NCBI GenBank assembly: GCA_024138025.1
Contig: JAMXBD010000578.1
Span: 540,001-604,000 of the forward strand
Source: Combretum micranthum
Taxonomy: Eukaryota > Streptophyta > Magnoliopsida > Myrtales > Combretaceae
Length of the DNA: 64,000 nucleotides
Reading direction: 5' to 3'
Within the stretch, counting starts at the first letter, position 1; every line of letters begins with the position of its first letter. Positions 1-64,000 of this stretch are shown piece after piece. The notes beneath the pieces were generated by a model that worked only from the letters and a program-made list of their open reading frames with translations, was not told the DNA's origin and made no database searches. The translations under genes and the position numbers were made by a program.

Positions 1-1439
1 GAGTTGGAAGTGGGTTGCTTAAGTATAGTAATGTTTGGAAATTTGTAATTTAAGGAATTTGTAATTAAGAATTGATTTGTTTTGAGAATTAATGATGTAT
101 AGATTGTTTTGGATATGACTAATAATTAGTTTGATCTTTTTCAGTTAAATTCAATTATAACTCTATTATGCTAATTTACTATACTACCTAATTCAATTAC
201 TTAAATTATTTAATTTACTTATCAAGTCAAATTGTTTTATTAATTCCAAAAATGTCATTAATTCTTTACTAATTCAATTTAATTTATCCTTTTAATTTAT
301 CTAAACTAAATTATAATTTAATTTAACATTTATTAATTAGCTAAATTATCTAAACTCGCAATTAATTACGTAAATATAACATAGGATTAAATTTACTCAC
401 ATCTTCATGTTAATTAATATTACTTTTTTTTTAATTGTTGAAAATATGGGGTTTTTCATTAAATATCAACCTCACGTCACATTTGCTACTGTATCATTTA
501 CGTTAGAAATAAAGCAGGAATTGAAATTTGAAATTCCGATTTTTCTACGAATTTAATTTAACGGGACTGGTACAGTCAAATAATCACCATTAATAGCCTG
601 TAAAGGAACATTGCACTCACCTTGTCAATTCAACTATTCAATGGAAATAATAATGTTACGGGAATTGAATGTGTATCCAATAGAAAAATCAATTGTCTAG
701 TGGAAGGCAGTAAAGGGAGATAATGTCCGACGAAAAAGAAAAATACAAGCAACTAAAATTTAACATAATAAATTAAGATTATGAAGAGTCTTCTAATGGC
801 CAACTTTAATCTATTTACAAACCTTTTTTTTTTTTGTTATGGTGTTAAAATAATTAAATCTAATGATGTAATAGATTTGAAGAAAAACGAGTATATATTA
901 TGTCTTTATAAAGACTTTTGGAAAATAATAAATTATTAACCTATCTAATTGAAGTATTAAATTCTGAAATAAATTATATCACTATTTAAAACTTGTGGAA
1001 AAATAAAATTAATTGGCATTAACTTTCAAATGTACTATTATCATCAAATATCAATAAACAAAAGATGAATAGAGCACTTTAATGCTCAATGTTTAAGAAT
1101 AGTTTTTCTTTTTAACCACTATAAAATTCAACATTAAATAATAATTTTTCTAACATGCATTTTAGATGCATATTTAATGGTTTACCAAAAAAATAAATTA
1201 TATAATTTATCAACATTAAGTTAAATTACATAATTTTATAAAACCCGTGAAGAAATAAATCAATTATTAAATCTTACTTAAGTGTACAAATTAATTAAAT
1301 GTTAAAAAGACAACTATTAATAAGCCACTTTAACTTAACTAACATATCTCATTAAAGTGCATAAATTTTATCAAAATGTATAAATGTTTGGAAATTTTTT
1401 ATTTACAAATATCTTTGAAAATTAAGCAATCAAATTATA
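1..1439. other. AT-rich intergenic DNA, no gene seen
   Basis: Very AT-rich sequence with frequent stops in all frames and no recognisable protein motif, LTR end or RNA gene. Short A/T runs only. Confidence 0.6.
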
Positions 1440-2265
1440 GATTTGAGCCTCTAAAAACCAATTGAGTCAAATTATGTTGAAAATGGTGCCTTGTTGCAAA
1501 CTAGCTTTTTGTCGAGAATTAGAGCCCTGTTTCATGAGAGAAGTCATACACTAAAGAAATTGAAAGAAATTATGGTTATAATGGTGCTAATGTGGTGAAG
1601 GAAGCATTAAAACGATTAATTTAGCCATACCACGGTGAAATAAGTCTTACAAAAAAGAATTGAGTCCATTTATGGTCGCAACAATGCTTGTGTGGTGAAG
1701 TGACTCTTACAACAAATAATTGAGACATGCTTAGTGAATATGATACATGTATGGCGAAATGAGAATTACAGTATGGATTTAGCTCTATTATTGTGAAAAT
1801 GGTAACAATATGGTAAAATCAGCTTACAACAAAGAATTAAGTCGTGTTATGATGAAAAGAGCAATATAATGAGGAACTAAGCCCTATATTGGTGAAAAAG
1901 AGATTGTATGGTAAGCATGCCTCAATACAAGGAATTGAGCTTTGTTATGAAAAAATGAAAAATTATGATAAGGAGTTCAACACGCTATTGTAAGAGTTGT
2001 TTAGTGAAATTAGCATTAGGTAGAGGGATTAAGCATTATAATGATGAAAATGGTGTAAGTGGTGGAATAAGCATTACAAAACAGAATTTAGGCATAATGT
2101 GGTGAAATTAGATGTAGTGTGGTGAAATAAGCCCTATGCTGAGAAATTAAGCCCTATAATAGTGAAATATATCTTACACTGGGGATTAAGAAACATCATA
2201 ATGAATATAGTTGGCATAATAAAAAATGAGTCATGTAACGTTGAATTTGAGCCCCTAATGTGAAA
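1440..2265. repeat. Degenerate ~60-bp tandem repeat array
   Basis: About a dozen diverged units can be read one after another. Each contains a version of 'ACAACAAAGAATTGAG', then 'TTATGGTGAAAATGGT', then 'TGTGGTGAAATAAGC'. Anchor copies of the first phrase lie near 1,649, 1,711 and 1,825, spaced about 57-62 bp or a multiple. Units differ by many substitutions and small indels, so this is an old array. It lies just beyond the last exon-like ORF of the decayed minus-strand gene. I do not recognise the unit. Confidence 0.65.
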
Positions 2266-2481
2266 TAGCCCTATGGTATCACTCCATAAATTGTTTTGTT
2301 TTCTTCGACTGGATATTCCTATCTTGCACATCTCCACCTTATCTCCATCTATACTTCCCTTGCTAGATTTGACTAATGATTTAATTGCATTTATTAAAGA
2401 TTCTATCTCCTTTTGTATAGTGGAAAAAGTCTCTAACAAACAATTTGTAATCTTGACATAATCATTGTTGCTTTTTCTCCA
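2134..2481 (-). pseudogene. Coiled-coil-like terminal exon of the decayed host gene
   Basis: Reading the minus strand from a possible acceptor (TTAGTAG at about 2,482) gives an open stretch of roughly 115 codons. It includes LLETFSTIQKEIESLINAIK, an amphipathic, heptad-like region rich in I, L and K. It lies downstream, on the same strand, of the Ulp1-gene-like exon at 2,964-3,287 and may be a later exon of that gene. The C-terminal half (after about residue 65) looks like read-through into repeat DNA. No domain is recognised for this part; assignment to the gene is by strand and order only. Confidence 0.3.
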
Positions 2482-2963
2482 CTACTAAGAGATGTGATGT
2501 AGACCCTACAAAAAGACATTGCACAATAAACTTATAATGAATTTATAAAAAAATATGATATAAAGTATTTGGATAATATACTTGGAGGAATGTTGCACAT
2601 CTTGAAGCATGAGCAGGATCATCGTTGATTAAAATTGAGGACTTCCTTAAAACAACCTATAATAAAAGAGCAAAAATAAATAATGCACTATAAAAATCCG
2701 AATAAACCAATGAATTTAAAACATATATCAGTAATTTTTCAATGGGCATCTTGTTGAAGCAACTGATGACTTTCTTTATTTAATTGTCCTTCCAAGTCTT
2801 CACACGAAGAGTAACATGACTTGATAGTTCAACATCAATATAGCTCAGTGCTAAATTATCAATAAAAAATAGTTGCATAACATTGTAATTAAATTGAAAT
2901 AAATTTAAAACAATATGTATATTCAACTTAACAAAAAATACAAGTTGAAATGTGAAAATTTAC
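2482..2963. other. Intron-like AT-rich spacer of the decayed gene
   Basis: Non-coding sequence between two exon-like stretches on the minus strand. A donor-like GTAAAT sits at its upstream edge (2,963-2,958) and an acceptor-like TTAGTAG near 2,482. Nothing else seen. Confidence 0.3.
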
Positions 2964-3287
2964 CAATAACATGAGGGCACTATTAGATAGATACTTTTTT
3001 CCACTAGTCTTGTAATTTCTCACTCCCGTACATAGCCTTTCAAGTAGAAATTTCTCCCAATTAACATTGTTAAAGTTATCGATATTAGCTACTCTAGATC
3101 AATGATCCCTAGGTACATTGTATCTTGAATAGGGTGGTCTATGAATCGCCTAAGAAACCACGAAATTAACATGCATCTAAAAGTCTTATCTAAAGGGGTA
3201 GCAAACATCTTTTAATTTTCTCCTCAATATCATTAATAGATAATTCACTATTGTGGACTTAAGTTTGTGTATTATCATTCGAAGTAT
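2964..3287 (-). pseudogene. Exon resembling the plant region upstream of Ulp1 proteases (frameshifted)
   Basis: Bounded by acceptor-like TTGTACAG (just above 3,287) and donor-like ATTG/GTAAAT at 2,964. The minus strand encodes, with one in-frame stop and two frame changes: ELSINDIEEKIKRCLLPL, then FRCMLISWFLRRFIDHP, then ANIDNFNNVNWEKFLLERL and GVRNYKTSGKKYL. The order 'alpha-helical fragment, short hydrophobic stretch, (A/V)-(N/D)-(I/V)-(D/S)-N-(I/F)...NW-K-(F)-L-(E/D)' is what I know from plant-specific proteins that carry a C-terminal Ulp1/C48 peptidase domain, a family often amplified by DNA transposons. The protease domain itself was not found. A pseudogene exon; family assignment is from memory and moderate. 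Confidence 0.45.
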
Positions 3288-3668
3288 CTGTACAAGGAAA
3301 AAGGTCCATCAAACCTTACACATGATATATTTTCACGTCTTTTTAGATAAAACAATACTACTGCCATTTATATGTAATGCATAAGTTTTAGCATCAAATC
3401 TTTCAATATCAATGCTATAATTTCTCTATTCATTTTTCCACATTGCATATATAATATGCTACCAAACCCTAACTCAATTACTATTTCTTTTTTTTTTTTT
3501 TCTGTGCATTCAGCTTTTCTAACACTTTTGTAACTCGATTAGGGTTTATAGCAAGTTTGCAACTGCATTAAATTAAAAATGGTTAAAAAAAATTCATTAG
3601 ATAGCAAATAAAGATACTAGTACCCATTATAGTACACAAAATAAAAAAGTGATATAATATTACTTTAC

Positions 3669-3721
3669 AAAGATAACATGCAATTACGTTTTTCTCTTCA
3701 ATATTTAGTGAGTCCTTTTTC
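3669..3721 (-). pseudogene. Downstream half of the exon split by the Tat element
   Basis: Minus-strand sequence immediately left of the Tat TSD encodes KKDSLNIEEKNVIACYL and ends at donor-like CTTT/GTAAAG (3,669/3,668). Its frame continues exactly from the right flank of the element (25,678-25,578) once the element and one TSD copy are removed. The uninterrupted exon would have been about 154 bp. This is the direct evidence that the element landed in formerly coding DNA. Confidence 0.5.
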
Positions 3722-3726
3722 CTAAC
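3722..3726. repeat. Left TSD of the Tat element (CTAAC)
   Basis: Five bases directly before the TG end at 3,727. The matching right TSD is TTAAC at 25,578-25,582, one mismatch in five, as expected for an old insertion. Confidence 0.7.
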
Positions 3727-5857
3727 TGTCGAGCTTGAATTTTGAAAATCATCTAGTTCATTTCTTTTAACCCGATTCATATTAAACCCTAATCCATTTA
3801 ATATGAAATCCTCGACTAGGGATTAAAAGAAATTTAATTTTGAAAATATTTTGGAGTCGCCAACCGATAAAAATCGAAAAAAAAAAAAAAATGAAAAGTT
3901 AGGATTAATGGGTCGGTTAATCCTAACTTAGCTACTAGTCTACGAAAATTAGATTTTAAAACCAAACTTAAAAAAAATACCAGATATCTGAGTCCGAGGG
4001 CTAACTTATTAAAACCTAAGCGGTTACCACTTTAAGTTTAAAATTTAGAATTTATCCTTTTCTAAAAAAATTGCAAAAAGAATAAAAAATATAACATTAT
4101 TTATAAGTCAGAAATCATTCTTAATAATTTTTCTATTTAATTTTTAGAAAACTTATAATATTTACAAAGAAAAGCAAAACATTCAAAAAATTATATATAT
4201 AAAAAAAAACTTATAATTACATCCAGAAATAATCGCAAAAGTTAAATATTTATAAGAAAAATTAATTAATAAGAAATAATATTCAAATCCATTTTTTACC
4301 ATATTTAAACTTAAAAAAAAATAATAGTATTTAAATTTATAATATCTAATTAACTACATAATAAACCAAAAATAAATAAATAAATAAATAATTTTATATT
4401 TTTTAATGTCGCCCGCAGGTGCCTACGTACTCGCTAATCGAGATCAGACAAAAGTAGTTCTTTTATAAGAACTTAGTTTGTTGATCAATTTTTTATTTTT
4501 GAACTATTCTCACTTTAAGGTCATTAATTTTGAATTTTTATGAAAACCAATTTTGATGATCTATGATCTAATCAATTAATTTTTCATTTCATAAAATATA
4601 TTTTTCTAAGTCAAAAATCATTTTTTTCTAAAAAAAAATTAATTTATGAATTCATGGCTAATTTAATGCTACTGAAAATCAATTTTGATTAAACAATACT
4701 GAATATTTTCATAGCAAATTTATGAACTTCATAGCAAATTTATGAAGTTAATTTTGATAGAAACTTGATTAATATCTTCATAGTAAATTTATGAAGATAA
4801 ATTTTGATAAAAAAACTTGATCAATATCATGATTCTCAAAAACAATTTTTTATCTTTATTCATCTCTTTCATCATCCACAAAAAAAAAAAAAATTGTTTA
4901 AAAAAATCATTTTATTCTATTCAAAAACAATTTTCATTTTTTATCAACAACAATTTTGGTTTAAAAATCCATTTACAATTTATTATTTTTTCAAAATTCA
5001 ATAATCATCACATATGTTCAGAATATATTCAAAATATATCATAACAAAATTAAAAAAAAAACATCTCATGCATGAAATATCTATTTAAAGATCAATTTAT
5101 ATGCAAATACATATTCATAAAATATTCAAAAATATCAAAAATTGTTAAAACATGTAAATTTACATTAAAAATAATTATTCTAATTTTTCTGGATTTTTCT
5201 GAATTTTTTTACTAATTTTTATAATTTTTTCATATTTTTCGAAATTAAAATATAATAAAAATATAATAAATAACATAGACTAACCTGGACCGTTGGATTT
5301 CTGGATCAGATCTGGAGGTCTGATCTGATTGCTAAATCCTGACCGTTTGATCCTTGACTTTCGATCTAGAGCGTTGATATGGCTAACCGTTGACCGACGA
5401 CGTTGACCGATGACCGACCGGGTTGGATTTCGGATTTTGGGTCGGATCTCGGATACCTGACGGCAGAAGAAGACGATGACGCTGCCTTTCGAGCGTTCCT
5501 CGGCCGTTCTGGTGGTTTTCGAAGCTACAACCCTGTCGGCCCGATATGGATTGGGGTGCTGCAGCGGCTGGTGGTGGTGGTTCACCCAGAACCACCAGAA
5601 GTGGCGTTCGTGTGGTGGTGCTCGGCAGCGAGGGTTGGAAAAAAATCAAAAAATTTACAGAGAGGAATTTGATCAATTTGAGCAAATCTAAACACACTAA
5701 AACATCAAAAACAAGTTTCTAACACTCCTAAAACACTCAATTGATCATCAATCTGATCCAATAACTTCGAATTTGAAAATTTCTCACTCTAAACCTTAAA
5801 TTCGAAATTTCGAATTGATCTTAATGTGTGTGTGTGTTCTTGCAATTGAATTGTGCT

Positions 5858-5862
5858 TTTTG
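5858..5862. repeat. Left TSD of the nested solo LTR (TTTTG)
   Basis: Partner is TTCTG at 12,180-12,184. The intact Tat LTR has TTCTA at this place, so the site and its duplication are visible with one or two later substitutions. Confidence 0.6.
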
Positions 5863-6575
5863 TGTAAAGACCCGATATGCTCAATTCTCAAATTAAGCAC
5901 ACCAAGTCCCCCAACCACGTATAACTCTTACGAATTATATGTAGGTTGTCTTTAAGAAGGTGTTTATGTTGAACATGCTATCCGATTTTAGATTGTGAAA
6001 TCATTCAATTAGATTTGGCAACAACTGGATTTAGCAGCGGAAATAAATTTTATAAAACAACTTATGAATTTCTACTCCCTATAGAGCAAACCAGTTTTCT
6101 AAGAAATTAACTTTATAAAAACACTTTATGATCTTACTCTTAGGGGTAGATAATCATTTACAATCAATTGGGCATTAACAAGCCCTTAAAAGAAAATACA
6201 ATTTATAAATAAATCCAGTCCTCTTACAAAACAAAGCAAAAGAAGAAACAAAATATAAGAAATGTCTCGACCCTATCACACTTCACTCATTCTCCCATAT
6301 CTTCAGAATCGCCCAAAACTCGAGACAAATACCATCACATCGATCATCATCACCATCACCATCCTCGTCAACATCAACATCAACAACAATAATAAGAACA
6401 ACAACATCAATTGTCTCCACATCATCATCAAGTCATCATCTCATCATCAACATCAACAATAACAATACCTGTAAAAAGAATAACAACAACAATAATGAGC
6501 TGAAGCCCAGTACACAGCAACACAATCACATACGGAGTGACACACGAGCTTAACTAAATGCAATGCACAATCAAC

Positions 6576-6580
6576 AAGTT
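6576..6580. repeat. Left TSD (AAGTT) of the inner solo LTR
   Basis: Exact partner AAGTT at 9,368-9,372. The uninterrupted relative at 55,320-59,306 reads 'CACAAGTTATTATC' here, confirming the empty site. Confidence 0.85.
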
Positions 6581-7244
6581 TGTAAAGACTCGGCCCACTT
6601 AACCCAATTATTAAGTGTGCCAAATCTTCCGACCAGCATAATACTCAATATTAGGATCAATATTCAAGTATTATACGTAAGGTCGTCTTAAAAAGAGTTG
6701 TTTGTAATGGCTACCTGTTTAAAACAAATATAACATTCATAAGCTTAGAATTAGAAACATTACCACTACATAGGTAGTGGATCATTAACTATATACAAGT
6801 CATCATAATTATATTTATACATTACAACTTCCCAAAACATCACATAAACTAGAGATCTCACTTAAAACCTAACTATATTACAAATATAATTCACACAAAT
6901 TACATTCCAAGGCTTAACAAATAAGCCTAAACACTTCAAAAAGAAAACTTCATCAAAAGGAATCCTAAGCATATCTAGGCCTCTCTCCTAGTCATCCATA
7001 GAGTCTTCCCAATCATTCCCATAGCCCATATCGTCATAGAGCTCGTCATCAAATCGCCTGCAAGATAGCAGCATGAGCCAAAGGCCCAGTACACAATAAT
7101 GCAAACAAATACATATGCAATGCTCACTTAACTAAAAACAATATAATAAATCACCACAACTTCATTATTTTTTTTTTTTAGTTAAGTGAATAAAACAACA
7201 CTGGAGTATTCAAACTCCGACTCAAGCTTGGGAATTCTAGGGGT

Positions 7245-7268
7245 CCTGAGTAACAGCAGCTGCTCAGG
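7245..7268. promoter_or_regulatory. Conserved LTR hairpin
   Basis: CCTGAG and CTCAGG arms enclose TAACAGCAGCTG, with a second palindrome (AGCAGCTGCT) in the middle. Equivalent elements occur in other family members at 9,450-9,473, 48,597-48,620, 49,296-49,323 and 56,095-56,118, with changed inner sequence but retained pairing. Function unknown. Confidence 0.5.
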
Positions 7269-8164
7269 GGCTTGATATAGATAGACCGGATATCTATATC
7301 TCCTATATCTAACCGATAAAGAACAATAGATTCATCTAGGGTTCACACTCCTTTATACAATCCATTATCCCGGTCTATAATATCAGTTAGTTCAACGGTC
7401 CCATAACGTGGACTAAACATATTATTTCCTCCCGAGCCTAAGTAGAGAATATACCGATACAGTTAACCCTATTAGCTACCTACTTAGCCAATAAAAGAAA
7501 TCACCATTGATCATGGTGAACCTTGCATCATGGATTTGAGTCATTGCATCATGACAAAGGATTGGGCTAAGTGCCTAACTACTGTGCCATTGCATCATGA
7601 CAAGGTTGTCGCTCCCCGGATCCGGATTCAACGACGTAAAGCACAACCAATTTCTATCTTTTCATTAATATTTGATTAAGGTCAAATTGATATATGCCTA
7701 TCCTAAGCAACAATCAATCAAAGTATTGTGTACCTGTACTAGCTCGAGAATCAATGGGAATAACCGGAAGGGGATCACTCACTGTAAAAAGAAGTAATTA
7801 TAAACTCACACTAGTTCTAGTATATATATTCATCAATTCTCAAGTATAATCATCCAAAGAAATTCAAATAAATCATTACAACATCATCACATAGCATTTA
7901 GATATCATATATTATCATACAATACTCAACAAATACTTAAATGATCATTTATCAAGCTTGGGAGAACCTTTAACAACTAACAATAAGTTTTAAACTTTGT
8001 TTAGAAAGTGTATCAGTTGAAAAGAACTAAAATTTAAGCATTTTAAATTTTAAAATTTGTGAAAACTTAAAACATGAAAGTTATATATCTCTTTTTAGCT
8101 TTCCAACGCAATTCGAATCACCTCAATCGGGTCGGATGAAAAAAGTTATGACTAGTTTACAAAA

Positions 8165-8412
8165 CAGCGTCGCAACAGGGAAAATACGAGAGCGAAACGC
8201 CCTAGCAAACGGGGCCGTTTGGGAGACCATTTGCACTCAGGGAAAATGAAATTTTGATCCGCGAGCGCAACACCCTTGCAAACGGGGCCATTTGGGAGGC
8301 CGTTTGCTCTCAGGGGAAAAAGGAAATTTTGATCCGCGAGCGCAACACCCTTGCAAACGGGGCCGTTTGCGAGGCCGTTTGCTCCAAATGGGGCCGTTTG
8401 CACCAGCGTTTG
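8165..8412. repeat. GC-rich ~75-bp tandem repeat module of the inner LTR
   Basis: Three units of about 75 bp starting near 8,188, 8,261 and 8,336. Each carries GAGCGCAACACCCTTGC, then CAAACGGGGCCGTTTG (an inverted repeat around GG), then GGGAGGCCGTTTGC. Much more GC-rich than surrounding DNA. It occupies the position where sister LTRs carry unrelated modules. Confidence 0.8.
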
Positions 8413-9367
8413 ACAGTTTACGAAATTTTTTTCAAACTTTAACACTTTTAACTTACTTTTCTCAACTCCTAACATGTCATAAACCTTATACAAACTTCAT
8501 ACAACACTTCTTATGCATTTAACAACATAAAACAAGAGTGATTTCCACGCCTCAACTTTAAACAAGTTCAAACACTACTACAGAAATCAAACACTTCTTC
8601 ATCAACCTTCACCAACCCTAGTACACTTCAAACAATCCTAATACTTGTCATACTTCAACACTTCAATTCCAAACCACATGAGGGCCTTCTACAACCTATC
8701 TACAACAACTCAAGCATTCTAAAGCTTTCCTAACAACTCTACAACATTCCAACAAGAATTTAGCATACTAAGTACTTATTTTACACATATATGCATATTT
8801 CATGAATTAAGAGGGAAATAAAACATCTCAAACATCAATAAACTTACTCAATGTATCTATAAGGCTTGGGGAAGGATTTTTGGTGTGTTGAGTCCAAGAA
8901 AACTTGTTTTGGGTCTTGAAAATTTGTGGCCTTCTTGAGTTACGAATTTTCTTTTTTTCCTTGCTCTTTTTGAAGAGTTAATGATACAATTAGACTTTTG
9001 TGTTTATCCTATTATTGTTGACTTTTGAGGAGGCAGATTTGGGAAAGGCTTGGGCCTTATTTGGGCTTGGAGTTAGACTTAATTTGGGCTTAAGAAGGGT
9101 AAAATAAAATCTGCTAAGTTTAATCTCTATTTAGGCCTAAAACAAGTTTAATCCAACATATACAATTCATTACAATAACAATTAACACTAACATGATAAT
9201 TTCTAACATGAATAAACTATCAACCTAGATATATTTACCATAGCATATTATCTAATCACATATGTTATAACCATACATTACAAATACACTAATCCACTCA
9301 AACACATACACACATATAATTATCAAATTTAGCATGCATTAATATATTAAAATTATGGCTATTTTCA

Positions 9368-9372
9368 AAGTT
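9368..9372. repeat. Right TSD (AAGTT) of the inner solo LTR
   Basis: Exact copy of 6,576-6,580. Confidence 0.85.
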
Positions 9373-9700
9373 ATTATCTTTTCTTTAAAATAAACAAATC
9401 AACAATGGAGCACTCACACTCCGGAACAAGCCAATGGGAATCTGGGGGTCCTGAGTAACAGCAGCTGCTCAGGGGGTTTGATATAGATAGATCGGATCTT
9501 ATCTCCTATATCTAACCGATAAAGAATATTAATAGCATCATCTAGGGTTCACACTCCTTTATACACTCCACTTATCCCGGTCTATAACATCAATTAGTTC
9601 AACGGTCCCATACCCGTGAACTAAAACATATTATTTCCTCTCGAGCCTAAGTAAAGAATAACAGTTAACCCTATTAGCTACCCACTTAACCCTTAAGATA

Positions 9701-9807
9701 AACCACCATTGCATCATGGTGAACCATTGCATCATGGATTTGAGTCATTGCATCATGACAAAAGATTGGGCTAAGTGCCTAACTACCGTGCCATTGCATC
9801 ATGACAA
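9701..9807. repeat. Cluster of CATTGCATCATG motifs in LTR
   Basis: Four copies of the 12-mer CATTGCATCATG (or ATTGCATCATG) at irregular spacing. The same cluster appears at 7,530-7,600, 56,360-56,445 and, reversed, 36,160-36,250. It lies upstream of the conserved CCGGATCCGGATTCAACGAC block. Possible protein-binding array of the LTR. Confidence 0.5.
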
Positions 9808-10222
9808 GGTTGTCGCTCCCCGGATCCGGATTCAACGACGTAAAGCACAACCAACACTCATCAATTATTAAGCCGTCTTTAAGTTCTTAATCCATTTAGG
9901 ATGCCTATCCTATCAATCATCATGCAAGTCACTGCGTACCTTATATACGAAATCCAAACAGAGTCTCAGAAGGAATTCCAGAAGATAAATCAGATATGCA
10001 CTTCTGTTAAGGAAAGAGTTCGTATAAGAAACTAAACTAAACTAATCATCCACTTCATCAAAATCATATAAGAACTTAATCTATTTATCAATTCATCTCA
10101 AACTCATTTTATTAAACCCTATTTGATCAGACACTAAATAGGAACCCCACTATGGCTGGGAAGATCGCCCCGCCAAAATATGGACAGTTCTCCTTTGTCT
10201 GTCAAAGAATTTCTTTTCTCTT

Positions 10223-10230
10223 TATTTATA
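10223..10230 (-). promoter_or_regulatory. TATA-like box of Tekay-like LTR
   Basis: TATAAATA on the minus strand inside CACTATAAATAAAGAG, followed after ~20 bases by a strongly conserved block (GACAAAGGAGAACTGTCC). The same box is at 50,008-50,015 in another copy. Likely the LTR promoter; the transcription start is inferred. Confidence 0.5.
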
Positions 10231-11012
10231 GTGTTTTATTACAAAAGCATTAACAAAGAATTCATAAACCAAAAACATTCATTTTCCAAGTAACACGCAT
10301 TTGAAACAACATATTCCCCATATTAATCAAAGATCATCCTATTTCATTCATCTAAGCTAATTCATAGCTATTAACCCATTTTAGCTTAACATTAGTCAAA
10401 TTGCTTAAAATTATTCATTTGATTCATTTACTAAGTCAAGGTGATCAAACTATATCAATCTAATTCATTTTAGTTTAGTAAAGTTCATTAAGCCAAGTTG
10501 GACTTAGATTAATTACTAATTCATACTATATCTAAGATCTAGTCACTTAATCTAAGTTATCTTAAGCCTATCCAAATTCATCAAAGTTAAACAATGTAAT
10601 CCATTTAGTTCATTAAGTTCATTTAGTCAAGTTGAACCTAGGTTTGTTAACTAAGTTCATTTTATAACTAACTTCTAGATTTAATCTAATTATTTGTTAA
10701 ATCTATAAATCTACTTAACCCATATTTAATTACATGAATTAATTCACTCAACACATCAAATATCACTTATCTATCTCATTTTAGCTCAAAAGGATCCATT
10801 TCCTAAGCAAAACACATTTAACAAACAAAAACAAGTTTTTGACTTTGTTTTGAAAAGTGTTGCAGCTAGAAAGAATCAAAATTTAAGCATCGAAAAGTTT
10901 CGAATTTGTAAAAACTCAAAACATGAAAGTTGTATATATCTTTTTAAGCTTTCCAACGCAACTTGAATCACCTCAATCGGAGGTCTTATGAAAAAGTTTG
11001 GCTAAAATACAA

Positions 11013-11175
11013 ACGGCTGCGAGACAGGGGAATGCTGCACGATCGAGTGCATGGCCGTGCTCGAGGCCGTGCAGAGCATGAAAAAGTGACCCGAGACAAA
11101 GTTTTAAGCATTTTAAGGGCTGCACAGGCTTGTGCATGGCCGTGCATAAGGTTGTGCACACTGGAACGACAAAAT
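11013..11175. repeat. Variable GC-rich module, 'GGCCGTGC' type
   Basis: Contains GTGCATGGCCGTGC twice plus CGAGGCCGTGCAGAGCATG, i.e. short phrases with internal inverted symmetry. It follows the conserved LTR flank 'CAATCGGAGGTCTTATG' and has no similarity to the modules in the other copies. Confidence 0.65.
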
Positions 11176-11599
11176 TACGAAATCCTTTGTTCTTGAAATG
11201 CATTTTACACTTTTCAAAGTTCTTTAAACTCATTCCAAAGTTCCCCAAGCTTGTTACATGATCAATATAACATTCAAACAACATAAACTTCACATTCATC
11301 ACATCAAACATCTCAAACTTCATCAACCTCCATAACCACTATTCATCATCTTCTTCCTCCAACTCAACCCAATCTAACTTCAACTCAACAATTACAAAAA
11401 TAAACAGCACTTTCAACCAATTGAACATCAATTAATCAATTACAAATGTAAATTGCAAGTAAAAACAAGTGAAATAGAAATAGAAAACTTAGCTTTTTAG
11501 CTAAATCATGCAATTCCTTCTTCTTCTAGCTTTGATTCTTCTTTCCTATCTTCTTGCTTAGTGTTAATTTATCTTCTTGATCTTGTCTAAGGTTGAGAT

Positions 11600-11700
11600 T
11601 GAGAAGGAAAGATCAAAGAAAGAAAGAAAGAGAGAAAGAAAGAAAGAAAGAGAAGAAGGAAAGAAACCGATAGAAATAAAGAAGAAGAAGAGAGAGGCAG
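11600..11700. repeat. GAAA/GAA-rich simple sequence
   Basis: Runs of GAAAGAAAG followed by GAAGAAGAAG in the LTR. Counterparts are at 51,415-51,500 and 58,735-58,860, and (reverse complement) 33,330-33,413 and 62,330-62,445. A conserved low-complexity block of the family LTR. Confidence 0.7.
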
Positions 11701-12179
11701 AGGATATAGAGTTTAAAAGAAAAGGATAGGGACTAAATTAATATAAAAGGATTATAGGTATAATTTTAGAACTATTATATCAAATATCTATAGTTTCAAG
11801 AGTATTTAAAAGTTTGTTTCGAAACCAATATGTTAGAAATTAAGAACTTGCAATAAGAACTTAATTTGAGAATTTATTTTAGATAAAAGATATTTAATTT
11901 GAGTTCGGGTTTAAGAACTGATATTTTTATTCAAGCAAATGAACTCAAATTTTGTAAAGATTTAGGGATTAGTGTTTAGGCTAAGAATCAAGAGTTTAGG
12001 AATCCTCTAAACATTTCAATGACTTGTTTAGAGAATTTAGATTTGAAATCTCAAATTTCATTTAATTAATTACTAATCTAACTTTGTCAACTTGTCTATT
12101 TATATCTTATGATTAATTTAATTCATTCAAATCTATCTAAACCCAATTTCTAATATATGTGAAGGTTTAGGGTATTTCA

Positions 12180-12184
12180 TTCTG
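12180..12184. repeat. Right TSD (TTCTG) of the nested solo LTR
   Basis: Pairs with TTTTG at 5,858-5,862 with one mismatch. Confidence 0.6.
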
Positions 12185-12199
12185 CTTGTGGGGTGATCC

Positions 12200-12207
12200 T
12201 ATTTATA
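12200..12207 (-). promoter_or_regulatory. TATA-like box of Tat 3' LTR
   Basis: TATAAATA on the minus strand within CTCTATAAATAGGAT. The same box is at 24,767-24,774 in the other LTR. The solo LTR at 5,863-12,179 is inserted about 16-20 bases downstream of it in the direction of transcription. Confidence 0.6.
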
Positions 12208-12664
12208 GAGTTCGAATCAATTTGTCGTTTTGAAGCTTATGATTGTTCAATTTTCGAATCACGAATCATTATATTTTTTCAAATAAGAACGATTCAAAAT
12301 TAGGACTCGATTCGTGATTGTTGGTTCAAATTGATCACGAAACATGTGTTTATACATCATGACTCTTTGATTAAGTGTATTTAATTTAATCAATTGATAC
12401 AATTCAAAATTTTTTGAATTTGAAGAAATATGTTCATTCGAATTTTTTCCCAATTTTCATGCCTTAATTAAGATGCCTTTTGGAATGAAAAAATACATGA
12501 AATATGTATAGATGTGATGTATCCCATGCCTAGCTTGTGTCTGTACAGTTAATTTCGAAAAAACACAAAGATTCATTGATCAAATGGTGTCTCAAAGTGG
12601 ATGAACCGATGTGTCTTTTGGGAAAAAAATTGAACAAAAAGGAGGCAAAATCTGCCTTGGGTTA

Positions 12665-12719
12665 GGATTGAACTCGGGTCTCCCTTGCTCCTGTGTCCAT
12701 GGTTTGAACCGTTAGGCCG
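12665..12719 (-). promoter_or_regulatory. tRNA-like A-box/B-box pair in Tat LTR
   Basis: On the minus strand, CGGCCTAACGG (12,719-12,709) fits the internal A-box consensus TRGYNNANNGG at 10 of 11 positions, and GTTCAATCC (12,673-12,665) fits the B-box core GTTCRANNC. They are about 35 bases apart, as in tRNA genes. The T-stem cannot pair, so this is not a tRNA gene; it could be a decayed tRNA-derived insertion or chance. Both LTRs carry it (25,234-25,287). Confidence 0.4.
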
Positions 12720-13020
12720 TTGGCCTGTGCCTTGGTCATATAGTTAAACCACTAGTACTTAAGGCATAAAAATATATGTTATATTGAGCTCAAATAATTA
12801 TTTATTTTAATTTTTTCCTACATATATTTTATTTACATTACTATTATTCATTTAATTACTTTATTGTATTTATTTTATTCCTCTATTTTTTTATTTTTCT
12901 ATTTTCTCTTATACTATTTATTATTATTTTTATTATTATATTTTTGATGAACTCAACATGACATTAATTTATTGTAAACTTAAACCTATTTTTTAATTGG
13001 GCAAAAATTGGGTGTCTACA

Positions 13021-13035
13021 GCTGCCCCTCTTTGT
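13021..13035 (-). other. Polypurine tract of the Tat element
   Basis: The minus strand reads AAAGAGGGGCAGC directly before the 3' LTR start TGTAGACACC. This is the plus-strand DNA priming site expected of an LTR retrotransposon and its sequence is typical of the Tat lineage. Confidence 0.85.
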
Positions 13036-13149
13036 GGTAAAGTTTGAACAAAACTTTTGCCACAAAGACAAAAGGATAGCCAATTTTTGCTTAATTTCTC
13101 CTGCCAAATTTTATTTTTATTTTTAACAAAGAGATTTTTATCTTCTGCT

Positions 13150-13440
13150 AAACCATCTGTCGAGTTTAGACTTTAAGATTTGTTAGGTCAACTGTCGAGC
13201 CTAGGCTTTAGAAAACTGATAGACCATCTGTCTGGCCTAGATTTAGAAAAATGATATACCATCTGTCGGGTCTAGATTTAAAAATGATAGACCGTCTGTC
13301 GGGTCTAGATTTTAGAAAACTGCTAGGTCATCTGTCGGACCTAGGTTTGGTCATTTGCCGGACCTATGGGCTTTGGTTTGGTCATTTGCCGGACCTATGG
13401 GCTTTAATTTGGTCATTTGCCGGACCTATGGGCTTTGGTT
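13150..13440. repeat. Minisatellite arrays (~37-bp and ~33-bp units) in Tat 3' region
   Basis: First array: four to five units of 'TAGACCATCTGTCGGGTCTAGATTT' type, about 35-40 bp apart. Second array: three near-identical copies of TTTGGTCATTTGCCGGACC plus TATGGGCTT, unit about 33 bp. Both lie between integrase and PPT. Confidence 0.8.
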
Positions 13441-13469
13441 TGCTGGGGATTTTTGAAACCTTAAAGATT

Positions 13470-13770
13470 TGGTTTCTTGATCCATTTGGGAATTCTTGAT
13501 CTTCAGGGAAACTTGATCTTCTGGGAAACTTGATCTTCTGGTCCACTTGGGGATTTTTTTATTTTCTTGGAAACTTAACTTGCTGGTCCATTTTGAGGAA
13601 ATTTGATCTTTTTGATCCATTTGAGGAAACTTGATCTTCTTGATCCACTTGAGGAAACTTGATCTATCTTGATCCACTTTAGGAAACTTGATCTTCTTGA
13701 TCCATTTGAGGAAACTTGATCTATCTTGATCCATTTGGGACTCTAAGCTTCTTGATCCATTTGAAGAATC
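13470..13770. repeat. Minisatellite array, ~29-bp unit, in Tat 3' region
   Basis: About eight units of TTGATCCATTTGAGGAAAC followed by TTGATCTTC, spaced 28-31 bp, with progressively diverged units at the left edge. Adjacent to but unrelated in sequence to the arrays at 13,150-13,440. The repeat accounts for the long accidental frames on both strands here. Confidence 0.85.
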
Positions 13771-14202
13771 TTGGTCTTTCGTCGGTTAACGTGTTTAGGG
13801 CTTTTCCGACGTTCACATAACCGTGTTCAAAAACTAGTTATCTTGTGCAATACAATCACAGATAAAATTGTATATATGCATTTTAAAGCCATATGGGATG
13901 CCAAATTACTTTCTACAGATTTTGGGGTTTGGGAATTTGTTTAAGTGATAGGTTGAGATTTGATCTGGTTTGAGAATTTTTGGAAATTTGTTTGAATGGG
14001 ATGATATTGATGAGTTCAAAGTTTTTGGGATATCAACTTTGTTTGTAAAAACTAAAAATGAAATCAACTGAATACAGAAAATGACAAATTTTATTGATCA
14101 TTCATAGTACATCTTTACAGCATCTGAGTTTACAGGATCCTTTAAATCAGGTCCATCCATTTGGGAAAGAATCAATTGCTCCTCCCGACAATACTTTTCT
14201 AA

Positions 14203-15153
14203 CTAATACGGTCCTTCATAGTTTGGTGTGGAACTTTCTCTGGAGTCTTGTACATTTGGCAGCATCTTTCTCAAAACTAAGTCACCTTCTTGGAAATTTC
14301 TTGGCTTGACCTTCTTGTTGAATGCTTTAGCCATTCTTTGCTGGTATAACCGGCCGTGACACATTGCAGTCAGTCTCTTTTCATCTAACAGATTCAACTG
14401 TTCAAATCTTTGTTTTATCCACTCAGCTTCATCGAGTTTGGTTTCAACTAATATGCGAAGTGATGGAATCTCAACTTCTACAGGTAAAAACAACTTCAGT
14501 TCCGTACACCAAGGAATAGGGTGTTGCTCCGGTTGATGTTCTTACAGACGTTCGATACGCCATTAATGCGAGCGGTAACATTTCATGCCAATCTTTATAG
14601 ACAATGGTATCTTCTCAATAATTCTCTTGATGTTCTTATTGGCGACTTCAACTGCCCCATTCATTTGTGGTCGATACGGAGTAGAATTCCGATGCTTGAT
14701 CTTGAATTGTTGACACAAATTTGTTACTTCTTTGTTGTTCAATTCGTACCAATTATCAGTGATGATACTTTCTGGTTCCATATTGAGTGATAATGTCTCT
14801 TTGATAACGCACAAACATGGACTTTGTTACATTGCATAAGAAGTGGCTTCTACCCATTTAGTGAAAGTAATCGATTGCAACCAATATGAACCGATGACCA
14901 TTCGAAGCTTTAGGTGAATTGGCCCAATAACAACTATCCCCATGTTGAGAAAGGCCATGGTGTTGACATTAACTGTAATTCTTTTGGAGGGGCACTTATC
15001 TTGTTTGCATAGATCTGGCATAAATGACAAGATCTCACATGTTTGATACAGTCTGATTCCATAGTTAACCAAAAGTATCCTAATCTCATAATCTTTTTGG
15101 CTAACATGTAACCACTCTATGAGGACCACAAATTTCTTCGTGACTTCTTCCAT
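14203..15153 (-). pseudogene. Tat integrase (frameshifted)
   Basis: Three overlapping minus-strand frames together cover an integrase. 15,153-14,827 holds the end of the zinc-binding region and start of the core, badly scrambled, ending FTKWVEATSY. 14,814-14,563 holds the rest of the catalytic core, with the second aspartate in SIITDN and the glutamate in MNGAVEVANKNIKRII. 14,493-14,203 holds the C-terminal part (VEVEIPSLRIL, then NFQEGDLVLRKMLP). At least three frameshifts. Enzyme of cDNA insertion; inactive here. Identification is firm from the core motifs. Confidence 0.85.
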
Positions 15154-15451
15154 GAGCTTCTAGGCCTCTTTTTCATCTACACATCTTAACAAAGTCGTGT
15201 CAAATGATCTTCTGTATAACGTATTTCCACTTAGCAAAAATGACTGGCCAAACGCCTCAGTGACTTCTGATCTTTCTTGGTAGCACCTTTAGGATAATTA
15301 CCTGTTTGCAAAGAACTTAAATATCTTGGAACCAGGGTTCATCTGATTCAATCATGGTGCAGAATTCGGGTTCACTTCTCACCCGGACTTGCAAAGGTGG
15401 ATTCTTGCTCCTTCAGTAAACGGAATTAATAAGGCCAAAGTAGCCAGAGCA

Positions 15452-15815
15452 TCAGCAAACTGGTTTTGAGTTCTTGGCCACATATACAAAAGAGATTTCC
15501 CTGAATCTTTCTATCAATTCTGCCAAATGATTATGATAAGGAATCAACTTGGGATCCTTTGTTTTAAAATCTCCTCGAGTTTGAAAAATAATAAGTGATG
15601 AATCTCCAAAAACTTCGAGCTCTTGAATTTCCATTTGGATTGCCATCTCTAAACCCAAAATGCATGCTTCATATTCTGCGATATTATTCGTATAAGGGAA
15701 CATTAATCTGGCCGCTGCTGGGTATTGGTTTCCTTCTGGTGAAATTAAGACTGCCCCTATTCCACATCCATACACATTAGCTGCTCCGTCAAAATACGTT
15801 CCAAATTAGGCTTCT
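15452..15815 (-). pseudogene. Additional RNase H-like domain of the Tat element
   Basis: Reads YFDGAANVYGCGIGAVLI, then NNIAEYEACILGLEMAI, then LEVFGDSSLII on the minus strand: the three acidic positions D (FDG), E (AEYEA) and D (FGDS) of the RNase H fold are all present. The Tat lineage is known for carrying this second RNase H-like domain in addition to the degenerate classical one upstream (16,089-15,871). The C-terminal edge runs into stops at 15,452. This is the best preserved enzymatic domain of the element after RT. Confidence 0.8.
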
Positions 15816-15870
15816 TTCTTCTTCCGCTTGTGTTCCCAAATCCCTTCGTCGAGGAATTGATCTTGTTCTT

Positions 15871-16457
15871 TTAATTCCTCATCAACCGGGCTTCAGCGAG
15901 TTGATCAGCTAAGGCTTGTCCTTTAATCGAATTTTGTTTAACAGAGGTAATAATCAAACTTAGACAGCAACATTTGCCATTTTGAAATTCGACCGACCAA
16001 GGCGGCTTATTTGCCAGATACCTCAATGGATCATGCTTTGTAATTAACTCGATTGAGTAAAAAAAGTGTGTATGCCTGAGTCTATGCATAGTCCATACTA
16101 ATGCACAACAGTTTTTCTATCTCTGAATACTTTTGCTCTCCATTTGAGAACTTTTTGCTCAAGTAATAAATAGCTCTTTCTTTTCCATCTTCATCTTTTT
16201 GCCCGAGTACACAACCCATGGATTCCGAAAAATTGTCAAGTATAAGAACAAAGGCTTTTCGGGTACTGGAGTGATCAAAATGGGGGATTTGTCAGATACT
16301 GCTTAATTCGGTTAAAGGCTTCTTCACATTCTTCATTCCATTCAATTTGGGCATTTTTTCTCAATAATTTAAACAGTGGTTGACATTTATCCGTCAACTG
16401 GGAAATGAATCGAGCAATGTAATTTAGTCTCCCCAAAAGACCTCTAATTTCTTTCAA
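15871..16457 (-). pseudogene. Tat RT connection and classical RNase H remnant
   Basis: 16,457-16,275 encodes the region after the RT thumb (MKEIRGLLGRLNYIARFISQ and NEECEEAFNRIKQYL), standard for Ty3/gypsy. The 16,089-15,871 frame keeps ITKHDPLRYLANKPPWSVEF and KGQALADQLAE, the tail of the classical RNase H region, but the N-terminal part is scrambled. Frameshifts separate it from RT (16,528) and from the second RNase H-like domain. Confidence 0.75.
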
Positions 16458-16527
16458 TGTTGTTGGGGGAGGTAATTCCTGAATTGCTTTGACCTTATCA
16501 GGATCAATTCTATTCCTCTTTGACTGA

Positions 16528-17331
16528 TCACAAATCCCAATAGTTTCCCAGAGTTACTCCAAAAATGCACTTTTCTGGGTTTAATTTTAATTGAAACTTT
16601 CTCAATCTTTCAAAAAGTTTCCTTAATACTTCTACATGATCTTCTCCTTCTTTTGATTTGGCAATCATGTCATCAACATATACTTCCACCTCTCTATGCA
16701 TCATGTCATGCAATATGGTCTGCATTGCTCGCTGATAAGTTGCTCCGGCATTCTTGAGACCAAATGGCATGACCTTATAGCAAAAAGTTCCCCAGGCTGT
16801 GACAAATGTGGTTTTGACCTTGTCCTCTTCGGCCATCAATATTTGATTGTATCCCGAAAATCCATCCATAAATGAGAATAGATGGTTTCCAGCTGTATTG
16901 TCTACCAAGACATCAATATGTGGCAACGGGAAATTATCTTTTGGGGTCGCTTGATTCAAGTCTCTAAAGTCCACACAGATTCTAAGTTTCCCATTTTTCT
17001 TAAGTACTGGTACTATATTTGATACCCAATCTGAGTAATCCGAAACTTCAATGAATCCAACTTCGAGTAACTTCTTGACCTCATCTTTAATTTTAAGTAG
17101 CAAATCGGGTCTAAATCGCCTTAATTTTTGCTTCTTAGGCTTAACGCCTTCTTTGGTTGGCAATTTATGGACCACAATTGACGGATCTAAACCGGGCATA
17201 TCACTATATGACCATGCAAAAACATCCAAATACTCTGCTAGTAGCTTAATCAAACCCTGTGTTGTGTCTTCTGGCAATTTACCCCCAATTCTCAAATTCC
17301 TAGGGTCTTCACTTGTTCCCAAATTAACCAA
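16528..17331 (-). pseudogene. Tat reverse transcriptase
   Basis: A 267-codon open frame with all main RT blocks: YSDWVSNIVPVLKKNGKLRI (about residues 99-118), FSFMDGFSGYNQI (152-164), MPFGLKNAGATYQ (188-200) and the catalytic YVDD (218-221). The segment upstream (AEYLDVFAWSYSDMPGLDP) is the usual Tat linker. The frame breaks shortly after NPEKCIFGVT. It copies element RNA into DNA when intact; here the domain itself is nearly complete but cut from its neighbours by frameshifts. Confidence 0.9.
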
Positions 17332-17507
17332 TTTAGTGGGTTCAGGGTTTCAATCCTTTATGGTCAAAGTTTTGCCAATTTTCTTGTGTTTTCAATTGAT
17401 AATCGATATCATCTTCAACGACTAACCCAGTAGGGTTGGAGGTGATATCGATATTTTCAGTATTTACAGACGCGAGATATCCCGGAACCTCATCACAAAA
17501 GTCGGAT

Positions 17508-17923
17508 CTGGTAGAATATGAATGGGGAATAATAAGAATATGGAAAAAATAAAAGAAGTTTATTAAATTTGAAATGGTGTTTAAGTACACTTATTTGAGC
17601 AACACATAAAGCAGAAAAAAAAAACGCAATCTAATATCGGTCCTTACTTAAGAAAATTAAAACTGCACAAGGTATGGAAAACCAATTCTTCAAAGCTATC
17701 TTCTTGGGTGGATCATCTTCCTTGGAGTCATCTGTCTTCTGGACATGATGAGGCTTTGAAAGGAGCTTCTATGTGGGGATTTCGATGTCTGGATCATACT
17801 CTTTATTAAGCTTCTTGTTCTCATCTTATTCTTCATCTCTGCTACCTCTGTTTGAGTAGGAGAATATCCTAGGCCAAAAGTTCCTATCTGAGCTTCTTTT
17901 CTTCATTTATTACACAGACTTCT
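17508..17923 (-). other. Probable Ogre-type intron between protease and RT
   Basis: On the minus strand a pyrimidine-rich tract ends in CATATTCTACCAG (AG at 17,509-17,508), and the frame leading into RT opens just after it (SDFCDEVPGYLASVNTENI). The protease frame ends at about 17,924, with GT-starting candidates shortly after. Ogre elements are known to splice an intron out between pro and RT. The acceptor looks good; the donor is not decided. Confidence 0.45.
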
Positions 17924-19219
17924 TCAAATATTTGGAGCCCAAAGTCTTCTTCTTCTCCTTTTCCAATGTATGGAATAGCCGTTTCTTGATAGATGGCATA
18001 ATCTTGTTCTCCCATAACGGTAACAAGTTGGCCATTTGCTAAATTTTAACCTTCTGGGCAAACTTGAGGGTATTGCTCCTGCTGCATGAATCCATGGCCT
18101 TCCAAGCAACAAATTAAATGTTCTTGGGACATCCTCTGGAACTTTTACTTCTTTAAGAACTTTGAACAAGGCCTCACGGTGAATATCAGAGCTAATTAAC
18201 AAACCCATGAGTGATATTTGGGCTGGCGTCTTGGCTAGTTGTTCAACTACTTTGAATTCACTTGCCTTCATGAGTTTAGCCAATATTGCTTTCTCATCTT
18301 CCTTCTTTTCTTCATCATTCGGCGGCGGCGATGAATCCATGGTCACCTTCTTTGCAGTTGGTTCATAAAGTCTTCCCGAACGGGTAAGCCCGCCAATCAT
18401 AGAAGCGTGATTAACTGTCTGGTAATCAAATGGGGCAGCTTTGTAATCTTTTACAGCAATTGGGATTTGGAAAGTATAACTTCTAGGCTTCGAGACAGTT
18501 GCCTCTTCTTTACTGTTGTTCATCTCAAATTTGATTAACTTCGGTTCACATGTGATCATGCCAACAAATTTTTCTTCTTTCTTTGGTACAGGCTTTTCTT
18601 CATCTTCAGACTCTGATCCCCATCCAGTGGCAGGAGCATCAGCATATACGCGTGGTTCAAACCAATAGTCAACCAGATATTGGTACTTTCCATCATCTCC
18701 TAGAGTTCCGACAGTTGGGTCTCCAGCTTGGTATCTTGCCCACAATTCTGCCTGTGTGCTTGACTTTCTTGGCTTTGGGACCAGCATTTCCATGATATCT
18801 TCTTTTCTTATGATTCCATTTTGCAACAAGTTGTAAATGGCTGGTCTGGTTTTGGTGCGATCTCTCAGATTGATATAGGGTAAATGCCCCATTTGGCGGA
18901 GATTCCATGCCACTTGTTCTATGGTGATAGGCAATTCATCCAAGTTGACTTCTGGGTCCGGCGCTTCGGCAGTGATCATATTAATAACCGACCCATGATT
19001 TGGCAATGGATTAGTAGAAACATTTGGAGGCTGCACAAAGTCTAATTGGATGGTCTTTGCATCAATAAGATCTTGAATCTTATGTTTGAGTCTCCAACAA
19101 TAATCAGTGGAGTGCCCGATTTGCCCCATGTGATATTCACATTTTAAATCAGGGTTGTAGTTCTTGGGCTTATAATCATCTCTGGGTACTTCAAAGCCAA
19201 TCAGATTATCGGCTCTCAA
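17924..19219 (-). pseudogene. Tat gag C-terminal region and protease remnant lacking its catalytic core
   Basis: A 431-codon frame. Near residue 27 is the gag zinc-finger-like motif CEYHMGQIGHSTDYCW, typical of the lineage, followed by a linker and a long spacer. Near the end, HREALFKVLKEVKVPEDVP runs directly into FNLLLGRPWIHAAGAIPSS. In intact relatives these two blocks flank roughly 90-100 residues with the aspartic protease active site (D-N/S-G); none of that is here, so the catalytic core has been deleted in frame (junction at about 18,118-18,130 on the plus strand). The product could not process its polyprotein. Confidence 0.8.
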
Positions 19220-20297
19220 TTTAGCCCATACTTGGCTGAGTGGAACCGGTATTGGAGTAAAATTGCGTCGGTTGGCCTTGATTGTTGATTCGAAACAACC
19301 CTTTGTTGACTTTGACCTTGATTGGTCGGCAGAACTATGGATTTAGTAGGGTTTGCTGGACTTGAGATATTGACCATACCGACAGTCGAATCCTTTCCTT
19401 TGTACGAGACATTTTTAGGTGCTGTATATTTCTTTTCTACTTGCAGCTTTCCGGCTGAGATAGCATTCTCAATCTGCATCCGGCTACTACCACTTCTGAA
19501 AAACTTGCTGACGCATGCCCTATGAGATGAGAAAAGAATGGCTCTTCTAGTGTGTTGATGAAAGTAAAAGTGAGATCCTTTTCAGGCATCGGATTGGTGA
19601 TTCTTGCAGCTAAAGCTCTCCATCGCTGAGCATATTCCTTGAAAGCTTCATCTTTCTTCTTCTTCATAGTACTCAAATCCCAGACCGAGGGTGCCATTTC
19701 GATATTGAACTTGTATTGGTTGAAAAATGCCCTGGCTAATTTATCCCAGTATCAATTTCTTGTGAGTCCAATTGGGCATACCAGGCTAATGCTGGACCAG
19801 TAAGGCTATCTTGAAAGGTCTGTACCATCAGTTTATCAAATTTGGCATACTGCCCCATACGTCGTACATATAATCTTGTGTGCATGTTAGGACAGCCAGT
19901 TCCATCATATTTTTCGAACTCGGGTGCCTTAAATTTTTCAGGAAAAGCACCTTCCTCAAATTGTGGCAGGCTTAAAATCGCAGTCTGATCAAAGCCGTCA
20001 AATGCCTTCATCTTTTCAAACAGTTTCTTCTCCATGTCCCTAGCTTGGGCTTCAAGTTCTTTCTTTAGTCGGACATATTGAATCAGTGTGGGAATCATCA
20101 ACGTTGACTGGTTGCTGCATGATTTCTTTTCCTTTCTGTTCCCCGGAAGATTCTTCAGATGCTATAGGGGTCTTGGACTGGGTAACATTCTGAGTAAGGG
20201 TCTGCATTTGTTCGGTAATTCTAAGCAGGGTTTGTTCCATGGCATTGAGTCTCTGTTCAGTGGTCTGATCAGGGGTAGTGTTCCCGGTACTAGCCAT
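19216..20297 (-). pseudogene. Tat gag (frameshifted)
   Basis: Starts MASTGNTTPDQTTEQRLNAM with a coiled-coil-like N-terminus (EQTLLRITEQMQTLTQNV). It continues in shifted frames at 20,101-19,736 (PEFEKYDGTGCPNMHTRLYV, FQDSLTGPALAWYAQLDS) and 19,697-19,437 (MAPSVWDLSTMKKKKDEAF, EYAQRWRALAARI), then 19,479-19,216. The capsid-like core motifs are clear. Frameshifts lie near 20,095, 19,745, 19,460 and 19,270. Structural protein of the retrotransposon particle. Confidence 0.85.
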
Positions 20298-20583
20298 CTT
20301 TGCTCGTGATCTAGTATAAATGGGACTTCTAACTGGTTTGGGCTATCTTTCAGGATTTTGGATTCGCTAGACTTGATTCGTAACTGGACCGTAAGAAGTA
20401 AGAAGATAAGAATACTAACATACAAACACAAGGATGCAAATATGAATGCAAATGGGGATAATGACCATCAAATTTTGATAAACACATTTATTGGAGTTGT
20501 AATAATTCAAAAAACAATCTTTCATACAAAGTTAAATTACTATACTAAAAGTTCAAGAATTGCTAAAACTAAACTCAGGACTT

Positions 20584-22136
20584 CTAAACTAGTCTTCTAG
20601 TCTTGGCAGGGCAGATGATTTGATCCTCAAGTAGTTGAGTCCTTTTTCGAGCTTTCTTCAATTCATCCTCTAACAGTGCAATCCTATGAGCTTTTTCCAA
20701 GCGGTCAATCATCTCTATCTCTTTGCAGTAATCCCGATGACAGACTTCAAGCCGAGCTGAAACCATTTCCATGTAAGCAATCATTTCAGGATCAGGTTCA
20801 GGTGGTGCTGGTTCAAGAATGTTAGGAGCTTCATATTGGATGTCCTTATTCTTCTTCATTTGATTGGCTATGTACCACCTGGTTGCTCTATAATCCCGAG
20901 TCACTTTATTTTCTGGCTCGACTTCGAAAACTGGCTTGATTTCTCTATCATCCCAGATGGCTTTTATTTGGTTTACCTTGGACTGCTTTGCTATCTGAGT
21001 CATGGTTGGATCCATATAGTCGAGAATAACTCGTCCCAACTCTGGCTTGACAGTAATGTCTTGTAGCATGCCATATTGCCGGATAACACTTGAGGGGTAG
21101 CCCGTACAGCCAGTGATTCCAATCAGAGGCACAGTTAGGTATTCTTGCAACTTAAGATAGCAACGGGACACTTAAACCAACGGGCTTGCCACATAAAGTC
21201 TTCAGGTCTCATGTCTTCAAATATTGCAAGTATAGACCAGAAAGGCTCGTTATCTTCCATATGGACCCGTTCAGCAAAAGACTGGATGAGATCATAATTC
21301 GGGCGGATAAGGGACCCATTAGCTAGATCTTTTCCGTAGTACTTGGTGTGACTAGCAACCAAACCATCAACAGATGCATGCTTGCCTTGAAACTGCCCCT
21401 GCCCTTAGACTTGATGTGATTCAAACTTCTGATTTGTTCTGCTAGAAGGGCGGGAACATATGACTTGCCAGTTAGATATTGTGCTACAAGCTCGATGACT
21501 CGGAAGTGAATGAACAGGTTCCCATGTGGAAAGAGTATGGTAGCAAAAGCAGCCACTATGAAAGCATTAACCCGATTTTTTCACTCCAGGTCACAACTGA
21601 TACTAAAGGAATCTCGGTTGCTTATGTAATTATCAAAGTTTCCAAACCAATCCATCAAGTAGTTAATCGGATGGAGAATTCATTGCAACCCTTCATGGCT
21701 TCAATTACTGCTTCTCTTTTTAATCCCAAAAATTCTGAGAATGATGCGGATCGGACTTTGAGTAAGGCTTGGTACATAGATCCCTTCGGAAGTGGGTGGG
21801 GCTTGAAGCAACCTAGCATATTCTTCAATGGTAGGACTTAGCACGTGTTGACCTAGACGGAATGCCACTTCATTGGGTTCCCAGAGAAACAAGGGCTCGA
21901 AACATGGTAAATGGAACTTGGACCTTAGGTAAATTGAGGATCGGGCCCAACCTATCCTTAATGAATGATTGTTGATCGGGGTCAAAACTGACCAACCATC
22001 GGTCCAGTAACAGCATTGGATCCTTGAAAGTCTCTACTCGGGGTTCCTTGATGAGACGAGCCCATAGGCTATTGCTACTGTCCGAACTTGAGGAAATCAT
22101 TTCCTGAGGATTTATAAAGACCCTATTAGGAGACAA
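20584..22136 (-). pseudogene. Tat/Ogre ORF1 (pre-gag ORF), frameshifted
   Basis: Five overlapping minus-strand frames (22,136-21,870; 21,985-21,701; 21,556-21,323; 21,362-21,135; 21,171-20,584) read as one protein of about 510 residues. Recognisable pieces are FEPLFLWEPNEVAFRLGQHV, SPTIEEYARLLQAPP, IELVAQYLTGKSYVPALLAE, PLIGITGCTGYPSSVIRQYG and a charged coiled-coil C-terminus (KAHRIALLEDELKKARKRTQ). This is the extra ORF between 5' LTR and gag that marks Tat/Ogre elements; its job is unknown, and it resembles the plant-mobile-domain-like proteins found in plant genomes. At least four frameshifts. Confidence 0.8.
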
Positions 22137-22568
22137 ATCCTAAATTAAATTTTTTTTTTTTTTTTAAATTTACAACTCCATTTTTTTGAAAAAAATTTGG
22201 TCAAATCCCATGAATGCATGACTTGGGTAAGGTTCTATAGGTTCCCCGGTCTAGCAAATCATAAGGCTAAACCGGAGTGGGAGTCTTTTCTTGATCTAGA
22301 GGGTGGAAACCACAGCCCCCGGACCTTACTTCGAACTCCTCGCTTAGGCTCTTAAGACGGCCTGGGTTCGACCGTATCTAGCACACATTGTGTGCATGAA
22401 TGCAAATGCATATGCGAATGAAATGAACTAATTTAAAATCTAAGTTACAGACATATATACAAGAACACATACTAACAGATAATTACACAATATACAAAAA
22501 TAAAGGATAAATTTTAAATTTTAAACTTAAGTGGCTAGCCCTCTTTTTTTTAAAAAAAAATAAGCGAG

Positions 22569-22586
22569 TCCCCAGTGGAGTCGCCA
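22569..22586 (-). other. Primer binding site of the Tat element
   Basis: Three bases after the 5' LTR end, the minus strand reads TGGCGACTCCACTGGGGA. It starts with TGG as expected for pairing with a tRNA 3' CCA end. From memory, Tat/Ogre elements use a tRNA-Arg primer with this sequence; the tRNA identity was not checked. Confidence 0.75.
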
Positions 22587-22589
22587 AGC

Positions 22590-25577
22590 TGTCGAGCCTG
22601 AATTTTGAAAATCATCCGGTTCATTTCTTTTAACCCGATTCATATTAAACCCTAACCCATTTAACATGAAATCCTCGACTAGGGATTAAAAGAAATTTAA
22701 TTTTGAAAATATTTTGGAGTCGCCAACCGATAAAAATCGAAAAAAAATGAAAAGTTAGGATTAATGGGTCGGTTAATCCTAACTTAGCTACTAGTCTGCG
22801 GAAAATTTGATTTTAAAACCAAACTTAAAAAAAATACCAGATATCTGAGTCCGGGGCTAACCTATTAAAACCTAAGCGGTTACCACTTTAAGTTTAAAAT
22901 TTAGAATTTATCCTTTTCTAAAAAAACTTGCAAAAAGATATAAAAATAATAACAATATTATAAGTCAGAAATCATTTTAATAATTTTTCTATTTAATTTT
23001 TGAAAACTTATAATATTTACAAAGAAAAGCAAAACATTCAAAAATTATATATATAAAAAAAAAATTATATTACATCCAGAAATAATCGTAAAAGTTAAAT
23101 ATTTATAAAAAAAATTAATTAATAAGAAATAATATATCAAATCCATTTTTACCATATTTAAACTTTAAAAAAATATAATAGTATTTAAATTTATAATATC
23201 TAATTAACTACATAATAAAACAAATAATAAATAAATAATTATATTTTTTAATGTCGCCCCGCAGGTGCCTACGTACTCGCTAATCGAGATCAGACAAAAC
23301 GTAGTTCTTTTATAAAGAACTTAGTTTGTTGATCAATTTTTATATTTTGAACTATTCTCTCTTTTAAGTTCATTAAATTTTGAATTTTTATGAAAACTAA
23401 TTTTGATGATCCTATGATCTAATCAATTGATTTTTCATTTCATAAAAATATATTTTTCTAAGTCAAAAATCATTTTTTCTAAAAAAAAATTAATTTGATA
23501 ATTCATGGCTAATTTAATGCTACATGAAAATCAATTTTGATTAAACAATACTGAATATTTTCATAGCAAATTTATGAAAATATTTTTGGTTAAAACTTAT
23601 TTAATATCTTCATAGCAAATTTATGAACTTAATTTTGATAAAAACTTGATTAATATTTTCATAGTAAATTTATGAAGATAAATTTTGATAAAAAACTGAC
23701 CAATATCATGATTCTCAAAAACAATTTTTTATCTTTATTCATCTCTTTCATCATCCACAAAAAAAAAAATTGTTTTAAAAAAATCATTTTATTCTATTCA
23801 AAAACAATTTTCATTTTTTATTCAACAACAATTTTGGTTTAAAAAATCCATTTACAATTTATTATTTTTCAAAATTCATAATCATCATATATATGTTCAG
23901 AATATATTCAAAATATATCATAACAAAATTAAAAAAAAAAAAATCTCTGCATGAAATATATATTTAAAGATCAATTTATATGCAAATACATATTCATAAA
24001 ATATTCAAAAATATCAAAAAATTGTTAAAACATGTAAATTTACATTAAAAATAATTATTCTAATTTTTCTGGATTTTTCTGAATTTTTTTAAGAATTTTT
24101 ATTTAATTTTTTTCCTATTTTTCGAAATTAAATATATAATAAAAATATAATAAAATAACACAGACTAACTTGGATCGTTGGATTTCTCGGATCAGATCTG
24201 GAGTCTGATCTTTTGCTAAATCCTAACCGTTTGATATCCTCTGACTTTTGATCTAGAGCGTTGATCTGGCTGACTGTTGACCGACGACCGTTGACTGACA
24301 TTGACCGACGACCGACCGGGTTGGATTTTGATTTCGGTCGGATCTCGGATACCCGATGGCGCGAAGAAGAGATGACGCTGCCTTTCGAGCGTTCCTCGGC
24401 CGTTCCTGGTGGTTTTCGAAGCTACAACCTGTCGGCCCGACGTGGATTGGGGTGCTGCAGCGGCTGGTGGTGGTTCACTCCCAGAACCACCAAAAGTGGC
24501 GGTTCGTGTGGTGGTGCTCGGCGGCGAGGGTTGGAAAAAAATAAAAAAATTTACAGAGAGGAATTGATCAATTTGAGCAAATCTAAACACACTAAAACAT
24601 CAAAAACAAGTTTCTAACACTCCTAAAACACTCAATTGAATCAAATCTGATCCAATAATCGAATTGAAAATTTCTCACTCTAAACCTTAAATTCGAAAAT
24701 TTCGAATTGATCTTAATGTGGTGTGTTTCTTGCAATTGAATTGTGCTTTCTACTTGTGGGTAATCCTATTTATAGAGTTCGAATCAATTTGTCGTTTTGA
24801 AGCTTTATGATATGTTCAATTTTCGAATCACGAATCGTTATATTTTTCACAAATAAGAACGATTCAAAATTAGGACTCGATTCGTGATTGTTGGTTCAAA
24901 TTGATCACGAACATGTGTTTATGCATCATGACTCTTTGATTAAGTGTATTTAATTTGATCAATTGATACAATTCAAAATTTTCGAATTTGAAGAAATATG
25001 TTCATTCGAATTTTTTCCCAATTTTCATGCCTTAATAAGATGCCTTTTGAAATGAAAAAATACATAAAATATGTACAGATATGATGTATCCCATGCCTAG
25101 TTTATGTCTGTACAGTTAATTTCGAAAAAACACAAAGATTCATTGATCAAATGGTGTCTCAAAGTGGATGAACCGATGTGTCTTTTGGGAAAAAAAAATT
25201 GAACAAAAAGGAGGCAAAATCTGCCTTGGGTTAGGATTGAACTCGGGTCCCCTTGCTCCTGTGTCCATGGTTTGAACCGTTAGGCCGTTGGCCTGTGCCT
25301 TGGTCATATAGTTAAACCACTAGTACTTAAGGCTAATAAAATATATTTTTGAGTTCAAATAATTATTTATTTTAATTTTTTCCTACATATATTTTATTTA
25401 CATTACTATTATTCATTTAATTACTTTATTGTATTTATTTATTCCTCTATTTTTTATTTTTTCTATTTTCTCTTATACTATTTATTATTATTATATATTT
25501 TTTATAAACTCAACATGACATTAATTTATTGTAAACTTAAACCTATTTTTTAATTGGGCAAAAATTGGTGTCTACAT
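22590..25577 (-). repeat. 5' LTR of the Tat element, uninterrupted
   Basis: TGTCGAGC...GTGTCTACA on the plus strand, 2,988 bp, aligned throughout to the split LTR at 3,727-13,020. It carries the TATA-like box at 24,767-24,774 and the tRNA-like box pair at 25,234-25,287. Many small indels separate the two LTRs, so the insertion is not recent. Confidence 0.9.
24767..24774 (-). promoter_or_regulatory. TATA-like box of Tat 5' LTR
   Basis: TATAAATA on the minus strand in CTCTATAAATAGGAT, conserved between both LTRs. Transcription would run leftwards into ORF1 and gag. Confidence 0.6.
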
Positions 25578-25678
25578 TAACATATCCAGATGTGCTAACC
25601 TTAGCCTTTGCTATTTCATTGGTTTTTTTTCTCCTCATTAGAAAGAGACTCCACTTCTTAGTTATTCCGGTATGTACC
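25578..25678 (-). pseudogene. Upstream half of the exon split by the Tat element
   Basis: After acceptor-like CTTTTTAG (ending at 25,679), the minus strand encodes ITKKWSLFLMRRKKTNEIAK then AKVSTSGYV and reaches the TSD (TTAAC, 25,578-25,582). The frame continues without a break into RKKDS on the far side of the element at 3,721. No domain is recognised in this exon itself; it is basic and probably lies N-terminal to the Ulp1-gene-like exon. Confidence 0.5.
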
Positions 25679-25784
25679 TAAAAAGTAATGCATGAATCAA
25701 TCGATGTAACATATAGGCCAACAGAATACATAAAATGGTACACATTTTATAATTATGTACACATTAAATAAATATGCAGATTAC

Positions 25785-26035
25785 ATTAGCCTTTCCCACT
25801 CTTTCCTCCATTTTGTCCATTATACTCTTCTTCACTTGCTCTTCTTTATTGAAAATAAGTACAATTTATCCATCAACAACTTTTGCCACCCATATATTCA
25901 CTAAAATTATATACGACAAAACTTACTGAACAGCATATAACCGTTAGTGGTTGCTTCCTTTTTTTTTGAATTGTATGTAATACTTACATGATCAACATCC
26001 CAACATAACTCTACAAAAAATTGATTTTTGTGTAT
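25785..26035 (-). pseudogene. Two further upstream exon-like stretches of the decayed gene
   Basis: Minus strand. Exon 26,035-25,988 (48 nt, after CAATAG, before a consensus GTAAGT donor) encodes IHKNQFFVELCWDVDH. Exon 25,843-25,785 (after AATAAAG, before GTAATC) encodes EEQVKKSIMDKMEERVGKAN. They precede the split exon on the same strand. Splice signals are good at the first donor and only fair elsewhere; the phases between exons were not confirmed. Confidence 0.35.
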
Positions 26036-28900
26036 CTATTGTACACGAGAGATTACGTAATAAAAATAATAAAAAAAAAATAATGAAGCACTATTCTATT
26101 ACAAAGGGAAAACAATTATAATCATATGCTAGAGAGCTATACAAAGGAACATCACATGATAAAGATAACAATGCATTTCTCAAAAACAAAAGCTTTTCAA
26201 AATTATACATATACAAAATAAGAGTTCTAGCGAACACTTCATGCATATACATAGGTATTTACTTAGGAAAAGAAGCACTATGTAGGTAAAAGATACTACC
26301 AAACATAATATATATATATATATTATATATATATGTATACAACATCTAATGACACCCAAGAATTAACAAAGAAAGTTTTTTCAAATCACATACAAATATA
26401 CATATATGTTTATAAGATGACATTTCTTTTGACCAATTCAGTCACTACTCTCATGTCCTTATAAAGACCTAAATTAGACTTAGATATTGGATACTTTTTT
26501 TAGCTTCAACAAATATACATATATATATTTTTACATTAGAAAAATCTGTTGGTTAGTTGAGTCAAAACAAGACCTTGTTCAAAGCATCAATCAATAAATC
26601 AATTACAATACTATAATTTGCAAAATGTATGGAGCCTAGAACGTAGGGATGCTCAATTAAATATGTGTGATAATTATCTAAATTCCAAATCTCACAGACA
26701 TTTTGGTCATCATGAAAAAATCATGTCTAATCTTTTCTTCTATACCTTCACTAATTCTCAAAACAACAAAAAAATAACATCCTTTCTAACCATTTGTTTT
26801 AGTTAAAACATTTCTTTTCCTCCATTTTTATATTTAAACATGGCAATGTACAGTCAATTTAAGATATACCAAATATTTTGAAAAGATACTTTTAACATCA
26901 ACAAACATTTAAAAACAAAATGTAAGGATACTAATAGATAAATGCAATTGAAAAATACTTTTCTCATGCCTCATAGATCCTTCTTTAGCAAACAAAAAAC
27001 TCTCTAAAATTTGGTTCGAATATATAACTTTCAATACACATATTATGTCCTATATTCAGCCATAGTAAAATAGAAGGCTTTGAAAGCCAATGATGGATAG
27101 GGAAAAAAAAGTTAAAAACATTTTCCATAAGTTTTTTTTATAGTTATTGAGGTAAGCTATTAAAGGGAAAAAATTATAAATGCTTTAATGAAGCATCTCT
27201 TGCTCTCATTTAAAAAATATAAAGGATTTTATTAGTAAGAAAACAAAAAGATCCCCATTTATGTAATTGGGCAAACACTTGCACAGAGGTCATGTACTTC
27301 AATTGCATCCATAAAGATAACAACCACCATTAAATATGTATCATGGCATTGGCCATGTCAAATATCCAAAGAATTGATACATGTCAAAGAAAGGAAGATG
27401 GATCATGGGGTTGGCAAGGACCCTTCGTAACATTTATATATATTAACAGTAGAATTACGAAGACCACATTGGGACATTAGAAATGGTTAATTAATGTTCA
27501 TGTCCTTCTGTTTCAAGGAATGATGTTGTGTTTTCTTTTTATCTTGGTAAATCCGTTTTTTCAACCTCGATTTTTGACACTCATACCTAAAGTTCCAAAC
27601 TACTATGCAAATTCATGTAGAAAACACAATAAAAGAAAAGGCATATAGTATCTTAAGAATTATTATATTTGCAATAACAACGGTGCCCAAGACATGAAAA
27701 ATTCTTGATAAAGCTTTTAAGCCAGAATAATGTAATCAACAAAAAACTTCTTGTTACCAGAAGAGGTTCATCTTACTCGATACTCTTCCAGTAAAAATTA
27801 CATGTAGGGGATTTAAGTAGCTTGATGCTCTCTTACGAGCATCCCATAGATGGAAGTCATGTAAAATCAACTAATGGAATGTTTGATTATAACATTGTAA
27901 CTATAAATTTAACAGAAATTTAGATAAGGACGAGAAAAAAAAAATTCGAACCAATTTCTTAGTTGGTGCATGTCATTCTTTGTCATAGGCAATGTTAATC
28001 ATTTTTATATCATTGCGATTTCATCATATTAGCGGTTCAATTATTTCATTCACTGAATACACTTATATCATATATGAACCTTATATAATCAGGGTATAAA
28101 ATTATCTACCCCCACAAGCACCAAATCTATTATAGAGGTTGGCACTAGTCGGATTCAAACTTGATAAAATATTATCCTTATTAATGAAGTCATAAATAAA
28201 AATCACCAATTTATAAACTTTGAGTGATATTTTTATAGACCAAAGTATTGTAATTGTGCGTCTATATATCTAAATTCTACTCTTTCGACTTAGATTTTCA
28301 TAGTTTCCACTAACATATGATTCAAACTATTAAACATTGGTTATAGTCACTATATCTCAAAGTTCAAATTTCCAAGTAGCCAACATACCCAATAAAGCAA
28401 TTCTCACACTATTCACAAATTGAAATAAAACCTAAGTCTAAATCCTCGTTAGAAAAGCCAATTTGATTTATATTTTTTCTAGAAACTAACACCTAAAAAA
28501 ATTATAAAATCAACAAACACAATAGATAATATTTCTAAGATCAAGAAGCTAGAATCTTAATATAAAACCATTGTCAATTCATGCATGCTGATACCAAATA
28601 TCACCTCTAAGAAAGTAAATGAAATGAAATGAAAAATACCAGATGTAATACTTAAAGTACTTCTCTTATCTCCTTTTTTGAAACAGTGAAGATTGGTTAC
28701 TTTTTTTTTTTCCTTTTTGGTTTAGGAGGGGGGAGGTGATGGTGTTTGGAGAGTCCTGAGAGTTGTGTGATTTTTTTCTTACTATGCAATTTTGCAAAAG
28801 CAAAATCACAAATTTATTAGCATGTGATGACATATCTCAATCTTTCTTTTCTTATTCTCTATAACCAATATAATTAATGTTAGAAGACATAGAGTGGTTG
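26036..28900. other. AT-rich DNA, no gene identified
   Basis: No protein motif, LTR end or RNA gene seen on either strand. It contains a TA-rich dinucleotide stretch at 26,307-26,337 and long A/T runs. Possibly upstream or intronic sequence of the decayed minus-strand gene. Confidence 0.5.
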
Positions 28901-29079
28901 CTCAGAACAAATTGCCTGCATAAAATGCATTAAAGCATCATGCTCGTAGCATATGTTGTCGATAAAGATTCCCTTGATTGTCTCCTGATGCTGAGGGACC
29001 AATTGTCTCTTACTAAACTCAAAATATGATATTTTTTCAACTTGCATAATTTTTGTTGCATTGCTTGAATTTCATACAC

Positions 29080-29260
29080 AAGTGTACATCGCTTAGCTCA
29101 CATGGAATGGAAAGGTTCTCCCATCATATGCCTAAAATCATTATTACAACTAGAAACACAATTATTCCAGTTGCCAAAAATTCTTGCCAAAATTCAATAT
29201 ATTCTTCGAATTTGCAAGAATAGTAGTTTTTGCTTTGATTGAATTCTTCTAAAATGCTAT
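29080..29260 (-). pseudogene. Possible MADS-box K-domain relic
   Basis: On the minus strand, EEYIEFWQE (29,205-29,180) is followed 53 bases after FWQ by CATATGATGGGAGAA, encoding HMMGE (29,130-29,116). In AGL17-type MIKC MADS proteins, FWQ(R)E and H(R)Q(M/L)MGE(E)L stand 17 residues (51 bases) apart at the exon 3/4 region, so order and spacing fit. The intervening frame is lost and the downstream helix is barely recognisable. No MADS domain was found upstream. Tentative. Confidence 0.3.
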
Positions 29261-29434
29261 CGGTTTCACATTTTTACGCGTAGCAGTTATTCTAGTATGA
29301 AATACAGTCTTTAGTTTCAGATGAAAGTTGTGTAAAGTGATATGTTTGGCAGAGAACAGTAAACAGATAAAATTAACAAATGAAAAAGAAATTACCACAT
29401 GATCATGGTCAATGGACGAAATTATATCATGCAT

Positions 29435-30889
29435 CTTACAATAATTTTAGGACTGATATATAGCATCAAAAGAGTTGTTCAACAAAATATGTAAAAGTTT
29501 GTCTCTTCTAATTGTGACCTAAGTGAATGCCAGATGGACAAGAAAATCAATGATCGCCACATCAGCATGTAAAACATAAAAATATCAACTCAACTTAGAT
29601 ATTACGCATTTGTGGTAACTTATATTGTATTGTCGACGGGATTATCTAACAAAAAAATATATTTAGTGATATATTAAGTATTTTAGTGGCATGATTATAA
29701 TCGGATATGAATTTAAGCAATTAAATAACTAACCTAACCAATCTTGTTATAAAATATGACAATATTATAGAATTTTCCATTTTTATAACATGGTAACCCT
29801 ATTTACTCAACTAATGAAGTTTCCCATAATTTTAATTAATATAATTGTGTGTATATATATAGTAATTTAACTAATTAATTTAATCTATAATTAGAAACAT
29901 TCATTAAATGGTGGAATTTAAAGTAACCAGTTAATATATAATTAAAACAATATACAATACCACTATAAAATAGGAACAAATCTTAAGCACACCTTAAACT
30001 AGGATTATTTTGTTGTAATACAAGCAGGGAAAGGTATGCTAAAACTAAACTTATGAGTAAAATAATTCCAAGTTAGAAACTAAAAGTCCTTTCTCCAAAG
30101 CTCATTACAATTCTTTAAAATGATGAGTAAAATAATGAGTAACCTAAACCAAATAACTTACATTATCATATAAAATTTAAACTAAACACTAACTCGTGCC
30201 ATAAATGATGTATGTGATTTGTTGAGCGAGTACAACTCGGGTCAAAGCAAAAAGAATTGATGAGCTTTTATATATTTTGCTAAGAAGATGTAGTCAATAA
30301 GGCCATGATTCAAAATGGTTGACTATCTTAATAGTCTATGCCCCCCAAAATCAACTTTAAATATTAAGGATTTGATTTCTAACACACTTGGTTAAGTCCC
30401 AACCCTAAATCTATCATAAAAGCGCATGAGATTTCAATTGTTTTTACTCTAGAAAGAAATTAAATCTAAGATTAACAACAAACTCAATATCTTTCCAATA
30501 AACTATACACAACTAAAATTTATATTCCTAGATCACACGATTCTGGTTGATTCTTTATTCTCATCAGAGATTTAACAAACAACAAAAGACATAACAATAA
30601 CCCTAATTCACCTAACATAATAACTCAAATTTTTGGCAATAAAAAAAAATTACAAATGATAAACAAAGAAGATTCTCATAAACCCTCACACATGCAACAA
30701 CTTACTATTACAAAAGCGGAAATCATAATCAAACTCAAATTATACACTATAAAACGAAAATACCTTACTGGGTATGATGCGCAGTGGTTTACTATGTGGG
30801 TTCGAACAAAATCGATGATGTAATATGATGCAAATGTAGGTTGCAATGGTCATCAGAATGTGTTAGTGGCTCGACATTGATGGATGGCT
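29435..30889. other. AT-rich DNA, no gene identified
   Basis: No supported coding region, repeat or element boundary seen. Poly-A and AT-rich tracts only. Confidence 0.5.
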
Positions 30890-31170
30890 TCAAAGGCTTG
30901 TGATTGGTTTCAACTTCTCGTGAGAGAGTTCAACTCAGTGAGCTGGGCTTGATGCCCGATCAAACAATGAATGGTGAGGAGGAGATAAGATTTTTTGAAT
31001 TTGGCAAGGGGAGAGATGGCGTGGAGTTTTGGAGTTTTGAAAACAGAGAGAGGGTGAATGAAAGGGTTGTGAATAGAAGAGAGAGTGTGAATGAAATTGA
31101 TAGGATGGGCGAAAGAGGATGAGAGAGTGTGGAAGATGTTAAAGGAGAGTTGAAAAAACAAAAGAAACAA
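30890..31170 (-). other. CT-rich leader-like segment
   Basis: The minus strand is strongly CT-rich (TTCACACTCTCTCTTC, CCCTCTCTCTG) with an open 86-codon frame that has no recognisable domain. The composition resembles a plant 5' untranslated leader with pyrimidine patches, which would fit a minus-strand gene start, but no TATA box or supported exon was tied to it. Confidence 0.25.
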
Positions 31171-32088
31171 AGAAAAAGATAAAACTATAGGTCAGATAAC
31201 ATGTTTACATTTAAATATCATCAACGACTGATATTAATTATAATAATATGTACAGAGAAAATTGAAACAAGACTAGTCCCGTCAAAAATGATAACAGGAC
31301 CGTAGAAGTCCCCTTTAAATTCATACCACTACTTCTTCATCTCTCACTGGTATTGTCCTTTTTCCATTGTAGCTATGATTCAATCCAAACTAGGCAGGCG
31401 CGTAAAATTGACTTTATTGAAGGTTGTTAATTTGCAGTTAGCGGTTAGCGGTTGGCGGTTGGCAGTTGGTAGCTGGCAATAATTCTATAGCAAGTTTCTA
31501 TTAAGGACTCTCCTAACATTTAACAATTAATTATTACTTTTTCCCTATTGTTTTGTCCCTTGATTGCTTTATATTTATGCTTTATGATCACTATGGTCTA
31601 TTTCCACTTGATGTATTCGTATTTTATTTTATTTAGTTTAATTTTTCATAAGTAATAAACTAAAAAGTACTATTATATTTAAAAATAATAATAAAGATTG
31701 TACTATTTTATATGTTTATTTATTACTCTTATCCCTAACAATTATTTTTTATACAAATAAAAAATTAATAGCACCTAAACAATTATAATAAAATGTTAAG
31801 TAACTTTCTTTGGAGATCTTAATGATAGAGTTGTAAGAGTTCCTAAACTTAAACATGCTTAAAACTTTCCTTAACTACATTCCTCCACCATGGTGAGCTT
31901 TTTCAATTCTTATAGAAAGGATGGAGTTCATAGGACATAGAAAATAACACTGACCCAAAGAAGATAATTTGGTCGCATAGGTGATTTTAGGGAGTGAAAA
32001 AAATGAAAAAAAGAAAGAAAAGTCCCATAGGTGAATCACAAGGATGGAAATTTCTAGTAGATTAATTATATTTATTTGCATCATAACC
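31171..32088. other. Unassigned AT-rich DNA with a heptamer repeat
   Basis: No gene seen. Holds the six-unit GTTRGCG-type heptamer repeat at 31,437-31,478. Confidence 0.5.
31437..31478. repeat. Heptamer tandem repeat, six units
   Basis: GTTAGCG, GTTAGCG, GTTGGCG, GTTGGCA, GTTGGTA, GCTGGCA in register. Some hAT-like DNA transposons end in repeats of this style; no inverted partner was found in the window. Confidence 0.75.
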
Positions 32089-33413
32089 GTGTCTTTTATA
32101 TGTAGTGTCATGTCAATTTCATGGTTTATTTCTATAATCGTATTTCTAATCATATAGAATTCATGTTTATAATTTTACTATATCTTATCAAACATTTTCC
32201 ACTCTAATTAGTCAAGATGCTACATTGAAACAAATCTAGGGACACATGATAGACTATACTATTTATTATGATAAAAGAAAAGTATATATTTATTATTCAA
32301 TGTTTACCTATTTTTCTATTTGAATCACCAACTTTTCTTTCTCCTTATATTTGAGTTCTCAATATTTTCAAACTTCTGTAAAAGTAGGATTTTTGCCAAA
32401 TTTATTAATGTTTTTACCATGCATAGTATGTGTCAATAGGGACCGATGCATGATTGTAAAACTATGAGGTAAACCATAATTAAGTTAATTTAAGAATTAT
32501 TTATTTATATGCGCTTGATATTATAGTTATATTACATATTATATATTTATAATAATTTTGTGATTTCATTGTGATATTTTTTAAAGCTTCATGAAAAAAT
32601 TTATTCAAACAATAATTAAGAGTATTTAATACATTTTGTAAGAGATTGTATATATGTCACTTAAAAAATTAATTATTAAAAAAAAATATAGAGTTATAAT
32701 TGCATAAGTTTTGCTTTTAACAAAAAAAGATCGTAAAATATGAAATACCAAAAACCTTTACCTAAATTAGAAATTGGAATTGGATAGTTTAAATAATTCA
32801 AGTAAAATAAACAATGAGTTATTATTAGATAAATAGGCATAATTAAAATTTGTAAATAGATCAAATTGAGATTTGAGATTTAAAGTATTCTTTTAAATTA
32901 TCCATACATCTCAATGACTTTTCTTTATGAATTAAAACTTTTCAATTTCTTCAAATTCTTTATTGAGACTTCTTTTTCTTCATTTTCAATTCTTAAATCT
33001 TAAAGCAAATATTTTAAAAGTTTTGCAAACTCCTAAACCCTTGAATCTTAGTTAACTTTTATTTTTTAAAATCCATATAATTTTTGAAAATCAATTGTTT
33101 GTTAAAAATATATTATTTTAAGCCAATCCCAAATTAAAAGTCAATTTTCTACAAATGGTATTCTTAAACTAGATTTGCAAATCAAGACAAAAATTTACTA
33201 TTATATAGATTCTCAAATTATTTTCTAATTATTTTTAGAAATTAAGATAATTATTTGAAAAGCTTAAGTTGAAACCCTTAATCCTTAAATATCTTTTGTT
33301 TTCTTTGTTCTTAACATTTTCTTTCCTTTTTCCTTTTATCTTTTGTTGCTCTCTCTTTTCTCGGTTCTTTTTCTTTTTCTTCTTCTCCTTCTTCTTCTTT
33401 TCTCTTTTCTTTC
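32089..33413. repeat. Copy 1 of a duplicated segment (host flank plus LTR start)
   Basis: Collinear with 53,810-53,851 plus 61,166-62,445, beginning at GTGTCTTTTATAT and running through CTTTTCTTTC, with roughly 5-8% visible differences and small indels. It contains about 650 bp of non-LTR flank followed by the first ~670 bp of a Tekay-like LTR (from 32,741). Copy 2 carries the same LTR at the same position, so the LTR insertion predates the duplication. Confidence 0.75.
32741..33413 (+). mobile_element. Start of a plus-orientation Tekay-like LTR, interrupted
   Basis: Begins TGAAATACC after AAATA (possible TSD) and follows the family LTR through the pyrimidine-rich block. It is cut at 33,414 by a minus-orientation LTR of the same family. 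The continuation is not found in copy 1 but is present in copy 2 (62,446 onwards). The lysine/arginine-rich frame on the minus strand here is a low-complexity artefact. Confidence 0.7.
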
Positions 33414-33535
33414 TGTAAAAATCCGACATGCTCAATTCTTAAATTAAGCACACCAAGTCCCTAACCACGTATAACTCTTACGAATTATAAGTAAGGTTGT
33501 CTTAAAAGAAGATGTTTATGTTGAACATTGCTGTT
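33414..33535 (-). mobile_element. First 122 bp of a minus-orientation Tekay-like LTR
   Basis: TGTAAAAATCCGACATGCTC through GTTGAACATTGCT matches the LTR start at 5,863 and 55,320. Similarity then stops abruptly at the integrase fragment. The rest of this LTR appears to resume at 49,260 with about 700 bp missing. Confidence 0.7.
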
Positions 33536-34502
33536 CAATTTTATTCCATTGAGAGTCAAGTATTCACTCGAAAAGTTGGCCCAGATTTATATTCGAGAGA
33601 TAGTGAGATTACATGGTATACCAGTGACCATCACTTCAGATGGCGATACCAGATTTGTCAGTCGATTCTAGAAAAGTCTCCATGAAGCTCTTGGGACAAA
33701 CTTATAGTTTAGCACAACATTTCATCCACAAACTAATGGCTAATTAGAAAGGACGATTCAGATTCTTGAAGATATGCTTAGAGCTTGTGCCCTAGACTTT
33801 GGAAGGAATTGGGATGAACACTTACCTCTGGTTAAGTTTGCATACAATAATAACTATCAGAAAGCGATTCAGATGGCTCCATATGAAGCATTATATGGGA
33901 GAAAATATAGATCTCCTTTGTATTGGGATGAAGTAGGCGAGAGAGTGTTAATTGGTCCTGATTTGGTACAACAACCAATTGATAAAATTCAAATCATCAA
34001 GTAGAGATTAAAAGTAGCTCAAGACCGATATAAAAGTTATGCTGACTTGAGAAGAAGACCTTTGGAGTTTGAACTTGGAGATCATGTGTTTCTCAAGATA
34101 TCTTCGACGAAAGGAGTTTTTAGATTTGGAGTAAAGAGCAAATTGAATCCAAGATATATTGGACCATATGAAATTTTGGAACGAATCGGGCCATTAGCTT
34201 ATAGATTGGCACTACCACCAAGTTTGTCAGGTGTTCATAATGTTTTTCATGTGTCTCAGCTTAGGAAATGCATATCTAATCCCGACGCTATATTGGACAC
34301 AAATCAACCGGAGATACTACCAGATTTGACTACTAAGGAGAAACCGATCAGAATTTTGGGCAAAATGGATAAAGAATTAAGAAATAAAGTGATACCGATG
34401 GTAAAAGTCCAATGGAGTAATCAATCCGAGAGAGAAGTGATTTGGGAAGTAGAAAGTGTGATGAGACAGAAATACCCTGAACTCTTTGAAGACTTGAGAT
34501 AA
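33536..34502 (+). pseudogene. Tekay-like chromovirus integrase and chromodomain, 5'-truncated
   Basis: Starts mid-core at IVRLHGIPVTITSDGDTRFV (second catalytic Asp in SDGD) and continues through FHPQTNG and LERTIQILEDMLRACALDFG (catalytic Glu in LERT), then WDEHLPLVKFAYNNNYQ. Stops at the positions of W and Q break the frame. From 34,047 to 34,502 a 151-codon frame is open: GDHVFLKISS, KLNPRYIGPYEILERIGPLA, LSGVHNVFHVSQLRKC, ending VKVQWSNQSEREVIWEVES, the chromodomain-like tail of Tekay elements. All gag, protease, RT and RNase H sequence is missing upstream. Confidence 0.85.
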
Positions 34503-34522
34503 GTTAAGTTTCGGGGACAAAA

Positions 34523-34543
34523 CTTCTTGAAGGAGGAAAGAAT
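34523..34543 (+). other. Polypurine tract of the truncated Tekay-like element
   Basis: GAAGGAGGAAAGAA follows TTTCGGGGACAAAAC, just after the pol stop, and ends at the LTR start TGAAATAATC. Confidence 0.75.
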
Positions 34544-35524
34544 GAAATAATCTAAATTATTCAATAATTAAAATTTGCATGTTAACACAATATTTGTTCT
34601 AGATATTCAATTTGAAGTAATTTTTATTCATGAAAATGAATGTGTAGAAATAGGATTGATATATTATGTTTATTAATGTTAATTATTGATGTAAGTGATT
34701 ATGTGTAATGAAATTAATGTTATTGTTTTATATGTATTAATGTGTGTATAGTATAATTAATATTTGTGTCGTTTATGCATTAATATGTTTGTGTTATGTT
34801 TAAATTTATAAAAAAAACTTTGGAATTTCTAAAAGCTTAGTGGGTAGCCCATTTTTATGCCCAAATTACATCCAAATGAGCTCCAAATTGAACCAAATTT
34901 AACCAAAAGTCTTATATGCCTCAAAAGTCAAACTTAAGATAATTTTGAGTCATAAATTTGATCAATTAAGGCGTCTTTTGGCAGCCCTCCATTTTCATAC
35001 GAATTTCCCCCTTCTTTCTCTCCTTTTCTCTTTTCTTTCTCTTCAAACTACAAGCCCTAAACCCAAGATCAATACTAAGCTTTTGAAATTCAAAAATATC
35101 TCCAAGCTAAAGCTTCTACATGTAAGTTAAAGCTATTATTGACTCTTGTTTTATTTCCTTTCTTGTAGTATATATGTGAAATCTATGGTAGAATGAGTTT
35201 AATGTCTTTTGAGTTGAGTGATTTTATGCATGAATATTTGCTAAGTTGTATTAAATAGACATGTGAACTTTGTATGTGATGGAAGTTATGAGAAGTGAAG
35301 TTGATTTGATTAGTTGAAGTTGAGGACGAGTGGGATAAGATTTCATGCGAATGAAGTGGTTTAATGTGTTGTTTTAATGTTCAAAATTATTAGGATTGAT
35401 TAGTGTGGATAGAAGATAGTATATGAAGCTAAATATGACCTTGAAGAAAGATTAAAAGTGTTGTAGGTTATGAATTTGAAAAGTGCAAAACGGGAAAATA
35501 AATTCTTTTCGAATAGGTCTGTTT

Positions 35525-35705
35525 TTGAAAGTACGTCGGCATCTGGTATTTCAACGCCGTCGGCATAGAGGTGGTGTTGAATGTGATCAAAAACCGATTT
35601 TTTTTAAAGCCACTTTGAACGTCGCCGACTTTTGCAAGAAAAATTTGCCAGCGTTTATTTTTCAAAAGTACGTCCGCCATTAGGGCTTCAATGCTGCCGG
35701 CGTTC
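35525..35705. repeat. Variable module, 'GCCGGCGTT' type
   Basis: Repeated short phrases: TTTCAACGCCGTCGGC, AACGTCGCCGACTTTTGC, CTTCAATGCTGCCGGCGTT. GC-rich in an AT-rich LTR. Only the copy at 58,130-58,290 shares the theme, in opposite orientation as expected. Confidence 0.65.
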
Positions 35706-36307
35706 ATTTAAATTTTGCCTGCTTAGAAAGGCTTCGTATCCCCTGAGTTTTTCAAATTCAAACTTCTTCAATTTTCAATCTTTACTTCATATATGATCTC
35801 CTAATTAGTATATAAGCTAAATAAACATGTTTTATGTATGAATTAGATGTTAAAACTATATGCTAAGCTTATTGAATGTCCTTGTATAGTTAACCTAGGA
35901 TTATAATATATATATATATGTGAATTTTATATTCAATTATTGATTGTTTTGATATTCTTATTTTAGTTTAATGTTCTTCGGTTATTTCCCCTCTGAGTGA
36001 ATATAGTCATTTACTATCGGGTTCAGGTATGCAATAGCTTGTTTGTTGTGTGCTAAAACTAAGAATTCTTAAATTGATTTAATTCAATCCAACTTAATGC
36101 TTTGATGAACTGGATGTCTATTACGCTGTTTAATCTGGTCCGAGGAGCAACAAACCTGTTATGATGCAATGACATGTTAGTTAGGCGCTCGAACTAAGTC
36201 ATGATGTAATGACTTTACCATGATGCAATGGTACGCTATGATGAAATAGTGATTCATTTCGGTTAAGTGGGTAGCCGTTGGGGGGAATAATATTTGACTA
36301 ACGTTTG

Positions 36308-36312
36308 CTTAA
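36308..36312. repeat. Left TSD of element Z (CTTAA)
   Basis: Exact match to 48,418-48,422. Confidence 0.9.
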
Positions 36313-36938
36313 AGTAAACCCCCAAATTTTTGGAATCGGTTTAGCATAAAACCCTAAACCAGAAGTCAACCGGAACCCTAAAGGTCAACAAAACCCTAGT
36401 TATACGAAGTAGCTTAAAGTCCGGCAATCCCGAATAAGAAACTCGGTGAAAGTAAGTAGGAGTTTAGAATATAGAATAGTGCGTAATTATATAAGGTAGC
36501 ATAAAAAGATCAGATTAGTAAAATCGCAACCCATCTTGAATCCGATTGGACACGGTTCTTGAAAAACGTGTCCCGGGACCCGAAATAGTAAAAATATCAG
36601 ATATCGCATTTATACGCATATTTTCTTACTACCGGTACTTTATTAGTCATATCTACTTTACATTACACTATTCATTACTATTCTACACTATTCTTTTCTC
36701 TCTATTTTTTCTTACACCTACTCTTACAAACACCATAACCTATAACCTTTACTTTTTACCTTTCCCATAACTTTATTTCACATCTACCTTACATATTACT
36801 TCTTTAAATTAACAAAATACAAAAAAATAAAATCTCTCCCCCTCTCTCTTACCTATGGCCGGCGCATGACCCCCCTTCCCTCAATTTGTTTCAATTTTTC
36901 ATTTAATTTAATCATACAAAAATCACCCCACATTTTCT

Positions 36939-36946
36939 TATAAATA
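36939..36946 (+). promoter_or_regulatory. TATA-like box of Z 5' LTR
   Basis: TATAAATA in TTCTTATAAATACCCCCTCC, conserved at 45,631-45,638 and, reversed, at 60,542-60,549. Downstream is a CT-rich, ACTCTCTC-repeating leader, so the start of transcription is probably near 36,970. Confidence 0.65.
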
Positions 36947-38999
36947 CCCCCTCCTCTTTCACTTCTTTCACACAATTACTACCCACATATTTCTTACTAA
37001 AACTCTCTCAAATTCTCCTCTCAAAACTCTCTCCAACTATCTTCTCAAAAACTCTCTCAAAATTATTCCAAAACCACTTCTACCTACAACTAAAACCCAT
37101 AACCACATAACAATACCAAAGTCTTCTTTAGGTAACCATTCCATATTATTTTCTTTTCTCTTCATGTCATGTAACTTTACATGACCATAGTGTGAGTTTC
37201 CAAAGACTAAAAGTTATGGAAGCTACATTATGTTCATGTATTGTTCTTGTTCATGAAAATCTATATATGTTTATGTTATTATTTTTGTTCATCTTATTGT
37301 TACTATATCTAAGTATTATTATCTATGTATATATATGTATACATATTCTTTAGAGCATATAAGCTCACTTGCAATTTATTTATTTTATGCAATACAATTT
37401 ATTTATTATTCAATTGCAATTTATTTATTAATTCCGTTGAAATTTATTTATTCCTTGTTATTTTTAGACTAGTCTCTAGTCTTAGACTTGTCCTCATCAA
37501 GTGAAAACAAAATTTTCTTTCTTTAATTTTATTTTTCATTTTGGGACTAGTCTACTTCTTAGTCCCGAGCCTTGAAGAAGCTAAGACTCCAATACTTGAC
37601 CTTATTATTTATGTTATTTTTGTTTACTATTATTCTCATAAATCATGTTCATTTAGATTGTTGTCCAACAAATCCAATTTCAAAAAATAATTAACAAAAT
37701 AAGATTTTGTCACTTAGAAATAAGTTTATGTGAAGTATAAAATCTATGGTTTAACAAAAATAAATCAATTTCTTTTCAAGTTACAAAAAGAACCCACTAC
37801 AAATTTTAGAAACTACCTTTATCATGAAAAGCTTCTTAAATCCTTTAATATTCTACTTTGTTTTTCACAAGAAAATAATTGTTGATACAATGGTGATTTT
37901 TAAGAAAAAGATAGCATAATGAAAGGATGAGGAATTTTCAAATAAAGCTCTTTACAAATAAATAAGCAAAGAAAAGTTGTATAGGAAAAACAAAGATGAA
38001 AAGTAGTACTAATATAAGAGAACTTAGAAAATAGAAAATTTATTTTCAAAAAGTTACTTGGGAAAAATAATAGAACAAACATAAAACATTTTTGGAAAAC
38101 AAAAGAAACAAAATATTCATTTCAAGAGATTTCCAAAATAATTCTTGTAAACTATATTTTTCTAAAACTTCAAACCGACATTATCTTACTCAAGAAACAT
38201 AATTGGACAACAAAACACTTGAGCATGGTTAAATATGAGCTATGTAGCAATAAAAAGAGAATTTTTCAACTATATAGATAACTAAGTATTTATCAAGCCA
38301 ATTTTGAATGGTCGAACCAAAGTTGTTTTTGAGTTAGAAAATTCGTGATGAATTTCATCGCCACTGTTTCGGGGCCTAAATAGTGTAGTTTGACAAAAAT
38401 AGTTTAGAAATGAATAGATCTTTTTGAGTAGGTAGAAATCGGTATATTATATGCGCGAGTTCGAGTTAAAATGACCAAGTTATGGCCATTTTAAATTGGA
38501 ACTTTCCTTTATACGAACTTTAACGTTCTTTTGACATTGTTTTGTCAAAATTCAAGAAAATCATTAAAATACTCATTGTGGGTATTTTCTTTGGCTAGGT
38601 GACTCCGAGGAAGGATACCTTTATCCCGAAGATTATTCAATTAAGTGGAGTGTGTGAACGACTCACTCGCATAGAGGAATAGTCGACATCGCATCGTGAG
38701 TTTATTTCCTTAAAATGCTATACTTGTTGTGCTTGTAAATTAGTTGCACTAGAATTAAGAAAAGATAAATGGATATGTATGTAAAATAATTCTCTAAAGG
38801 AATCCTAAGAATATCGAGGCCGGAATTGATTTAAATGTTGTTTTAGTATAATATTTGATTTGTATGAAATTCCTTGATCGTCATAAATTCAACAATAATT
38901 ATGTTATGATATCATAAATAAATGGATTCATGTATACCACGAAGTGAGTCACATTGCATATGGGTTATTATCCTTTGGTGAGAAGGATAGTAGGCTAAT

Positions 39000-39130
39000 G
39001 TCGAAAGCAACACTTGGCGGAGTATCCGAAAGCGATTGCTTGGCGGCTTAAAGGAAATGCTTGGTAGAAAATCCGTAAGCAAGGTCAATTCAAGTAGACT
39101 CAGGATGCTTGGCGATGAGTGGTCGTAAGC
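39000..39130. repeat. GCTTGGCGG repeat module in Z LTR
   Basis: Four or five copies of (A/T)GCTTGGCGG alternating with AAAGCAA or TAAGCA phrases. Also in the 3' LTR (47,675-47,810). The solo Z LTR carries an unrelated repeat at the same place (54,440-54,620). Confidence 0.65.
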
Positions 39131-39749
39131 ATAAAATTTTTTAAAAAAAAAACTACTTGTTTTGAGGTTATGTATCACCAAACCCTGATTAGAGGGCGCA
39201 AATCCATTCAACACATAGTTCCCGGAAAGCTATATGCTTGTTTGCCCACGTGATATTGCATCACATTTGATTGTTTAAGCAACTTGTTTGAAATCTTGTT
39301 ACAAGAAGTTATTTATGGAAATAGTTCTCACTAAGCCTATTAGCTTATACCCCAATAGATATCTTTTGCAGTTTCCCTACCTGTGGTTGAGGCCACGAGG
39401 ACCCTGCAGCCAGGTAATATCTTTTTGGAACAAAGAAATTCTAGATAAAGTTTAGCATGAATAAGAAGTATAATATTCTTGTAATAAACTAGAGATTAAA
39501 GGAAATGTCCCTGAGTTTATAAGATTATTATTATAAGTGAATGGATATTATGAGTTCTCTTTTCTTAACATGTTATTATACCTTATTAAGCTTCATAATC
39601 CCGGGTATGGTCCTCTAAACTTGTGAGAGCACACCTTACACTTCATATCAAGGCTTTTGGGAATGGCTAAGGTTGTCATACTTAAGCTTTAATATTGAGT
39701 GTGGCGGACTGTTACGTTTAGGGTACCCTTTGGGGCGTGACAGTTTAAG

Positions 39750-39768
39750 TTGGTATCAGAGCATGGTT
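39750..39768 (+). other. Primer binding site of element Z
   Basis: TTGGTATCAGAGCATGGTT begins eight bases after the LTR end; TGGTATCAGAGC is complementary to the 3' end of initiator methionine tRNA, the usual primer for plant chromoviruses. Confidence 0.9.
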
Positions 39769-39901
39769 AAGAACCTAGGAGGCATAATTATAGATTTGGA
39801 CTTAAAAGAATTGACTTAGAATAGAAATAAGAAAGACTTAGATGAGATAGAATGGGTAGAATAAGCTTCCTGATTATTCTCTCTCTTTTGCATAGATTAC
39901 C

Positions 39902-40909
39902 ATAGATGAAGCCCCCCTACAAGCAAAGAATTTTCGGAAAGGACCTTTTGAAAACCCGAAGGACTATCGTTTGAGACTTAGGGTATTGTGCGAGGAGTTT
40001 GCCCTAGCTGGACAACCTAAGACTGTTAGGGAAATGTTCCTCATTTGGAAAAGAGGAATGATGCAGACATAGTGGAAACAAGTAGTACAAACCATCCACA
40101 ATTGTGATATAGGAAAGAGGATGATAGAGTCGGAGATGATATACGCTGTGGAACGTATCGCTACCATTGCCGAGGATAGGCCCATGTTGAAAGAAGCCAC
40201 ATTCGTCCTCAGAGAAGATGGAGGCCGCACTTCACCTGACTTCCAAACATGGACAAAAATCGGATCTGTGTACGTTTACGCACATAATAATCTAATGGAC
40301 CATCTGGAATGGATGAAGGCGGACATCAATGATATTTTCCACTAGCATGGAGTGTATTAGGAGGTGCTACGACCCCCAATTCAAGTATCCACTGAGCCGC
40401 CTGCCTTCATAGGAATCCAACTGAGGAGGAACGAGGCCCTACGCCTGCGAGTGGATGGATCAGTGATAAGAGACGAACCAATGCAAGGAGTGAGTGATAG
40501 TTCGGAAGATGAACCCGATGAGGACCTAGAGGAAAATCAAGAAGAAAGACCGGCGCAAGAGGCAAGAGATCAAACCACTGTGGGAGTTGAGGAACCTTGG
40601 ACTAGCGATGAGTTAAGAATCATCCGCTATCTGGAAGGACGACAGACTCGAGGAGGACAAGGAACAGACTCAACAATGGATACGAAAAATACTCCAACCA
40701 ACGAGAATGACAGTATGGAGACTGAAGGAGCAATCACTTGGAAGACCATTGATGAGATAGCACCAGTGATGACGGAAGAAGAACTGATTGATTACCACGA
40801 AAGAGCCAGGGAGAGAGAACGAAAAAGAAGGACATATTTTAAGCAAATCATGAGGAGTTTGAACCCAGGATTATCCAGCAACAATCCGGGAGATGCACCC
40901 GAGGAATGA
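39902..40909 (+). pseudogene. Unrecognised ~335-codon pre-gag ORF of element Z
   Basis: One continuous frame from an ATA in ACCATAGATG (probably a mutated ATG) to TGA at 40,909, broken only by TAG at 40,070, 40,343 and 40,358. The N-terminal two-thirds is folded-looking (KDYRLRLRVLCEEFALAG, MIYAVERIATIAEDRPMLKE, FQTWTKIGSVYVYAHNNLMD). The C-terminal part is acidic and disordered (SSEDEPDEDLEENQEE), followed by a charged helix (EELIDYHERARERERKRR). No gag, zinc knuckle, protease or nuclease motif is visible, and it does not look like Tat ORF1. Position between PBS and gag suggests an accessory protein. Function unknown. Confidence 0.6.
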
Positions 40910-41247
40910 AGAAAGCAGGGAAGGAAGAAGATGGAGCATATCCCTAGAAGTCCAACCTAAATTTTGTAATCATGGACTAGATTCACAATCTTAGTCTATC
41001 TTTTAATTTTCGGAACTATGTTTGTTATTTTCTATGTAATTTTCCTTTTTATGATTTATCTTGTTAGATATTTCTAATTCCGTGTATGAATTTTATTTCT
41101 ATATTTATGCTTTAAGTTTGATCTCAAGAAATTTTCTTGATTTAAATTTTATTAGCTTTTATGCATATTAAAGTTTCCATTACATCCACCAATTTCCGAC
41201 GAAAATTTAATTAAGTATAAAAAATTTCTAAAACCTAACTTAGAAAA
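40910..41247. other. AT-rich spacer between pre-gag ORF and gag
   Basis: About 340 bp, abruptly AT-rich after the ORF stop, resembling a 3' untranslated region or an intron. It ends close to AAAACAG at 41,248-41,254, an acceptor-like sequence in front of the arginine-rich start of gag. No coding potential. Confidence 0.4.
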
Positions 41248-41254
41248 GTTTAAA

Positions 41255-42541
41255 ACAGTCGAAATAGAAGTAGACGAAGAGAGGAACAAAGCGCCTCTAA
41301 CCAACTAGAAGTTGAAGCGGAACAACCTGCAGCCCAAGGAGCCGCTGCACCTCAGATGGACTTGCACGCCACGTTAGGACATCTGACCCACGTGTTAGAA
41401 GCAATTAGGCAAAACATGCCAGCACAAGCACCCGTACCTGAGATTGCACCAGTAACAGCACCAGCATCTATACCAGTACCGCCGCCACAACAAGCATCAA
41501 CAGAGGCATCTATGCATAGGAACATACACACCCAAAGTGCACCACTACCTCCATCACCACCGCCAAGGCCATATAAGAGTATGTTGCCTGATTTCATCAA
41601 AAGCAACCGCTACTTTGAGGGAGCTTATGGTAAGCCAAAGGAGGCCGTAGATTGGCTAGCTCAGATTGAAATGTCTTTTGATGCGTATGAGGTCCCGCAC
41701 TACCTGCAAATCAAGTATGGGACATTCATGCTTTGTCTAAACGCTAGGATATAGTGGGAGTCAAAGAAAAGAGAGCTAATGACTCCAATCACTTGGGAAA
41801 TGTTTAGACATGAGTTTTTGGAAAATTATTTCCTAGGTAGTCTACGAATAAGGTATAGTGCAGACTTCTTACAAATTGCTCAGAAGGAAGAACTATCGAG
41901 CAATACAAGACTGAGTTTCAGTAGATTGCTGCAATATGCCCCCGATCCTATAAGTACAGCGGGGAGTTAAAAAGACAAGTCTTTATAGGAGGATTGGATG
42001 AAGATCTGAGAATGAGGTTGGAAGAATTTGACATAAGGAGCTATCGAGAATTGGTAGAAAGAGCTCGAATGTAGAAGGAGCAAGGAAAAGGAGAGAAAGG
42101 AAAGAAGAAGGAGAAACCCCAATCTTTGAGGAGAAAATTCATGATAGAACCAGTCCCATACCACCACAAAATAAACTTAAGTTTTCCAACCACTATAAGA
42201 ACAAAGATGATGGTGGGAGAATCGAATCAAAAGACGTCAAGTGCTAGAAGTGCAATGGAACACACTACCCTAAGAAATGCCCTCAGTTATTTGGGAAGTG
42301 TTTCTTCTATGGAAATGCAGACCATAAGATGTTAAAATGTCCAAGGAAAGGAAGTAATACTTGCCATGTCCACGAGCCAAATGGGCATTTCGCCAACAAC
42401 TGCCCGCAAGGGAAGAATATTCTAACAAGATCATCAGAAGGAGTTGTTCCTATAAAGGTTAGGAAAGGAAATGGAAGTGGAAGTGAAAGCAGGTTAGGAT
42501 CCACTGCTTCAGGAATTCGAGTCTATAATCTGGAGGGATAA
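41255..42541 (+). pseudogene. Gag of element Z with zinc knuckles
   Basis: The frame opens with an Arg/Ser-rich stretch (SRNRSRRREEQ); the first ATG is at 41,356 (MDLHATLGHLTHVLEAIRQN), followed by a Pro/Ala-rich segment. The capsid region follows: NRYFEGAYGKPKEAVDWLAQ, a TAG at 41,752 where Trp is usual, WEMFRHEFLENYF, and after a frame change FIGGLDEDLRMRLEEF. From about 42,245 come three knuckle-like motifs: C-x-KCNGTHYPKKC (with a TAG), CFFYGNADHKMLKC and CHVHEPNGHFANNC. At least three stops and two small frame changes. Structural protein, now non-functional as a single product. Confidence 0.75.
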
Positions 42542-42569
42542 TGGATAAGTGAAGAAATAAACAAAGAGG

Positions 42570-42835
42570 ATGGAAACTTGTCTGCCTTGGAATGCATTAG
42601 AGGCTATAACAGCGACATGGGAGCCGGTAAGCCTTCAACCCTCCTTGTTGTTATTCTTTTATTTCAAGCAATGCAAAAGTTTAAAGCTTTTCTTTATATG
42701 GATGAATAAGAGAATAGGAGTAATAATCCCCTATCGAGTACTTAAGCGGCTTTCAGTTAGTAAATCAGAATGTTTTTCTCTCTTGGATTTCAAAGCAACA
42801 CATTCTTTTGATTTACCTAGTCTAGACTACTGATA
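42570..42835 (+). pseudogene. Protease remnant of element Z
   Basis: SLLDFKATHSFDLPSL stands where Ty3/gypsy proteases have the D-S-G-A-T-H-S-F active site. The catalytic DSG has become DFK, so the site is dead. The surrounding frame is short and broken. Confidence 0.45.
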
Positions 42836-42839
42836 ACCA

Positions 42840-44890
42840 ACATCAATCTCTAGTTTTAAGATTTAAAAAAAAAAAAATCCCTACAAGAAAGAATGATGAA
42901 ACCCAAGAAAGTGTTGAACGATCATCCAATAATTATGTAAGGATATGCAGTCGCTTGCGACTCTAAAGAGTAATGGAGTTAAGTAATCCTTGGTATAGAA
43001 TGTCTACCTCTCAGTAGAACCCCAATAAAAAGTCACGAGGAGAATGTAACTCATAACCAATAGGACGAAAGGATAGAATTGGTAAAGGATTTGCCATCAC
43101 AAGAAAAGAAGAGGCATATTCTTTCAAGATGATAGAGGAGAATGGATGACCACCTTGACAATACGAAAGCAAATAAAGAGAAACCAACCTTTAGAGATAT
43201 TCTCGATTTTCAATAAATCTTAAGAAGATTTTCGGATAAATGGCTCAGATCACATCCAAAGAGAAGGATCAACTTGGAGACTAGACTAATAGCCTATGAA
43301 TAATTTTAATAGAGGAATTAGAGAAACAACTACAAGAACCTTTGAATCAAGACCTTATTCCATCCAGTATACCACCATGGAATATACCAGTTCAGCTTAT
43401 AATGGAAGAAAAAGGGATAAACCCCTAAGCCGATATATTAACTTTCGAAAAGGAATAAGGTGAACACCCACCCCTTGGAATTAAGAATCGTTTGACCAAC
43501 TACAAGGAGCGAACTCATTTTCCCAAGATTTAAGACCTCAATACTACCAACTAAGGATCAAATAAAAGTGATTCAAAGGAATGACGCTCAGACTCTTTAT
43601 AGACCCCACAAGTTCTAATAATGCTTTTGGGACTCGAACCAAGAATACAAGTCCCTATCGGATAAGTAAATAATTGACAAAAATCGTGGTTTAGTCCGAA
43701 GGAGAAAAGAGATAATCAAGGAATGTAATCTTAAGACTAAGAAGTTAATAAAAGGATTGAGAAGCAGAGCATTGAGATTTCAAAATAAGGTCTAAAGGAG
43801 AAGACGACCGATATAGTATTAAAACCAACCTTAGTAAGAGAAAGTGGAGGAGCTTAACGCTTAGGTGAGAAGATACAAAGGATAAAGAGGAAATATAGGA
43901 AGAAAGGTGTATTGAAGGAAACTAAAAGACGATTTAGTATGACTAAGGACAAGAAAGTCAAAGAAAGAATCATGAATACGATTCATAATTCGAGACCAAT
44001 GGCATATTCAAGGAGAACTCAGATATGCCGAAGTTCAAGAGACATTAGAAGAAATGAAGTGTCAATAAGGAAATGAGAACCCCAAGGGACGAAAGGATCT
44101 ATAAACTCTCGATGAGACCGGGATAAAGAAGGAATTGGAAACTTTCCCGAGATTTTGGATTTCTCACATTGTAAACGAGAAAGCAGGACGATTATAGCAT
44201 AAGCTGATCGACTAACAAAGTGGTTCCTTTCATAGTCGATCATATACGTTCTCTACGTACAACCTAACAAAGCTTTATAAAAAAAGCTGATATGAAAGCA
44301 AGGAATTTTAGTTAGAGTCATGACAACTAGGACATGAGGAATGGTGTAACGAAGAGGGAACTAACAAGGAATTTTGGAGAAAAAAGAGACCCCTTAATAC
44401 TACATGACAAACGATCAAGGAGAACAATTCAAGACCCTGGAGGAACAATAGAGAGTGCCTCATAAAATGAGGAAGGCACAAGATAGACGAAAGATGCGAG
44501 ACTGATCGGAAAAGAAGGACCCTAGGAATTTCAAAATGGGAATCATGTGCGTTAAGTATAGGAAGTGATTAACGTTGATCTTTTGGGAAGTATAAGATAA
44601 GTTGGAAGTCTAGCTTGTCATCTAAATGTTGGAAAACATAGCGACACATTCCAAATCCCTATAAACGATTGGTCAAGGAATCAAGTTACGGAGACAAACA
44701 GTTAAGTGCTTTTAAAGGAGGATTTTCCCTAATAGGGATACCTAATATAGATGTTATTCCAAAAAGGTTCAAAGATAAGAAATGTAGAAGTCGATTAAGA
44801 GGAATCTTTTTCAAGCAAATTGAGGAGATACGAATAGAGTGTAACCCAAGCACTCGTGTTAGTTTGAAGCCGTTAGAAATTTCCAAGCTT
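42840..44890 (+). pseudogene. Severely decayed pol region of element Z
   Basis: About 2 kb, short for pol and with stops in every frame. Traces of RT can be followed near 43,370-43,620 by shifting frames: SIPPWNIPVQLIMEEKG in place of the usual S-PWG-PV-V-KKDG, then a weak stretch of the 'DDLFDQL...YFSKIDL..GYHQ' region. The 74-codon frame at 44,669-44,893 may be the integrase/chromodomain end (LSAFKGGFSL). No YVDD or integrase catalytic triad was found. Confidence 0.4.
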
Positions 44891-44899
44891 TGAGGACAA

Positions 44900-44922
44900 A
44901 ACTTTCTTTAAGGGGGGTAGGT
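44900..44922 (+). other. Polypurine tract of element Z
   Basis: TTTAAGGGGGGTAGG after GAGGACAAAACTTTC, directly before the 3' LTR. The standard 'FEDK' tail and PPT of plant chromoviruses. Confidence 0.85.
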
Positions 44923-47900
44923 TTTAAACCCCCAAATTTTTTGGAATCGGTTTAGCATAAAACTCTAAACCAGAAGTCACCGAAACCCTAAAAGTCAACA
45001 AAACCCTAGTTATACGAAGTAGCTTAAAGTCCAGCAATCCCGAATAAGAAACTCGGTGAGAGTAAGTAGGGGTTTAGAATGTAGAATAGTGCGTAATTAT
45101 ATAAAATAGCATAAAAAGATCATATTAGTAAAACCGCAACCCGTCTCGGACCCGATCAGACACAATTCTTGAAAAACGTGTCTCGGGGCTCGGAATAGTA
45201 AAAATATTCCGAATATACCATTAGCCTCATAAAAATATAAGATTTCCAAAAATATCAATTTCGTAATTTTTCGGTAGCTAAAAATATCAGATATCGTATT
45301 TATACGCGTATTTTCTTACTACCGGTACTTTATTAGTCATATCTACTTTACATTACACTATTCATTACTATTCTACACTATTCTTTTCTCTCTATTTTTT
45401 CTTACACCTACTCTTACAAACACCATAACCTATAACATTTACTTTTTACCTTTCCCATAACTTCATTTCACATCTACCTTACATATTACTTCTTTAAATT
45501 AATAAAATACAAAAAAATAAAATCTCTCCCCCTCTCTTTTACCTATGGCCGGCGCATGACCCCCCATCTTCCTCAATTTGTTTCAATTTTTCATTTAATT
45601 TAATCATACAAAAATCACCCCATATTTTCCTATAAATACCCCCTCCTCTTTCACTTCTTTCACACAATTACTACCCACAAATTTCTTACTAAAACTCTCT
45701 CAAATTCTCCTCTCAAAACTCTCTCCAACTATCTTCTCAAAACTCTCTCAAAATTATTCCAAAACCACTTCTACCTACAACTAAAACCCATAATCACATA
45801 ACAATACCAAAGTCTTCTTTAGGTAACCATTCCATATTATTTTCTTTTCTCTTCATGTCATGTAACTTTACATGACCATAGTGTGAGTTTCCAAAGACTA
45901 AAAGTTATGGAAGCTATATTATGTTCATGTATTGTTCTTGTTCATGAAAATCTATTTATGTTTATGTTATTATTTTTGTTCATATTATTGTTACTATATC
46001 TAAGTATTATTATCTATGTATATATATGTATACATATTCTTTAGAGCATATAAGCTCACTTGCAATTTATTTATTTTATGCAATACAATTTATTTATTAA
46101 TTCCGTTGAAATTTATTTATTCCTTGTTATTTTAAGACTAGTCTCTAGTCTTAGACTTGTCCTCATCAAGTGAAAACAAAATTTTCTTTCTTTAATTTTA
46201 TTTTTCATTTTGGGACTAGTCTACTTCTTAGTCCCGGGAGCCTTGAAGAAGCTAAGACTCCAATACTTGACCTTATTATTTATGTTATTTTTGTTTACTA
46301 TTATTCTCATAAATCATGTTCATTTAGATTGTTGTCCAACAAATCCAATTTCTAAAAATAATTAACAAAATAAGATTTTGTCACTTAGAAATAAGTTTAT
46401 GTGAAGTATAAAATCTATGGTTTAACAAAAATAAATCAATTTCTTTTCAAGTTACAAAAAGAACCCACTACAAATTTTAGAAACTATCTTTATCATGAAA
46501 AGCTTTCTTAAATCCTTTAATATTCTACTTTGTTTTTCACAAGAAAATAATTGTTGATACAATGGTGATTTTTATGAAAAAGATAGCATAATGAAAGGAT
46601 GAGGAATTTTCAAATAAAGCTCTTTACAAATAAATAGGCAAAGAAAAGTTGTATAGGAAAAACAAAGAGGAAAAGTAGTACAAATATAAGAGAACTTAGA
46701 AAATAGAAAATTTATTTTCAAAAAGTTACTTGGGAAAAATAATAGAACAAACATAAAACATTTTTGGAAAACAAAAGAAACAAAATATTCATTTCAAGAG
46801 ATTTCCAAAATAAATTCTTGTAAACTATATTTTTCTAAAACTTCAAACCGACATTATCTTACTCAAGAAACATAATTGGACAACAAAACACTTGAGCATG
46901 CTTAAATATGATCTATGTAGCAATAAAAAGAGAATTTTTCAACTATATAGATAACTAAGTATTTATCAAGCCAATTTTGAATGGTCGAACCAAAGTTGTT
47001 TTTGAGTTAGAAAATTCGTGATGAATTTCATCGCCACTGTTTCGGGGCCTAAATAGTGTAGTTTGACAAAAATAGTTTTAGAAATGAATAGATCTTTTTG
47101 AGTAGGTAGAAATCGGTATATTATATGCGCGATTTCGAGTTAAAATGACCAAGTTATGGCCATTTTAAATTGGAACTTTCCTTTATACGAACTTTAACGT
47201 TCTTTTGACATTGTTTTGTCAAAATTCAAGAAAATCATTAAAGAATACTCATTGTGGGTATTTTCTTTGGCTAGGTGACTCCGAGGAAGGATACCTTTAT
47301 CCCGAAGATTATTTCGATTAAGTGGAGTGTGTGAACGACTCACCGCATAGAGGAATAGTCGACATCGCATCGTGAGTTTATTTCCTTAAAATGCTATACT
47401 TGTTGTGCTTGTAAATTAGTTGCACTAGAATTAAGAAAAGATAAATGGATATGTATGTAAAATAATTCTCTGAAGGAATCCTAAGAATATCGAGGCCGGA
47501 ATTGATTTAAATGTTGTTTTAGTATAATATTTGATTTGTATGAAATTCCTTGATCGCCATAATTCAACAATAATTATGTTATGATATCATAAATAAATGG
47601 ATTCATGCATACCACAAAGTGATTCACATTGCATATGGGTTATTATCCTTGGGTGAGAGGATAATAGGCTAATGTCGAAAGCAACACTTGGCGGAGTATC
47701 CGAAAGCGATTGCTTGGCGGCTTAAAGGAAATGCTTGGCGGAAAATTCAAAAGCAAGGTCAATTCACGTAGACTCGGGATGCTTGGCGATGAGTGGTCGT
47801 AAGCATAAAACTTTTTTTTAAAAAAACTACTTGTTTTGAGATTATGTATCACCAAACCCCGAATGGAGGGCGCAAATCCATTCAATAAATAGTTCTCGGA

Positions 47901-48417
47901 AAGCTATATGCTTGTTTGCCCACGTGTATGTTGCATCACATTTGATTGTTTAAACAACTTGTTTGAAATCTTATTACAAGAAGTTATTTATGGAAATAGT
48001 TCTCACTAAGCCTATTAGCTTATACCCCAATAGATATCTTTTGCAGTTTCCCTACCTGTGGTTGAGGCCACGAGGACCCTGTAACCTGGTAATTTCTTTT
48101 TGGAACAAAGAAATTCTAGATAAAGTTTAGCATGAATAAGAAGTATGATATTCTTGTAATAGACTAGATATTAAGGGAAATGTTCCTGAGTTTGTATGAT
48201 TATTATTATAAGTGAATGAATATTATGAGTTCTCTTTTCTTAACATGTTATTATACCTTATTAAGCTTCATAATCCCGGGTATGGTCCTCTAAACTTGTG
48301 AGAGCACGCCTTACGCTTAATATCAAGGCTTTTGGGAAAGGGTAAGGTTGTCATACTTAAGCTTTAATATTGTGTGTGGCGGACTGTTACGTTTAGGGTA
48401 CCCTTTAGGGTGTGACA
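44923..48417 (+). repeat. 3' LTR of element Z
   Basis: 3,495 bp, (T)TTAAACCCCCAAAT to GGGTGTGACA, collinear with the 5' LTR. Contains the TATA-like box at 45,631-45,638 and the GCTTGGCGG module at 47,675-47,810. It keeps the ~75-bp segment near 45,205-45,285 that the 5' LTR lost. Confidence 0.9.
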
Positions 48418-48422
48418 CTTAA
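48418..48422. repeat. Right TSD of element Z (CTTAA)
   Basis: Exact copy of 36,308-36,312. Confidence 0.9.
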
Positions 48423-50694
48423 ACTTAGGGGGAAATACCATGGTTTAGTTCAAATTTATGTGAACTTGTGAACTAGGCTCATGTTGTGGACTGAGTTTAA
48501 GTAGAGTTGAGCAACGACTTTTGAACCCTAAATGAAGCTATTTCTTTATGGAATAGATTTATGAGATATAAGTATTCGAACTGCTTATATTAATCTCATG
48601 AGCAACTGTTGTTACTCAGGACCCCTAAATTCCCAAAGTGTGATTCCGGTGTTTGAATACCCTCTCGTTGTTCTGTAGAAGAAAACTTAATAAGATAATG
48701 ACTTGATTCATTGATGCAATTCATTTGATTTAAGTTTGCTTGATAAATTGTTCTTGTATTTCGTTATTGCGTACTAGGTCTTTGGCTCACTTTTGCTACT
48801 TTGCATGTAATGGAGATGAGTTATATGATGATCTGGGTTATGGGTCAGACTTTGAGAGATTCATAGATGAGTGGGACGAATAGGACTCGAATGCCCCTGG
48901 ATTTTGGAAAAGCTTTTGTTTAAAAGCAAAATTCTTTATATAGAAGGCTTGATAGATAAGCTTAAGATGTATAGACCATAAGATCTCTTAGGGTTACTTT
49001 TTGTATTAAGAAAAACTTGTAATTTTTGTAGTGTCTTGTATTGACACTAAACTTTGTACATATGATGTATATATATTTATAGATTTCTTTTATTAGCAAT
49101 CTTGTTTTATTAAAGGTTGTTTCTAAAGTTTTAGTAGATTTAATCAAACAATTCTCATAAACTGTTAGTTTTAGGACAACCTTACATATATGAAAATGTT
49201 ATATGTGGTTGGGGACTCGGTGCTCTAAATCTTAGGATTTAGTAGGTCGGGTCTTTACACCACACCTTCCGGCATAGCCCGTACTACTAGGGGATCTTGA
49301 GTAACGCATCACGATGCTCAGGGAGTTGATATAAGTAGCTCGGATACTTATAGCTCCTAGATAAATCTATCCAATAACGAAAAAGTAATCTCACTTAGGG
49401 TTATCAACCGTTTCTCGACTTTGCTTAACTCAATCCATAATATCACCTAATTCAAGTGTTCCCATAAACATTGAATTAAATCATATTACATCCTTTCAAG
49501 AATAAGCAAGTGTTATACCGATACCGAGTACCCTATCAATTACCCACTGAACCACTTATGAAAGTCATTTCAATATGACAGGGGTGGTCTAAGCGCCTAA
49601 AACTACCATGCCCCCAATCTGAGCAAGGTGCCGCTATCCCAACTAGATTCAACGGCGTAAAAGACAATCAAAACTCATCAATTATTAAGCCAAGTTTAAG
49701 TTCTTAATCCATTTTAGATGTCTATCCTAACATCATACATGCAAGTTACTGTGTATCTTGAATATGAAATCCAAACATAGAATCGGAAGGAATTTTAGAA
49801 GATAATCCAGAAGATAAATCAGATATCCACTTCTGTTAAAGAAAGAACTCGTATAAGAAATTAAACTAAACTAATCATCCTCTTTCTTAAACTTTTATTA
49901 ACCCTATTTGATCAGACACTAACTCGGAACCCTACTATGGCTACGAAGATTGCCTCGCCAAAATATGGACAGTTCTCCTTTGTCTATCAAATAATTTCTT
50001 TTCTCTTTATTTATAGTGTTTTATTACAAAAGCATCAACAAAGAATTCATATACCAAAAACATTCATTTTCCAAGTAAACACACATTTGAAACAACATAT
50101 TCCCCATATTATGCAAAGATCATCCTAATTCATTCATCTAAGCTAATTATTAGCTATTAACCCATTTTCGCTTAACCTTAGCCAAATTGTTTAACCTTAA
50201 TCATTTAATTCAAAAACTAAGTAAAAGATGGTCAAACTAACTCAGTCTAATTTATTTTAACTCATTCAAGTCTATTTAAATAAATTGAACCTAAGTTTGT
50301 TAGCTAAATTCATTTTATAACTAACTTCTAGATTTAATCTAATTATTTGTTATATCTATAAATCTACTTAATTCATGCTTAATTAAATCAATAAATTAAC
50401 ATAACACGTCAAACATCACTTATCTATCTCATTTTAACTTAAAAAGATTTATTTGCACTTAACAACAAATATTTAGAAAGTAAATACAAGTTTTGACTTT
50501 GTTTAAGAAAACATAATAGCTATAAAGAACTAAAATTTAAGCATTGATATGTTTAAAATTTGTAAAATCTCAAAACATAAAAATTGTAGATCTCTTTTTA
50601 AGTTTTCTAACGCAACTTGAATCACCTCAATCAAAGATTAGATTAAAAAGTTATGATAAAAATATGAAAACATCTCAAATTTCGAAATTCAACT

Positions 50695-50945
50695 TTTCAA
50701 AGGACACAGCCAAGGGACAAGTCGTGTCTCCAAAATGTCAACCGGGCAATATCACCACAGCTAACGACACGGCTTGGGGACAGGCCATGTCTCCAAAATG
50801 TCGACCTGGGAATATCACCACAGCTAACAACACGGCTTAGGGACAAGCCATGTCTCCAAAATGTCACTTAAAATTTCAAAGAAAAAGCCTTTGACATGTT
50901 TTGTGACATGGCTTGTCACAAAAATGTCTTTTTGACAGCCCATGT
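50695..50945. repeat. Variable module with 63-bp tandem units
   Basis: Units start near 50,703, 50,766 and 50,829: GACACGGCTTGGGGACA, GGCCATGTCTCCAAAATGTC, then GAATATCACCACAGCTAA. The phrases GACACGGC and GCCATGTC give it internal inverted symmetry. The third unit is partial and followed by related phrases (GACATGGCTTGTCAC). Confidence 0.8.
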
Positions 50946-51414
50946 TCTTTTGAAAAACGACTTTTGAAAACATTTTTATCAACTTCAAACGTCATTTTAA
51001 ACACATATACAACTTCATACATGAATATACTTTACTTTCAACATATCAAACACTTCAAATATCATTTTAAACAACTCAAACACTTCAACACTTCCAAATA
51101 CTCCATCAAACTTCTATTCTCAATTCATCATTTTCCTCATCACAATCCCAACTCCCATAAACCATAAATCCAATAAATACATATATAAACAATACTTTTA
51201 ACTTATTTATAACATCCATACATCATATAAACATATAAAGAACAATTAAAGTAAAAGATAAATTGAAATAGAAAACTTATCTATCCAAGAACACATGCAC
51301 ACTTGAGTTTTCTTTATACTTCTAGCTTGAATTCCTTCTCCAATCCCCATTTCTAACTTGATTCTCTTTTATTCCTTCTTGAATTTGAGATTTAAAGAGA
51401 AGAATTTGAGAGAA

Positions 51415-51500
51415 AAAGAAAAAGGAAAGGAGGAGAAGAAGAAATAGATACAGGAAAAGAAGAAGAAGAAGAAGAGAGAGAGAGAGAAAAAAAGAAAGAT
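51415..51500. repeat. GAA/GA-rich simple sequence
   Basis: GAAGAAGAAG and GAGAGAGAG runs inside the LTR; accounts for leucine/phenylalanine-rich frames on the minus strand that are not genes. Confidence 0.75.
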
Positions 51501-51988
51501 AAAAGGCAGGAAACAAAAGAAATATAAAATGGAAAAGATAAATATAAATATATTTTCAAAATAAGGCATTGGATTTAGAACTACCAGATCAATATCTATA
51601 GTTCTAGAAGTATTTAGAAGATGATTTCTGAACTAACAAGTTAGAAATTAAGAACTTAAAATAAGAACTTACTTTAAGAATTTATTTTAGATAAAAAGAT
51701 ATTTCATTTGAGTTCGGGTATAAGAATTGATATTTTTATTCAAGCAAATGAACTCAAATTTTGTGGGGATTTAGGAATTAGAGTTTTGGCTAAGAATTAA
51801 GGATTTAGTAATCCTCTAAACATTTTAATGACTTGTTTGGAGAATTTAGATTTCAAATCTTAAATTCGACTTAGTTAATTATTAATCTAGTTATGTTAAC
51901 TTGTCTAGTTATATCCTATAATTCATTTAAGTTATCCAAATCTATCTAAACTTAATTTCTAACATATGTGAAGGTTTAAGGTATTTCA

Positions 51989-52012
51989 TTCTTCCCACCT
52001 TACAAGAATTTA
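51989..52012 (-). other. Polypurine tract of the minus-orientation Tekay-like element
   Basis: On the minus strand, TCGAGGACTAAATTCTTG is followed by TAAGGTGGGAAGAA and then the LTR start TGAAATACC. This shows the LTR to the left is a 3' LTR with internal sequence to the right. Confidence 0.65.
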
Positions 52013-53188
52013 GTCCTCGAAATTCACTTAACCTTTTTTGATAGGAGACATATCATATTACTTTTAAACTTTATCATTCAAAAACTTTTCCTTATTTGAG
52101 ATTTTTATTTTCCATTACGTTTTCGCTGCGCACTCTGATCATTTTCTTGAGTTTTGTTCTCATAGTTTTACTTTGAGTTATTTGTTAAACAAGTATAAAT
52201 TTTACTTTGATATATATTGCATATATACTTATCATTTTTGGTTTCATAAAACATATGAAGATTTTGTATCATTTCTCTTTTAATCACAATACTTGAAAAT
52301 TTTCTTTCCATTTTCATTTCAAACAATATTTTGATATTTAAGTTATATTAGTTCTATTCTTTTCTTCAAAAACATTCATTTATATTTTGATTTCAAAATT
52401 TTGAAATCTTTAATGTTTCTTTAACTCTTACACAACTGATATTTCATCCAACTTCAGAATATATATAGCAATAGGAATTAGTTTAGCGATTTCAACCGTC
52501 CACTGACTCGATTTTTAAGAAGACTCAGACTCAAACAAAAACAACAGACGAGTCTGACCCAAGTGTGTCTCTCGCCTTGAGATAACACACAACGACACAA
52601 CACAAAAGACATAATAAAACAACTCGACAATGAGGGTTATAAACTCGCTATTCCATTCTCACTTGCATATATATGTCAATTTGCATATGAAACATACAGT
52701 ATCTATATTCTTTTAATTGTCAAAGATGTTATGTTTGGTATTCATCTTGATATGGTAGTAATCAAGACGTCTCATGTCATTTTGGTTGCACATATATATG
52801 GAATCAATTTTATTTTGGATCGAGAATATGGAATTGATGATAAATAGTTATCTATTCAGTGTTTTAGGATTTCAAATCTTGGTTTCCATTTTGACATGAT
52901 ATTGACTTTTGAAGATTTCTTGAACACTTTTACCTGTGATATACTTAGGATATTTCTTCAATTATCTCATTTTAATCTTTTGATTTTGGAAGAAACTTGT
53001 ATTTGATTTAGATTTGATAGTCAATTTCAAAATTTCGATTTTGCTAAATCATTAGATTTTCGATATATGTTATCGTATTAGTAGATTTGGGTAGATTGAA
53101 ATTTACTTCCCAAACTAATTGAAATTTGGAATCATTCTTTTCCTTTTCCTTTGAAATTTGATACCTCATTTGATTTTAATGCATTAGT

Positions 53189-53220
<32 letters not shown>

Positions 53221-53809
53221 AACTTTGAGATATCAAGGTTAAATTGATATTTCAAACTCTCTTTTCTATTTAATTCTCTTCATTTTGTCAACATATCAAC
53301 AATAGCAACTTGGAGGGAAAGAAGAAAATTCCTATTATTATCTATCAAATTTTATTAAAACAACACATCCAAAACATAACACACAGCACTTAAGAGTCTA
53401 TCTCAAATTTTAAAGGATTTAGGGGGATAATCCTAGTGTTTGTCTAAAACATTTGTGCTCTATTTACTTTTAGTCAAATTTGAATTAAGTTCATTTTACA
53501 AGCAAGCATTAAATATACTCTCACAATTATAACAAAAATACATAATAAACATACATGTATACATTACATTAAACACACATATACCTCATAGCATTCACAA
53601 ATATACTATAAGACAAATCAATTTAAAAAGAAACATGTATATATATAAACAACACATAGAAATCATGCAATGTTCATTTAAGTTCATTTTCAAATATTAA
53701 CAGAAAATAAATTTGAGCCAAGTTGATTAATTTAGTGTGACAAATTAATTTTATTAACTACTAATTAATGGTTTATCAAACAACAAGAAACAACAAACAA
53801 GAAACAACT
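52013..53809 (-). mobile_element. Non-coding internal remnant of the minus-orientation element
   Basis: About 1.8 kb adjoining the PPT where pol should end, yet neither strand shows integrase, chromodomain or other retroelement motifs. AT-rich, with a TA/GT dinucleotide run at 53,189-53,220. Either a non-autonomous element or unrelated sequence brought next to the PPT by a break. The right limit is where copy 2 of the duplicated segment starts; no 5' LTR is present. Confidence 0.4.
53189..53220. repeat. (TA)n(TG)n microsatellite
   Basis: TATATATATATA followed by about ten TG dinucleotides. Confidence 0.95.
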
Positions 53810-53846
53810 GTGTCTTTTATATCTAGTGTCATGTCAATTTCATGGT

Positions 53847-53851
53847 TTATT
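53847..53851. repeat. Left TSD of the Z solo LTR (TTATT)
   Basis: Exact match to 61,166-61,170; copy 1 of the duplication shows the empty site (GGTTTATTTCTATAA). Confidence 0.9.
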
Positions 53852-54439
53852 TGTCACACCTCAAAGGGTACCCTAAACGTGGTAGTCTGCCGCACATAAT
53901 ATTAAAGCTAATGAATGACAACCTTAGTCATGTAGAAGCTTCGATATCACGTGCAATGCATACTTCCAAGATAGTAGGAAACTCAAAGGGGTATTACGTT
54001 TAAGCAGATAATAAAAGCATGCAAGAACTTATAAGGTAAACATGTAATAATCATTAAGATAAAAGTTTCTTACAACTTCTTAGGGCATTCCCTCGTTCTA
54101 AAAGCCTAGCTCAAATTAAGTCATCTTCAAAACATACATGAATATAATATAAGTCTTACTATAAGATTTCTCTTAGAAGTCTATATCAAAAAATAAATAT
54201 ATAAACTTCTTCCAAAGACTCCTAGTAGCTTTGGCTCATACCTAACAAAAGGGGCTCCTTGGTGCCAAGCACAAGTAATCAAACCGTAACAAAAAGCTAT
54301 TGTGGTATAAGCAAAACTAGCTTAGTGAGATAACTCCCATCTTCAAAACTTTTTCATAAAATATACAAGTATTTTAGACAATAATATGGGAATGCATCAA
54401 TCACATGAGCAAACAAAGTACACACGATTAATCGGAAAC

Positions 54440-54620
54440 CATGTGTAGCATGGATTTTACGCCCTCCATGTTGGGAGTTGGGTGGTTACCGGTCCATACA
54501 ACCATCAATAGTTGTAGACTTACCGGTTTCTACTTGCCCGGTAGACTTTTAGCTCCTACTAGCCCATATAGACTTTTCGGCTCCTATAAGCCACCGCTAT
54601 GAGACTCCTCGTTTCCCCAC
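54440..54620. repeat. Variable module of the Z solo LTR
   Basis: Repeated phrases TAGACTT(T/A)(T/C)CGG, GCTCCTA(C/T)(T/A)AG and ACCGGT. Occupies the position of the GCTTGGCGG repeats in element Z but shares no sequence with them. Confidence 0.6.
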
Positions 54621-55314
54621 ACGAAGATAGTAGTGAAAAAAATAAATGTGACTCACAATATGTTATGCATGAATTGTTTTCAATATTGGTTTAATTAATT
54701 ATCGTCAAGTTCAAGATAAAGGTGACTAAAACAATATTCATTAGACCATTGCGAGAAAACATAAGTTATTCATCAATTCCTCTTTCGATATACTTAGCTT
54801 TTATTCAACAACCACATCATTCAATCATGAATCCAAATAACACATCATTTATTCATTTATCTTTTTACTTACAGTTTAGTGCTACTACTTATAAGCACAA
54901 TCAAGGAAACGTAATTAGTAAGAGATTAACTCACTCCATGACGATCGCTCCTAGTCAAAATAATCTTCTAGAAAGACGATATCAGTTCCTTCTTCACCTA
55001 AACAAGATGAAATACCCAAAATGAGTATTTCATAGAATATCCCCTATAAAAATTCTAAGTCTATCTTTAATTTGCGGTAAAGTTGGATTTGAAGGAAATT
55101 CCAACTTAAAATGGTCATAACTTGCTCATTTTAACTCGGAATTTCGCATATTATATGTCGTTTTCTTCCTACTCAAAAAGATCTATTCATTTCTAAGGTT
55201 ACTTTTACTATAAAAGGTCATTTGGGTCTCAAATTAGAAGGGTATAGATCTAATACGAAAATTCCATTCTTGAAAAACAATATTTTCTAATCCTTCCTTT
55301 ACTAAGGTTTGTTT

Positions 55315-55319
55315 AAGTA
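55315..55319. repeat. Left TSD (AAGTA) of the nested Tekay-like solo LTR
   Basis: Exact match to 59,307-59,311. Confidence 0.88.
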
Positions 55320-58300
55320 TGTAAAAACCCAACATGCTCAATTCTCAAATTAAGCACACCAAGTCTCCAACCACGTATAACTCTTACGAATTATACGTAA
55401 AGTGTCTTAAAAGAAGGTGTTTATGTTGAACATTGCTATCTGATTTTATGTTATGAAATCGTTTAGTTAGATTTTCAGATAATTGGATTTAGCAGTGGAA
55501 AAATAAACTTTAATAAAAACGTTTCTACATAAAAGCATTTCAAACTTCCACTATTATAAGTGGAAAAACTTTCACTTTGATAAATATTTAGAAAAGTTTA
55601 TTTACAAAACTTGGGCACTAACAAGCCCTTAAATGAAAATACAAATTTATAAATGAATCCAGTCTCTATAAAACAAATAAAAGGAGAAACAAAACAACTA
55701 AACTACTCAATGCTCCTGACTCACATCACTCATCCACACTCCTTCCCGAATCAACAGAAGCACCCAAAAACACGAGACAACATCATCAATAGCAACAACA
55801 TCATCATATCATCGTCTCATCATCCATCATCACCAATATTAACAACATCAACAAGAACTCATCATTTTTTACTTCATCAACATCATCTTTATCAACAACA
55901 AAACCTGTAAAAAGAATAACAACAGCAAGAATGAGCCGAAGCCCAGTACACAGTAACACAATCACACACGGAGTGGCACGCAAGCTTAACAAAATGCAAT
56001 GCATCAATCCACAAGTTATTATCTTTTCATTAAAATAAACAAATCAACAATGGAGCACTCACACTCCGTAACAAGCCAGTGGGAATCTAGGGTTCCTGAG
56101 TAACAGCAACTGCTTAGGGGGTTAATATAGATAGACCGGATATCTATATCTCCTATATCTAACATATAAAGAATATTAATAGCATCATCTAGGGTTCACA
56201 CTCCTTTATACACTCCACTTATCCCAGTCTATAACATCAATTAGTTCAACTGTCCCATACCCGTGAACTAAAACATATTATTTCCTCCCGAGCCCAAGTA
56301 GAGAATATACTGATATAGTTAACCCTATTAGCTACCCACTTAACCAATAAAAGAAACCACCATTGCATCATGGATTTAAGTCATTGCATCATGACAAAGA
56401 TTGGGCTAAGTGCCTAACTACCGTGCCATTGCATCATGACAAGGTTGTCGCCCCCAGATCCGGATTCAACGACGTAATAGACAACCAATACTCATCAATT
56501 ATTAAGTCGAGTTTAAGTTATTAATCCATTTTAGATGCCTATCTTAACATCCAACATGCAAGTTACTGCGTACCTTGAATATGAAATCCAAACAGAGGAG
56601 AAGCTATCTCAGAAGATATGTTAGATATCCATCACTATTAAAGGAAAGAACTCATATATGAAATTAAACTACCATCCACTTATATCAAATTCATATAAGA
56701 ACTTATATCAAACTTTTATTAAACTCTATTTGATTAGACACTAATGTGGAACCCCACTATGGCTACGAATATCGCCTCGCCAAAATATTGACAGTTCTCC
56801 TTTGTCTGTCAAATTAATTCTTTTCACTTTAATTATAGTTTCTTATCACAAACATAACATATATAAAGCATTCATACATAAAAGCATTCATATTCAAAGC
56901 AAATATACATTTGAAACGATATATTGCTCATGTTATTCAAAGATCATCATAACACATTCATCTAAGCCAATTATTAGCTATTAACCTATTTTAGCTTAAC
57001 CTTAGCTAAATTGATTAGAATTAGTCATTTAATCTAAAACTAATTCAAGTTGATTAACTTAAGTAGTCTAATTCCTTTTAGCTAATTCAAGCTCATTTAG
57101 TCAAGTCGAACTTAGATTCATTACTAATTCATTATACATTTAGGATCTATGTCAATTCAAGCTTACATTAACTTAAACTTAGCCAAATTAATTAACCTTA
57201 ATCATTTAATTCAAAAACTAAGTCAAAGATGGTTAAACTAACTCAATCTAATTCATTTTAACTCGTTCAAGTCTACTTAATCAAGTTGAACTTAAGTTTG
57301 TTAGCTAAACTAACTTTAAACTCAACATTTAAGGATTTCAAAGATTACTTACATGAAGGTATAACTTAACAAGTATTCATCTAACAACATTATATTAACT
57401 TTTAAAATCATTACCTATAACTTCAAATCATATATATAATATACCTAGCTTTAAACATTAAGCACAACACTCATAAAATTCAAATATAATTCATACATAA
57501 GTTTAACTTCACACTTACATGCTTAACAAGTTCAATAGCTAATCATAATAACAAATGATAAACAAGGAAAACAATTGAAGAAAAACATAACTTAAATCAT
57601 ACTAAATCTTAAGCTTAACATCAAGGAAATTCAAATAAAATTCATATAAATACATAACTCAACATTTATATACTTACGAAGATCATTTAATTTCACTAAG
57701 TGGTCACAAGATCATAAAACAAGCAACGAAAATCATTATATACAACATAACTACTTTTAGTTTAATACTCATGGAAATTCAATTATTTGTTGAATTTATA
57801 AATCTATCTAAATCATGCTTAATTAAATCAATCTATCAACATAACACATCAAACATCACTTATCTATCTCATTTTAACTCAAAAAGATCCATTTCTTAGG
57901 CAAAAACACATTTCACAAACAAAAACAAGTTTTGAATTTTGTTTGTAAAAATGTAGTAGCTGGAAAGAAGCCAAATTCGAGCATTGATAATTTTGGAATT
58001 TGTAAAAACCCAAAACATAAAAGTTGTAGATCTTTTTTTAATCTTCCTATAGCAACTTGAATCACCTCAATCGGAGATTGTGTGAAAAAGTTATGTCCAA
58101 AATACGATCAAGCTGCGAAACAGGGCAATGTTAGAAAACGAACGCCGGCACTTCTACACCGACAGCGTAAATCTCGAAACCGGCAGCGTTGGAGGTAGCT
58201 TAAGAAAATGCATTTTTTTCACTTCAACATCGCCTCAAAGCCGACCGTGTAGAAGCTCCAGGAGGCGGTGTTGACTACAGAACAGGTTTGCGAAAACATG

Positions 58301-59306
58301 TTTTGTACACTTTCCTTTTATCAAACTTCTTCAAATCATCTACTAAGCTTCCTATATCAATTCTAACATCAATAAACTCTAATAACAACTCCTAACACTT
58401 CAATCTTCCTCCATCAACTTCAAACAACAATCAAACCATCATAACTACTATTCATCATCTTCTTCCTCCTTCATAATCCGACCTTCAACAAGCATATATC
58501 AACAAATACATAAATAAACAACACTCTCAATCCAATTCAACATTAACTCATCAATTACAAATGTAAATAACAAGTAAAAACAAAGAGAAATAGAAATAGA
58601 AAACTTATCTCTTTGAGCCTACTCATGCAATTCATTCTTCTTCTTCTTATTGAAGCTAATTCTACTTGATCTCCTCTTTCTATCTTGTTTCCTATCCTTA
58701 ATTTATCTTCTTGAATTGAGTTTTAGAGAAAGCAAAAGAAAGAGAGAAGAAGAGATGAGAAGAAGAAGAGATGAGAAGAAGAGAAAGAAGTAGGAAATGA
58801 AAATGAATGGGAAGAAAAGGGCAGCCAAAAGAAAGAAAAGAAAAGGAAAGGGTAAAGTTAAATTTGGATAAAATAGAAATAGGATATAGGTTTAGAACTA
58901 TCAGATCAATATCTATAATTCCAGAAGTATTTAAAAGATGATTTCTGAACCGATAGGTTATAAATTAAGATCTTAAAATAAGAATTTAATTTAGGAATTT
59001 AATTTGGATACAAAGATATTTAATTTGAGTTCAGGTTTAAGAACTGATATTTTTATTCAAGCAAATGAACTTAAATTTTATTGAGATTTAGGAATTAGTG
59101 TTTAGGCTAAGAATCAAGAGTTTAGGAATCCTCTAAACATTTTTAGAACACGTTTAGGGATTTTAGGAATTTCAAATCTCAAAACCAACTTAATTATTAG
59201 TTAATTAAATTAAGCCAACTTGTCTAATTATATCCTATAATTCATTTTATTCATTTAATTTATCTAAACTCAATTTCTAATCTAGGTGAAGATTTGGAGT
59301 ATTTCA
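55320..59306 (-). mobile_element. Tekay-like solo LTR, complete (3,987 bp)
   Basis: TGTAAAAACCC to GAGTATTTCA with a perfect AAGTA TSD, inside the Z solo LTR. The longest uninterrupted family LTR in the window and the reference for the others. Carries hairpin (56,095-56,118), CATTGCATCATG cluster (56,360-56,445), conserved core (about 58,040-58,095), variable module (58,130-58,290) and GAA-rich tract. No coding content. Confidence 0.9.
58130..58290. repeat. Variable module, 'AACGCCGGC' type
   Basis: AACGCCGGCACTTCTACACC, GAAACCGGCAGCGTTGGAGG, GCCGACCGTGTAGAAGC, GGAGGCGGTGTTG. GC-rich; theme shared with 35,525-35,705 in opposite orientation. Confidence 0.65.
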
Positions 59307-60541
59307 AAGTAAAACTCAAATATGTATATTTTGTAAAAGGATTCCTTATGTATATAAATAGACTCATAATTTATGCATGAAGCTATAGGTGTTGTCTTAT
59401 TTAATTTATTTTCTTAAAACAACCTTTTCTAGTGTTTTGGAAAAATTTGGATTTGTTAGACCTTACTTTATGTGGTTGAAGTAACTTATAAATTTTTGGA
59501 TGATCAAAATCTAATATACTATATTTTGATTCTTTAGTTTATCAAAAGTGAGTTGAAAATAAAGTTTGGTCTTTTGAGATTATCTACAAAATTTATTTCT
59601 AGGAAATGAAAAATAGAGTTTCCAAAGTTTTCTTTAGTAGTACTTGATGAGTTTATTCTTTGAAAATTTATTTTCATTTTTCCTTGTAAGTTGATTTTCT
59701 TGAAAACTTATTTAGCTCTTGGTTTAGAAAGTTGGTAAAAATAGTACCAAGTTATTATTTATATATCAAGACTTCTTTTGTTATTTGAAAATGAAATATT
59801 TTTAGACTTTGGAGAAACTTCTTTTATTAATAGTTTGAAATTTCATAATGGGTTTACATAAACTTTTAAAAGAGATTTATTTGAAAAATATTTTCTAAGT
59901 CTTTGGGAAAACGTTGATCAAATTTTATTCTTTCATAAAAAAGATTCATTTTTATTTAGACAACAACTTATTAGCCATGCATGAATATGATCATGTAGTT
60001 TATAAAAGCTAAAAACATAACAAGATAAGATAATAAAAAATATAGAAATAAATAAGAATAATAATAATTGTCAAGTATTGGGAGCCTTAGCTTTTTCAAG
60101 ACTTCCCGGGACTAAAAATAGACTAGTCCAAAAAAAAAAAAAGAAATTTTTTTGACTTGATGAGGATAAGTCTAAGACTAGAAAGACTAGTCTTAAAACA
60201 ACTTGAAAGTAAATAAAATTGTAATAACAAATGAGCTTATATGCTCTAAAAGATATATATAACTACATAGATATATTTAGTTAGATATATATAAAAACAA
60301 CATAAAGGAAAAAAGTTTCATGAACAAGAATAAAGTATGAATATATTGTTGCTTTCTTAACCTCATGGGTTTAAAAAACACGCACTATGCTCATACTAAA
60401 TAAATGAACATATAGAAAGCTTTAAACTATTACCTATAGAAGAAGAAGAAACTAGAGAAAATTTGAGAGAGCTTTTGGAGAGATTTTGGGAGAGTAATTA
60501 TAGTGTATGAAAGGTGTGAAGGAAATGAAAGGAAGAGGTGG

Positions 60542-60549
60542 TATTTATA
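60542..60549 (-). promoter_or_regulatory. TATA-like box of the Z solo LTR
   Basis: TATAAATAC on the minus strand followed by a CT-rich leader (CACTTTTTCC, CTTCCTTTC), as in the other Z LTRs. Confidence 0.6.
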
Positions 60550-61165
60550 GGAAAAAGTGAAGGGTAATTTGTGTTAATTAATTAAATAAAAAAAAAAATT
60601 GAGTGTGAATGGGGGGGGCTGGCGCAATTTGTGAGGAGGAGAGAGGGAAATTTAATTTTTTTTTTATATTTTTGCTAATGAAAAGTAAGATATGAGAGAT
60701 GTGAAGTTGTATTAGAAATGAAAATTGTAAGAAAATAGGTGCATGGTTGTAAGAGTAGGTTGTAAGAAAAAAAGTATAGATAGATAAATAGTATAGAATA
60801 GTCATAAATAGTGTAATGTAAAGTAGATATGACAAATAAAGTATCGATAGTAAGAAAATATGTGTATAATTGCGATATCTGATATTTTTTTTTATTCCGA
60901 TTCCTAAGACATGCTTTTTAAAAACTGTATCCGATCAGGCTCAAAATGAATCGTTGTTTAACTAATCTGATATTTTTAAGCTTTCTTATGTTATTACGAA
61001 CTATTTTACATACTAATCTCTCACTTACTCGCTTAAGGTTATGAATACGGGATTGCCGAACTTGAATGGTTGCATTTGACTAAGGTTTTGTTGACTTTAG
61101 GATTTCTAGTTGACCTTTTAGCTAGGGTTTAAGCTTAATCGATCGTAAAACTTTGGGGGTTTACA

Positions 61166-61170
61166 TTATT
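61166..61170. repeat. Right TSD of the Z solo LTR (TTATT)
   Basis: Exact copy of 53,847-53,851. Confidence 0.9.
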
Positions 61171-61768
61171 TCTATAAAATCGTATTTCTAATCATATAGA
61201 ATTCTTGTTTATAATTTTACTATATCTTATCAAACATTTTCCACTCTAATTAGTTAAGATACTACATTGAAACAAATCTAGGGACACATGATAGACTATA
61301 ATATTTATTATAATAAGAGAAAAAGCATATATTTAGTATTCAATGTTTACCTATTTTTCTATTTGAATCACCAACTTTTCTTTCTCCTTATATTTGAGTT
61401 CTCAATATTTTCAAACTTCTGTAAAAGTAGGATTTTTGCCAAATTTATTAATGTTTTACCCATTCATAGTATGTGTCAATAGGACCGATGCATGATTGTA
61501 AAATTGTGAGGTAAACCTTAATTAAGTTAATTTAAGAATTATTTATTTATATGCTCTTGATATTATAGTTATTTATATATATATATTTATAAGAATTTCA
61601 TTGTGATATTTTTTAAAGCTTCATGAAAAAAATTTATTCAAACAATAACTAAGAGTATTTAGTACATTTTGTAAGAGATTGTATATATGTCACTTGAAAA
61701 TCAATTATTAAAAAAAATTGAGTTATTACTGTATAAGTGTTGCTTTTAACAAAAAAGATCGTAAAATA

Positions 61769-64000
61769 TGAAATACCCAAAACCTTTACCTAAATTAGAA
61801 ATTGGAAGAATTGGATAGTTTAAAAATTCAAGTAAAATAAACAATGAGTTATTATTAGATAACAAGGCATAATTAAAATTCGTAAATAGATCAAATTGAG
61901 ATTTGATATTTAAAGTACTCTTTTAAATCATCTATACGTCTCAATGACTTTTCTTATGAATTAAACTTTTCAATTTCTTCAAATTCTTCATTGAGATTTA
62001 TTTTTCTTCATTTTCAATTCTTAAATCTTAAAAGAAAAATTTTAAATGTTTTGCAAACTCCTAAACCCTTGAATCTTAGTTTTAACTTTTATTTTTTAAA
62101 ATCCATAATTTTGAAAATCAACTTTTTGTTAAAATGTCTTTTTAAGCCAAATCCAACTTAAATGTCAATTTTCTATAAATTGTATTCTTAAACTAGATTT
62201 GCAATCAAGACAAAAAATATTGTTATATAGATTCTCAAATTATTTTCTAATTACTTTTAGAACTTAAGATAATTATCTGAAAAGCTTAAGTTGAAACCTT
62301 TAATCGTTAAATATCTTTTGTTTTCTTTGTTCCTAACATTTTCTTTTCTTTTCCTTTTATCTTTTGCTACTCTCTCTTTTCTTTGTTCTTTTCTTTTCTT
62401 TGTTCTTTTTCTTCTTCTCCTTCTTCTTCTTTTCGCTTTTCTTTCTTCCAAAATCAATCCCCGAATCTCAATTTCAAGAAGAACATATGAGAAATTAAAG
62501 ATAGGAAAGAAGATAGGAGATGGAACAAACTCTAAGTAGCACCAACAACAAGAAAAGAAGATGAAGTAACCTAGGAATTGTTAAACATGTAAGTTTTGTT
62601 GTTTTCTTTATGTAATTGTTGTGTAAGCTTGTATATGATGTATTAATACTATAGATAAGTAGGGTTGATGATAAAACTAGTGCATAATTGATGTATGAAC
62701 TTAAGTATCAAAACCTAAGTGTGTTTAAGCATGTAAAACTAGTTGTTTGATGACAAGATTCAAGGAGATATAAAGTGAGAATATATATTTAGGAAGTTTA
62801 GTTATTGGTATGTTTGATATATTGATTATAAGATGTTGTATGTTAAGTTTGTGATACAAAACAAGTAGTTAAAATAAACTAAGTTTCAAAGTTTTGAAAC
62901 AGAGAAAAACAGGAGAAAAACATGATTTTTGGGTACTTGGTCAAAAGTCACAGGCATGACAATGGATTTTAAAGTAATGATTCAATAGTTTTCGCAAATC
63001 ACGAGTGAGATCTATCCCAGCTAGCCACTGTTTTAGGAAAAATTTATTGTCACGGCTTGATTAATCTTTTATAAACATAAAGTTGAAGAATTTTATGAAT
63101 TGCAACCGTGATCCACCCCTTGTTAGTCTCGAGTTGTTTTAAAGAACTTCAAGATCTCAAAATCATGGGAGTGATTGATTCCTTGATAGCTTTGGGTGTT
63201 TGAGTTTTTCAAGATCATGAGCATGATTCAACCCGCGATCACCTATGTTTGCCTTCCCTTCCTTGATCACAGGCGTTATCAAAGGCGTGATTTGGAATCA
63301 TGATCTTAATCATGGACGTGATTCATGGTTGTGTCTTGTTTCACCTTGTTTAAATAAAACAAATTAGATAATTGATGGATAAAGATATGATATGTTAGTG
63401 CTTGTATAAATGAGTTAAATGAATTAATAGGATTAATAACTAACTTAGGTTAATATAGTTTCTAAGTATAAAATGAACTTAGTTAATGGACTTAGTCAAT
63501 AAACTTAAGTTTAACTTGACTTTATAAACTATAATGAGTTAAAATGAATTAGATTAACTAAGTATAATCGTCTCGACTAAGATAAGATTAATATAGACTT
63601 AGCTTATAACTAACCTAGATTAATGAGTTATGATAAATCTTAAATGATAAGGAGTGTGTAATTTCTAAAATATGTTAGACCAAAGCTATGTTTAATTAAA
63701 AATAATTTGATAGATAACAAAGAACTATTCATATCTTGGCAGGGCAATCTTTGTAGCCATGGCTCAGTTTCTATTTTATGTATGATCAAATAAAAGCATA
63801 AAAAGGAATGTTTAATATGAAATTGATATAAGTTAATAGATAATTGAATATGTCATATAATTTAATCTTTTGAATAGATATCTAGATTTGGTTTTGGTTT
63901 CTATTTCTTCTGGATTATCTTCTGATCTCCATCGAGTTTTCAACAACGTATATAGTAACTTGTGTGTTGTATGATAGGATAGGCATCTAAAATGAATTAA
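61769..64000 (+). mobile_element. Tekay-like LTR in copy 2, running off the window
   Basis: TGAAATACCCAAAACC at 61,769 after AAATA, in the same place as 32,741 in copy 1. It follows the family LTR through the pyrimidine-rich tract (62,330-62,445), a variable module (62,935-63,320) and conserved blocks such as GGATAGGCATCTAAAATG at the very end. It is incomplete: relative to 55,320-59,306 roughly 1.2 kb more is expected beyond 64,000, then either the TSD AAATA or a PBS. Confidence 0.8.
62935..63320. repeat. Variable module, 'ATCATGAGCATGATT' type
   Basis: Phrases such as TCACAGGCATGAC, GATCATGAGCATGATTC, GATCACAGGCGTTATC, AAGGCGTGATTTGG and AATCATGGACGTGATTCATGG recur through 380 bp. Each is close to an inverted repeat. 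Unrelated to the modules of other copies. Confidence 0.6.

Follow-up and report, generated by a model that had tools for sequence, protein, structure and literature searches.

Du et al. 2010 (Plant Cell) reportedly found that autonomous and non-autonomous partners in soybean swap LTRs, with whole LTRs being exchanged. The Arabidopsis element in which recombination during transposition bursts has been studied is said to be ONSEN. Palindromic phrases of a kind similar to those described below occur in the LTRs of other plants. In barley, BARE2 RNA is co-packaged in BARE1 particles and, in the excerpted text of that report, the dimerisation and packaging signals of the parasite BARE2 are conserved while its partner's splice signals are missing (PMC3735527). 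Non-autonomous endogenous pararetroviruses share regulatory sequence with autonomous partners, according to the excerpt of a second report (PMC5491270). How a plant retroelement recognises its own RNA, and how non-coding elements track a changing coding partner, are open questions.

We analysed a window of 64,000 nucleotides from Combretum micranthum (contig JAMXBD010000578.1) that contains six GC-rich modules within LTRs, four in minus orientation (A2, A1, C and B) and two in plus orientation (D and E). The elements presumably belong to the Tekay (Del) chromovirus lineage, the name given to them in an earlier, sequence-only reading of this DNA. Each module is a discrete block of the LTR, approximately 150-450 bp long and about 1 kb from the sense 5' end; the start lies 0.96-1.17 kb from that end in the six window LTRs, and the constant internal place that the sequence-only reading had noted for these six also holds for genome copies outside the window. 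Its observation as a whole was confirmed, with all six modules located where it had placed them. On the minus strand, module A2 (8165..8412) consists of 75-bp tandem units with CAAACGGGGCCGTTTG phrases, module A1 (11013..11175) carries TGCACGGCCATGCA-type phrases, module C (50695..50945) is built of 63-bp units with GACACGGC..GCCATGTC phrases, and module B (58130..58290) is the sole window module with kin in the window, namely D. On the plus strand, module D (35525..35705), adjoined by the end of a pol gene, has AACGCCGGC..GCGTT phrases, and module E (62935..63320) has AATCAC..GTGATT phrases. The further claim that the modules are mutually unrelated save for D and B also held: D/B was the only alike pair among the 15 module pairs (score 34 versus a shuffle maximum of 16), whereas for each of the other 14 at least 8 of 200 composition shuffles equalled or exceeded the score. 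Direct 6-mer repeats exceeded dinucleotide shuffles in five of the six modules, the exception being B. Inverted 6-mers did so in only two (A2, p=0.017; C, p=0.007; p >=0.10 for each of the remaining four), and inverted symmetry is therefore statistically weak inside the window.

The LTRs that carry these modules show the expected hallmarks. TGAAATA is the sense start of five of them (A1 at 12,179, C at 51,988, B at 59,306, D at 34,543 and E at 61,769), that of A2 lies near 9,367, and at C and D a purine tract precedes TGAAATA. LTR B (55320..59306, minus), a solo LTR of non-coding frame type by its left flank, has a perfect 5-bp target-site duplication, AAGTA, at both sides. LTR C occupies 49287..51988 (minus), its 5' end at 51988 adjoined by the purine tract and its 3' limit uncertain. 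The 5' part of LTR D (34543..36300, plus; the right limit is that of the compared part only) begins with TGAAATAATC behind the purine tract, directly after a pol end at 34005..34499 (plus). This fragment encodes the integrase C-terminal Pfam domain SH3_Tf2-1 (1.3e-28), with Integrase_p58_C below threshold and no chromodomain at E 0.001. LTR E (61769..64000, plus; 5' end TGAAATACCC) runs to the window edge. Two 1.3-kb stretches, 32126-33423 and 61166-62455, are 91% alike; the latter covers the start of LTR E and the former is a truncated relative just ahead of the D pol fragment.

LTR A2 (~6570..9367, minus; ends approximate) is a nested solo LTR of a young family, whose genome copies include seven same-strand pairs ~7.75 kb apart and several copies that adjoin pol. 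It interrupts LTR A1 (5863..12179, minus; TG..CA), which in turn sits inside a third LTR that picks up again at 12180. The insertion flanks of A1 are TTTTG and TTCTG, and an uninterrupted copy of the site reads TTCTA. The modules at 8,165 and 11,013 are not the LTR pair of one element: a solo A2 LTR is nested in LTR A1. Elsewhere in the window, copies of ~3.4 kb at 36315-39751 and 44925-48426, 96% alike and ~8.7 kb apart, are probably the LTR pair of another, larger element, and the frames at 40361-41751 inside this presumed element gave no Pfam match. Tandem arrays with periods of 28, 31, 35 and 57 occupy 13152-13778, not far from an element on the minus strand whose RT lies at 16531-17349. 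By eye, acceptor-like pyrimidine-AG motifs soon followed by donor-like AG/GTAYRC motifs were seen at 7720-7780, 9930-10010 and 35950-36040 (A2, A1 and D); as motifs, they may mark a short leader exon inside the LTR.

Beside all four minus-orientation modules we found the conserved flank that had been reported for them, consisting of TTTCCAACGCAAYTYGAATCACCTCAATC followed by AAAAAGTTATG or a similar sequence and referred to here as the core. It lies at 8100..8128 beside A2, 10950..10978 beside A1, 50604..50632 beside C (1 mismatch to the pattern) and 58044..58072 beside B (4 mismatches), in each case on the minus strand, and is absent at the plus-orientation copies D (35,525) and E (62,935). 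Across the genome assembly (1.86 Gb, 5,442 contigs) the core pattern had 4,356 matches with at most 2 mismatches, compared with 0 for the reversed control. We read 84 core copies, comprising 72 exact matches drawn from the 100 exact matches listed, eight chosen by likeness to A2, and the four window copies; one of the eight (L001) is a window copy again, leaving 83 distinct copies, and the sample over-represents exact cores from the first contigs and omits core-less copies such as D and E. A GC-rich module was detected by score beside the core in 79 of the 84 copies, with a median start at +43 and a median end at +208 past the core. Three of those below the GC score (L048, L054 and L055) have visible phrases and two (L020 and L071) have none; in the latter two, which are alike, the core is soon followed by AT-rich sequence resembling the 5' part of the LTR. 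The right anchor could be placed in 80 of the 83 distinct copies, and ten of these 80 needed manual placement. Runs of ~20 C occur in L035 and L063, which have CAAACG-type modules in a non-coding frame, and the module of L029 is swollen to ~460 bp by repeated CATATGG-type units. Outside this genome, a search of viral_contigs with two core patterns gave 0 matches, and a search of the same set by the pol end gave 10 stretches that fit the peptide pattern, none of which encodes a relative. A protein-level search with a reading frame spanning module and core returned four candidates, none at E 0.001.

Within families the module is stable. Seven A2-family loci, picked by similarity to the 8,100-8,499 stretch itself, had 0 mismatches per pair over that stretch; their divergence from the copy in the window was 0-3% per 100 bp, not above that of the flanks. 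The same module was present in both LTRs of 10 out of 10 element-spaced pairs (0.975-1.0 alike), comprising seven fetched as pairs together with L038/L039, L056 and L068/L089; pairing was by strand and spacing, and only L056 was read with both LTRs. L068 appeared to be an element with two different modules, a candidate we rejected since the second copy probably pairs with L089 (0.993), the first being apparently an LTR of its own. Each element looked at thus has one and the same cassette in its two LTRs, and in the one family compared the cassette is stable. Because the A2-family module varies no faster than its flanks, modules are replaced rather than fast-mutating, and of the earlier description of a hypervariable, cassette-like segment the cassette-like, exchanged part stood and the hypervariable part did not. 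Its suggestion of fast-turning tandem phrases fits the existence of 75- and 63-bp units and the differing unit number in some classes but leaves the exchange unexplained.

Exchange of modules between LTR frames is well supported by comparison of the sampled copies. Pairwise identity correlations across 74 copies were 0.59 between the flanks, 0.24 between left flank and module and 0.61 between right flank and module. In a scan of 75 copies (2,775 pairs; without L001-L007 and the two copies that lack a module), we defined swap pairs as having flanks >=0.92 alike at -300..-20 and +350..+450 with a module <0.70, and share pairs as having a module >=0.88 with flanks unlike on both sides; the thresholds are our own, and unrelated modules score 0.4-0.7 in these alignments. 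There were 20 swap pairs, 18 of which join different phrase classes, the other two (L029/L042 and L009/L057) being length variants of related modules; only 5 of the 20 stay >=0.92 alike over +450..+750. The scan also yielded 55 share pairs. Window-by-window profiles show modules mostly 0.82-1.00 alike per 50-bp window inside flanks mostly <0.8. The proposed check of whether modules are shared by distant LTRs therefore came out positive (55 of 2,775 pairs), and the two sets of pairs support a cassette-like, recombination-prone segment. That a block under weak constraint has simply drifted fast in the ordinary way deserves almost no credence: modules of different classes are indeed unalignable, but A2-family module divergence does not exceed that of the flanks, and the share pairs, with their alike modules inside unlike flanks, refute it.

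The clearest example of exchange is L043/L044, where all 50-bp windows between -800 and +50 of the core show 0.96-1.00 identity, the modules are unrelated, and identity returns to 0.94-1.00 over +350..+1090 save for one window (0.76); in a shorter alignment the pair is only 0.61 alike at +750..+1000, at odds with the window-by-window figures. The module of L044 matches that of L064 at 0.94, and the flanks of L064 give 0.57/0.79 and 0.65/0.52. The switch point in L044 is directly behind ..GGAGGTCGGRTGAAAAAGTTATG, and one exchange edge lies just past the ~50-bp conserved core. At the other side of the module an extra foreign piece precedes the return of L043 sequence near CATCTTCTTCC, indicating that the inserted tract is itself mosaic. 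A second case is L010 versus L018 and L042 (0.84-1.00 on both sides, module windows 0.42-0.72), and L049/L078 is a third. The L044 chimera is present in at least 40 copies (L044 included) at 99-100% over the core and module edge, among the 40 of 6,003 candidates scored, and these include at least four same-strand pairs 7.61-7.68 kb apart, indicating that the chimera was amplified as an element. When the second LTR of L044, L043, L010, L049 and L078 was sought at the expected distance, the core was found in 0 of 10 stretches. The fullest bin of internal ends of high-identity blocks is +50..+100 (46 of 233), and 51 of 178 internal block starts fall at -400..-300, so recombination also takes place outside the module; among 2,008 pairs that differ in both module and right flank, 228 have a common left flank. 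On FastTree trees, with support values unused, the 18 module classes change 33 times on the left-flank tree and 29 times on the right, with a minimum of 17.

To describe the elements that share modules, we took frame labels from left-flank clusters, calling clusters 1, 2, 3, 11 and 12 coding (29 copies), clusters 4-10 non-coding (43 copies) and three copies other. The coding label is direct for part of the copies: pol adjoins L006-L008, L024, L031, L039 and L053, and Pfam domains were found in L094 (RVT_1 and RNase H) and L095 (Ty3-type gag and protease); clusters 1, 3 and 11 are so labelled by likeness alone, and L017 (cluster 12) has a weak pol hit. L056 has LTRs 98.7% alike with 2.3 kb between them and a longest stop-to-stop frame of 85 aa, and in 2 kb of another element, L096, the longest frame is 103 aa; both were called non-coding by frame length, and the other non-coding elements by core spacing. 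Judged by frame length, L056 is LARD-like and non-autonomous, an LTR pair with no coding domain between. Among the matches listed, core spacing was 5.65-6.09 kb in seven elements, five of them judged by spacing alone, versus 7.7-7.9 kb in three of coding type. The frame label changes 4 times on the left tree, the flank from which the label itself derives, and 3 times on the right (minimum 2).

In this sample, module sharing in otherwise unlike LTRs nearly always couples a coding-type with a non-coding-type frame. The combination accounts for 53 of the 55 share pairs versus 1,219 of 1,706 unlike-flank pairs (a base rate of 71%), where pairs are non-independent and the low-flank filter itself favours coding/non-coding pairs. 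In the window, D and B pair a pol-adjoining copy with a non-coding-type frame. Five of nine non-coding module classes, the CAAACG, TACACG, ACGCCG, ATCACG and ACACCC types, have a coding-frame match >=0.92 (best matches 0.92-0.96); the classes M12, M13, M14 and M18, the last being window copy B, had no coding-frame match >0.72 in the 75-copy sample. By copy, a coding-frame match >=0.85 was found for only 19 of the 43 non-coding copies. Of the 29 coding-type copies, 16 contain a splice-donor-like AG/GTAAGTT. It is present in 0 of the 43 non-coding-type copies, 35 of which have AG/(A or C)TAAGTT. The region of this donor-like site is +380..+900 of the core in antisense coordinates, which is upstream of the module in sense (for example in L008, L018 and L039).

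Many modules are built on the phrase scheme NNN-ACG-spacer-CGT-N'N'N', in which the outer letters are family-specific. Of 74 modules, 59 contain phrases of this ACG..CGT kind, 122 in all and 79 when counted as distinct by class; a flank control of ~1,200 bp of the same copies has only 19 (13 distinct), none fully matched. The outer triplets are fully complementary in 42 of the 79 distinct phrases, compared with 9.5% when arms are taken from other module classes. The claim of short phrases with inverted symmetry, weak in the window with two of six modules, was thus borne out in the genome sample. Spacers of the 42 fully matched dyads, searched up to 14, are 2-5 or 13-14 with none of 6-12, classes that rest on few independent families. 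Dyads outside the scheme, GACACGGC..GCCATGTC, ACACCC..GGGTGT and AACGCC..GCGTT, indicate that it is common rather than universal. Mean fold z-scores were -3.1 for modules and -0.5 and -1.1 for flanks, alike on both strands; by raw fold energy the sense strand came out lower for 48 of 74 modules, yet the same was true of 74 of 74 and 68 of 74 flank controls. An alignment of 17 TGC/TAC modules shows two dyads with G-C to A-U changes on both sides (8 and 8 in columns 50/73; 8 and 6 in columns 149/173). The 14 two-sided cells on these dyads compare with 6.4 in shuffles, 0 of 500 being as high; these dyads are a selection of two out of 27 predicted pairs, and kinship alone can beat shuffles without structure. 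The number of two-sided pairs (2 of the 27 predicted) is ordinary, being reached in 297 of 500 shuffles, and in the RNAalifold score of the full consensus covariation contributes little (-1.42 of -19.89). One-mismatch dyads showed no G.U excess on the sense strand (G.U 50 versus A.C 71), a weak test because most copies are decaying. An Rfam scan of the window gave 0 matches at the gathering score. With no G.U excess and equal folding on both strands, selection for RNA hairpins was considered and found unsupported.

Overall, we favour the reading, at a probability of roughly 0.58, that the cassette is a family-specific cis element that is common to partner elements and exchanged by copy-choice at the core. 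During replication, reverse transcriptase would switch at the core from one RNA to another in the same particle, which would require the co-packaging of coding and non-coding RNAs, and working chimeras would then be amplified. Copy-choice fits the sharp edge at the core, the identical modules in both LTRs and the amplified chimeras. Points that count against the overall reading are the recombination in other parts of the LTR, the non-coding classes and copies that have no close coding-frame match, and the presence of modules at D and E, where the core is absent. Less certain than copy-choice is that the cassette may act in cis as an identity element for a factor of the partner family, read either as DNA dyads or as RNA packaging or dimerisation hairpins, and that a non-coding element would profit from the cassette of the coding family lending it machinery; the coding/non-coding sharing and the kept dyads point to such a role. 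We regard it as rather doubtful that the dyad phrases serve as a password by which the machinery of a coding element tells its own RNA or DNA from those of sister families. To the same degree doubtful are the proposals that Gag or a dedicated DNA-binding partner reads the outer letters around ACG..CGT, and that non-coding elements repeatedly steal the cassette of the active coding family by copy-choice at the core.

Other explanations have to be weighed against these data. The cassette could be a transcription-control module, its dyads being DNA sites for dimeric host factors that are swapped like promoter or enhancer blocks, and the coding/non-coding sharing could reflect co-expression rather than packaging. 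We consider both parts of this proposal tenable, though clearly short of an even chance. Fold z-scores equal on both strands, the lack of G.U preference and the spacers of 2-5 or 13-14 (none of 6-12) are as expected for such sites, and blocks of the HERVH LTR7 are exchanged likewise with changes in expression, according to the excerpt of that report (PMC8912925). On the other hand, the module lies ~1 kb into the LTR, past a leader-like pyrimidine tract, and may be downstream of the transcription start; moreover, factor binding is a prediction, and few independent families underlie the spacer classes. It is unlikely that the block is a neutral hot spot, in which palindromes and core would make reverse transcriptase jump and the cassette would have no function of its own, and similarly unlikely that the dyads persist because template switching corrects imperfect palindromes. 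Block edges do cluster at the module edge and other LTR segments are exchanged as well, but outer letters agree inside a phrase and differ by class, the module class changes 29 times on the right-flank tree versus 3 times for the frame, and a core without module was seen, by eye and in a sample chosen by core, only in L020 and L071 of 84 copies. If integrated LTRs underwent ectopic gene conversion independently of replication, short replaced tracts bounded by homology would be expected as well, and none of the results favours such conversion over copy-choice. We hold it to be very improbable given the same module in 10 of 10 element-spaced pairs and the L044 chimera in at least 40 near-identical copies with at least four element-spaced pairs; a copy that was first converted and later transposed could, however, give the same picture.

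The setting makes the recognition question accessible. Thousands of LTR copies are present in one genome, and what they exchange is a short part with definite bounds that comes in several types and occurs in both kinds of element, so recognition becomes testable by comparing packaged or co-expressed RNAs according to module type. Mosaic LTRs can also mislead LTR-based family classification. Among open-licence papers, represented mostly by titles and the starts of abstracts, we found no dyad cassette swapped inside such LTRs. Compared with soybean LTR swapping, where coding and non-coding partners are likewise said to gain common terminal sequence by recombination, the exchange here involves an internal block of ~0.3 kb with both sides staying frame-specific, instead of what are reportedly whole LTRs. 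In endogenous pararetroviruses, region-specific recombination likewise homogenises a non-coding regulatory region between partners, but the region is intergenic rather than an LTR, and the excerpted text describes no palindromic family-specific phrases (PMC5491270). HERVH LTR7, from a primate endogenous retrovirus, likewise has blocks that passed from one subfamily to another in conflict with the overall phylogeny, together with tandem duplication of a block; these are described in the excerpt as factor sites rather than dyad cassettes and with no coding/non-coding partnership (PMC8912925). High-frequency recombination among members of an Arabidopsis LTR family in transposition bursts involves one family, and its excerpt describes no cassette with fixed edges (PMC5668417). 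BARE1 and BARE2 are of the Copia superfamily, with splice sites in gag and not in the LTR and, in the excerpt, no exchanged cassette, yet offer a parallel in that the non-coding frame here lacks the AG/GTAAGTT of many coding-type copies (PMC3735527). Partner LTR swapping, region-specific sharing and block-wise LTR evolution are already known, and the cassette is a variant of these.
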